Shown here: in pieces, positions 1-40,257 of the stretch
Position numbering within the stretch: position 1 is the first letter of the stretch
Layout of the letters: each line of letters begins with the position of its first letter
NCBI GenBank assembly: GCA_017553785.1
Contig: JAFZKD010000077.1
Coordinates: 1 to 40,257, forward strand
DNA from: Muribaculaceae bacterium
GTDB taxonomy: Bacteria; Bacteroidota; Bacteroidia; Bacteroidales; Muribaculaceae
DNA: 40,257 nt
Direction: 5' to 3'
Notes under the pieces: model-generated
What the model was told of the DNA's origin: nothing
What the model saw: the letters and a program-made list of their open reading frames with translations, nothing else
Databases searched by the model: none
Program-made: the position numbers and the translations under genes

Positions 1-393
1 ATTATATATAGCTTGTTGGATTGCTTGTTGATGTGCTTGTTGGTTTGCTTGTCGGTTTGTTTGTTGTTTGCTTTTGCCGCCCGATTGGTAATAATCATAT
101 TCACAGACGCTTATCAACGTGAATTTGTTTGTTGAACAGCTTGCTATATCGTATGTTGATTTGAGTGCGTTTAGCGTGCGGCGTACTTGCTGAACGGACA
201 ATCTCAAGTCCCTCGACAACTCCGATAATGTCGTTATAAGCTGTCCTCGCTTGACCTCAATTCCATTCTGAACCTCGTCCTGATGATTAGCCTTGAACAA
301 CAGATATAGCCAACATCGCAATACCTCGTTATCAAAAAACCATCTCCAGCTATATAGACTCCTGTAAGTCTTGATGTAGCCTTGATCATTCAT
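1..393 (-). CDS. Phage-type replication initiator/replisome organizer, winged-helix N-terminal part (C-terminus outside window)
   Basis: An open frame runs from the ATG at 393 to the window edge (131 codons, no stop). The ATG overlaps the TGA of the upstream nuclease gene in the ATGA arrangement used throughout this operon. Residues about 1-95 look like the winged-helix domain of Bacteroidales phage replication initiators: an MNDQGYIKTYRSL start, the region LSELSRDLRLSVQQVRRTL as a recognition-type helix-turn-helix, and NKFTLISVCEYDYYQ closing the wing. A glutamine-rich stretch follows. Known members bind the phage origin and recruit the host helicase. Its place at the end of a recombination and replication operon fits. 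The family assignment is from motif memory, and the C-terminal helicase-loader part cannot be seen. Confidence 0.65.
   Translation of the reverse strand, partial: MNDQGYIKTYRSLYSWRWFFDNEVLRCWLYLLFKANHQDEVQNGIEVKRGQLITTLSELSRDLRLSVQQVRRTLNALKSTYDIASCSTNKFTLISVCEYDYYQSGGKSKQQTNRQANQQAHQQAIQQAIYN
13..72 (-). repeat. Five imperfect 12-base tandem units inside the initiator gene
   Basis: Units of the type TTGTTGGTTTGC occur five times at 13-24, 25-36, 37-48, 49-60 and 61-72 on the plus strand. On the coding strand they give a four-residue Q-Q-A-x repeat. The period is a multiple of three, so unit gain or loss keeps the frame. The segment probably forms a flexible linker between the winged helix and the missing C-terminal part. 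Confidence 0.8.
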
Positions 394-845
394 CGGTATA
401 TCGGGTATTTGTCCAGGACATCATCGATATACGGCTGAGGGTCGATGTGCAGATAAAGGCAAACAGCTTCCACGAACTCGAATATGCCGTGGCATACACG
501 ATACACGCTGCCGTAGGTCTCTACAAGTTGCTGCCATGCTTTTTGGCTCTCGCTCTGCCTGCCTGCACTCGTCCCCTTGCGCTTGGGAGTCTTCATCTCG
601 ATGCAAAGGCTCGCCTTGCCTCCGAATGGATACAACAATATCAGGTCAGATATTCCACTGACGGCACCCTCATACTTCATCACCGCTCCAGTCCTCTTAT
701 CACGCCTCCCGCCGTTGGGTATGGCGAAAAGCAGATAAGCGACTTTAGCGAAGGTATGGCGAAACCAGCACACACAAACGTGCTGTATCTGGCTCTCGCT
801 GCTGGTGCGCTCAATCTGTAGTATTTCCTCTCGCGTCATTGTCAT
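390..845 (-). CDS. VRR-NUC domain nuclease (PD-(D/E)XK superfamily)
   Basis: 151 residues, close to the size of stand-alone phage VRR-NUC proteins. An early acidic residue (E17) is followed by AIPNGG (41-46), GAVSGISDLILLYP (60-73) with D67, the catalytic E-x-K at E83-K85 in CIEMKTPKRKG, and the S-x-x-Q-KAW helix near 98-105. This is the complete VRR-NUC core. The family cuts branched or structured DNA, so a role in processing replication or recombination intermediates is likely. It starts 7 bases after the SNF2 helicase gene and its TGA overlaps the next ATG, so the three are probably co-translated. Helicase plus VRR-NUC is a usual phage pair. Confidence 0.85.
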   Translation of the reverse strand: MTMTREEILQIERTSSESQIQHVCVCWFRHTFAKVAYLLFAIPNGGRRDKRTGAVMKYEGAVSGISDLILLYPFGGKASLCIEMKTPKRKGTSAGRQSESQKAWQQLVETYGSVYRVCHGIFEFVEAVCLYLHIDPQPYIDDVLDKYPIYR

Positions 846-852
846 GTGATGA

Positions 853-2589
853 TTACAACCTATCCTGAAACAGGTTCATAGTGATGTTAACAATATCCTC
901 ATCTATCTGGGTGGTCGTACCAGTGACCTCGTTGGCGATGTCCTTCTTGGTCTGGATGACCTTATACATGTAGCGGTCAATGGTCTTTGTGCCGAGGAAG
1001 TAATAACAGTTGACGTTATTCTTCTGGCCGTTGCGGTGGGCGCGGTCTTCGGCCTGCTCGCAGTCGCTGTACGTCCACGGAAACTCAATGAACGCGACGC
1101 GGCTTGCAGCGGTCAGCGTCAAGCCCGTGCCGCCACTCTTATAGTTGAGGATGATCAGCTTGCAGTCGGGGTCATTCTGGAACATATCAACGGCCCGCTG
1201 CTTCTCTCGCACATTGTCACTCCCGGTGACTGTCACAGCATCAGGGAACTCTCCCTTCAACGCATCGACAACCTCTTTGAGGTAGGCGAAAAGGATGAGT
1301 TTCTCTCCACCGTCAATGACATCGTGGACGAAATCAGAGACGGCCTTGATTTTACCTCTCGCGGCTACCTGCTTGAGTATGCCCATCTGTACCATGATCT
1401 GCCCGCGCATCGTCCGTTGTATCTTCTCATCATCTGCATTCTTGAAGGTGCGCAGATATTTGATGACGTCTTTCTCGGCGGCTTCATACTCGGAGCGGTT
1501 GGTGATGTCACACTCAATATATTGGCGGCTCTTGTCTGGAAGCTGCGAAAGTACCGCCTTTTTCTCTCTACGGAAAAAACAGCAGTGCCACAGCCTCCAG
1601 TTCAGTTCCTTCATGTTGCTGGACTGCTTGGGGCCGTCACAGTACCGGGCTACGAATTTCTTGTAACCCCCGAACTCCTCCAGTCGGTCAAGTATGCGTA
1701 GCTGCTGGATGAGGTCGGTGTTGTTGTTGACTACTGGCGTGCCGGTCAACTCGAACACCCACCGCTTACCCTTGCAGATACCCTCGACGAATTTACTCTG
1801 CTGGGTCTTGGGACTCTTGCACTTGTGGCTCTCGTCGATGATTACCGACTTGAACAGCTTAATGCGCTCATCAAATACGATACTACGCATTGTCAGTTTG
1901 ACATGTTCACGTATCTCTGTCACAAAGAACTTTTTCAGGCTCTCGTAGTTGGTGATGAACACGTCACACAGCGGGTTGCCGAGGCCGTTACGCATCATAA
2001 TGAAACGGTGCCAGGTGTCGCGGTTGCTGTCATCGAGGATGATGGCATTCATCCCTGCGAACTTCTTGAACTCTCGCTGCCAGTTGATTTTCAGCGACGC
2101 GGGGCAAATGACAAGTACGGGGAGTGTTTCCCCGTACTTGCTTGCCTCTTTATGTGCTTTGACGACGGTGCAAATGGCCTGCAACGTCTTGCCGAGTCCC
2201 GGCTGATCGCCGAAGATGCAACGCTTGTGCTGCAAGGCGTACTGGACACCTTCAAGCTGGTACTTATAGGGTTCCAGCAGCATGTAATGGTCGCCGTCGA
2301 TACTGGACAACTCAGGCAGTTCGTAGGTGATGTCCCTCGCATCAGTCCGGCGCTTGATGTCGCTGCAATAGCGGTTGGCCACTGACCACTGGGCCATCGC
2401 TTCGACATACCAGCGTGCATCGCGATTGGGTGGGTAGGCAACATCTGACTTCTGGACAATCCATGCCTTGTCGGTTGCATCCCACTTCGGATGAGAGGGT
2501 ATGCGCTTGACAATATCTATCAGCTTCGGATTGTAGTCAAACTGGAGTTTGAATGTGTTGGGGGTTTCTGTTACGAAAAACGGCCTCAT
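853..2589 (-). CDS. SNF2-family DEAD/H helicase (SMARCAL1-like)
   Basis: 578 residues. Helicase motifs appear in order: Walker A GDQPGLGKT (127-135), motif II DESH (252-255), motif III TGTP (282-285), a C-terminal lobe with KSGGTGLTLTAAS, and motif VI QAEDRAHRNGQ (512-522). Residues 1-100 are a small N-terminal domain similar to the HARP-like region of phage SNF2 proteins. SNF2 enzymes translocate on double-stranded DNA; the annealing-helicase branch remodels forks. The start ATG overlaps the stop of the upstream gene. Its position between recombination genes and VRR-NUC suggests fork restart or recombination-dependent phage replication. The family call is secure; the exact role is inferred. 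Confidence 0.93.
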   Translation of the reverse strand: MRPFFVTETPNTFKLQFDYNPKLIDIVKRIPSHPKWDATDKAWIVQKSDVAYPPNRDARWYVEAMAQWSVANRYCSDIKRRTDARDITYELPELSSIDGDHYMLLEPYKYQLEGVQYALQHKRCIFGDQPGLGKTLQAICTVVKAHKEASKYGETLPVLVICPASLKINWQREFKKFAGMNAIILDDSNRDTWHRFIMMRNGLGNPLCDVFITNYESLKKFFVTEIREHVKLTMRSIVFDERIKLFKSVIIDESHKCKSPKTQQSKFVEGICKGKRWVFELTGTPVVNNNTDLIQQLRILDRLEEFGGYKKFVARYCDGPKQSSNMKELNWRLWHCCFFRREKKAVLSQLPDKSRQYIECDITNRSEYEAAEKDVIKYLRTFKNADDEKIQRTMRGQIMVQMGILKQVAARGKIKAVSDFVHDVIDGGEKLILFAYLKEVVDALKGEFPDAVTVTGSDNVREKQRAVDMFQNDPDCKLIILNYKSGGTGLTLTAASRVAFIEFPWTYSDCEQAEDRAHRNGQKNNVNCYYFLGTKTIDRYMYKVIQTKKDIANEVTGTTTQIDEDIVNITMNLFQDRL

Positions 2590-3134
2590 GCGGGTACTGC
2601 CTCAGGTACTTCGGCGGTAGCCTGTGCCTCGGCAAACGGATCGTCGGCGTTGCCGTCGAAGTCGATTTCCTTCTGGACCACCGCCCACTTTTTCTCGACG
2701 ACGTAGAGTTTAGCCTCATACATCAAGGCATCCACGACATCGCGCAGATCCTCGCAACGCTCATAGCTTTCGGTGTCGATATTGAAACCAGTGAGGGGCG
2801 TATTGAGGTTTAACACCTTACTCGTTGAAAGTGTGCGCTTGCCGGTGATGACGCACTGGCGGTCATCGTCAAAACCTTTGACAGAAACACCAGTGACCGA
2901 AATGCGGTGCAGCAAGTCCTCGTTCTCGATGCTCTCAATGTCATTCCAGTCAATCATCGGGGCCTCCCTCTGCTCGGTCAGTTCGGCAAAATAGGGGATG
3001 AGCGCGTTAAGTCGCTCCTTGAAATCCTCATGGACTGGGTTCTTTCCTTTTAGGCTCACATCGTTGCCGTCATCGTCAACAAAGGCGACCTCAAGAGTGC
3101 CGCCATTGTTCAATTTTACTTTTGAAATCTTCAT
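2586..3134 (-). CDS. Uncharacterised phage early protein
   Basis: 182 residues, family not recognised. The N-terminus (MKISKVKLNNGGTLEV) looks like beta-strands, the centre is mixed, and the C-terminus is acidic and Ala/Pro-rich after DGNADDPFAEAQ. No catalytic motif, signal peptide or membrane segment is visible. It begins 6 bases after the preceding stop and its TGA overlaps the helicase ATG, so it is embedded in the recombination operon and may work with the helicase. Proteins of this size and position are common in Bacteroides phage early regions, but no function can be read from the sequence. Confidence 0.75.
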   Translation of the reverse strand: MKISKVKLNNGGTLEVAFVDDDGNDVSLKGKNPVHEDFKERLNALIPYFAELTEQREAPMIDWNDIESIENEDLLHRISVTGVSVKGFDDDRQCVITGKRTLSTSKVLNLNTPLTGFNIDTESYERCEDLRDVVDALMYEAKLYVVEKKWAVVQKEIDFDGNADDPFAEAQATAEVPEAVPA

Positions 3135-3140
3135 TTTTGT

Positions 3141-3620
3141 TTAGTCTTTAAAATCAATACATAACTGTACTCCGTGAGGCTCTCGGTAGTCTTGGTGACT
3201 CGCCAAATAAGCCGTACGGAGTTTCTCTCTGATAAGTTCACGCTCTTTCTTGCTGACGTTGTACTGGTCGGAGTCGTAGTTGACCTGTAACGCACGTTCA
3301 AGGCTTCCTTGGACGTACTTATCATCCATGAAGATTGAATATACAGAGTACATTCGATTGACATGCACGCGGTCACTCTCTTCCTCTGAAGTCTGCACGC
3401 GGCTATAGGCTACGTTGATGTAGCGTGACACACCATCGTAGCCGTCTTTGTTGTAGCGCGGGCCAGGATCGTCATTAAGGAAAATGACGGTTAACGCCTC
3501 ACGTTTGACAACCTTATTGAGCTTGGCCCACCCGTAGTACACTCTAAGACGCATGGGGCCTTTTGGCTTTGGCCATTGCTTTGCTTCAAGCAACTTCAAT
3601 TGGTCAGTGAGTAGGCTCAT
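3141..3620 (-). CDS. Uncharacterised phage early protein
   Basis: 159 residues, soluble, no recognised domain. It is rich in charged and aromatic residues, with a middle segment GVSRYINVAYSRVQTSEEESDR and a basic helix KKERELIREKLRTAYLASHQD near the C-terminus. The ATG overlaps the TGA of the 50-residue gene upstream, and the frame ends in TAA 6 bases before the next gene. Translation is probably coupled to its neighbours. A role in DNA metabolism is suggested only by position. Confidence 0.72.
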   Translation of the reverse strand: MSLLTDQLKLLEAKQWPKPKGPMRLRVYYGWAKLNKVVKREALTVIFLNDDPGPRYNKDGYDGVSRYINVAYSRVQTSEEESDRVHVNRMYSVYSIFMDDKYVQGSLERALQVNYDSDQYNVSKKERELIREKLRTAYLASHQDYREPHGVQLCIDFKD

Positions 3621-3769
3621 CGTTTGTTTTGGCTTGCAAGAAACCTCTTTACTCCAGCTTCAATATTTCTGCGGGTTTCTTCAGGAATCGCATTCTCGTA
3701 ATCCTCTTCAGTCCACATATCGTATGGCTTGAGGTTTACAACACTTCCGGAATTCCTTCTATTTTTCAT
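3617..3769 (-). CDS. Small uncharacterised phage protein (50 residues)
   Basis: The frame is open further upstream, but the ATG at 3769 lies one base beyond the TAA of the NinB-like gene and gives MKNRRNSGSVVNLKPYDMW as the N-terminus, which fits the packing of this operon better than the longer start inside that gene. The product has a basic N-terminus, an acidic centre (WTEEDYENAIPEETRRNIE) and a basic C-terminal helix. The stop TGA overlaps the next ATG. No family is recognised; a small DNA-binding or adaptor protein is possible. Confidence 0.6.
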   Translation of the reverse strand: MKNRRNSGSVVNLKPYDMWTEEDYENAIPEETRRNIEAGVKRFLASQNKR

Positions 3770-3770
3770 A

Positions 3771-4187
3771 TTAACGGTATCTGTAATGTTGCACAAACTC
3801 TTGGTAATACCTGTCAGCAGGCAGAGGCAGTGTAATGCCCCATTCAGTAGCGGCATCAGCCTGGACCTTATTCATAAAGTTGGACATCTGCACGGTGTTC
3901 ATTCCGCTTGTGCCACCGACAACAGTGTAACGCCTGCCGCCGAAAGCGGTCTCACGGGTGAGGAACTTGCAGCAATAATAATCGTGCCAGTCCTGTTTCT
4001 CGGTGCCTGTGTTTTCTTCCATGCACTTGAACCACATCCACATGAGAGCGTTCTGGCTTACTGTTCGCGGCTCGGTCTTGCGCTTGATGCTGACAACATA
4101 GACACCGTTACGGAGCTGTGAGCACAGGAAGTCGAATGACTTGTCCATGCTCACTTGCCCGTCACGTTTAGTTAGTGTCGCTTCCAT
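3771..4187 (-). CDS. NinB-like recombination protein
   Basis: 138 residues, the usual length of lambda NinB-type proteins. The conserved pattern is visible: RTVSQNALMWMW (SQN-x-x-x-W motif) near 42-53, W-H-x-x-x-C-x-x-K-F-L near 68-76, and GGTSGMNTVQMSNFMNKVQ in the C-terminal half, followed by an x-x-x-GI-x-LP segment. Lambda NinB (Orf) binds single-stranded DNA and SSB and can replace RecFOR. SSB is encoded directly upstream with an ATGA overlap, which fits this role. Sequence identity to lambda is low, so the family call rests on the motif spacing. Confidence 0.75.
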   Translation of the reverse strand: MEATLTKRDGQVSMDKSFDFLCSQLRNGVYVVSIKRKTEPRTVSQNALMWMWFKCMEENTGTEKQDWHDYYCCKFLTRETAFGGRRYTVVGGTSGMNTVQMSNFMNKVQADAATEWGITLPLPADRYYQEFVQHYRYR

Positions 4188-4708
4188 CAGTGCCTGCCGA
4201 ATGGAAGGTCGTTGGCGCTGGGACCGCCATATTGCTGTTGCGGCTGATATGGCTGCTGCCCTGGCATCGGCGCGGGTTGCTGCTGGTACTGCGGCTGTGG
4301 CTGGTACTGCGGTTGCGCTACTGGCTGCTGTTGGACTTGCTGGTAGGGCTGTTGGTATGCCTGCTGCTGTTGCGCTTGAGGCTGTCCCAATAGTTCCATA
4401 TCGTCAACGACGACCTCAGTCTGATAGCGTTTAATGCCATCGCGTCCCTCCCATTGGCGTGTGGTCAGCTTGCCAATGATGAGGAGTTTCGTGCCTTTGC
4501 GCACATAACGCTCACAAATCTCTGCAAGACCTCGCCATGCAACGATGTTGTGCCACTCGGTGCGTTCAGGCACCTGCGTCCCGTCCTGCTTGGTATATGC
4601 CCTGTCGGTAGTGGCCAGCGTGAATGACGCTACCTTCACGCCTTGCGCGTCTCTAATCTCTGGATCCTTGCCGACATTGCCGAGCAAGAAAACTTTGTTA
4701 ACACTCAT
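4187..4708 (-). CDS. ssb: Single-stranded DNA-binding protein
   Basis: 173 residues. The OB fold covers about 1-112: start MSVNKVFLLGNVGKDPEIR, the core RTEWHNIVAWRGLAEICERYV and KGTKLLIIGKLTTRQW. A Gln/Pro/Tyr-rich linker follows to about 162. Cellular SSBs end in an exposed acidic DDDLPF-type tip that recruits partner enzymes; here DLPF is followed by three more residues (GRH) and the acidic run before it is reduced to S-A-N-D. The protein lies between the exonuclease and NinB genes with overlaps on both sides. It is probably a phage SSB acting with the ERF annealing system, perhaps with altered host-partner contacts. Confidence 0.95.
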   Translation of the reverse strand: MSVNKVFLLGNVGKDPEIRDAQGVKVASFTLATTDRAYTKQDGTQVPERTEWHNIVAWRGLAEICERYVRKGTKLLIIGKLTTRQWEGRDGIKRYQTEVVVDDMELLGQPQAQQQQAYQQPYQQVQQQPVAQPQYQPQPQYQQQPAPMPGQQPYQPQQQYGGPSANDLPFGRH

Positions 4709-5766
4709 TTGTCTTTCAATTTAATCGTTAAACTTCCTGCACGGCGACTCTCTGACGAGTATTCGCTATAGAGGTCGGGGTGGTCTTCTTTGAATTTCTT
4801 ACTATTGAATGATGTAACGATGCTGTTCTTTGAAAGTGTGACGCTGAAAGCATCACAGTTAAAGGACTTGATGCCGTTCTCAATCATCTTGGCCTTGAGC
4901 TCTTTTTTGAAAGCCTCCATCGCCTCCTCGATATACTTCGCCTGCCTCAGCGTGTGCGCAATCATATCGATTGTCTGCTGGGCGACGATGCCGTTATCTT
5001 GCTTCACTGCAGGCAGGTTGTTTCCTTGCATGATTTTGAGCATGTCAGCATCGCCCGTCCACTCATATTGCCAACTTACGCCATTGTACTCAATGACAGT
5101 GTTGTTAAGGAGTGCCTCGACGAAATCGTCAGGCTGTCGCTCAATGATCCAGAACGCTCCATCGGAATGACGTAGCCAGTTGGCAGCAAGTCCCTCAACC
5201 TTTAATCCCGTCTGTTTCTCGAACAGATAGGCATAGATTGACAACTGCCATGAGAGATATAGTTTCAGTCCATCGACTCCGCCAGGGTAATAATCAAGGT
5301 TGTTGGTCTTTGTGTCAACCAGCCAGATGCCCTGCGTCACTATCGCGCGCCATACGTTATCGATGTTGGACGCAATTTGGCTGTTGTCGCTGACGGTGTA
5401 CTCATTGGCAATAGGCTCGAACCCCTCGCGGTGTTTGATGTATGTATCAAGTTCCTGCGACACGTCAAAGGGACCGAACACCTGCACTCCGTGGTTCTCG
5501 GTCTGGTACTCGACTTCGGGATGCTTGGTCTGCTTGATGCCGATTTCATCGTAGAGTTCAATTGACTTGTGCACGGCACTGCCGTATGCTCCGGCGCGTG
5601 GTATGGCAACTTGTCTTACAAAGTCATTCGCGCCAGGGTAAACGCCGAGTTTGAGTATCGCATGGATGAGTCCAGTGACACCACTCAGGCGCTTACCCTC
5701 CAGCCAGTAGCCGTGAGGGTCTTCCTCAAAGACTACTGGCGATTTGGGTAATTCAATCTTGCTCAT
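4705..5766 (-). CDS. PD-(D/E)XK exonuclease, RecB/Cas4-like (partner of ERF recombinase)
   Basis: The ATG at 5766 overlaps the ERF stop and gives 353 residues; a longer start would run into the ERF gene. RecB-type nuclease motifs: GSAVHKSIE with H66, D136 in NIDNVWRA, D151-x-K153 in WLVDTKTN, and Q174-x-x-x-Y178 in SWQLSIYAY. This is the complete active-site set of phage alkaline-exonuclease-like and Cas4-like enzymes. Such an enzyme resects DNA ends so that the annealing protein can load, forming a two-component recombinase with the ERF protein directly upstream, with SSB downstream. The C-terminal third (about 260-353) is a helical extension without a clear domain. Confidence 0.85.
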   Translation of the reverse strand: MSKIELPKSPVVFEEDPHGYWLEGKRLSGVTGLIHAILKLGVYPGANDFVRQVAIPRAGAYGSAVHKSIELYDEIGIKQTKHPEVEYQTENHGVQVFGPFDVSQELDTYIKHREGFEPIANEYTVSDNSQIASNIDNVWRAIVTQGIWLVDTKTNNLDYYPGGVDGLKLYLSWQLSIYAYLFEKQTGLKVEGLAANWLRHSDGAFWIIERQPDDFVEALLNNTVIEYNGVSWQYEWTGDADMLKIMQGNNLPAVKQDNGIVAQQTIDMIAHTLRQAKYIEEAMEAFKKELKAKMIENGIKSFNCDAFSVTLSKNSIVTSFNSKKFKEDHPDLYSEYSSESRRAGSLTIKLKDK

Positions 5767-6422
5767 GATTGCTGCAACTCGTTTGCCTTCTTGATGCAAG
5801 CCTCATAGAACTCAGTGCCCTTCTGGCACATGGCCGGGTACTCGGTTGAATACTTCTGCCATACGGCGGCGTATTCCTCGTTGGTCTTGGCTGCCTCAAG
5901 GTCGGCAAGTGCCTGTTTCAGCACATCACCCTTGAAAGCGACGGCGGTGGCACCGCTTGACTTCTTTGATGATGCACGCTTGGCAGGTTCCTTGAATGTG
6001 GCCTCGTTGCCGCAGGCCGCATTGGCATCGTCGTCAGTATCGGCCACAATGCCGAGGATGGCGCAGTAGGTGTAGCGTTTGAGGTAGGTAATCGCAGAAC
6101 CCAGTGCCTGATAGTCGGCAGGCGCTTTGATTTCAATCTCGCTACGGAACCATTGGCCGCTCTTGTGTGCCAGTATGGTTACAAGAGTGCTATTGACAAC
6201 GACTTGGGTAACGGCGAGGCCGCATTTCTTCATCGCGGGAACAGCCGCCTTGACGCACGTTGACAGGTCGGCATACTTGAAGGTGTACGTCCCGCCAGTG
6301 CGGGTCTTGACACTCACCTCCTTGCTTAACTCGGGTTGTTTCAACTCGGACTGGAACTCCGAGAGCGCGGCTGCAATCTGGTCGATTTCAGCACTCATGA
6401 ACATTACTTGTTTTTCTTCCAT
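5763..6422 (-). CDS. ERF-family single-strand annealing protein
   Basis: 219 residues. The ERF signature is clear: TGGTYTFKYADLSTCVKAAVP with the K-Y-A-D-L core in the N-terminal half and YQALGSAITYLKRYTYCAILGI followed by the D-T-D-D-DAN acidic patch. The C-terminal part after about 145 is a Lys/Ser linker and a short helical domain typical of P22 Erf relatives. Erf proteins form rings that anneal complementary single strands. Here the order ERF, exonuclease, SSB, NinB is a complete annealing module. Alternative internal Met codons exist at positions 7 and 9; 6422 is the first in frame. Confidence 0.93.
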   Translation of the reverse strand: MEEKQVMFMSAEIDQIAAALSEFQSELKQPELSKEVSVKTRTGGTYTFKYADLSTCVKAAVPAMKKCGLAVTQVVVNSTLVTILAHKSGQWFRSEIEIKAPADYQALGSAITYLKRYTYCAILGIVADTDDDANAACGNEATFKEPAKRASSKKSSGATAVAFKGDVLKQALADLEAAKTNEEYAAVWQKYSTEYPAMCQKGTEFYEACIKKANELQQS

Positions 6423-6522
6423 GTTCAGTTGGTTTAATTGGTTTGACTTATGAATTAACTCACTGTAAAGTTAGTCAGTTTTGGCGATATACGGGCAACG
6501 CAAATGCCGCCATTTTAGCGCC

Positions 6523-6765
6523 TTAACTCTCGTTGACATTTTCCCCGAAACGCTCAATGCACTGGTCAATAACCTCGATTATCGACTCTTTGAATTTCTT
6601 CAGGTCTTGGGCGTGGACGAAGATGCGCTGGCGTTTGCCTTTGCTCCCAGCCGTGGGTACTTCGACGATCTGCAGGTAGGGGTCGCCCTTCACGTCCTCA
6701 CGGGCATCGAAATGGTAACATCGCGTCCCGGCGAACTGCTTCTTTGAAAATAATACGTTTTCCAT
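6523..6765 (-). CDS. PUR-domain (DUF3276-like) nucleic-acid-binding protein
   Basis: 80 residues from the ATG at 6765; the frame is open further upstream, but that extension would run through the tRNA-Met gene and is not coding. The pattern LFSKKQFAGTRCYHFDARED, then LQIVEV, then a basic loop, then RIFVHAQDLKKFKESIIEVID matches the single PUR fold of the Bacteroidetes DUF3276 family (strand-rich half, then an amphipathic helix). Family members bind single-stranded DNA or RNA. It is the first protein gene before the ERF module, so it could assist annealing or replication, or bind the RNAs encoded just upstream; the latter is speculation. It ends in TAA with a 100-base gap to the ERF ATG. Confidence 0.7.
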   Translation of the reverse strand: MENVLFSKKQFAGTRCYHFDAREDVKGDPYLQIVEVPTAGSKGKRQRIFVHAQDLKKFKESIIEVIDQCIERFGENVNES

Positions 6766-6791
6766 TGTGATGATGAATTGGTGATGATGAG

Positions 6792-6864
6792 TGGCGGGGG
6801 TGGGACTCGAACCCACGACCTCATGGTTATGAGCCATGCGAGCTGCCTTCTGCTCTACCCCGCA
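6792..6864 (-). tRNA. tRNA-Met (CAU)
   Basis: A full cloverleaf can be drawn: acceptor TGCGGGG/CCCCGCC with only the 1-72 pair open, U8 A9, D-stem GAGC/GCTC, anticodon stem CATGG/CCATG with loop CTCATAA, variable AGGTC, T-stem GTGGG/CCCAC with loop TTCGAGT, discriminator A. CCA is not encoded. It lacks the three G-C pairs of an initiator anticodon stem, so it is an elongator Met or possibly a CAU-isoleucine tRNA. Confidence 0.9.
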
Positions 6865-6870
6865 GTGTGT

Positions 6871-7047
6871 GACCATTCGGGCCTCGCGGATGGAATGGCC
6901 GGAAGTGTAAGTAGTGAAAAAAATTGCATTATTAGTAGTTTATAAGTTGAGTGCCCTACACGGGCCGTGTGATGAGATCCGGCGCCATCGCTGGCACCGG
7001 AGAAACCCGTAAAACAATGTAATCATAAACAGCCGTGCCTCGCGGCA
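6871..7047 (-). other. Gene-free stretch with short hairpins, three capped by GCGA tetraloops
   Basis: No coding frame is convincing between the tRNA-Met and the amber tRNA. Hairpins found: 6871-6900 (eight-pair outer stem, one G-U, with CC-GCGA-GG inside on the minus strand), 6958-6970 (palindrome ACACGGGCCGTGT), 6979-7000 (nine pairs, one G-U, loop GCGA on the minus strand) and 7036-7047 (TGCC-GCGA-GGCA on the minus strand). GCGA is a GNRA tetraloop only when the minus strand is transcribed, the direction of the flanking tRNAs and genes. This suggests structured RNA or tRNA precursor processing elements. Between 7048 and 7129 nothing is visible. Confidence 0.5.
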
Positions 7048-7129
7048 TGAGCTGAAAACGAACTAATAACCTCTAATACCATTAACATAAACCTTAAAAC
7101 TAATACCAATGAAAACAAAACGTGAATTG

Positions 7130-7201
7130 TGGTCGGGACAGGAGTCGAACCTGCGATTGCCGCATTAGATTGCGGAGTTCATCCGTCGGAACTTCCCAAC
7201 C
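7130..7201 (-). tRNA. tRNA-like gene with amber anticodon (CUA), putative suppressor tRNA
   Basis: Acceptor GGTTGGG/CCCGACC (one T-G pair), discriminator A, D-stem GTTC/GAAC with a loop containing GG, T-stem GCAGG/CCTGT with loop TTCGACT, variable CAATC. The anticodon stem CCGCA/TGCGG closes a six-base loop ATCTAA. Taking the T at loop position 2 as U33 gives anticodon CUA followed by A37. Odd points are the six-base instead of seven-base loop and A instead of U at position 8. It could read UAG in phage transcripts, or be a decayed tRNA. The amino acid is not readable; it is not a tRNA-Pyl, since the D-loop is normal. Confidence 0.65.
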
Positions 7202-7382
7202 ATAACCGCCATTGCTTCACAGCGACGACGGTGTTCTATTATGTCTTATGCGAAAAAACAGAAAGCCTTCAGCCAGTATCAGCCAGGTGGACCGCTTAGG
7301 GTGTAGGCAGCACCCATCATTACGGAGCGTACTCCCTTCGACTTAACAGAAAGCCATGAAAAAATCGTACTTTTATTCGCTT
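7202..7382. other. Spacer with an 11-base direct repeat
   Basis: No coding frame is supported. The word AACAGAAAGCC occurs at 7257-7267 and 7345-7355. Between the copies is a minus-strand stem GGGTG/CACCC with a seven-base loop CTGCCTA, which resembles an anticodon arm (GCC) but has no matching acceptor or T-arm. It could be a tRNA remnant. Confidence 0.35.
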
Positions 7383-7490
7383 GCGGGACTCGTGGAGTTG
7401 AACCACATGGACTTGCCGCTTTTCAAGAAACCAAACATTTAACACACATGTTTAACTTTGATTATTTCCAAGTCCACACCCGTAGTCCAG
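7383..7490 (-). ncRNA. tRNA-like element: acceptor and T-arm around a long hairpin
   Basis: Read on the minus strand, CTGGACT (7490-7484) pairs with AGTCCCG (7390-7384) with one mismatch, and a T-arm TGTGG/CCACG with loop TTCAACT directly precedes the 3' strand. In place of the D and anticodon arms there is a perfect eight-pair stem TGGACTTG/CAAGTCCA closing about 54 bases, with further pairing inside (AATCAAA/TTTGGTT and an inner TTAAACA hairpin). The layout (acceptor, long stem, T-arm) recalls the tRNA-like domain of tmRNA, but no tag frame is present and the element is only about 108 bases. It could also be a degenerate tRNA. Confidence 0.4.
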
Positions 7491-7495
7491 ATAAA

Positions 7496-7536
7496 GGCCA
7501 CCAGTATGTAACAATACCAGTGGCCACTCCTTTTTT
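7496..7536 (+). terminator. Hairpin followed by a T-run on the plus strand
   Basis: GGCCAC (7496-7501) pairs with GTGGCC (7520-7525), GTAT pairs with ATAC inside across a CA/CA internal loop, and six T residues follow at 7531-7536. The form is that of an intrinsic terminator for plus-strand transcription, although no plus-strand gene lies upstream; it may instead insulate or shape the minus-strand RNA. Confidence 0.45.
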
Positions 7537-7561
7537 ATTAACTTTTAAATTATGGATTTAT

Positions 7562-7610
7562 GAAAAAGCCCTTCCCGGTGCCAGGTGTTGAGGGCCCCAA
7601 CTCGTGGGGC
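7562..7610 (-). terminator. GC-rich hairpins, possible minus-strand terminator
   Basis: GCCCCA/TGGGGC (7594-7610, loop five) and GCCCT/AGGGC (7568-7595) overlap and are mutually exclusive. On the minus strand the second is followed by TTTTTC. It would end transcription from the small membrane-protein gene upstream before the tRNA-like elements, or act as a switch between two folds. Confidence 0.35.
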
Positions 7611-7660
7611 GCAAGTTAGTTTGTTTTGAAAGTGTATTAATCGCCCTCCCGGGTTTAGTG

Positions 7661-7710
7661 GGCCAGTGGCGGGACTTGCACCCGTCGTGCCCCTACGGAC
7701 AACACTGGCC
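7661..7710 (-). ncRNA. Minimal tRNA-like fold (50 bases)
   Basis: Perfect eight-pair stem GGCCAGTG/CACTGGCC (7703-7710 with 7661-7668) encloses just two hairpins: TGTCC/GGGCA with loop GTAG, and CGGG/CCCG with the T-loop-like TGCAAGT. This is an acceptor stem plus a T-arm and one further short arm, with no anticodon arm. The TGCAAGT loop word returns at 8614-8622 and, as TGCAAAC, in the tRNA-Gly T-loop. It may be a tRNA decayed to its 'top half' or a deliberate mimic. Confidence 0.4.
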
Positions 7711-7723
7711 GGATGACGCGGGG

Positions 7724-7957
7724 TCAGACCTCCATGTCACCCTCATCATTGAACACCACCAACTCCTTCAGGAGCCCGGCAGCGTCCCAACGCTCGGACA
7801 ATCGCCAGCAGCCGTAGGCCAAGGCGACGCCGAGTAACTTGGTCAAAATGAACATGCCGAAATCTTCGCAGTCGCACGCGATGAGCACGAAGGCTATAAC
7901 GGCAAGGATGGTCAGCGCGACAATGCGCCAGTTGAAAAGGATTGCGATGTACTTCAT
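7724..7957 (-). CDS. Small membrane protein (77 residues)
   Basis: One long hydrophobic segment follows the N-terminus (about 10-27, RIVALTILAVIAFVLIA), then CDCED, then a second hydrophobic segment (about 33-50) and an acidic C-terminal tail ending DEGDMEV. There is no signal peptidase site. Family not recognised. It sits in the early-operon direction 30 bases downstream of the HTH gene stop. Small two-TM phage proteins can be holins or exclusion proteins, but nothing here decides that. Confidence 0.6.
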   Translation of the reverse strand: MKYIAILFNWRIVALTILAVIAFVLIACDCEDFGMFILTKLLGVALAYGCWRLSERWDAAGLLKELVVFNDEGDMEV

Positions 7958-7987
7958 AGCTGTAAAATTACTATTGGTTTGACTCTG

Positions 7988-8221
7988 TTATTTCCTCATG
8001 TTGCGGCAGTGCCTCAGCACGTCGGCGGCATTGCAGTACCAGCGTCCGTTCTGCTGCCTCGACGTCTTGGTGGCTCTTATCTCGCCGCTCTCAACAAGCC
8101 TCACAAGACGTGCGCGGCCTCCGACGATCTGGGCGGCTGTGGTCTTGCAGAAGGACTTGTTCGCCATCGCAAGGAATATGTTTTCCAAGTGGATGGCCGG
8201 GGTATCTACTTGCTCCATCAT
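7988..8221 (-). CDS. Small excisionase-like helix-turn-helix protein
   Basis: 77 residues. From about residue 20, KSFCKTTAAQIVGGRARLVRLVESGEIRATKTS followed by NGRWYCNAADVLRH has the layout of the MerR/excisionase winged-helix family (HTH_17): short HTH, a recognition helix with R-x-x-x-L-x-x-x-G-x-I, and a W-Y strand of the wing. The start ATG overlaps the stop of the upstream 65-residue gene. It may be a phage excisionase or a regulator of the early operon. The wing sequence RQQNGRWYC is longer than in typical Xis proteins. Confidence 0.6.
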   Translation of the reverse strand: MMEQVDTPAIHLENIFLAMANKSFCKTTAAQIVGGRARLVRLVESGEIRATKTSRQQNGRWYCNAADVLRHCRNMRK

Positions 8222-8415
8222 GCAGTGCGAGTGACGGTGATGGTGCCAGCGGACACGTCCTGACGGACGGAAAGCTTCAGACCCTTTGCCCTCTCGGGTG
8301 CAAGGGTACGGTAGTATGTGGTGGAGAAACTCGCAAGCTGCTCGATGGGCAGCGTCACGAACTCATCAACACAAAGGGCGCGGAGTACCGCACTCAAAGA
8401 TTTAACTCGTTCCAT
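8218..8415 (-). CDS. Small uncharacterised phage protein (65 residues)
   Basis: MERVKSLSAVLRALCVDEFV starts a helical N-terminal half, and a strand-rich C-terminus (LKLSVRQDVSAGTITVTRTA) follows. There is no signal peptide. The stop TGA overlaps the start of the HTH gene, so the pair is translationally coupled. Function unknown; an accessory partner of the HTH protein is possible. Confidence 0.55.
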   Translation of the reverse strand: MERVKSLSAVLRALCVDEFVTLPIEQLASFSTTYYRTLAPERAKGLKLSVRQDVSAGTITVTRTA

Positions 8416-8442
8416 ATAAATATAGTGGTTGGTAAATAATTG

Positions 8443-8574
8443 GACTGGTGGCGGGACTCGAACCCGCGACTCTTCAAGGCGCAGCCTGAAAGTTTACTTA
8501 CATGCTCCTATAGCCGTGGTCTGACCAACTGACAACCTCCCTATCGCAGGAGAGGCTTAACGGCTACACCAGCC
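8443..8574 (-). ncRNA. tRNA-like element with expanded body (about 130 bases)
   Basis: The acceptor GCTGGTG (8573-8567) pairs with CACCAGT (8450-8444), and the T-arm GCGGG/CCCGC with loop TTCGAGT is perfect. TA follows the 5' acceptor strand as in real tRNAs. A D-type stem GCCG/CGGC then encloses about 44 bases, including a six-pair hairpin (CCTCTC/GGGAGG, loop CTGCGATA) and the word AGTTGG. A long variable-arm-like hairpin (core GGC-TGC-GCC) precedes the T-arm. No standard anticodon arm follows the D-stem; the CTGCGA loop in the hairpin would read anticodon GCG if it were one. Either a tRNA carrying an insertion or a tRNA mimic. Confidence 0.45.
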
Positions 8575-8605
8575 TATATGAAAGTAAATGAATAGTTAAT
8601 TACTC

Positions 8606-8846
8606 ATGGATGGACTTGCACGCCATCCATATCGTGGCCAGCGTTACGCTGGACTTGTCGCAGAGCCAACCCTCATCACAGCGCTCGGCCTTCCGGCTTA
8701 TTGCTTGGCGCTCACCCTTGCGGGGTCATCGCGGTACCTGCTACTCCGTTGGTTGCTCATCGCTGGCCTGCATCAGGTTGATGCGGTTCCAGCGGGTTTG
8801 CCATCATGTCAAGGGACTCTGCTTTGGCGCCCTTACGGGCTTTTTT
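8606..8846. ncRNA. Hairpin-dense gene-free region, candidate structured RNA
   Basis: Stems: ATGGATGG/CCATCCAT (8606-8630), CCAGCG/CGCTGG (8638-8652), GCC-TTCC-GGC (8688-8697; loop GGAA on the minus strand), ACCC/GGGT (8714-8726), GCATCA/TGATGC (8770-8784) and GCCC-TTAC-GGGC (8829-8840; loop GTAA on the minus strand). The last is followed on the plus strand by TTTTTT (8841-8846), a classic terminator. GNRA loops favour minus-strand RNA; the terminator favours plus. Overlapping plus-strand frames look like random shadows. No known riboswitch, tmRNA or intron core was recognised. Confidence 0.45.
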
Positions 8847-8847
8847 G

Positions 8848-8921
8848 AGCCGCTTATCGGGTTTGCACCGACGACCTCTCACGGGCATGTGAGCGCTCTC
8901 TCGTGGCTGAGCTAAAGCGGC
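8848..8921 (-). tRNA. tRNA-Gly (GCC) with a six-base anticodon loop
   Basis: Acceptor GCCGCTT/AAGCGGC, U8 A9, D-stem GCTC/GAGC with a ten-base loop lacking GG, anticodon stem CTCAC/GTGAG closing ATGCCC, variable AGGTC, T-stem GTCGG/CCGAT (one G-U) with loop TGCAAAC, discriminator T. The glycine identity set (G1-C72, C2-G71, U73, C35, C36) is complete. The loop has six bases instead of seven, as in the amber tRNA nearby; breaking the closing pair would give eight. Confidence 0.7.
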
Positions 8922-8950
8922 TATTTGGAATGGTTTGTTGACTTACGGCG

Positions 8951-9232
8951 TTACTTTGAGAGCTGATAGAGAAGGTTGTCGATGTCAAGTTTTCCATTGC
9001 TGTCGGCAACCAGGGCAGCGAAGTAGTCGCCATCGCTGATGCTGTACTTCTCCTTGAGGATCTTCAGCGCACCCTTGAGGATTTCCACCTTGCGGTACTC
9101 CTTGCAGTTGGAGTCGCGCTGATACTCGATTTGCTTCTCCAGTTCCTTGATGCGGTCCTGCGCTGCGGTGAGCTCGTCCATTTCCTGAGTCTCGTTCTGT
9201 CCCTCGACGGGGTTTGTCTTTTCTTCGTTCAT
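8951..9232 (-). CDS. Coiled-coil phage early protein (93 residues)
   Basis: First gene behind the early promoter, with a leader of about 70 bases. The N-terminal 18 residues are polar (MNEEKTNPVEGQNETQ); about 19-60 form a coiled coil with heptads in LTAAQDRIKELEKQIEYQR and KVEILKGALKILKEKY; the C-terminus ISDGDYFAALVADSNGK resembles a short folded cap. No enzymatic motif. Being the first early product suggests regulation or host takeover, which is inference from position only. Confidence 0.65.
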   Translation of the reverse strand: MNEEKTNPVEGQNETQEMDELTAAQDRIKELEKQIEYQRDSNCKEYRKVEILKGALKILKEKYSISDGDYFAALVADSNGKLDIDNLLYQLSK

Positions 9233-9276
9233 AGTGGTAATTTTTTTGAGTTATACTTTTGTCGTTTCAAACAAAT

Positions 9277-9291
9277 GCACTAAATTTGTGC
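9277..9291. promoter_or_regulatory. 15-base imperfect palindrome in the early leader
   Basis: GCACTAAATTTGTGC has one mismatched pair. It lies just downstream of the predicted early transcription start, so it could be a further operator or a stem in the leader RNA. It differs from the three ATTT-centred operators. Confidence 0.4.
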
Positions 9292-9310
9292 GTTAGTTTG
9301 TTTGTGTTTG

Positions 9311-9343
9311 CAAAGATAAATCCATTTGGATTAATAGACCAAA
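9311..9343 (-). promoter_or_regulatory. Early-operon promoter (Bacteroidetes -7/-33 type)
   Basis: On the minus strand the -7 box is TATCTTTG (9318-9311), an exact match to TAnnTTTG, and the -33 box TTTG (9343-9340) lies 21 bases upstream. The operator at 9319-9332 sits in the spacer, so a bound repressor would block the polymerase. Confidence 0.75.
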
Positions 9344-9403
9344 CATTTTAGAGAAATTATTAATCTATTTGGATTTTTTTAATATTAGTAAACATTTGTT
9401 TAC
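9319..9403. promoter_or_regulatory. Three related phage operators
   Basis: AATCCATTTGGATT (9319-9332), AATCTATTTGGATT (9362-9375) and GTAAACATTTGTTTAC (9388-9403) share inverted arms around an ATTT centre. The first two start 43 bases apart, about four helical turns. The first lies inside the early promoter; the third overlaps the region where the repressor gene must start transcription. The arrangement resembles a lambda-type switch, with the repressor encoded directly to the right. Confidence 0.7.
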
Positions 9404-9436
9404 TTTTTGATTTATGACAAATAGTTTGTTTTGAAA

Positions 9437-9793
9437 ATGGAAATACGAGAGAGAATTTCAGACTTCATTGTCAGCCAAAACCTAAGCGTGAGGGCGTTTG
9501 GCAACGTGTGTGGCATACATCAAGCCACATTAGACAAGCAATTAAAGGGACTACGCGATGTCAGCCTTGAAACGGTAATGAAGATTATTCACACTTTCCC
9601 AAACGTGTCAGCTGAATGGTTGCTTAGAGGCGAGTCGCCAATCTATCGCTCGGAGATTTCAGCCCAGTCCAGTGATCGCATCAACAAACTCATCGCTACC
9701 ATTGGAGAGATGCAGTCTATTGTAGAGGAGAAACAACATACAGTTGACGCACTCCAGGCCGAGAATGACAAACTCAAAAAGCAAATCAAATAG
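9437..9793 (+). CDS. XRE-family phage repressor-like protein
   Basis: 118 residues from the ATG at 9437; a TTG two codons earlier is a less likely start. Residues 1-65 form an XRE helix-turn-helix: RISDFIVSQNLSVRAFGNVCGIHQATLDKQLKG with the recognition helix at IHQATLDKQL, then VSAEWLLRGESPIY as seen in Bacteroides phage repressors. Residues about 76-118 are a coiled coil (SSDRINKLIATIGEM to LKKQIK), probably for dimerisation. No S24 peptidase domain is present, so induction by self-cleavage is unlikely. The gene is divergent from the early operon and borders its operators. It ends in TAG, unlike any early gene. Confidence 0.85.
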   Translation: MEIRERISDFIVSQNLSVRAFGNVCGIHQATLDKQLKGLRDVSLETVMKIIHTFPNVSAEWLLRGESPIYRSEISAQSSDRINKLIATIGEMQSIVEEKQHTVDALQAENDKLKKQIK

Positions 9794-9795
9794 AC

Positions 9796-10800
9796 ATGGC
9801 AAAGAAGAGTTTTTTAGGGCAGCTTGCAAAGGGGTTTGTCAGATCCGCCGTTAATCAAGTTGGACGTGACGGTGGCCGCGTCATCAGTAACCAGATATAT
9901 GGTGATGCACACAGCACACCAATTAGAAACGCCGGCGGTAATCAACAGCAGCACTCTGAACAAGTACCGCCAATCCCTAAAAGGATATGTGACTTTTTCT
10001 CAATAGATATTCACAACCTCTCCATTTATACAAATGGTAGGTTAGGACAAACGGACATCGCCTTAAACAATGACTTAGGCTTATTCAGTGTGGCTGAAAT
10101 AATCGCTTTTGATGGTGGATATTTCAATGTGAGTTTCAAATCACCTTTCCGCCAAATTACACCGCAACTCGCTGACTTTATCAATCATTGCGCTTCGGCT
10201 TGTGGTTTTGATGACAACGGTAAGGGGGTGATAGTGGCAGGTGATTTTAATGACATGAATAGGGGCGCATTTAGTAGAGTTTATCATAATGTAACACAAG
10301 GCGACTATAGCATCATGATTTATGGGATGATGGACGGTGTAACAATTACGATGCTCAATATACCTCAAGGACTCGTTCAATTTGGTGTTGCGAACTATTC
10401 ACCATCTCAATTAGTGCAAGTTCCTCAAGGTACTCAGGTTGATACGCCGTCATTCTGGAATTATGTCGGATGGTTTTTGTTGCTCGCTGGCACTTGTGGC
10501 ATTGGTGGACTCATCATGGCTATCAGAGGCTATTATATCACTAAAAAGCCAACAGTAGATTGTTACACTATGGTGTCACACGACATCACTAAGACCGATA
10601 TGCGGTACAGGAAAGGATATAAAGTTGTAGGTCAGTACCAGACGAAACAAAAAACTGAAATACCTGCCGACTCGTTGCCTTCATATATGGTAGAGCAACA
10701 AAAACAGTACGGCAAAATATATATGATTATTGGTATAATCGTCATTGTCGTTAACATTGTGTTTGCGATACTGGCTAAATACATTGCGCCCACGCAATAA
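9796..10800 (+). CDS. Two-TM membrane protein co-transcribed with the repressor
   Basis: 334 residues, starting 2 bases after the repressor stop. The N-terminus (KKSFLGQLAKGFVRSAVNQVGRDGG) is a basic amphipathic segment, and a mixed soluble domain covers about 60-215. TM1 is about 222-246 (WNYVGWFLLLAGTCGIGGLI) and TM2 about 305-328 (IYMIIGIIVIVVNIVFAI). A soluble loop between them is rich in Tyr and Lys. No named family is recognised. Co-expression with a repressor suggests a lysogenic function such as superinfection exclusion; that is inference. It is the last gene that looks phage-derived before the chromosome. Confidence 0.65.
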   Translation: MAKKSFLGQLAKGFVRSAVNQVGRDGGRVISNQIYGDAHSTPIRNAGGNQQQHSEQVPPIPKRICDFFSIDIHNLSIYTNGRLGQTDIALNNDLGLFSVAEIIAFDGGYFNVSFKSPFRQITPQLADFINHCASACGFDDNGKGVIVAGDFNDMNRGAFSRVYHNVTQGDYSIMIYGMMDGVTITMLNIPQGLVQFGVANYSPSQLVQVPQGTQVDTPSFWNYVGWFLLLAGTCGIGGLIMAIRGYYITKKPTVDCYTMVSHDITKTDMRYRKGYKVVGQYQTKQKTEIPADSLPSYMVEQQKQYGKIYMIIGIIVIVVNIVFAILAKYIAPTQ

Positions 10801-10924
10801 TTACCGAATTATTGTCCCTCCGATTTCTCGAAACCGCCGAAACACCCATATTTTCAAGGCGTAGCAGCGATAATACCACAAATTTTTCCTAAATTTGCAT
10901 TTTCAACCTTAATATTACCACACT

Positions 10925-12319
10925 ATGATGGAAACCATCAATGTCTTTTTTGAGAACCTGAGCGGCTACCTTTGGGGGTGGCCCATGATCATATTGCTGT
11001 TAGGAACCCATATTTTCCTGACCTTCAGGCTGGGCATCCCGCAACGCAAATTATTGACGGCCATACGGCTGTCTGTGAGCAAGGACAAGGGTTCCACGGG
11101 CGACGTGTCACAATTCGGCGCATTGGCTACAGCTCTTGCAGCGACCATCGGAACAGGTAACATTGTGGGAGTGGCTACGGCGGTCGCCTTGGGCGGCCCT
11201 GGAGCAGTCATGTGGTGCTGGCTATCGGGCGTGTTCGGAATCGCTACCAAGTACAGCGAAGGTCTGCTCGCCATCAAGTACCGTGTCAAAGCCGATGACG
11301 GCCGCATGCTGGGAGGCCCCATGTATGCGCTGGAACGTGGACTGGGATGGAAATGGCTTGCAGTCCTGTTTGCCGTGTTCACCGCGCTGGCATCGTTCGG
11401 CATCGGCAATACGGTGCAGGCCAATGCCATCTCGACAATAGCCAATGAATCTTACGGCATTCCCGCTTGGGTGACGGGAGCCGGCGTTTGCCTGCTAACG
11501 GCGCTGGTACTGCTCGGCGGCATCAAGAGCATTGCCCGCGTGTGCGGCGCATTGGTTCCCTTCATGGCTTTCTTTTACGTGCTAGGCTGCATCTACATCC
11601 TGATCGTTAACGGGCAGTACGTCTGGCCCGCTATCAAACTCATATGTGAATCGGCATTCACTCCACAAGCCGCTGGAGGAGGGTTTGTGGGAACTACCGT
11701 GATTATCGCGGCACGCATGGGTATCGCCCGCGGCTTGTTCAGCAACGAGTCGGGTCTGGGTTCCGCGCCCATAGTTGCCGCTGCCGCCCAAACGCGTAAC
11801 CCCGTGCGACAGGCGCTAGTGTCATCGACAGGCACATTCTGGGACACTGTAGTCATCTGTGCCTTTACCGGCCTAGTCATTGTCAGCTCCATCATCGCCT
11901 ACCCCGACATCAGCAGCACCGATGGCGCAGCCCTGACCAAGGCTGCCTTCTCCAAGATTCCTTACGTTGGCACACCACTGCTGACTTTCGGCCTATTGAC
12001 CTTTGCCTTCACAACAATCCTGGGTTGGTGCTACTACGGCGAACGCGCGGTCGAGTATCTGAAGGGCAAGCGCTGGATGCTCGCCTACCGCATCCTGTTC
12101 GTTGCCATGGTGTTTGTGGGCAGCATCATCAGTCTTGACGTGGTATGGAATGCAGCCGACTGCATGAACGCCCTCATGGCGATCCCTAACCTTGTCGCAC
12201 TGCTGCTGTTGAGTGGCGTCATCGCCCGCGAGACCAAACACTACCTCTATGGCGGCCGTCTTGACCACCATGCCCCCATGGACAAAGAGGAGCCTCTTCA
12301 GGACACTAAGAGTCTTTAG
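10925..12319 (+). CDS. Sodium:alanine symporter family protein (AGCS)
   Basis: 464 residues with about 10-11 hydrophobic segments. Family signatures: ALAATIGTGNIVGVATAV (about 70-90), EGLLAIKYRVK (about 112-122), ARGLFSNESGLGSAPIV and QTRNPVRQALVS. AGCS transporters take up alanine or glycine with Na+. The C-terminal tail HHAPMDKEEPLQDTKSL is short and cytoplasmic. A TAAATTTG -7 box lies at 10890-10897, though no good -33 box is visible. Two in-frame ATGs open the gene; the first is used. Nothing links it to the phage genes on its left, so the element boundary probably lies between 10800 and 10925. Confidence 0.92.
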   Translation: MMETINVFFENLSGYLWGWPMIILLLGTHIFLTFRLGIPQRKLLTAIRLSVSKDKGSTGDVSQFGALATALAATIGTGNIVGVATAVALGGPGAVMWCWLSGVFGIATKYSEGLLAIKYRVKADDGRMLGGPMYALERGLGWKWLAVLFAVFTALASFGIGNTVQANAISTIANESYGIPAWVTGAGVCLLTALVLLGGIKSIARVCGALVPFMAFFYVLGCIYILIVNGQYVWPAIKLICESAFTPQAAGGGFVGTTVIIAARMGIARGLFSNESGLGSAPIVAAAAQTRNPVRQALVSSTGTFWDTVVICAFTGLVIVSSIIAYPDISSTDGAALTKAAFSKIPYVGTPLLTFGLLTFAFTTILGWCYYGERAVEYLKGKRWMLAYRILFVAMVFVGSIISLDVVWNAADCMNALMAIPNLVALLLLSGVIARETKHYLYGGRLDHHAPMDKEEPLQDTKSL

Positions 12320-12429
12320 ATCATCTATAGCTCATCTATAGCGACTTTAACCACTATAGCCGCTATAAGTATAACCGCCTCATTTCCAGTTAATAACCGC
12401 CAAGAAGAGAATATTTTCCCTGATATTTC
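12320..12429. other. Short palindromic words after the symporter
   Basis: The direct repeat TCATCTATAG occurs twice in tandem (one base apart) right after the stop, followed by the palindrome TATAGCCGCTATA. There is no T-run, so these are not clear terminators. No gene is visible here. Confidence 0.4.
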
Positions 12430-12459
12430 TTGTCAGTTCGAGAAAAAGCAGTACTTTTG
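12430..12459 (+). promoter_or_regulatory. SRP RNA promoter
   Basis: -33 box TTG at 12430-12432, a 19-base spacer, and -7 box TACTTTTG at 12452-12459, a good Bacteroidetes promoter a few bases before the RNA start. Confidence 0.75.
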
Positions 12460-12461
12460 CA

Positions 12462-12568
12462 GTCGGGTAAGTCCTACACGGCCAGCTCCCTCCCAATCCC
12501 CCAGGCCTTGACCGGAGCAAGGGTAACGAGGTTGTAGCGGCGCGCTGTAGCTCACTTGCCCTTTTTTT
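12462..12568 (+). ncRNA. ffs: Signal recognition particle 4.5S-type RNA
   Basis: The ends pair (GGGTAAGT at 12465-12472 with ACTTGCCC at 12554-12561) and a T-run follows at 12562-12568. The Ffh-binding segment is recognisable as CAGG, ten bases, AGCA. In the usual bacterial form those ten bases close a GGAA tetraloop; here they read CCTTGACCGG, which leaves only two pairs and a six-base loop. Length, position and flanks fit SRP RNA; the apical loop is divergent. Confidence 0.8.
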
Positions 12569-12619
12569 GTACCCCTACCCCAACCTTAGAATATCCCAAA
12601 CGCAAAACGCGGTGCTGCA

Positions 12620-12651
12620 TTTGTTTTTTTGCAAGATTATATTTATATTTG
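12620..12651 (+). promoter_or_regulatory. Promoter of the secreted dockerin protein gene
   Basis: -33 TTTG at 12620-12623, a 20-base spacer, -7 TATATTTG at 12644-12651. This is a full consensus promoter giving a leader of about 28 bases before the ATG at 12686. Confidence 0.8.
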
Positions 12652-12685
12652 CAAAAAATAATATTCTCACTAAATTTTTATTCTT

Positions 12686-14446
12686 ATGAAATCATCCGTT
12701 TTTAAAAGACTTTCGTTAGCGCTAGTCGCTGTGATGGTGGTCGCCACCGCCCAAGCTGACATCTATTTCAAAATCAATGACATTCAGCTGAGAGAAAACG
12801 ATCTCGGTACCGAGATTATCGTACCTGTCTGGGCAAAATGCACGACACAGACTGATATTTGGGATATTAATCTCACTTTTCCTGAAGGGTTGACACCCAT
12901 CGAGGTTACCAAATCTTATGGCATGGAAATGGGTTTCTATAATTCAAATGGCCAATTTGATGTATATGAAGCACAACTGTTGACGAATGAAGACTATACC
13001 CATATGATTGGCTGTACATTGGGCTCTTTAGATTATTACAAAACACAGAATGATGAAGGCGAGACGGTCTACGAGCCTTGTGGATCATTAAGATGGGAAG
13101 TTTACGGCTGGAGTGATTACTACGAACAACTTTTATTAATAAAGTTTTATGTTGACCCTAGCTTCACTGGAGGAGAAATACAGATAACAGCCAGCTCAAG
13201 TTGCGGTTACAATGCCCGCTTTGGATCATTTTATTTCTCGCAAGACACGGCTATAGATCCATATCAGGCTGACATCAATGGTGACGGTGTGATCAACATT
13301 GATGATGCCACTTGCCTGTTAAACCACCTGATTGGCTTAGATTCCAATATTAGTGGTGGGGATGTTCACCACGACGGAAATATTGATATTCTGGACTATG
13401 AGGAAATGAAGGATTATCTCATATTCGGAGAATGGTATACAGGACATCGGTTTTACACAACTCAGACTAATACAAGTGTAGAGGTGTATTACCCACCTGT
13501 CAATGAACCTACCGAAGCTTCATTCTACATTAACGACCGGGAACTTACAGTCGATGATCTGGGAACCGAAATCATTATTCCTGTCGGCGCCCACTTCGGT
13601 AACTATATCAGTTCTTGGGATGTAGAATTCATTTTCCCGGAAGGATTGACTCCTGTCTATGCAACCAGGGGCAGCGACATGACCATGAATTTCTATGATG
13701 ACGAAGGTCAAGAGACAACAAAAGTCGCCAACTTGATGTATAACAATGCGTACACTCACTTTGTTTCTATGCCTACTTATATGGGATACCAGGCCCCAGA
13801 GATCGAAGGCGACCTTTACGAGCCTTATGGCACGATCAAATGGGATGCTGGAGATTATGATGAGATGTTCCTGATCCACTGTGAGGTCTCACCTTATTTT
13901 ACGGGCGGGAGTATTGAGGTTATCACCAATGCGTCAAGCGGTTATGACACACGCAACGACTTGATGGTTTTCGAGCCGATCACCAACGAGGTCTATATTG
14001 AAGAGTATGTCTATTGCCCTGGTGACATAAATAGCGATGGTCAGATTAGTATATCTGATGTAACAGAATTTGCTTACTATCTGATTGATCCAGCCTCATT
14101 ATCGGATTACATAAACATTCAAAGCGCAGACGCAGATCGTAATGGTGTATTAAATATTGCAGACCTCGATGGTTTATGTGATTATTTGTTGAATGGACAA
14201 TGGTATGCAGGATATGCGCTCAGTCAAGGTCAAACCGATGCCACAATTACAGTTTATTTTCCCGATTATACTGGCGATGTGAATGGTGATGGACAAATCA
14301 CCATCAGCGATGTGACGTCACTCATCGACATGCTCTTGACCATGGAATATATTGAATACAATGAGTTTATCGATGTGAATGGCGACGGCTATATCAGCAT
14401 TGCCGACGTGACAGCCCTCATCGACAAGCTGCTCAGCCAGCAATAA
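12686..14446 (+). CDS. Secreted protein with two cohesin-like beta-sandwich domains and three dockerin modules
   Basis: 586 residues with a signal peptide (about 1-24, ending AQA). Two related domains, about 26-190 and 276-440, share the frame I-N-D-x-x-L-x-x-x-DLGTEII-x-PV and W-D-x-x-x-x-FPEGLTP, typical of cohesin-like extracellular beta-sandwiches. Three dockerin-type pairs of Ca loops occur: ADINGDGVINIDDAT and partner (about 193-250), GDINSDGQISISDVT and partner (about 445-505), and GDVNGDGQITISDVT with VNGDGYISIADVT at the end (about 529-586). Cohesin-like and dockerin modules in one chain could let molecules associate. No catalytic domain is seen. Confidence 0.8.
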   Translation: MKSSVFKRLSLALVAVMVVATAQADIYFKINDIQLRENDLGTEIIVPVWAKCTTQTDIWDINLTFPEGLTPIEVTKSYGMEMGFYNSNGQFDVYEAQLLTNEDYTHMIGCTLGSLDYYKTQNDEGETVYEPCGSLRWEVYGWSDYYEQLLLIKFYVDPSFTGGEIQITASSSCGYNARFGSFYFSQDTAIDPYQADINGDGVINIDDATCLLNHLIGLDSNISGGDVHHDGNIDILDYEEMKDYLIFGEWYTGHRFYTTQTNTSVEVYYPPVNEPTEASFYINDRELTVDDLGTEIIIPVGAHFGNYISSWDVEFIFPEGLTPVYATRGSDMTMNFYDDEGQETTKVANLMYNNAYTHFVSMPTYMGYQAPEIEGDLYEPYGTIKWDAGDYDEMFLIHCEVSPYFTGGSIEVITNASSGYDTRNDLMVFEPITNEVYIEEYVYCPGDINSDGQISISDVTEFAYYLIDPASLSDYINIQSADADRNGVLNIADLDGLCDYLLNGQWYAGYALSQGQTDATITVYFPDYTGDVNGDGQITISDVTSLIDMLLTMEYIEYNEFIDVNGDGYISIADVTALIDKLLSQQ

Positions 14447-14470
14447 ACACAGGAAACATTCCTGACATCA

Positions 14471-14510
14471 AAGATGATGCGCCACGCTCTGCAGCATGGC
14501 GCATCATCTT
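14471..14510. terminator. Bidirectional terminator between convergent genes
   Basis: Perfect 14-pair inverted repeat AAGATGATGCGCCA/TGGCGCATCATCTT with a 12-base loop, lying between a plus-strand and a minus-strand gene that converge. No strong T-run on either side. Confidence 0.75.
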
Positions 14511-14535
14511 GTCAATCCTACCCTAGTCTGTCGTG

Positions 14536-15735
14536 TTACCGCAGCAGGTCGAGCACCTCGTCCAGGGAACCGTCGTTGGGTGAAGGATCGACGCCTAGCA
14601 GATGGCACAGCAGCGGATAGATGCACACGTTGCGGAATCGCTCTTTTTTCTCATAACCCACCTTGAAGTCGGGGCCTACAGCGCGGAAACCCACCTGCAT
14701 GTCGGCAGCGGTGTGGTCAAAGCCGTGACTGCCCAACTGCTTTTTGGAGGGCTTGTAGGCAAACAGCCAACCCACATCGGGCAATACCACCACGTCACCA
14801 ATATTGGGATTGTTGCCATAGTTCAAATAAGCGGGCAACTCTCCCCTCTTCCACGCGCGGATGTGGTCCACTCCCTGCAGCGCCACGTAAATTGAATCGA
14901 TGTACTCGGGCTTGCTCGCATAGATGAGCGTAGGATAATCGTTGCACGCACGCTCAACCCACCGCTGCGGCAGATAATCATCGATGTTCACAAAACGCCC
15001 TGGATCAACACTGGTCATTCCGTGGTCACCTGTGATGATGAGGTTCACCTGGCTGCCGATGGGCAGTTTCTTGATGCGTTTCCACATCTGGCTCAGCAAC
15101 TTGTCGAGATATTCCAACGCCTTGCGCGTAGGAAGACTCACCGGCCCGTAATTATGGCCGCTGCGGTCGGGTTCCTCGAAATAGGCCATCACCAGATGAG
15201 GCCGGTCTTTCTCGGGCAACTTCAACAAACGGATCACCTCATCGACACGGCTAGGGAAATCGAGCTGTTCGGTCTGGTAATCACGCCAATAGCTGGGATG
15301 GTCATCATTGACAGCGACATCGCTGCCCACCCAAAAGACCGTCGCCGTTTTCACGCCCTGACGCTTTGCGGTGAGCCACACGGGATCTCCACCATAGTAA
15401 TAACCCTTAGAGCGGGTGTCATTATTGCCTAGCGAGAATTCCACGCCCCGCTCACGATCCCAAAAGTTGTTGGCGATAATGCCGTGGTGGTCAGGCACAA
15501 GCCCCGTTGCCAACGTGTAGTGGTTGGGGAATGTCTTGCTGGGGAACGACGGTTGGACCACCGCCTTGACACCTTCTTTCGCCAACTGGTTCAGGAATGG
15601 CACGTCATAAGTGTCAAGATAGTCCCAACGCAGCCCGTCAAGCGACACGATCACCGTGTAGGTGTCACGACCGGCAGCCCACGCCTGTCCTTGCAGGGCC
15701 AACAGAAACAGTAACGACAATAAGACTTTGCGCAT
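14536..15735 (-). CDS. Exported type I phosphodiesterase/nucleotide pyrophosphatase (NPP-like)
   Basis: 399 residues from the ATG at 15735, which gives a clean signal peptide (MRKVLLSLLFLLALQGQAWA); a longer start would precede it with a hydrophilic stretch. Two-metal NPP residues are complete: D33 (SLDGLRWDYL), nucleophile T68 (PSKTFPNHYTL), D190 and H194 (EEPDRSGHNYGP), D237-H238 (ITGDHGM) and H337 (GSHGFDH). NPPs hydrolyse phosphodiester or pyrophosphate bonds, often in nucleotides. It is likely periplasmic. It lies downstream of the terminator of the TonB/lipoprotein operon and may have its own promoter (TAAATTTG at 15842-15835). It may supply phosphate or nucleosides. Confidence 0.88.
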   Translation of the reverse strand: MRKVLLSLLFLLALQGQAWAAGRDTYTVIVSLDGLRWDYLDTYDVPFLNQLAKEGVKAVVQPSFPSKTFPNHYTLATGLVPDHHGIIANNFWDRERGVEFSLGNNDTRSKGYYYGGDPVWLTAKRQGVKTATVFWVGSDVAVNDDHPSYWRDYQTEQLDFPSRVDEVIRLLKLPEKDRPHLVMAYFEEPDRSGHNYGPVSLPTRKALEYLDKLLSQMWKRIKKLPIGSQVNLIITGDHGMTSVDPGRFVNIDDYLPQRWVERACNDYPTLIYASKPEYIDSIYVALQGVDHIRAWKRGELPAYLNYGNNPNIGDVVVLPDVGWLFAYKPSKKQLGSHGFDHTAADMQVGFRAVGPDFKVGYEKKERFRNVCIYPLLCHLLGVDPSPNDGSLDEVLDLLR

Positions 15736-15750
15736 AATCTTATATTTCTT

Positions 15751-15785
15751 AAAAAGGGGGATTGCCATTAATGGCAACTCCCCCT
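15751..15785 (-). terminator. Intrinsic terminator of the TonB receptor/lipoprotein operon
   Basis: AGGGGGA/TCCCCCT and TTGCCA/TGGCAA stack into a 13-pair stem with one bulged base and a TTAA loop; on the minus strand five T residues follow. Confidence 0.8.
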
Positions 15786-15843
15786 AATTCTATTCATGAG
15801 TGAATGAAAACATGCTTAGTAACTAGACTCAGTACAAATTTAG

Positions 15844-17361
15844 TTACTGGGCCTTCTCGTGCGAGAAGTAGATACCGTTAGCGAGCTGAGGAACATCCTT
15901 GTAGGTGCTCTTCACACCGATAACCGACAGCTTGTCGCCCACGGTAATGCCGAGGGTCTCGAGCAGGTTCTTGCGGTTGTCGCCGGTAGCACCCCAACCG
16001 GGATAGGTACCATAGACATAGACGCTGTTGGTCTCATCCTCAAGATATACGTTGCCATAGGTCGGGTTGGCAATCTCGGTAATGGTACCGGTCAGCATGT
16101 AGTAAACATTGGGATCGTCAGCCTGATCAAGGAACTCGTCGATACTGATGGGAGTCACATGCTTGACGTCCTCGAGCACAGCGCCAGTCATCTGGGCAGT
16201 ACCCTTGTATTCGCCTCGCTTGCCGACGAGAGTAACGATGTCACCCTCCTTCAAACCAGCGGCCTCAAACTCGCCCTTAGCGCCGATGCCGTAAACATAG
16301 GTCTCGCCTGACCAGTCACGGAGGTAAACATTGCCATAGGTAGGATTAGCCACACTAATGATCACACCCGAGATGCGATACTGGGTGTCACCCACAGGAG
16401 CCTCGAGGAACTCAGCTACCGAAGCTGCTACAATCGAGCCCTTCTGATAGATGGTTGCCTGGGCGGTATATTCCTTACCCTTTTCGTCGGTGGTCTTGAA
16501 CACTACCGTAGCGCTGCGGTCGCCGCCGTTATTGGCAGGAGCGCGGAAGGTTACCACGGGCTCGGCGCCTCCCGATATGGAAACGATGGACAGCCAGTCC
16601 TTGGCCTCGTCAGGAATCTCAACCGAGATGCCGTTAGTGGTCTTGCAGCTCAAGTTAACAACCACGTTACCGCCATCGACGGGGATGGTAGCGTCCTCGG
16701 GATCATAACCCTCGACTTTGACGAGCGACTTCTGGATATTGATCACGGTCACGTCAACCAGCTCGACGGTTCCGTTATACAAGGTCTTGGGACCCTCGAT
16801 GGTGATGATGTCACCAACCTCGAGACCCCAGCTCAGGAAGTTCTTGGTCTGGCCCTTGGCATCCAGGGTACCGTAGATATAAATCTCACCGGTCTCATCC
16901 TGCAGATACCAGTTACCGTAGGTCGTATTCACGATTTTGGTGACAGTACCTGTCACGCGGTAGGTCTTGCTCTCGGGACCGGCAATCACCTCGGCACAAG
17001 TCGCATTGCTGACCGTGGCAAGGCCCTGGATCACGTTGATGGTCTGCTTCTTGTCGGCACAAGCAACGTGGAGCACGGCAGTGCGGCCGTCGGGGGCTGC
17101 GGGAGCGCTGAAGGTCACCTGGGTCTCACCGGCGCCACCAGCCATCGGGCTAACGGTCAGCCACTCGGGGAACTCTTCCTCGTCAAACGACCAAGCCTCC
17201 TTGGCATTAACGGTAATCGTGTTGGAACCACCGGCCTCGTCAATGGCCACATAGGAAGAAGACACCTGAATCTCATCGAGCAAAGTCATTGCATCGTCAT
17301 CCGAGCAGCTCGACAACAGGGCGACCAGTGCAAAAAACGAAATAAAATATTTGAGTTTCAT
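15844..17361 (-). CDS. Surface lipoprotein with BACON and OB-fold domains
   Basis: 505 residues. Lipoprotein signal ALLSSC with the acylated Cys at 19, followed by SDDD, the Bacteroidetes lipoprotein export signal for surface display. A BACON domain (about 28-112) has the AWSF-to-EWLTVSP core; a second BACON-like domain is about 215-310 (KDWLSIVSISGG). Three OB-fold repeats (about 118-205, 312-395 and 400-500) share YRVTG-x-x or YMLTG-x-x, NPTYGNVYL and D-x-x-YVYG. BACON domains often bind glycans or mucin; the OB repeats resemble those of extracellular nucleases. It starts 23 bases after the TonB receptor stop, so the two form one operon and probably one uptake complex. Confidence 0.85.
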   Translation of the reverse strand: MKLKYFISFFALVALLSSCSDDDAMTLLDEIQVSSSYVAIDEAGGSNTITVNAKEAWSFDEEEFPEWLTVSPMAGGAGETQVTFSAPAAPDGRTAVLHVACADKKQTINVIQGLATVSNATCAEVIAGPESKTYRVTGTVTKIVNTTYGNWYLQDETGEIYIYGTLDAKGQTKNFLSWGLEVGDIITIEGPKTLYNGTVELVDVTVINIQKSLVKVEGYDPEDATIPVDGGNVVVNLSCKTTNGISVEIPDEAKDWLSIVSISGGAEPVVTFRAPANNGGDRSATVVFKTTDEKGKEYTAQATIYQKGSIVAASVAEFLEAPVGDTQYRISGVIISVANPTYGNVYLRDWSGETYVYGIGAKGEFEAAGLKEGDIVTLVGKRGEYKGTAQMTGAVLEDVKHVTPISIDEFLDQADDPNVYYMLTGTITEIANPTYGNVYLEDETNSVYVYGTYPGWGATGDNRKNLLETLGITVGDKLSVIGVKSTYKDVPQLANGIYFSHEKAQ

Positions 17362-17384
17362 AATATTGTCTTAGTCTTTAGGAA

Positions 17385-20300
17385 TTAGTTGAAGATGTAC
17401 TTGATACCGATAGAAGCGTTCCAGCACTGGCCGATGGCCTTGTTGGGAACGAAGGTCTTGGTGGCACCGTCAATCGACTTGGGTGTCGAGAAGGTGGCAT
17501 AACCCTGAGCGTCAACGCCCTCATACTTGAGGATGCGGGGATCGCTGCCGATCTCGGGATTGAGATACTTGCTCACACCCCAGCTCGAGTTGAACAGGTT
17601 GAGCACGTTCTTCACATCAAACAGCAGTTGCAGCGTGTTCTTGACACCACCCACCTTCAACGAGAAGTCATGCTTGTAGCTCAAGTCAACACGGTGAACC
17701 CAGGGGTTGTAAACGCTGTATGCCTCGGCATATTCGCCCTGATGCTTCTTCAGGTAGTCGTTGGCATGCACATAGTCCATGAAACGGGTCTTGTCACCCT
17801 CGCTGACGAAGCGGAACTCGCCGTTGGCGACCTGCTCGTCGGTGGGGATATAGAGTGCGTCGTAGTTGTATCCGTCGCCGTTCATGTCGTTGGCCATCAT
17901 ATAGGAGTAGTTGTAACCGCCACGCCAGGTTTCATAGATGACGCCATAGTGGTTACCGCTGTGGTCATGGCCGGTTGCCGACAGGATGAAACGGTCGGGA
18001 GTCACATACTGCGAGTTGTGAAGCTTGATGTTGTTGGGACCCTCGACGGTGGGAACATAGGTGAAGGCGCTCTCAGCAGCGCTACCGGGCATACCGGTAA
18101 CCTCCTTGTTCACGGTGTGGGTATAGGCAGCCATCAGGCTCAACCAGTCGGTGGGATCAGCATTCAAGGTGATATTGCCGATCCAGCCATAACCGCGGCT
18201 GGTGTTCTCCAGGACGAAGGCCTTGGTTCCCGTGCGGAAACCAGCAGGATAGATGGGACGGTTGTCAACACCGTTGAAGCGTGCAAAGCCTCCCACGCTG
18301 GGGATTGCCCAGTCGCTGATGCTGGCGGCGTTGATGTTCTTGTTAAAGATACCCTCGATAGTCATAGTGAAGGGGAACGATACGGGGATCGTGTAGTCAA
18401 CAGCCAACGAGGTCTTCCACACCATCGGCATCTTGAAGTCGGGATCAACAGCCGAGATCGACGAGGGAACGGTACCCATGTCGGAAGTCACATTTTCGGG
18501 ATAACCCATCGAGATGAGCTTGTCGCGAAGGGCGTTGATGGTGGCATGACCCTCGGCATCGGTCACCAGACCGCCCTCAAACAGGCTCATGTCGGTGTTC
18601 TTGCTGTTGAGCTGAGCCTGATACTGTACCAGACCGCCGTTGGTGGGCATGTTGGTGAAGAATACAAGGGGCAGACGGCCCGAGAACAGACCCGAACCAC
18701 CACGCACCTTGAGCACCTTGTTGCCGAATACGTCCCAGATAAAGCCTACGCGCGGTTGCACGATGAGGTTGCTGCTCGGCCACTTGCCGGTATCGATGTG
18801 ACGGACGTCACCGTTCTTGTCATAATAATTGAGTGCCAGGATGGCGTTGTTGGTGATCAGGTCACCGTTGTTGAAGAACAGGCCGTCAAGACGCAGGCCG
18901 TAGGTCAACTTGAAGAATTTGTTGATGTTCCACTCGTCTTGGGCATAGATACCAGCCTTGTTGAACTGAACGCGTGCGGCAGGCTTGGTCTCACTGCCGT
19001 AACCGTAGGTCAAGCAAACAACCTCGGGGGCTGCGCCGTTGATGAAGTCATCAACACTGTTGTAGCGGTAGTAACCGGTACCGTTGCGCATGTACTGGTT
19101 GTCGGCCATCTGATGCTCGAATGACAGACCACCCATGATCTTGTGGTTGCCGTAGTACCAGGTCACGTCATCACGCAGGTTCCAGATGGTGTTGTGAACG
19201 GCATTGTTCCAGGTAAACAACTCATAACCCAGAGCCATGTAGTTGTCGCGGTTGCCCTCTTCATCGAGCATGGTGATGTCGATGAAGGGGAACTCGCTCG
19301 AATTGCTGGCGCGGATATCATCCAGCTTAGACAAGGTAGCCAGGAACTGGTTCGACAGGTTGTCGCTCAGACGGCTGTTCAGGTCAAACGAGAAAGAGTG
19401 TACCAGGTTGTCCATGCCATACATTGAGTTGGCAAACGAGAAGGACTTCTGCGATACGCGGGCATTGGCCATACGGGTGCCACCATCCATCGACGAGGCG
19501 TTGGGGTTGCTCCAGTAGCGGTTCTTGGTATAATTGTAACGCAGAGCCAGATGGTGGTCATGGCTGATATTCCAGTCCAGGCGGGCGAGCAACTTGTAGT
19601 TGTTCTCGTCGGCAGGGAAGTTGGTGTAGGAACCGGTGTCATAACCGTATTTTTTCTTCACAAAGTCGCTCACGCGGGCCAGATCGGCAAGCGTGGTGCG
19701 AGAGATGTACTGGTCAGGAACGGCAACTCCGTTTTCCGATGCACGCCACATGTTGACGATGGTGGGTTGCTTGGTCATCTCTCCATTGACAAAGAAGAAC
19801 AGCTTGTCCTTGATGATCGGGCCGCCGATGGTGGCGCCGTAGGTGGTCACCTGCATCTTCTCGCGGGCCTGGCCGATCTGGGTACGCTCAACGGCGTCAC
19901 CGCGCATGTTCTCGTTGCGGTGGAACCAGTAGGCGCTGCCACGGAACTTGTTGGTACCGCTCTTGGTGATAGCGTTCACACCACCACCAATGAAGTTGGT
20001 CTGGCGAACGTCATAAGGCGAAATCACCACCTGCAGCTCCTCGATGGCCTCGATGCTGATGGGGTTGCCACCACCAGGCAGGCTACTGCTCAGACCAAAG
20101 TTGTTATTGAAATTGGCGCCATCGACCGTGAAGTTGGCCGTACGACCGTCGGTACCAGCAAAGCTCATGCCATTGCCGCCGTAGGGTGACAGACGCGTCA
20201 CGTCGGTCAGGCTGCGGGTAACAGTAGGCAGGTTGCTGATCTGAGTGCTGTTGATGTTGGTAGCAGCACCGGTCTTCTCAGCCCTGAACTTCGTGGCGGC

Positions 20301-20669
20301 AGTGGTAACAACCACCTCACCAAGAGTATTGGCGTCAACACTCATGTCAAAGTCAAGATTGGAGGTCTCAGCAAGTTGCAGCATCACTCCCTCATAATTG
20401 CGGGGCTCGTAGCCGATGTAGGACACGCTAACGGTGTAGGGACCACCGGGACGCATACCCTGGATGGTGTAACGGCCATCCATGTTGGTCACGGCGTTGT
20501 ACTTGGTGCCCGAGGGCGTGTGCAAGGCGGTGATCGTAGCGCCAATCATCGCTTGCTGGTTTTCATCGGTCACAACACCCGACAATGCCGATGTCGTCAC
20601 CTGGGCACTGGACGACAATGCCACAAAGAACATTGCCACTAATGCCATTAACTTAACTTTTCTCAACAT
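17385..20669 (-). CDS. Oar-type TonB-dependent receptor
   Basis: 1094 residues. Signal peptide to about 22; a carboxypeptidase-regulatory-like domain about 28-112 (SGVVTDENQQAMIGATITA, GRYTIQGMRPGGPYTV); a plug with VDGANFNNNFG and IEAIEELQVVISPYDVRQTNFIGGGVNAITKSGTN; then an outer-membrane barrel ending in an aromatic strand (KYIFN). The plug motifs place it in the Oar/OmpA-like subgroup rather than SusC. Oar-type receptors move large substrates such as peptides or proteins. Its leader is unusually long (see 20724-20896). The partner lipoprotein is encoded directly downstream. Substrate unknown. Confidence 0.92.
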   Translation of the reverse strand: MLRKVKLMALVAMFFVALSSSAQVTTSALSGVVTDENQQAMIGATITALHTPSGTKYNAVTNMDGRYTIQGMRPGGPYTVSVSYIGYEPRNYEGVMLQLAETSNLDFDMSVDANTLGEVVVTTAATKFRAEKTGAATNINSTQISNLPTVTRSLTDVTRLSPYGGNGMSFAGTDGRTANFTVDGANFNNNFGLSSSLPGGGNPISIEAIEELQVVISPYDVRQTNFIGGGVNAITKSGTNKFRGSAYWFHRNENMRGDAVERTQIGQAREKMQVTTYGATIGGPIIKDKLFFFVNGEMTKQPTIVNMWRASENGVAVPDQYISRTTLADLARVSDFVKKKYGYDTGSYTNFPADENNYKLLARLDWNISHDHHLALRYNYTKNRYWSNPNASSMDGGTRMANARVSQKSFSFANSMYGMDNLVHSFSFDLNSRLSDNLSNQFLATLSKLDDIRASNSSEFPFIDITMLDEEGNRDNYMALGYELFTWNNAVHNTIWNLRDDVTWYYGNHKIMGGLSFEHQMADNQYMRNGTGYYRYNSVDDFINGAAPEVVCLTYGYGSETKPAARVQFNKAGIYAQDEWNINKFFKLTYGLRLDGLFFNNGDLITNNAILALNYYDKNGDVRHIDTGKWPSSNLIVQPRVGFIWDVFGNKVLKVRGGSGLFSGRLPLVFFTNMPTNGGLVQYQAQLNSKNTDMSLFEGGLVTDAEGHATINALRDKLISMGYPENVTSDMGTVPSSISAVDPDFKMPMVWKTSLAVDYTIPVSFPFTMTIEGIFNKNINAASISDWAIPSVGGFARFNGVDNRPIYPAGFRTGTKAFVLENTSRGYGWIGNITLNADPTDWLSLMAAYTHTVNKEVTGMPGSAAESAFTYVPTVEGPNNIKLHNSQYVTPDRFILSATGHDHSGNHYGVIYETWRGGYNYSYMMANDMNGDGYNYDALYIPTDEQVANGEFRFVSEGDKTRFMDYVHANDYLKKHQGEYAEAYSVYNPWVHRVDLSYKHDFSLKVGGVKNTLQLLFDVKNVLNLFNSSWGVSKYLNPEIGSDPRILKYEGVDAQGYATFSTPKSIDGATKTFVPNKAIGQCWNASIGIKYIFN

Positions 20670-20723
20670 ACTAAAAGTTTGTTTTAAAGATTAAATAAAA
20701 ATAGAATAAATATTAATTATCAA

Positions 20724-20896
20724 CTAAAAATTTAACGCCACATTAGCGGGTACTATCCCATCTAACGCGGCGCTTATGTGGCTGGCATCCCTGTCTTGCA
20801 GCGGATTGTAGAACTGCCTGGCAGCATCTCCGCTACAAATTATCTTGAAAGGTATGCCTAATGAATATACTGACATTTTCTTATCTGTCACATTTT
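20724..20896 (-). promoter_or_regulatory. Structured 5' leader of the TonB receptor gene
   Basis: From the predicted start near 20896 to the ATG there are about 227 bases. A strong hairpin at 20737-20782 (GCCACAT/ATGTGGC plus AGCG/CGCT around one unpaired base each side) is followed on the minus strand by GTTAAATTTTTAG, which is attenuator-like. A 50-codon open frame (ATG at 20876, stop near 20724) covers the same stretch and could be a leader peptide or chance. No known riboswitch consensus was recognised. From the receptor ATG to 20723 the sequence is AT-rich and featureless. Confidence 0.45.
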
Positions 20897-20902
20897 CGAG
20901 TA

Positions 20903-20936
20903 CAAAGGTAGACATTATTCCTCAATTAATAACAAA
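20903..20936 (-). promoter_or_regulatory. Promoter of the TonB receptor operon
   Basis: -7 box TACCTTTG (20910-20903) and -33 TTTG (20936-20933) on the minus strand with a 22-base spacer. The rest of the spacer to 21041 shows nothing further except the inverted words TTGGTCCAATTA/TAATTGGACCAA near 20983-21022, which could terminate the LRR-dockerin operon in some form. Confidence 0.7.
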
Positions 20937-21041
20937 GAAAACCAGACAATTTATTAACAATTTAATTCCTCATAATTAACCAAATTGGTCCAATTAACCT
21001 TTAGCGGCTAATTGGACCAATCCTAAATTCTCACGTCACCG

Positions 21042-22166
21042 CTACCAACGGCCGTTGAGCAGATAATCAATCAGCTCGGTCAAGTCATCGATGTTCACCT
21101 TGCCGTCCACATAGCAGTCGGCATTACTCAGGTTGAGGTCATCAGACTTTCCGGTGAGCAGATAATCGATCAGCGCCGTCAAGTCATCAACAGAGACCCT
21201 ACCGTCGCCATCGACGTCACCCGACATGACCATGTCGGCATTGATCATGCGATACTCGGTGAAACCCCGCAGTTGCCAACCCTCATAGTAGCTGATTTGG
21301 ATCGTGTCCATTTCCAAATCAACCGGTGCGGTATAGGTCAAAGTGGTACTGTCCACGGTGACCTCGCCGTGCAGGGCGAGGGCCATGCCGATGCGGTAGT
21401 TTTCGGGTAGCCCGGTGAGAATTTCGAAGCTCGCCCCGGCAGCGAGGCGCATACTCTTCGGAGGCAGTACCCATGTCGTGTCACCCAGTTCACCGCATGA
21501 CAGCGTCACCATCTTCGGCTCCGAGGGCCAACCAGGCACATTGACCGTGTGGCTAGCACCGTCAAGCTCAGCCGCAACACGCTTGCGGTTGCACTCCAGC
21601 ACCGGATTCTCCAGGTTGGTATATCCACGATACACCACCACAGCATTTCCCCTATCATTCACATCACAATAAAAGTGATACAAGTCCAAATAAGGGGCAT
21701 CCTTCACTAGCTGCAATCCCGTTCCCATCAGGGTGAACTGGCAATGCGTGGGGCTAAACATGAACGAAAAATCGCTAATATAGTTGTTAGCCACCAGCAC
21801 CGTCATCTTGTCGGCGTTGCAGAACACCAGCGGGTTGATGCTCTCCAACTCGTTACCGCTCAGGTCCAGCAGTTGCAGCGAGTCCAGCACCGTTAGCGGG
21901 AAAGTATTGGTAATGCCATTGCGACTCAAGTCCAATTCCTTCACCATCGGCAGATACACCACGTCACGCAAGTCGGTGATGCCCAGTCCCGACAGGTCAA
22001 TACTGGTAATCGTGTCGGTCTGGCTCTGCAGTACCTCGTCGTTCTCTTCAAGCCCAAGATGCTGCTTCACGCCCCACTCAAACTCGGGAGAGAAAAAGGT
22101 CACCGTCTGGGCACTTGCCGAAACCGCCATCACAGCAAGCAGTATAATAATAATTCTCGTCTTCAT
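21042..22166 (-). CDS. Secreted leucine-rich repeat protein with C-terminal dockerin
   Basis: 374 residues. Signal peptide to about 19 (AVSASAQ). Three to four internalin-type LRRs span about 45-135 (SIDLSGLGITDLRDV, KELDLSRNGI, LQLLDLSGNELESI). A beta-sandwich-like middle follows (about 150-305). A complete dockerin-type pair closes the protein: GDVDGDGRVSVDDLTALIDYLL and YVDGKVNIDDLTELIDYLL. The ATG overlaps the stop of the 1008-residue gene. LRRs usually bind proteins; the dockerin may anchor it to a partner. Third gene of the operon starting near 26280. Confidence 0.82.
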   Translation of the reverse strand: MKTRIIIILLAVMAVSASAQTVTFFSPEFEWGVKQHLGLEENDEVLQSQTDTITSIDLSGLGITDLRDVVYLPMVKELDLSRNGITNTFPLTVLDSLQLLDLSGNELESINPLVFCNADKMTVLVANNYISDFSFMFSPTHCQFTLMGTGLQLVKDAPYLDLYHFYCDVNDRGNAVVVYRGYTNLENPVLECNRKRVAAELDGASHTVNVPGWPSEPKMVTLSCGELGDTTWVLPPKSMRLAAGASFEILTGLPENYRIGMALALHGEVTVDSTTLTYTAPVDLEMDTIQISYYEGWQLRGFTEYRMINADMVMSGDVDGDGRVSVDDLTALIDYLLTGKSDDLNLSNADCYVDGKVNIDDLTELIDYLLNGRW

Positions 22167-25100
22167 AGCGTCTTGTGATTGGTTAATTGAATGATATCGG
22201 CAATGTTCTTATATTTCGTCGATCCCGACTTGAAGTGGACGGTGTAACGACGATCTAAGGATGAGTAGTTGACTCCAACCTCTTCGTTTTTACCCACAAG
22301 AGGTATCTTGGACGTGCGACCATTTTTCCACTTAATCTCCATCCACAAGCGTTGAAGCGGCTTACCAAACTCTAGATTTCCCCCTCCTGTCATTGGATCA
22401 ATTCCGGAATAGCGGGTTTGTCTGAGCATGACACCATCCCATACACCCTCTGGCTCAAAGTATATGGTATCCACCATAGTTTTATCCCATTCATCGCGGT
22501 TCGCGGCCATCACTTTCACTTCTCGGATCGCACTTGTTCCATGATAAGCAAAGTTGAAATCGACAAGCAAGTTGGTCTGAACCTTGATTTTGAACTTAAT
22601 CTTGCCCTCATAAAGATCCTGGGCTTCATATCCGGCATTATAGACCTCTCCATATTCTAAGGCCTTGGCAATCATGGACCGGCCCACTTCGACATAAGGC
22701 TTGACAAGCTTAGCGAAAGGATTGGTCTTCTCATAAGCGTTCAGAATGGCTTCAAGGCAGTAGAATGACCGCTCATAGGTATTCAACTGTTCCCACTCCT
22801 TATATTTGTTGACATATTTCAAGACAGACATGGCCTTGCTCAAATACTGCTGGACGCCCTTGTCATACTTGAGGATGTCGCTCACGACGTCATCCCTCAG
22901 AGTCGTGGAGAGCTCCGAACCAAAGTCTGCAAAAACGGTCACGGGAGCCTTTTTCACCACATCGCTATGAATAAATTCATCCCATGTCTCGGAGTTCAAA
23001 GCATTCTTCATCATGGCGTTATAGTCACTCTCGCTGATGTTCACTTCATAAAGGCTCCATGCTTTTACTATGTCACAGGTTTCAATGGTCTTGCCCAATA
23101 TACCGTCAAAGGACTTGATGTAATTGGCTATCATCAGAATCAGGTTGGCGGCATACTCGGCATCCTGCTTCAGAACTTCTTCCTTGGCTTGTTCCAACAG
23201 GTTCTTGTCTATCAAGCGGTCCTCTGGGTTCTCGGTTACGTTATAGGCCCTGTTGATTTCCAAGAGACGGATCTCGTCCATAGACTCCACGCCATCACGC
23301 CATTGACCCTCAGACTCAAAGAAGCACAAGTAGTGCTCTTTCTTCTTGTCGGGGAAAAGGTTATCCAGGCTCAACGTCACTGTCGTTGTTTTACCAGGAT
23401 CCAAGGTAAACGGCTCGGAATAGGTATAGTAGTAGTTCTTCTGCACATCTACATTGGGCATCGGAGCCACGGCTCCCGCCTGGGTACCGGCATCGCCACT
23501 GGGGTTGAGACCGCCGCTGCCATCGTCTCCGCTGTTCTCCTCATATTCCTTCTTGCTGATGACACGCAAGCGCACCCGTCCTTTCCATCTCTTGCTGGCA
23601 TGGCACTTCACGTCAAAGGTGAAATTCATGCCCGTCCATTCCAGATCGGAGGCAAACTCCAAATGGTGTTCATCATAATAGGGACGTTCACTACCAGTGA
23701 GAGGTTCAAAATTCACAAGATTCTCACCTGCCTTCACCGTAAGGGTCACAGGTTGATAGTAGGTCTCGGAATTGGATGACTCGATGACTTCGATAGTCAA
23801 TTCGGTGCCGACAGGAATCATTTCGCGCGAGAAGTGATTACCAGTGAACGGCACATGTTCACCATCCGAGAAATAGGCATGCTTAATCAACGGGTACATG
23901 TCAGGAACTTGGCCGATGATATAACCATAGTTTGTCAACTCGTCTTTAGTATGAGGCACATTAACCGTCACAACATTTGATCCCACTGTATCGGTGCTGC
24001 CATCAAAGTTCTCATAGCGGCTCCTGACTTTGTAATTATAGGTGCCGGCAGCTGACGGAATATCGATATAGTGACTCGCAACATCTGGACTGCAACTCTC
24101 CTTAATAGTATGGACAGGGAACCAACGGCCACCTGGCTTGGCACGCAGGACACTATGTTTCACGTTGTTCGGCACATTATTGTACTCCAGCTTGACCAAG
24201 CCGTCTTGTTCGGTTGCAGTCAACATAATCTCGCCTGGTTCAGGCAACTTGACAGTAAACGGTTGCTCAACCGACACGCTCATGCCCATCGAGTTCCAGA
24301 ATGTAGCCTTTAACGTGTGCTGCCCCAGTGACAGGTAACGAGCATCAAGCATCTTGTTATAAGGGAAATCTTCCTTCGGACGTAGCACATCATGGATCTC
24401 TGGTGTCTCGTCATCAACACTGATGCTGTATTTCTTCATGACAACCGCTTCATTCTCGTCGTGGTAATACCGCGACTTGACGATGATGGGTGACATGCAC
24501 ACGGCGCTTGCCGTCAGGTCCGTGCTGCTCACGGCACGGTAGTACAGGCGGTGATAGCCTGGAGTGACATCGCCCAAGTCGAGATCGTTTACAAACACAT
24601 AGCCACTCCCATCACTGGCTTGGGTTCCTTCAATGACATGCACTGTGCTGCGGTCGCCGTCAAGCCAGTACTCAAGCTTGTCGGCTGTGCCCGTTGAAAT
24701 CTTGATAAAATCCGCTGTGGTGATGGCACCCGAGGTAAGTCCGCTGGTACTGCGAGGTCGCAGGTTTAGGCGATGTAAACCGGGACTGACCGCTCGCATG
24801 TCAAGGTCTTTATTGAAGATATAGTCCTCGCCGTCACTGGCCAGAGAACCCTCAATCACTCGGAGGTTGCTGCGATCATCGTCAATCCAGTACTCCAGCT
24901 TGTTGCCTACGCCTGCTGCGACCTTGATAAAGACCGAAGTGGTGACAGCTGAATAGCTCCCGTCAGACTGGCGGGCACGGAAGTTCAGCCGATGGATGCC
25001 CTGCGACAGACGCCGGGCATCGGCATAAAAAGTGACCGCGTCATTTGTGCCAGACAAGGTGCCCGTCTGACGTCCATCGACATCGTCGTCAAACCAATAT

Positions 25101-25189
25101 TCATAACTGGTTAACGTTTGAGCGGGCATCAAGCCAGGGAACAGTGCTAACAGGCATGCCAGCAGGCCTTGAATAATGATTTTTCTCAT
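22163..25189 (-). CDS. Large secreted protein with four N-terminal beta-sandwich repeats
   Basis: 1008 residues, signal peptide to about 23 (GLMPAQ). Four repeats of about 65-70 residues start at about 27, 96, 169 and 248, each with Y-W-x-D-D/G near the start, a central L or D-L-D stretch and a closing G-x-HRL or G-x-H-x-L; the second and third are the most alike. A fibronectin-like region follows (about 313-430), then strand-rich parts to about 640 with the Pro/Gly linker GSGGLNPSGDAG, and a helical section (about 680-880) rich in aromatic residues. No enzyme motif or sorting tail is recognised. It is the middle gene of three; the LRR-dockerin protein may bind or display it. Confidence 0.7.
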   Translation of the reverse strand: MRKIIIQGLLACLLALFPGLMPAQTLTSYEYWFDDDVDGRQTGTLSGTNDAVTFYADARRLSQGIHRLNFRARQSDGSYSAVTTSVFIKVAAGVGNKLEYWIDDDRSNLRVIEGSLASDGEDYIFNKDLDMRAVSPGLHRLNLRPRSTSGLTSGAITTADFIKISTGTADKLEYWLDGDRSTVHVIEGTQASDGSGYVFVNDLDLGDVTPGYHRLYYRAVSSTDLTASAVCMSPIIVKSRYYHDENEAVVMKKYSISVDDETPEIHDVLRPKEDFPYNKMLDARYLSLGQHTLKATFWNSMGMSVSVEQPFTVKLPEPGEIMLTATEQDGLVKLEYNNVPNNVKHSVLRAKPGGRWFPVHTIKESCSPDVASHYIDIPSAAGTYNYKVRSRYENFDGSTDTVGSNVVTVNVPHTKDELTNYGYIIGQVPDMYPLIKHAYFSDGEHVPFTGNHFSREMIPVGTELTIEVIESSNSETYYQPVTLTVKAGENLVNFEPLTGSERPYYDEHHLEFASDLEWTGMNFTFDVKCHASKRWKGRVRLRVISKKEYEENSGDDGSGGLNPSGDAGTQAGAVAPMPNVDVQKNYYYTYSEPFTLDPGKTTTVTLSLDNLFPDKKKEHYLCFFESEGQWRDGVESMDEIRLLEINRAYNVTENPEDRLIDKNLLEQAKEEVLKQDAEYAANLILMIANYIKSFDGILGKTIETCDIVKAWSLYEVNISESDYNAMMKNALNSETWDEFIHSDVVKKAPVTVFADFGSELSTTLRDDVVSDILKYDKGVQQYLSKAMSVLKYVNKYKEWEQLNTYERSFYCLEAILNAYEKTNPFAKLVKPYVEVGRSMIAKALEYGEVYNAGYEAQDLYEGKIKFKIKVQTNLLVDFNFAYHGTSAIREVKVMAANRDEWDKTMVDTIYFEPEGVWDGVMLRQTRYSGIDPMTGGGNLEFGKPLQRLWMEIKWKNGRTSKIPLVGKNEEVGVNYSSLDRRYTVHFKSGSTKYKNIADIIQLTNHKTL

Positions 25190-25201
25190 AATCTCATCAT
25201 T

Positions 25202-26191
25202 TTATTCGCCGGCCTTTACCCTGACTTGGATTTTCAACTGTCCTGCAGCATCAGTTTCCTGGTCAATCCGCTTGGCGACAATATAAGGCACAGGAGCTGT
25301 CTGGTGGTCATTAAAGCCAGTTCCGCCATAAATGCCAATGTAAGAATACTGTTGAAAGGCTTCTGAGAAGTGGAAATCAGACATCGGATTGATTCCACCA
25401 ACATAGTTAACGAAAACGACATTCCAAGAATCGTCAGGTCCTAATATGATTTTATTATCAAATGAAGCATATTCATTCGAGGAATAGGGAAAAATATTAT
25501 CAGTTCCCTGATTGCCACCTCCTAAACAAAAACCATTATTAGTAGCTCCTCCCCTACAACGGAAAAATACGTTATAATTAATTACACTATTTGAAACTGC
25601 AATTACATGAAGGTAGTAATTACCCATAACAATGTTATTATATAGTTTCCCCCCATTAACACCACCAATCGTATATAAAACATTATTTGAAATGGTGGGA
25701 TTACTACCTCCAAATTCTGAAGTAGAACGAATAAAACTTTGATTAACAAACGTGCTCATGCAAGTACTATTTTTCACTTGAACACTATTCAAATTACAGC
25801 ATTTTACCATAACATTATTTACCGAAGCCCCACCTTCACCAATATTGACATCACCAGTAATATAGCATCCTAAAATGGCGCTGCCACTGCTACCTTCATT
25901 AAACCATAAATTTCCTGATATTGTGGTGAATCCATCCACATTATCATTATTTGATTTATGTCCAATGCCAATAATAGTTAATTTCTTGGTAATCTTAACA
26001 CTGTCTGCGATGGGAAAACCGCCTCCTGGCAGATAGATGACGCTGCCAGGATCGGCGCCCTCAATGGCGGCCTGGAAGGTCTGGTAAACGGACGTTTCGC
26101 CGCCCTCTGAAACGACGGCAATCTGCTGGGCGTAAGCACTGGCCACGGCCATGATGACTGCAATGGCAGCCAAGATAAAAGATTTCTTCAT
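25202..26191 (-). CDS. Secreted parallel beta-helix-like protein
   Basis: 329 residues, signal peptide to about 21 (AVASAYAQ). SVYQTFQAAIEGADPGSVIYLPGG is the standard opening of pectate-lyase-like beta-helix proteins, followed by KITKKLTIIGIG and many short strand-turn units with N-ladders (SNNVLYTIGG, LYNNIVMGNYYL, INYNVFFRC). No catalytic residues of a lyase can be assigned. It is the first gene of the operon. The gene body between about 25450 and 25950 is clearly richer in A and T than its neighbours, because of the many Asn codons. Probably a surface or matrix carbohydrate-binding protein. Confidence 0.75.
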   Translation of the reverse strand: MKKSFILAAIAVIMAVASAYAQQIAVVSEGGETSVYQTFQAAIEGADPGSVIYLPGGGFPIADSVKITKKLTIIGIGHKSNNDNVDGFTTISGNLWFNEGSSGSAILGCYITGDVNIGEGGASVNNVMVKCCNLNSVQVKNSTCMSTFVNQSFIRSTSEFGGSNPTISNNVLYTIGGVNGGKLYNNIVMGNYYLHVIAVSNSVINYNVFFRCRGGATNNGFCLGGGNQGTDNIFPYSSNEYASFDNKIILGPDDSWNVVFVNYVGGINPMSDFHFSEAFQQYSYIGIYGGTGFNDHQTAPVPYIVAKRIDQETDAAGQLKIQVRVKAGE

Positions 26192-26283
26192 TGTGTTTAA
26201 GTTTTAAAGTTATATAATTATTGGTTAATTGACTAAAAATCAAGGCATCTAAAGGCTAAACGTCACCTCGTTGAATCACCTCG

Positions 26284-26315
26284 CAAAGGTAACAAGTCTC
26301 CACTAAAAAAGCAAA
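26284..26315 (-). promoter_or_regulatory. Promoter of the three-gene secreted protein operon
   Basis: -7 box TACCTTTG (26291-26284) and -33 TTTG (26315-26312) on the minus strand, spacer 20 bases; a consensus promoter about 90 bases before the ATG at 26191. Confidence 0.8.
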
Positions 26316-26386
26316 TTCAACGGGTTGAAAACGGCACAACCTTGACGATTTTTTTGCCATTTAGTAAAATTAGCGAAATTAGGGGA

Positions 26387-26698
26387 CACCAGCAAAACCA
26401 TGTGTCATATTCAGCGACAAAGTGCTTCTTCGAAGCAGGCGCCTCGGTGAGCCGACTTTGTAGGGAAACACCATGCACGGAGGGTGTTGCAAAACTCATT
26501 TGACTCAATTATTAATCGGCCTTCGCCGGGAAATTATACAAAAATTGTATACAAATTAAGTATAATAATTATTTGTATAAAATTTTATTTATAATTTAGG
26601 GTTAAATTTCTCGCGCGTAGCGCGATCACAAGTTTTTAGGCGTTAGTTTTGCAACACCCTCAGCATGAGGAAACAACAAACACATGGTTTCGCTGGTG
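26387..26698. mobile_element. MITE-like element with nested inverted repeats
   Basis: Outer inverted repeat CACCAGCAAAACCATGTGT (26387-26405) against 26680-26698 matches in 18 of 19 bases. Inner inverted repeat GAGGGTGTTGCAAAACT (26480-26496) against 26645-26661 is perfect over 17. The inner 182-base unit is very AT-rich, with no frame of useful length, and ends in the hairpin TCGCGC-GTA-GCGCGA (26611-26625). GGTGAGCCGA occurs as a direct repeat at 26446-26455 and 26695-26704. No clear target duplication is seen. It fills most of the gene-free gap 26316-26770. Confidence 0.6.
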
Positions 26699-26770
26699 AG
26701 CCGAAAATAGCATTAAAAATAACTGCAAAGCACCTCCTGTCGCCCGTCACCAGCCGATTCTTGATGGGGG

Positions 26771-29239
26771 TTAATCCTGTGAACCATCTTTCAAGATGAT
26801 GTCAATGATGGTGTTCACGTCGCTGATGTTCACCTCACTGTCGCCGTTCACGTCAGCGCGCCTGTTGGTTAAGCTGCCGACACGCTCAATGATGTTGATG
26901 AGCGCATCGATGTCTGTGACGTTCACCTCGCAATCGCCGTTCACATCACCCGACGGATAGGTCACGGGGTCGTGTTCCATAATCTCTATCGGAAAAATTT
27001 TTCGTGTTGTGGCCAAAAAACCAATTACATCATACAGTTTGTCGGCCTTCTGGCTTGGCATGTCAATCGAGAATTCGTTATCCAGACTAAGCCAGTTATT
27101 GGAGATGGGATCATAGAGTGAACTATAGCCCCCCTTTTCCAAGTCTCTTATCTTAACATAGCGATGCACCATGTCGGGGGTGATGTCAGCGAGAGTAATC
27201 TCGGTCGGATGGATGGTGGCACCCCTGCCACTCGCCGTCAAATTGTCAACGGGAAGGATTACCGTGATGTAGAACGGCTCGTAGCCAGTGCCGAAGTCGT
27301 GGGTTGACAAGTGGCACATAACATCACGAAGCAGGTCGCCGTTTCTGAGTCTTGTGTATTGGTTGCAATAGAAAAGACCCTGTCTTCCGTCTTTATCGGC
27401 CACATATAGCATGGGGCCATTATGGTAAACCACCGTCAAGGGCTCGGTGAACCGTGCTAACCTCTCCCCTTCAAGGGCATACACCTCGGTAAGTGTGCTC
27501 ACCTCGGTAATGCTGTTGACAATGGGGAGCAAGCCATAAACGAGATGGCCGTCGGCCGACTGGTAGCTGCCCACAATGCCGAGCAGCTCATTATAGTGCC
27601 CCTCGGCCAGCGGCTGCTCAAAGGTGTTGCGCCCACGGCAGGTATTGCCCTGGGCATCGGTCAAGATGAAGTCGCCGTTGTCAAGGGCGCTCACGGTGAC
27701 ATCCCTGAGCACAACATAGTGGGCCCAATAGCCGTGCCCAATATTGTTCACGCCAATCTCCTCAGGCTCAACAGTTTCGCAGCCTTTGACATCAGGAATT
27801 TTATACCTAGAATAAGGGATTAGTCTCACTTCGCCGTCGATAACGGACTTCTTGACATAAATATCGGGAGGAATGACATCGCCAGGGGCATAGGTGTTCC
27901 CCGTTTGACCATAAATCAGGCCATAGCCCGTGCAGTCCTTGACAAACAGGTAGTCGCCGTGCTGATACAGCACCGTCGTTTTAAAGCGCAACCTCACCAC
28001 GTCATCGTCCCTCAAGCCACTAAAATCGTACCCCAGGCCATAGTAATGAATATCCTTTGTCATGTAAACCAGGTGATCGTTTAACACGATGACATATTCA
28101 TCGGCAGGCTCATATTCATACTCCCCGTCATCAATTACCGCTGGGAAGTAGAAATCTTGATACACATAACAATAATTGCCCTGAGCATCAGTCAATGTAC
28201 GGGAGTATGGGTCCAAGGTCACATCGCGCAAGACCACAAACTCACCAGGCATGCAGCTGCTTAGCTGGCTGATGGGAACCTCGCGGGCAATGGGCTGGTT
28301 GGGGTAAGAAGTTCGACCCATGCGGGCAACATCTTTCAACTCGGGCATATGTAAATTGGTGCTGGTCTTCGTTGCCTTATACCCTGCCCGAATGACATCA
28401 CCGTCATTATAGCCATAGTTACTAGTGATATTCAAAGCAGCAAAACCAGTCTCATCCTGCAAAAAATAGACGTAATAGTCAGCATATAGCACCGTCGCGT
28501 CAAAATCAAGCGTAACTTCCGTGCCATCTGGTAAACCTTGAAGGTCGCCCAAACCGAATTCGTGTTGCCTGAAATTGTATGTCTGGCGTTGCACGTCGCT
28601 CACTTGATCACCCATCGCCGAGATGGCGCTCACTGTGCAGTTCTCGCTCACCGTGATGGGAGCCTCATAGACTGGCGACGCTACCGTGGGCTCACTCCCG
28701 TCGGTAGTGTAGTGGATGGTCGAGCCGGCGATGGGACAAAACATCGTCACCTCAAATGGATCATAAAAGTCACCACCATTGGGAGAAATTTTGGGCGCAT
28801 AGCACATCGTGCCATCACCATCGACATAGACCGTCAGCTTCTTGATATAGATATAGCCAAATTCTGCTTTGAGGGTCACCGACTGGCTTTGACCCTCCCA
28901 GATGCCAAAATTCTCAGCGACGGTGTAATTACCGGTACTTGAGACGAAACCATCTGGACCATAATTATTAGTAATATTGAATTCTATGACCATGCCCGTG
29001 ATTTCCCCTATCTGGGTGGAAACGGTCATGGTAGATCCTTTAGTGACATAATAGTGCCCTGAAATAGATCCCCTAGAGCACTCTACCTCTACACCGTCTT
29101 TGGATAGATGGAATGGTTTTATATTATAATAGGTGGCCGCTGGGTCAATGTCCACAGCCGGGTCAAACGTGCACACAAATGAGGCAAAAGCATTGAGTGC
29201 CACCACACACATAACCACAAGTGATAATATTTTTTTCAT
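26771..29239 (-). CDS. Secreted multidomain protein with chitobiase-like and dockerin modules
   Basis: 822 residues, signal peptide to about 19. An N-terminal beta-sandwich (about 20-145) is followed by a chitobiase/beta-hexosaminidase C-terminal-type domain (about 150-228, with STIHYTTDGSEPTVASPVY) and then several OB-fold-like repeats (about 235-740) with DATVLY-x-x-DYYVYFLQDETG and KTTVLYQHGDYLFVKDCTG. The end is a dockerin-type pair (SGDVNGDCEVNVTDIDALI and DVNGDSEVNISDVNTII). No hydrolase active site is seen, so it is more likely a binding or matrix protein. A -7 box TACTTTTG lies at 29284-29277, about 40 bases before the ATG. Confidence 0.75.
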   Translation of the reverse strand: MKKILSLVVMCVVALNAFASFVCTFDPAVDIDPAATYYNIKPFHLSKDGVEVECSRGSISGHYYVTKGSTMTVSTQIGEITGMVIEFNITNNYGPDGFVSSTGNYTVAENFGIWEGQSQSVTLKAEFGYIYIKKLTVYVDGDGTMCYAPKISPNGGDFYDPFEVTMFCPIAGSTIHYTTDGSEPTVASPVYEAPITVSENCTVSAISAMGDQVSDVQRQTYNFRQHEFGLGDLQGLPDGTEVTLDFDATVLYADYYVYFLQDETGFAALNITSNYGYNDGDVIRAGYKATKTSTNLHMPELKDVARMGRTSYPNQPIAREVPISQLSSCMPGEFVVLRDVTLDPYSRTLTDAQGNYCYVYQDFYFPAVIDDGEYEYEPADEYVIVLNDHLVYMTKDIHYYGLGYDFSGLRDDDVVRLRFKTTVLYQHGDYLFVKDCTGYGLIYGQTGNTYAPGDVIPPDIYVKKSVIDGEVRLIPYSRYKIPDVKGCETVEPEEIGVNNIGHGYWAHYVVLRDVTVSALDNGDFILTDAQGNTCRGRNTFEQPLAEGHYNELLGIVGSYQSADGHLVYGLLPIVNSITEVSTLTEVYALEGERLARFTEPLTVVYHNGPMLYVADKDGRQGLFYCNQYTRLRNGDLLRDVMCHLSTHDFGTGYEPFYITVILPVDNLTASGRGATIHPTEITLADITPDMVHRYVKIRDLEKGGYSSLYDPISNNWLSLDNEFSIDMPSQKADKLYDVIGFLATTRKIFPIEIMEHDPVTYPSGDVNGDCEVNVTDIDALINIIERVGSLTNRRADVNGDSEVNISDVNTIIDIILKDGSQD

Positions 29240-29327
29240 AAGCCAATTATTGAATTAGAGGTTGTGATAGTCAATACAAAAGTAGTCAAGGTCATGCTGA
29301 CCATTGTGCCCGAGGGCTGCCGCATGG

Positions 29328-29894
29328 TTAAACCACGCGGTCAGGGTGCTGGGCGATGAAAGTTTTCCACGACTGGCTGCCTTTGCCAGTAAATGGTTTG
29401 TTGCGCTCATAGAAGTGGCACAGTGCTACGGCAAGGGCATCGGTCGCGTCGAGCAATGCGGGCATCTGCGCCTCATCGATGTGCAGCGTGCGCTGCAACA
29501 TCATCGCCACCTGCTCCTTGCTGGCGGCGCCATTGCCCGTGATGGCCATTTTGATCTTGCGAGGCTCATACTCGGTGATGGGGATCTCGCGGTTCAGGGC
29601 GGCGACCATCGCCACACCCTGCGCCCTACCCAACTTGAGCATCGATTGCACATTCTTGCCATAGAAAGGCGCCTCGATGGCCATCTCATCGGGCAGGTAC
29701 TCAGCAATCACGCCGCTCACGCGCTCATAGATGTGCCGCAGCTTCATGTAGTGGTCCTCCATGCGGCCCAGCTGCAGCACGCCCATGACGATGAGTTCGG
29801 GTGTCTTGCCGTTGACACCCAACAGCGCATAACCCATCACATTGGTGCCAGGGTCAATGCCGATGATGATATTCTCGTAATTCCTCTCGCTCAT
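29328..29894 (-). CDS. ruvC: RuvC crossover junction endodeoxyribonuclease
   Basis: 188 residues from the ATG at 29894; a start farther upstream would add an unlikely N-terminus. Catalytic acids are in place: D14 ([13 protein letters not shown]), E74 ([11 protein letters not shown]), D149 and D152 with the late H-F-Y segment ([18 protein letters not shown]). The dimer and DNA-contact region around [11 protein letters not shown] is normal. RuvC resolves Holliday junctions with RuvAB. A TAACTTTG box (29911-29904) lies so close to the ATG that the mRNA would be almost leaderless. It is a host gene among secreted protein genes. Confidence 0.95.
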
Positions 29895-29936
29895 TACCAC
29901 CTGCAAAGTTACCACTTTTTCCCCACTCCACCAACT

Positions 29937-29972
29937 AAAAAATCGCTCATCCGTCGGGATGAGCGATTTTTT
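29937..29972. terminator. Bidirectional intrinsic terminator
   Basis: Perfect 16-pair stem AAAAAATCGCTCATCC/GGATGAGCGATTTTTT with a four-base loop. On the minus strand it ends the amylase transcript before ruvC. Confidence 0.9.
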
Positions 29973-29995
29973 ATTTCGACTCTAAGCTCTTACAA

Positions 29996-30135
29996 GTCTA
30001 ACATCTAACATCTAAAGTCTAATGTCTAACGTCTAAAGTCTAATGTCTAATGTCTAACATCTAACGTCTAACATCTAATGTCTAAAGTCTAATGTCTAAT
30101 GTCTAATGTCTAAAGTCTAAAGTCTAAAGTCTAAA
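29996..30135. repeat. Twenty tandem heptamers (RTCTAAN)
   Basis: 140 bases made of exactly 20 seven-base units, mostly GTCTAAA, GTCTAAT, GTCTAAC or ATCTAAC. Only the first and last base of the unit vary. The array starts right after the amylase stop codon (minus strand) and ends 23 bases before the terminator, so it forms the amylase 3' UTR. Related units (AACTAAC, GTCTAAC) recur at about 38724-38745. Confidence 0.95.
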
Positions 30136-30137
30136 AT

Positions 30138-33100
30138 CTACCAGCTACCAAGCAACAGGAAGTCGATGAGTGCGGTCACATCATCAATCAGGATGGTTCC
30201 GTCCTCGTCACAGTCGGCATTCTCCATGTTGATGCCGCTGGCGTTATCGCTCAACAGGTAGTCGATGAGTGCGGTCACATCAGCGATGTTTACCTCACCG
30301 TCATCATCCACATCACCACGCACGACAGTCACTGGCTCTTTCCACTTCTCAACCACGAGGATGCCCTGGCTCAAATAGAGCGTCAGGTTGTACTTGCCCA
30401 CGGGAATCTTGAAGGAGTTCTCGCCAGCGACAACAGTCAGGTTGGTGCCCAAACGCTCGTTTGTGATGAGGAAGTTATTGGCCGTGGCACCCATGCGGCA
30501 ACCGGCGATATCGCTCCAGGTCGAGCCTAGTGCAGTCGAGAAGCTGAAGTAGCTGTAGCCGCCATAGGGATCCACAAAGTCGATGGTTGCCGTGTATTTC
30601 TCCCCATTAGCGGTCGTCATCTCAAAGCCATTGCTGGGACTCCAGCCTGCGGTGTTGATGTTACCCAGCACATACACTTTGTCAAAGCTTGCCGAGCCAG
30701 CGCCGGCATATTTCTCGGTAACATCCAGATAGGTGTCAGCCGCAGTATAGTTGTAGCCCGTCAAATCACTGTTCGGGTAGATGAAGAACGCGTCGCGCGC
30801 CACGTTGATAGTGTTCGTCTGGTTCTCGAATCCGCTCTTGCCGTTATTGAAGATGACCGAAACCTGATCGGCATCGACATGCAGACAATACCACTCGATA
30901 TCGTTGACTGTGACCTTGTCAAGGCTGCTGATGGCCTTGCCGGGCCATGCGCTACCTGTCACACTGCCCGTGCTGGTCCAAGCCCAGATGCTGGCATTGG
31001 TCATCGAGGTCTTCACATAGATATTGATGCCCGTCGTTGCGGCATCGGTGATGGTATAGATGTAGCTTTCAACGTTCTCGACCTGGTCACCGTTGAGCAC
31101 ACCCACCTTGAGCGTGGTGCTCTCGTCAAAAGTAAAGCTCTTGCTCGCGGTAAGTTTCTCGCTCGTGACGGTGGGGACACTACCGTCGGTGGTATAGACG
31201 ATGGTGGTGCCGCTGGCGCTGGGAGCCACTGTGAGCGTCACGCTGCCCACATAATTGCCTGAGGCCTTGCTCACCACGGGATAACCCAGGATGCTGCCAT
31301 CCTTGCCCACGTGCTTCCAATCAACACCATAAGTGATGTAAAGGGCATAGCCGTCACCGGACTGTACCAATTCGTAGCCATAGGGGCATCCGTTGCCGGT
31401 GGCATAGCCTAATTGCAGGTACAGGTTGCCGCGTGTGCCCTGGGTCTCCAGAATGTAACCGCCGCTGGTCTCCTGCTGGGTGAGGATGGCACTCTGGTTG
31501 TGGACACCTGCCGCACGGCGGGCCTTGATGCAGTTGTTGATCTCGTTTTTATAAACATTGTAGTGCTTGTAGAAGATACACGGTGTGCCAGGCATTGCCA
31601 AGATAAAGGCGTTGGCGGGCATCACGTTGGTCTTCAGGCAGTCATAGTTGGTGTTTTGACCCGTGTCGTGGTTATCGACGAAGGTCACCGAGTAGCGCTG
31701 ATAGTTATTGTCAGCTGCGAGGCCCTTGTCATTGAGGGCGCTCCATGTGCCGCCGGCAAAGGCGCTCTGCATCGGATACTTCAGCGCGAAGTCGAACACG
31801 GCGGTCTGGATGCGGTCATCCTGCTTGGTCTGGTTCAGCCACCAGCGCAGGGTCTCGGCATTGCCGTCCCAGTACTCTCCCACCGAGAAAGTGGGCTCAC
31901 TGGCCTGGTTGTACAGTCCCACATAGTAACCAGCATAACCCTTACACATGTCATAGCGGAAGCCGTCGTAGCCCAACTCCTTCGTCAAATACTTCTGGTA
32001 AGCCTTGACATTCTTCTGCACATTGGCGCTGGTATGGTCCAAGTCGCGGCTGCCGTCAAAGTCCTCGCCCTCGTCGTTAGCTCCCGTGGCGGCATAGCCA
32101 GCAGCAACACACTCGTCGGTCTTGCAGATGTCAGCCAACGACCACGTCATGCTGTAACTGTCGCCAGTGACGGGACCTGTGACGGTCTCATTGGCGAAAT
32201 CCACCCAGCCGCTCTTGCCACTCTTGTGGTTGATGACCATATCCATGATCACGTTGGTATTGTGACTGTGCAGTGTCTGTATCATCTGACGCAGCTGCGA
32301 CTCGGTGCCGAAACAGGTGTTGTGCTTAAGCCAATAGACAGGCATGTAACCCATGCTCTGCGCTGTGCCGTAGGAATCAACACTACCCGAGTTGGGCACC
32401 CATACGATATCGAAGTTCTGACACAACTCCTGTGCCTTCTCGGTAAAGTTAGTCCACTTGGTGGCATTGTAGCTGTCCCAATAGAAACCCTGAAGCATGA
32501 CACCGCCATACATCGAGGGCCAACCCTTGCCGGCCACCGGCTGCGTGCCACCCTCGCGCGTAATGATGCAAATGCGGCTGTTCAGATTCACCGAGATGGT
32601 GTAAGTACCGGCCGGGATGCGGAATGCCACATCGGGATTCTCGCCAAAATCGTTCAACGGGATGTTCTCGCCAAGCGTCGTCGAGGTTACCCAATAATTG
32701 CCCTCACTCACGGGAGTCAGTCGGTAGGCGGCGATACCGCTCCAGTCACCACTGGTCTGAGACAGCTTTGATGAGAAGGAGAAATAGCTCACGTTAGCAT
32801 CCTCCTCGCTGTTCTCGCCGTTGAAGGTCACCGTCGATGAGAACACGTTGCCGTCGGTAGTGGTCATTTCCACGCCGACGTTAGAATCCCAAGTGTTGCC
32901 TCCTACCTCGCCCAAGATATACAAGTGACCCGTCAAGGGATTGACAGCATCGCCTGAAATCTTGAAGCGCTTGTTAATCGTGTCAAAAGTGAACACATAG
33001 CTCGAGCCATTGCCCGTAAAGTAATAGGCGCCATGGTCGCCCGCCTTCTGGGTTGTGGTCCAAGCATCGGCAGTAACCCTCTGGTTCCCGTTGGACGGGC

Positions 33101-33356
33101 CATAGCGGTAACTGCTGTTGAACGTTGCCCAATCATCAGATGAGGATACAAGCCCGTCGGCAAACACGAAATACACCGTACCGCTGATGGTAGCCGTGTA
33201 ATTGTACGTTCCATCAGACTTAGCGGTCATTGCGACGCCACTGGCAGGATTCCATCCGCCAAATGGTCCATCGCCCACGATATACATCTGGGCACTGGCT
33301 TGCAGGGTCAACAACGACGCCACAAGCGCAAGAAAAAGTGTAAACGTCTTTTTCAT
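30138..33356 (-). CDS. Secreted multidomain alpha-amylase (GH13)
   Basis: 1072 residues, signal peptide to about 22 (LQASA). Order: two SusE/F-like starch-binding domains (about 23-135 and 142-268), GH13 barrel (about 280-690), chitobiase-like domain (about 705-770), CBM26-like starch-binding module (about 775-862), a further SusE-like domain (about 890-1005) and a dockerin-type pair (GDVDDDGEVNIADVT, CDEDGTILIDDVT). GH13 motifs: DMVINH (372-377), GFRYD with nucleophile D469, SVGEYW with E494, FVDNHD with D561. All three catalytic acids are present, so it should be active on starch. It is monocistronic; a TAACTTTG box lies at 33450-33443. Confidence 0.92.
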   Translation of the reverse strand: MKKTFTLFLALVASLLTLQASAQMYIVGDGPFGGWNPASGVAMTAKSDGTYNYTATISGTVYFVFADGLVSSSDDWATFNSSYRYGPSNGNQRVTADAWTTTQKAGDHGAYYFTGNGSSYVFTFDTINKRFKISGDAVNPLTGHLYILGEVGGNTWDSNVGVEMTTTDGNVFSSTVTFNGENSEEDANVSYFSFSSKLSQTSGDWSGIAAYRLTPVSEGNYWVTSTTLGENIPLNDFGENPDVAFRIPAGTYTISVNLNSRICIITREGGTQPVAGKGWPSMYGGVMLQGFYWDSYNATKWTNFTEKAQELCQNFDIVWVPNSGSVDSYGTAQSMGYMPVYWLKHNTCFGTESQLRQMIQTLHSHNTNVIMDMVINHKSGKSGWVDFANETVTGPVTGDSYSMTWSLADICKTDECVAAGYAATGANDEGEDFDGSRDLDHTSANVQKNVKAYQKYLTKELGYDGFRYDMCKGYAGYYVGLYNQASEPTFSVGEYWDGNAETLRWWLNQTKQDDRIQTAVFDFALKYPMQSAFAGGTWSALNDKGLAADNNYQRYSVTFVDNHDTGQNTNYDCLKTNVMPANAFILAMPGTPCIFYKHYNVYKNEINNCIKARRAAGVHNQSAILTQQETSGGYILETQGTRGNLYLQLGYATGNGCPYGYELVQSGDGYALYITYGVDWKHVGKDGSILGYPVVSKASGNYVGSVTLTVAPSASGTTIVYTTDGSVPTVTSEKLTASKSFTFDESTTLKVGVLNGDQVENVESYIYTITDAATTGINIYVKTSMTNASIWAWTSTGSVTGSAWPGKAISSLDKVTVNDIEWYCLHVDADQVSVIFNNGKSGFENQTNTINVARDAFFIYPNSDLTGYNYTAADTYLDVTEKYAGAGSASFDKVYVLGNINTAGWSPSNGFEMTTANGEKYTATIDFVDPYGGYSYFSFSTALGSTWSDIAGCRMGATANNFLITNERLGTNLTVVAGENSFKIPVGKYNLTLYLSQGILVVEKWKEPVTVVRGDVDDDGEVNIADVTALIDYLLSDNASGINMENADCDEDGTILIDDVTALIDFLLLGSW

Positions 33357-33581
33357 AATGGTAAATGTTTAGTGTTATGTTTATAAATTTCGGTTATTCA
33401 GACGGCGGCAGGCTTGCATCTTGCCCTTTTGTTTTATGTCCCCAAAGTTAATGATTTTTATCGGTTTACATCTTTCTTTACCCGTCCAATCAGCCGAAAA
33501 AATCAATGCAATCGTTTGCACCCATCTTCACTTTCATTTGGTTTTAATACAGATATTATATCATCATTGGTTAAAAAGCAC

Positions 33582-33589
33582 TATCTTTG
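33582..33589 (+). promoter_or_regulatory. -7 box of the BspA-like gene
   Basis: Exact TATCTTTG, 35 bases before the ATG at 33625; no matching TTTG at the -33 distance was found. Confidence 0.6.
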
Positions 33590-33624
33590 TAATTGTTAGT
33601 GGATTCAAAAAAACAGAAACGACT

Positions 33625-35949
33625 ATGAAGCAGCTGCTCATCCGATCCATATTATTGCTGACCTGTTTGCTGCCAGCAACCATCGAGGCTCAAGACCTGG
33701 AAGTGGACGGCATCTACTACAGGATCGACAGCGTCAAGGCGATTGTCACCAGCGGCACTTACCCTTATAGCGGCGATGTGAACATTCCAGCAGCAATCAC
33801 TCATGACGGCAAGGTTTACCCCGTCAATGCCATCGCTCCGGTTGCTTTTCGCAACAACACCGCCCTCACGAGCGTATCGATTCCCGCCACGGTTACCGAG
33901 ATCGGAGAGCATGCCTTTGCCGGCTGCACGGCACTCGACAGTGTGGAAATCTATGACCTGAGCAATTGGTGTGGCATCGATTTCGCATCCGAGACGGCTA
34001 ATCCGTGCTACCATGCCCATCGCTTGTTCCTGAATGGAACTGAAATTGTGGAACTGGTGATTCCCGACTCGGTTGAGGTCATCAACTCGTTCGCATTCAC
34101 GGGATGCTCATCAATCACCAGCGCCATCATTCCCAACTCGGTCAAGGAAATAGGCTCATCTTTGTTCAGCGACTGTGCTTCGCTCACTGCCATCACCGTG
34201 GATCCCGGCAATCCGATTTATGACTCCCGCGACAGTTGCAATGCCATCATCGAGACGGCCACAGGCGTCCTGATTGCGGGTTGTCAAAAAACCGTCGTCC
34301 CCAACGGCATTACAGCCATCGGCCATTGGGCATTTAACCGATGCACGGGTCTGACCGCCATACGTCTTCCAAGTTCGGTCATCAACATAGGCTTTGAGGC
34401 CTTTTATGGCTGCTCGTCGCTCATGGGTGTGAACATTCCCGATTCGGTCAAGTCCATTGGTTATCAGGCTTTTTGGGGCTGCTCTTCACTCAAAAGCATC
34501 CACATTCCCGGTAAGGTCACGAGCATCGGAAGCTCGGCCTTTGAATTCTGTCCCTCGCTCATTGAAATGACTGTGGCCACCGGTAACCCCAGATTTGATT
34601 CACGCGACGGTTGTAACGCCATCATCGAGACCAACGGCAGCACACTCATTGCAGGTTGCAGGAACACGGTCATACCAGCTTCGGTCAATGAGATTGGTGA
34701 CTACGCTTTCTCGGGATGCTCGACACTTGCCGGCATTGATATCCCCGCAGGTGTGAAAGCGCTGGGCGACTTCGCCTTCAGGGACTGTTCGGGTCTGCGC
34801 AGTGTCTCCATGCCCGAGGGGCTTGCCAGTATTGGCGCATCGGCATTCTTTGAATGTTCGTCGCTTAACCGTGTGGACATTCCTTCGACAGTGGAATCAA
34901 TTGGCAGCTTCGCATTTGAGCGATGTCCTGCGATATTCGGTATGACAGTTTCCGGCAGCAATCCGATTTATGACTCACGCGACAGTTGCAACGCCATCAT
35001 AGAAACGGCCACGGGCACACTGATTGCCGGCTGCATGAACACGGTGATTCCCGAAACTGTCACCTCGATAGGAGACAATGCCTTCAGCGGATGCTTCATG
35101 CTCACCAAGGCCGTCATACCCAAGTCGGTCAAGGTTATCGGCCACTATGCGTTCACGGGATGCACCTCGCTGGCCAGCATCAACATCCCCTCAACAGTGA
35201 CCTTTATAGGCGAAGAGGCTTTTAGCGGATGCTCGGCCCTTACCGACCTTGATATCCCCAATTCGGTTGTCACCATCGGCAAGGCGGCTTTCCTGGGTTG
35301 TATCTCGCTGGAACGCATCAGCCTGCCCAAATCAGTCACCGCCATTGGTGATCATGAGTTCTACCGTTGCACCATGCTCAAAGAAATCGACATTCCTCAG
35401 ACCGTCACTTCAATCGGTTCATCGGCATTCCGTGGCTGCCTGTCCCTTACCCGCATCAACATCCCTAAAGCGGTCAAGACGATTGGCAGCTCGGCATTCA
35501 GGGAATGTCCGTCACTGACCAGTATGACCGTGTCGAGCGGTAATCCAAATTATGATTCACGGCATGGATGTAACGCCATTATCGAGACGTCCACAGGCAC
35601 ATTGCTGGCTGGATGCCGCAACACCACCATCCCAACCGATGTCACCGCCATCGGGTATGCCGCCTTCGACGGCTGCGTGCTTCTCAGCGGCATCACCATT
35701 CCTGGGTCTGTTACCGCCATTGGACGCAAGGCGTTCAATAACTGCCCAGCATTGAAAGATGTCGTTTGCCGCATTGCTGACCTGTCGTTGGTGGATGTTT
35801 CTTGTGACGCTTTTCTGTTGCCTGAGGGAGAATACGACGGGCGCACGCTCCATGTGCCCACAGGCTCTGTATCAACCTATCAGGACAGCATGCCATGGAG
35901 CGAGCAATTCGGAAATATCGTTGAAATGGCACCATCGAGCAAAAACTGA
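33625..35949 (+). CDS. Secreted BspA-like leucine-rich repeat protein
   Basis: 774 residues from the ATG at 33625, which begins a good signal peptide (KQLLIRSILLLTCLLPATIEAQ); the longer open frame upstream includes the promoter and is not coding. Most of the protein is LRR_5 repeats of about 23 residues (AF-x-GC-x-x-L-x-x-I-x-IP-x-SV-x-x-IG). Four times the run is interrupted by an insert beginning G-x-NP and containing YDSR or FDSR, CNAIIET and LIAGC or LLAGC, before the repeats resume. BspA-like proteins mediate adhesion. There is no dockerin or membrane anchor at the C-terminus, so how it stays on the surface is not visible. Confidence 0.9.
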   Translation: MKQLLIRSILLLTCLLPATIEAQDLEVDGIYYRIDSVKAIVTSGTYPYSGDVNIPAAITHDGKVYPVNAIAPVAFRNNTALTSVSIPATVTEIGEHAFAGCTALDSVEIYDLSNWCGIDFASETANPCYHAHRLFLNGTEIVELVIPDSVEVINSFAFTGCSSITSAIIPNSVKEIGSSLFSDCASLTAITVDPGNPIYDSRDSCNAIIETATGVLIAGCQKTVVPNGITAIGHWAFNRCTGLTAIRLPSSVINIGFEAFYGCSSLMGVNIPDSVKSIGYQAFWGCSSLKSIHIPGKVTSIGSSAFEFCPSLIEMTVATGNPRFDSRDGCNAIIETNGSTLIAGCRNTVIPASVNEIGDYAFSGCSTLAGIDIPAGVKALGDFAFRDCSGLRSVSMPEGLASIGASAFFECSSLNRVDIPSTVESIGSFAFERCPAIFGMTVSGSNPIYDSRDSCNAIIETATGTLIAGCMNTVIPETVTSIGDNAFSGCFMLTKAVIPKSVKVIGHYAFTGCTSLASINIPSTVTFIGEEAFSGCSALTDLDIPNSVVTIGKAAFLGCISLERISLPKSVTAIGDHEFYRCTMLKEIDIPQTVTSIGSSAFRGCLSLTRINIPKAVKTIGSSAFRECPSLTSMTVSSGNPNYDSRHGCNAIIETSTGTLLAGCRNTTIPTDVTAIGYAAFDGCVLLSGITIPGSVTAIGRKAFNNCPALKDVVCRIADLSLVDVSCDAFLLPEGEYDGRTLHVPTGSVSTYQDSMPWSEQFGNIVEMAPSSKN

Positions 35950-35984
35950 CGGTTAAAAACACTTCAAATAAGAACTAAAATCAC

Positions 35985-35992
35985 TACCTTTG
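35985..35992 (+). promoter_or_regulatory. -7 box of the HAD phosphatase operon
   Basis: TACCTTTG, 20 bases before the ATG at 36013, matching TAnnTTTG. No clear -33 box. Confidence 0.6.
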
Positions 35993-36012
35993 CGGCATAA
36001 TTGAGAGAGACG

Positions 36013-36681
36013 ATGAAAAAGCTGGTGATATTTGACCTGGACGGCACGCTGCTCAACACCATCGAGGATTTGGGGCAAGCGGCCAACTATGCTCTGGAGC
36101 GCAACGGCTATGCCACTCACAGCATGGCAAGTTACCCCTATTTTGTGGGCAATGGAGTGCGACGCCTGATGACCCGCGTCTTGCCCGAGGATGCCCGCGA
36201 CGACGAGAACGTTGACCGTGTGCTCAAGGACTTCCTCGAGTTCTATGACGAGCATTGCACCGACTACACCAAGCCATATAACGGCATGCCTGAACTCTTG
36301 CAGGACCTGCGCGACATGGGCGTGGCCATGGCTGTTGCCAGCAACAAGTACCAGAAAGCTGTCGATAAAATCATCCCCCACTTCTACCCCAACATCGATT
36401 TCATCGCCATCGAAGGGCACAAAGAGGGTGTCAATGTCAAGCCCGATCCCAGTGTGGTGTTTGCCATTCTCGCCAAGGCAGGTGTCGCTAAAGCTGACAC
36501 GCTCTACGTTGGTGACAGCGGTGTGGACATGGAGACCGCTAAACGGGCATGCATCGACTCGGTGGGCGTGACTTGGGGTTTCCGCAGCAAGAAGGAATTG
36601 GTGGAATACTATGCCAATGCCATCGTGAACAACCCGTTGGAGATTCTGGACATCGTTGAGTACGGCATCAAGATTAGTTGA
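36013..36681 (+). CDS. HAD-family phosphatase, phosphoglycolate-phosphatase-like
   Basis: 222 residues from the ATG at 36013; a TTG four codons upstream is unlikely. HAD motifs: DLDGTL (D8 nucleophile, D10), ASNK in motif II, VKPDPS with the motif III lysine, and YVGDSGVDMETA as motif IV. The helical cap between motifs I and II is the C1 type, as in Gph. Gph removes 2-phosphoglycolate formed during DNA repair; close relatives have other small phosphate substrates. The transporter gene starts 43 bases downstream, so both may share one transcript. Confidence 0.9.
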   Translation: MKKLVIFDLDGTLLNTIEDLGQAANYALERNGYATHSMASYPYFVGNGVRRLMTRVLPEDARDDENVDRVLKDFLEFYDEHCTDYTKPYNGMPELLQDLRDMGVAMAVASNKYQKAVDKIIPHFYPNIDFIAIEGHKEGVNVKPDPSVVFAILAKAGVAKADTLYVGDSGVDMETAKRACIDSVGVTWGFRSKKELVEYYANAIVNNPLEILDIVEYGIKIS

Positions 36682-36724
36682 AAAAGATATCAGATACGGT
36701 TGACAACAGCAAAAACCTAACGAC

Positions 36725-38410
36725 ATGAACTGGCTGACTGATTTATTCATTGGAAACAGTGTCGCACACACCATCCTGGTTTACGCCATCGTCATTGCCA
36801 TTGGCGTTATATTGGGGAAGGTCAAAATCTTCGGCATTTCGCTTGGAGCGACCTTTGTGCTGTTTTGCGGCATCCTCATCGGGCACTTGGGAGTGACTGT
36901 TGACTCTGCTACACTCAAGTTCATCCAGGAATTCGGACTTATCCTGTTCATCTTTTCTATCGGCCTTCAGGTGGGCCCCAGTTTCTTCTCTTCATTCAAA
37001 CACGAGGGTATCCAACTGAACAGTATCGCTATGCTGATCGTTGGCCTCAATGTGGTTGTGGCGCTAGCCATCTATTACATAGCCGGCAACATCTCCATGA
37101 CCGACCTGGTGGGCGTGATGAGCGGTGCTGTCACCAACACGCCCGGGCTGGGCGCCGCCCAGCAGACGCTCATCGAGACCGTGGGTGACCGGGCTGGCAG
37201 CCTCAACGAATCGATGTCCCTGGGATATGCAGCCGCCTACCCCCTTGGTGTTGTTGGCATCATCTTATCGATAGTTGTCCTCAAGACCATTTTCAAGATT
37301 AACATCGACAAAGAGGCCGAAGATATCGAGCGTGAGAAAGAAGACAGCCAGCTCAAGCCCCACGTCATCACCTACCAGGTGACCAATAAACTCATTTATG
37401 ACATCCCTGTGACGAGGCTACATGCTATCATCGACCACAACTTCACCATTTCACGACTCAAGCGTGCCGACGGCACCGTTGAGATACCTCAAGGCGAGAC
37501 CATCATCCGCAAGGACGACGTGCTGCGCATCGTCATGAGTGCCCATGACCAGGATATGTTCGACGCCATTATCGGACCTCATGTGGACTTCGACTGGCAG
37601 CTGGAAACCACACCTAAGGGCATCGTCAGCAAACGTATTGTCATCACTAACAACGAACTCAACGGGCGCAAAATCGGCTCCATACGCCTACACGAAGGCT
37701 ACAAAGTCAATGTGACCCGCATCTACCGCTCGGGAGTGGAGTTGCTGGCCAGTTCCAATCTGTCGCTTCAGGTGGGCGACAAACTCACTGTCGTGGGGCG
37801 CGAGGAGGACGTGGACCGTCTAGGCAAGCGCATGGGAAACTCCTATAAGCGCCTGGACCACCCCAACCTGTTCACCATGTTCATCGGCATTTTCCTAGGT
37901 ATTCTGGTGGGTTCCATCCCCATCTCCTTGCCGGGCATGTCGGTTCCCATGAAGCTGGGTCTTGCTGGCGGCCCGCTCGTGGTTGCCATCCTCATCGGAC
38001 GATATGGCCACAAACTGAGACTAGTCACCTACACTACCACAGCGACTAGCCTCATGCTGCGTGAACTTGGGTTGTGCCTCTTCCTTGCCTCGGTAGGACT
38101 CGCCGCTGGTGGCAGGTTCGTCTCAACGATACTGAGTGCCAATGGAGCGATGTGGGTACTCTATGGTTTCCTGATTACCATTATCCCCCTGATTATCGCT
38201 ATTATCGTGGCCCGAGGCAAACTTCACCTCAACTATTGCACCATCATGGGCTTGGTGGCTGGTGCCACCACCGATCCTCCAGCTTTGGGATACGCCAACA
38301 CCACCGCCGGCAACGACGCGCCCGCTGTCGCCTATGCTACGGTTTATCCCTTGACAATGTTCATGCGCGTCCTGATCGCTGAATTGATCATTATTTTAGC
38401 TGCCATATAG
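36725..38410 (+). CDS. AspT/YidE-type membrane transporter with TrkA-C domains
   Basis: 561 residues. Five N-terminal TM segments (about 15-190), a soluble part with two TrkA-C-like domains (about 210-375, with IPVTRLHAIIDHNFTISRLKR and NGRKIGSIRLHEGYKVN), then five or more TM segments. The duplicated family motif appears as GAVTNTPGLGAAQQTL in the first half and GATTDPPALGYANTTAGNDA in the second. AspT exchanges aspartate for alanine; the substrate of YidE-type relatives is unknown. An alanine symporter lies in this window at 10925, but no link is evident. Confidence 0.9.
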   Translation: MNWLTDLFIGNSVAHTILVYAIVIAIGVILGKVKIFGISLGATFVLFCGILIGHLGVTVDSATLKFIQEFGLILFIFSIGLQVGPSFFSSFKHEGIQLNSIAMLIVGLNVVVALAIYYIAGNISMTDLVGVMSGAVTNTPGLGAAQQTLIETVGDRAGSLNESMSLGYAAAYPLGVVGIILSIVVLKTIFKINIDKEAEDIEREKEDSQLKPHVITYQVTNKLIYDIPVTRLHAIIDHNFTISRLKRADGTVEIPQGETIIRKDDVLRIVMSAHDQDMFDAIIGPHVDFDWQLETTPKGIVSKRIVITNNELNGRKIGSIRLHEGYKVNVTRIYRSGVELLASSNLSLQVGDKLTVVGREEDVDRLGKRMGNSYKRLDHPNLFTMFIGIFLGILVGSIPISLPGMSVPMKLGLAGGPLVVAILIGRYGHKLRLVTYTTTATSLMLRELGLCLFLASVGLAAGGRFVSTILSANGAMWVLYGFLITIIPLIIAIIVARGKLHLNYCTIMGLVAGATTDPPALGYANTTAGNDAPAVAYATVYPLTMFMRVLIAELIIILAAI

Positions 38411-38929
38411 CTCAGGCCGGCCTCTATCATTATATAGATATCCACATCAAAGGGCATGATGTCAATCTCATGCGCTAATCTTCCATTTCATACTATTTCC
38501 GCTAATAAAAGCACCCCCGCCCGTCATGCCCCGTAGCGTCGTGTCCCGTGGATGACGGCTCCGTCGTCATTAAAGATCATGCTATCGAACAGGGAATTAT
38601 TCAACTTATTAAATTTGAATGAATAGAACAATAATTTTTCTACTGAATTTTAAATATAATTTGTTTAATTTCCCGTGCGTTAGCACGGTCATTCTTCCAA
38701 GTCGACATGTGCGCGGATGTCAACTAACAACTAACGTCTAACAACCATAAAAAAACGATTACTCTGATGCCACGGGCATCCTCCACCTTTACACTTCAGG
38801 TTGGCAAAGTGGAAATATCCTCTTCACCAACCTGAGTCATAATTGCCTGTCTATACCCTTTTCCTGACGACAGCGGGTCATTCTTGGGTAAACAACTAGC
38901 TATTGATTGCCGTCTTCACGGGAAAAGCG
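38411..38929. other. Gene-free spacer with a second copy of the MITE hairpin motif
   Basis: No coding frame is supported. The stretch AATTTGTTTAATTTCC followed by CCGTGC-GTTA-GCACGG (hairpin 38673-38688) and GTCA matches the end of the element at 26595-26628 in order and spacing, with paired base changes in the stem. Heptamer-like units (AACTAAC twice, GTCTAAC) follow at about 38724-38745. A weaker inverted pair GTCAT/ATGAC lies near 38532-38565. Confidence 0.5.
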
Positions 38930-39615
38930 TTAGAGGGCCAATCGGAATCCTGCGGATGAAACATTATAAGAAGGATAGAAATTCCGGTTCGACACACGGC
39001 ACAGTTTCGCAGCCATATTCCAGCATCCAGAACGTCCCTGATAATTACCGCTTCCTTCAGGATATGCGGGATCCGTCTGAGGGTCAGAGGTGTAATCATA
39101 TTCCCTATCGGCACATATCTCCCACACATTGCCGCTCATGTCGTAGAGGCCTAGTTCATTCGGTTTCTTGGTGCCCACTGTATGGGTTCCATAATCGGGG
39201 CTGCCAGTGCCGACAAGGTATGAATTGTTTACATACCACGCCACCTCATCAATGTCATTACTGCCGGCATATTTGTAGCCCTTGCTCAGGTTGCCCCCGC
39301 GGGCGGCAAACTCCCACTCCGCCTCGGTGGGTAGCCGGAAATTTAGGCCTGTCAGGTATTTCAAACGGCTTATGAATACATTGATTTCTATCGAACCTAT
39401 CCCTTCAACAGGGCGTTGCTTGTTCTCGGGATAACCGTTCTTGCTCGAGATATAGCTCGGATGGACTAATTGTTCATATAAATCATGAGAGCGGTCACAT
39501 CATTAATGCTGACAGCGCCGTTGCCGTCCACGTCACCCTTGAGGGTGGCGCCACTAGCCTCAATAGGTACAGCCAGCAACAGCGCCAGAATTGGTAAAAG
39601 TACTTTCTTTTTCAT
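38930..39615 (-). pseudogene. Broken secreted dockerin plus formylglycine-generating-enzyme-like gene
   Basis: The ATG at 39615 opens a signal peptide (KKKVLLPILALLLAVPIEA) and half a dockerin (GDVDGNGAVSINDVTALM) that stops at TAG 39466-39468. In another frame, overlapping the last codons, the reading continues as HPSYISSKNGYPENKQRPVEG, then LTGLNFRLPTEAEWEFAARGG, GLYDMSGNVWEICAD and GFRLAL, the C-terminal two thirds of a FGE-sulfatase (SUMF1-like) domain. Intact relatives have a full dockerin, a linker and the M-G-x-x-x-x-x-x-x-x-E-x-P-x-H start of the domain. Here that part is missing and the frame changes at the joint, so one deletion probably caused the break. The remaining domain has no start of its own. 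Confidence 0.8.
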
Positions 39616-39671
39616 TGTTTAGATATTTTAATGATTAATCTTATTGTGAATTGATTCAAATATGCCGTCAA

Positions 39672-40257
39672 TTATTTTGCATAAATCTTCTCTCCATTCC
39701 TGATATAAAAACCTTGTGTGGGCTTCGAGTCCAATCTTCTACCTTGCAAGTCGTAAAAATGATCTTCGTGCTGAGTGTTTGTGACAATATCAATAGTGTT
39801 TGTGACAATATCATCGACGCTGCTTGCTATATACTCGTGATTACCAATATGGATTGTGTATTGGCCGCTTGCGGGCGTCGGCAACCCCTTGAAAGTGACA
39901 ACATCTCTTATTAGGGCTAAATCGCCACCATCAACAAGGGGCTCCAACTCCCAAGTATAAACATTATATATATCGTCTTCATTCCGATAATACAAGGAAT
40001 AACTGCGATGGGCATACCAAAACTGAACATCTTCAAATACCACATTTCCATGCTCAATGTAACAGTTTGTATAGCCCTCGTTTACAGGAGGATCGTCATA
40101 CGAACCGTCTAGCCACCCGGTGTCATGGGCAAATAACGGATCAGCACTGATTTCGCGCGCTAGGTACTCCCCGTAGTCATATTCCATCCACAATGATTGA
40201 GAACAAACAATATTCTCCAAGTCGTTCATCATAAAAATATCTGTGAATGAACCGAAA
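39672..40257 (-). CDS. Secreted protein, C-terminal part (5' end outside window)
   Basis: The frame is open to the window edge, so the Met at 40232 is probably internal. The visible 195 residues include a beta-rich region (YGEYLAREISADPLF, SYSLYYRNEDDIYNVYTWEL) and end in a tail of the type YDLQGRRL-x-x-x-P-x-x-GFYI-x-NGEKI, which is common at the C-terminus of secreted Bacteroidales proteins and resembles a sorting domain. Just before the tail is an exact seven-residue duplication (DIVTNT followed by I, then Q). Function unknown. Confidence 0.7.
   Translation of the reverse strand, partial: FGSFTDIFMMNDLENIVCSQSLWMEYDYGEYLAREISADPLFAHDTGWLDGSYDDPPVNEGYTNCYIEHGNVVFEDVQFWYAHRSYSLYYRNEDDIYNVYTWELEPLVDGGDLALIRDVVTFKGLPTPASGQYTIHIGNHEYIASSVDDIVTNTIDIVTNTQHEDHFYDLQGRRLDSKPTQGFYIRNGEKIYAK
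39775..39816. repeat. Tandem 21-base duplication inside the secreted protein gene
   Basis: GTGTTTGTGACAATATCA occurs at 39775-39792 and again at 39796-39813, period 21 bases, in frame, adding seven residues. Confidence 0.9.

Follow-up and report, generated by a model that had tools for sequence, protein, structure and literature searches.

Mitochondrial tRNA punctuation uses real decoding tRNAs. In plant mitochondria, t-elements set the ends of RNAs through cleavage by RNase P and RNase Z, and these tRNA-like sequences are CCA-tailed and are not aminoacylated (PMC11658184). RNase P also acts on phage RNAs, with T4 tRNA precursors, M3 RNA, and C4 antisense RNA as substrates (PMC11143913). The ROOL and GOLLD RNAs of phages are often located near tRNA islands (PMC12286853). 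The elements described herein have the tRNA-like fold that is typical of t-elements.

RESULTS

The system is a Bacteroidales prophage, and the array is located on the minus strand (positions 6792-8921) of the window, by which we mean the entire 40,257-nucleotide stretch of DNA that was analyzed. This region carries one ordinary tRNA-Met (M) and five elements, E1 to E5, that combine an acceptor stem and a T arm with an abnormal center (Table 1). The original prediction had located all six to within a few bases, and the forms it described were confirmed: six-base anticodon loops in E1 and E5, a long central hairpin in E4, a length of 50 nt for E3, and about 130 nt with an inserted hairpin for E2. 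Its description of the acceptor stems and T arms as perfect holds for E1, E2, and E5, where pairing is complete if G-U is counted, but not for E3, whose T stem has 4 of 5 pairs, or for E4, whose acceptor has about 5 pairs. It also overlooked that the interval from E1 to E2 is taken up by a conserved structured RNA, termed X. ARAGORN recognizes the tRNA-Met at 6791-6864 and labels two elements as 'tRNA-???' with two-letter anticodons (7129-7201 and 8847-8921). The Rfam tRNA model matches at 6792-6864 (60.8 bits) and 7130-7201 (37.1 bits) only.

Table 1. Locations of elements, genes, and signals in the operon, in 5' to 3' order along the minus strand
Feature	Position	Strand	Matches and remarks
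Bacteroidales-type promoter (TTTG-N18..21-TAnnTTTG)	9311..9343	-	Precedes array
93-aa ORF	8951..9232	-	First gene after promoter; no Pfam or PHROG match
E1, tRNA-like cloverleaf	8847..8921	-	6-nt anticodon loop (ATGCCC); T loop TGCAA; immediately upstream of X
X, conserved structured non-coding RNA, ~250 nt	8595..8845	-	No Rfam 15 match
E2, ~130-nt tRNA-like	8443..8574	-	Inserted hairpin arm
65-aa ORF after E2	8218..8415	-	Similar ORFs after E2 in relatives (by eye)
77-aa HTH_17-like ORF	7988..8221	-	phrog_18744
77-aa small ORF	7724..7957	-	Probably membrane (by eye)
E3, minimal acceptor and T-arm element, 50 nt	7661..7710	-	
Terminator-like hairpin	7496..7525	-	Stem of 12 pairs with T-rich tail; immediately upstream of E4
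E4, acceptor and T arm	7386..7490	-	Long central hairpin
E5, tRNA-like	7129..7201	-	6-nt anticodon loop; ARAGORN, Rfam
M, ordinary tRNA-Met (CAT)	6791..6864	-	Slot before PUR ORF; ARAGORN, Rfam
DUF3276/PUR-domain ORF	6523..6765	-	
ERF recombinase	5763..6422	-	Synteny anchor gene

A loose rule for a T arm joined to an acceptor stem yields six matches on the minus strand and none on the plus strand between positions 6700 and 9000, where 300 dinucleotide shuffles give a mean of 0.27 and a maximum of 3. This rule is noisy, since the remainder of the 40-kb window adds 3 matches on the minus strand and 7 on the plus strand. A strict rule, which demands a 7-bp acceptor and a 5-bp T stem, finds 3 elements on the minus strand of the same region, none on the plus strand, none elsewhere in the window, and none in each of 1000 shuffles. 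When 19 relatives were scanned under the strict rule, 42 elements were found on the operon strand and none on the opposite strand; shuffles predict 0.15.

Relatives were identified through the HTH_17-like ORF. Related gut-bacterium phages carry comparable elements at corresponding positions, with the same genes on either side, and compensatory changes are present in the acceptor, D, anticodon, and T stems. In the E2 slot, 93.7% of cells are paired (77.3% when shuffled), both sides change in 15 of 21 pairs (10.0 when shuffled), and the covariation score is 0.474 (0.195 when shuffled), with each value above all 500 shuffles. Slid controls of this slot are 34.5-53.1% paired. For the acceptor and T stems of the E1 slot, which comprise 21 distinct stem sets, 248 of 252 cells are paired (shuffle maximum 184) and all 12 pairs show changes on both sides. 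For E4-E5, a MAFFT alignment that included five phages was too divergent for pair counting. Compensatory changes are present in the E5 counterpart of one relative (L014). By eye, the counterpart of E3 in L021 is full-size and shares its acceptor, and the place of E4 in L028 is taken by a tRNA-like element with an anticodon loop of ~10 nt.

The anticodon loops were scored in 33 hand-picked rows, two of which have no arm, leaving 31 arms. Loop lengths range from 3 to 22 nt, and the 7-nt loop with U33 that marks a functional tRNA is present in one arm and missing from the other 30. Both the tRNA-Met of the window and the tRNA-Ser of L005, which are outside these 31, have such a loop.

Different structures are interchanged within a slot. 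Depending on the phage, the position directly before X is occupied by cloverleaves with wrong-sized loops, by bare acceptor/T minihelices of 41-42 nt (L173 and L185), or by a real tRNA-Ser(GCT) (L005). The slot before the PUR ORF holds tRNA-Met in the window, whereas elements without a usable anticodon arm are located there in the four relatives examined (L014, L002, L012, and L009); L021 has no element at this place. In 18 of 19 Muribaculaceae-type loci, 4-7 nt separate the end of the acceptor from the X motif; the separation is 20-25 nt in all nine Prevotella-type loci. From the element to the first ATG, the distance is 10-29 nt in 17 of 18 cases in an automatic set (L007 has no ATG in range) and 19-29 nt in 16 of 16 author-chosen slots. 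E1, E2, and M are placed at the ends of mRNAs or stable RNAs: ~27 nt separate the end of E2 from the start codon of the 65-aa ORF, and the M acceptor is about 26 nt from the ATG of the PUR ORF. E3 to E5 are exceptions, with no ORF directly after them. Structure, conservation, position, covariation, and interchangeability within a slot are established for this array.

X is highly structured and was found at 31 loci (29 distinct sequences), flanked by two elements. An E1-type element is present in 29 of the 30 X loci with sufficient flanking sequence. Two loci (L035 and L040) have probable elements, and X was not detected there. A search of Rfam 15 with the region containing X (window positions 6400-9300, plus five relatives) returned no match over X at E-values up to 1, and ROOL and GOLLD were rejected as identities for X on this basis. 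A tmRNA was also rejected: the covariance model gives 16.7 bits against a cut-off of 47, with weak subthreshold matches only, and ARAGORN finds no tmRNA in the window. No plasmid matched the E1-X-E2 segment of the window. Against named phages, the window region gave 247 matching records, the best 20 of which align over the tRNA-Met stretch only, and a segment of L011 spanning E1-X-E2 gave 19, each confined to the E1 portion. Three named phages encode a distant homologue of the HTH protein, and the annotation of the two of these regions that were inspected lists no tRNA or ncRNA. A literature search that covered few subscription papers or preprints found no description of comparable phage elements.

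The promoter that precedes the array is the sole minus-strand match to its pattern over the window's first 26 kb; the window as a whole has 4 matches, compared to 0.34 expected. A divergent partner promoter is located at 9258-9288 on the plus strand. The terminator-like hairpin before E4 carries little weight by itself, because the region has 4 such sites and shuffles have 3.2. Full-length RNase Z-like proteins (256-290 bits) are encoded by 17 of 18 same-genus genomes.

DISCUSSION

We propose that the array belongs to a phage early operon in which the elements serve as tRNA-like processing marks ('t-elements'), and assign this reading a probability of roughly 0.6. Processing signals, one of three roles offered by the original prediction along with decoys and regulators, fit best because the elements are positioned immediately upstream of X or a short distance ahead of start codons, because real tRNAs and minihelices are swapped in the same slot, and because a single promoter precedes the array. 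We infer that the array is transcribed as one unit starting at ~9.3 kb. Host tRNA-maturation enzymes would recognize the acceptor/T-arm half and then cut: RNase P would act on the 5' side, and the 3' side would be cleaved by RNase Z or a different 3' nuclease. These predicted cuts would free X from between E1 and E2 and would leave the following mRNAs with short, uniform leaders. With the anticodon arm altered, lost, or enlarged, decoding would be disabled, and the excised pieces would therefore be kept out of translation; the center would otherwise be free to vary. A speculative and rather improbable extension gives X a function: once excised from the early transcript by non-decoding tRNA mimics, it might act in trans during infection while the mimics occupy host RNase P, RNase Z, and CCA enzyme, and the whole would amount to a phage RNA system of a new type.

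If the elements were what is left of a normal phage tRNA cluster after decay, some might still score as tRNA in Rfam or be named by ARAGORN, as is the case here. However, random decay predicts an uncompensated loss of stem pairing, and this is contradicted by the covariation. Since relatives keep the elements at matching places with compensatory changes in all four stems, with gene order and stem pairing retained, the elements are not decaying tRNAs, and we consider this origin highly improbable. The original prediction had likewise judged random decay improbable and had named conservation and covariation in relatives as its test; both were found in the E1 and E2 slots, and its interpretation is partly supported. 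A role as decoys, in which the acceptor/T half of excised tRNA-like RNAs would sequester tRNA-targeting nucleases, toxins, or tRNA-handling enzymes of the host, agrees with the phage setting and with a top half that is retained alongside changes in the decoding part. Yet it does not predict the spacing to X and to start codons, and a bare minihelix suffices in two phages. Decoys aimed at anticodon nucleases are unlikely because neither the size nor the sequence of the anticodon loop is conserved, and we consider decoys that act through the acceptor/T half improbable.

The E. coli thrS operator is a tRNA mimic located in a 5' leader, and the phage elements could likewise regulate translation or sense a tRNA-binding protein. 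The short distance to the first ATG (16/16 author-chosen slots and 17/18 in the automatic set) agrees with such leaders, but E1 precedes a non-coding RNA rather than an ORF, no anticodon is conserved, and real tRNAs of differing kinds (Met and Ser) occupy the slots. This explanation seems improbable. A further reading, which we find quite improbable, is that X and the elements make up a single ribonucleoprotein or ribozyme module, with X binding or cleaving the tRNA-like folds on either side of it. The near-constant co-occurrence of X with E1 and the extensive structure of X would suit such a module, but the further elements of the window lie away from X, and L035 and L040 have probable elements where X was not detected.

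If the elements are processing marks, they represent a natural bacterial-virus version of tRNA punctuation, otherwise known to us from mitochondria and a laboratory construct, and the array comes with a structured RNA outside all Rfam families. The tRNA top half is kept and decoding is repeatedly discarded, which would offer a natural test of what tRNA-maturation enzymes require of a minimal substrate. Phage annotation warrants caution, as 'degenerate tRNAs' may be functional.

Plant mitochondrial t-elements are also tRNA-like sequences at gene ends (PMC11658184), but the elements described here belong to bacterial DNA phages, with several in each operon; they have an anticodon arm that is altered or lost and bracket a dedicated non-coding RNA, and their cutting is predicted. 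In the mitochondrial punctuation model, tRNAs between genes mark cuts in polycistronic RNA (PMC8601606), as is predicted here, whereas the phage elements are mostly mimics with abnormal anticodon arms. T4 tRNA precursors, M3 RNA, and C4 antisense RNA are phage RNAs cut by host RNase P, as these elements are predicted to be, but they are not described in that source as arrays of non-decoding tRNA mimics between genes (PMC11143913). Like X, ROOL and GOLLD are large structured RNAs of phages and prophages (PMC12286853); X differs in that it is ~250 nt, matches neither Rfam 15 family, and is bracketed by tRNA-like elements. The same layout is present in a man-made archaeal construct, in which RNase P and tRNase Z release an RNA that has a tRNA-like element on each side. 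Cutting is predicted for the phage array, whose layout is natural and conserved.

Six elements and their setting

The original prediction placed one tRNA and five deviant tRNA-like elements in this region, and all six are present. With the loose rule, a noisier search for a T-arm and an acceptor, six elements are found in 6700-9000, whereas 300 shuffles give an average of 0.27 and at most 3. The strict rule (7-bp acceptor and 5-bp T stem) yields three elements in the window and 0 in 1000 shuffles. Besides the tRNA-Met (M), E1 and E5 are cloverleafs with a 6-nt anticodon loop, E2 has an additional hairpin arm, E3 is scarcely more than an acceptor and T-arm, and E4 contains a long hairpin. On the 3' side of E5 lies an AT-rich stretch with two copies of the motif GGTATTAG; about 60 nt are identical between the window and the related locus L014, in differing surroundings. 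This stretch is possibly a protein-binding site or an origin.

The window is one contig of an 80%-complete MAG. Among ten scanned minus-strand ORFs (853-9232), phage genes include those for ERF, RecE-like exonuclease, SSB, NinB/Orf and SNF2 helicase. The window has four matches to the Bacteroidales-type promoter consensus versus 0.34 expected, a count that covers this one consensus, which weaker or different promoters would escape. Because just one of the four matches precedes the array, the leftward operon with all six elements would, as far as this consensus shows, be driven by a single promoter. A repressor-like ORF and a 334-aa ORF diverge from the operon. The prophage edge may lie near 10.8-10.9 kb, since a host-like symporter gene begins at 10925. 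Inspection by eye of the ORFs listed for 1-13000 showed no integrase.

Features in and around the array, in window coordinates
Feature	Position	Strand	Basis
AT-rich stretch with GGTATTAG	about 7061-7127	-	
E2	8443-8574	-	
X, structured RNA	8595-8845	-	
E1	8847-8921	-	
Bacteroidales-type promoter, divergent pair, member 1	9258-9288	+	consensus match
Bacteroidales-type promoter, divergent pair, member 2	9311-9343	-	consensus match
Repressor-like ORF and 334-aa ORF	9431-10925	+	
Host-like symporter gene, start	10925		by eye
Bacteroidales small SRP RNA	12458-12565		
Promoter-consensus match	12620	+	consensus match
Promoter-consensus match	26284	-	consensus match

Conservation of the array

With the ERF protein as query, 15 viral loci were recovered, and 5 of 150 genomes gave a match (the window's own counted; two of the five at E near 0.001). 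The protein of the HTH ORF recovered 18 viral loci and matched 2 of the 295 genomes searched in the class, again counting the window's own; its alignment, used as query, recovered 33 viral loci, some of them on shared contigs. In the relatives read by eye, the order is kept: first ORF, E1, X, E2, 65-aa-like ORF, HTH ORF, further elements, PUR ORF and ERF. By the strict rule, 19 relatives have 42 elements on the operon strand and 0 on the opposite strand, with 0.15 expected.

The strict rule finds no element in three of these 19 (L005, L027, L035) or in 18 more distant HTH loci (L230-L247); ARAGORN, run on 14 of the latter, also found none. However, a looser scan shows probable elements in L035, which is the same contig as L232, so the strict rule misses some. 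It shows them in L040 as well, and elements can thus occur without a detected X. By eye, extra DNA lies between X and E2 in L005 and L006 and near the array in L007 and L009; it apparently consists of small genes in opposite orientation, and the tRNA-like elements are undisturbed.

A structured RNA between E1 and E2

The stretch between E1 and E2 (X) is conserved. A DNA pattern built on its 5' part matched 65 viral and 35 genome stretches, and a profile search gave strong matches in 17 and 8 of these, respectively; about ten further stretches with weak scores (17-19 bits, over the pattern) were left out of the count. All eight genome stretches are from Bacteroidales MAGs (Prevotellaceae, Muribaculaceae, Porphyromonadaceae, Candidatus Amulumruptor), and the prophages and viral contigs that carry X come from Prevotellaceae, Muribaculaceae and other Bacteroidales. 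The set comprises 31 loci including the window, with 29 distinct sequences (L049 and L164 are truncated duplicates of L033 and L028, and L025 is close to L014); the weakest match is L003, at 46 bits. The window's MAG has one copy, and a search of Rfam 15 that admitted E values up to 1 gave no hit over X.

There are two types of X. In the predicted consensus folds, the Prevotella type (7 sequences) forms 60 pairs, of which 17 changed on both sides, and the Muribaculaceae type (11 sequences) forms 49, of which 15 did; both folds come from MAFFT alignments, and the pair counts are without a shuffle control.

Slots around X and before PUR

An element ends directly before X, in the slot of E1, in 29 of the 30 X loci whose flank is long enough: the scan shows it in 26, ARAGORN identifies the L005 tRNA-Ser, and those of L053 and L166 were recognised by eye, the last with an atypical T loop. 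None was found before X in L003, and L044, cut by the contig end, is outside this count. Between the acceptor end and an invariant AAAG motif lie 4-7 nt in 18 of 19 Muribaculaceae-type loci, 13 of which have exactly 6 nt, and 19 nt in L007; in 9/9 Prevotella-type loci the gap is 20-25 nt and contains a small hairpin. L227 lacks the motif. The bodies are highly varied: anticodon loops measure 5, 6, 8 or 9 nt, a 7-nt loop lacking U33 occurs once, and there are long centres, 41- and 42-nt minihelices (6/7 acceptor pairs) and the true tRNA-Ser. Among the acceptor and T-stem cells of 21 distinct stem sets, 248 of 252 are paired, compared with at most 184 in 500 shuffles, which ignore kinship between sequences. 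About 100 nt before E1, a GC-rich hairpin set looks alike by eye in the Muribaculaceae-type phages L053, L031, L162, L166, L173 and L185; it was not seen in the window.

For the slot after X, the scan was run on 19 Muribaculaceae-type loci and finds an element in 18 (in L031, its second element was used). Nineteen such elements, two from L031, align as a cloverleaf with both-side changes in all four helices. Cells are paired at 93.7%, versus 77.3% when shuffled and at most 53.1% with slid partners; further pair types are no more numerous than in the shuffles (121 of 500). The weakest helix is the anticodon stem (74.7%), and loops span 3-22 nt, with two rows lacking the arm and one, L010, having a 7-nt loop with U33. 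In 17 of 18 cases, 10-29 nt separate the element from the first ATG downstream, and this gap is 19-29 nt in 16/16 hand-chosen slots of both types, including the window's E2 and M. The original prediction depended on centres being conserved in related phages, and this holds for E2: the 5-bp outer helix of its Prevotella-type extra arm is kept, its bases differing between the window, L014 (with the same version in L025), L027 and L028. An automatic search did not find this helix in L002.

Before PUR, the window has a real tRNA-Met. By eye, the elements in this slot in L014, L002, L012 and L009 have no usable anticodon arm, and L021 has a terminator-like hairpin instead. Because of these substitutions, a real tRNA can replace a tRNA-like element here, and neither is strictly required.

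What the elements may do

The elements are real, conserved and under selection, and their anticodon arms are mostly abnormal. A result against this is that ARAGORN names elements in L003, L005, L029, L031 and L040 as ordinary tRNAs. When reparsed, the L003 and L031 loops have 18 and 8 nt, respectively, and L005 is a true tRNA. It is improbable that the elements act as decoys, and equally so that they are leader regulators; that they serve as partners of X seems more doubtful still. The elements are best read as processing marks, to which we assign a probability of roughly 0.6.
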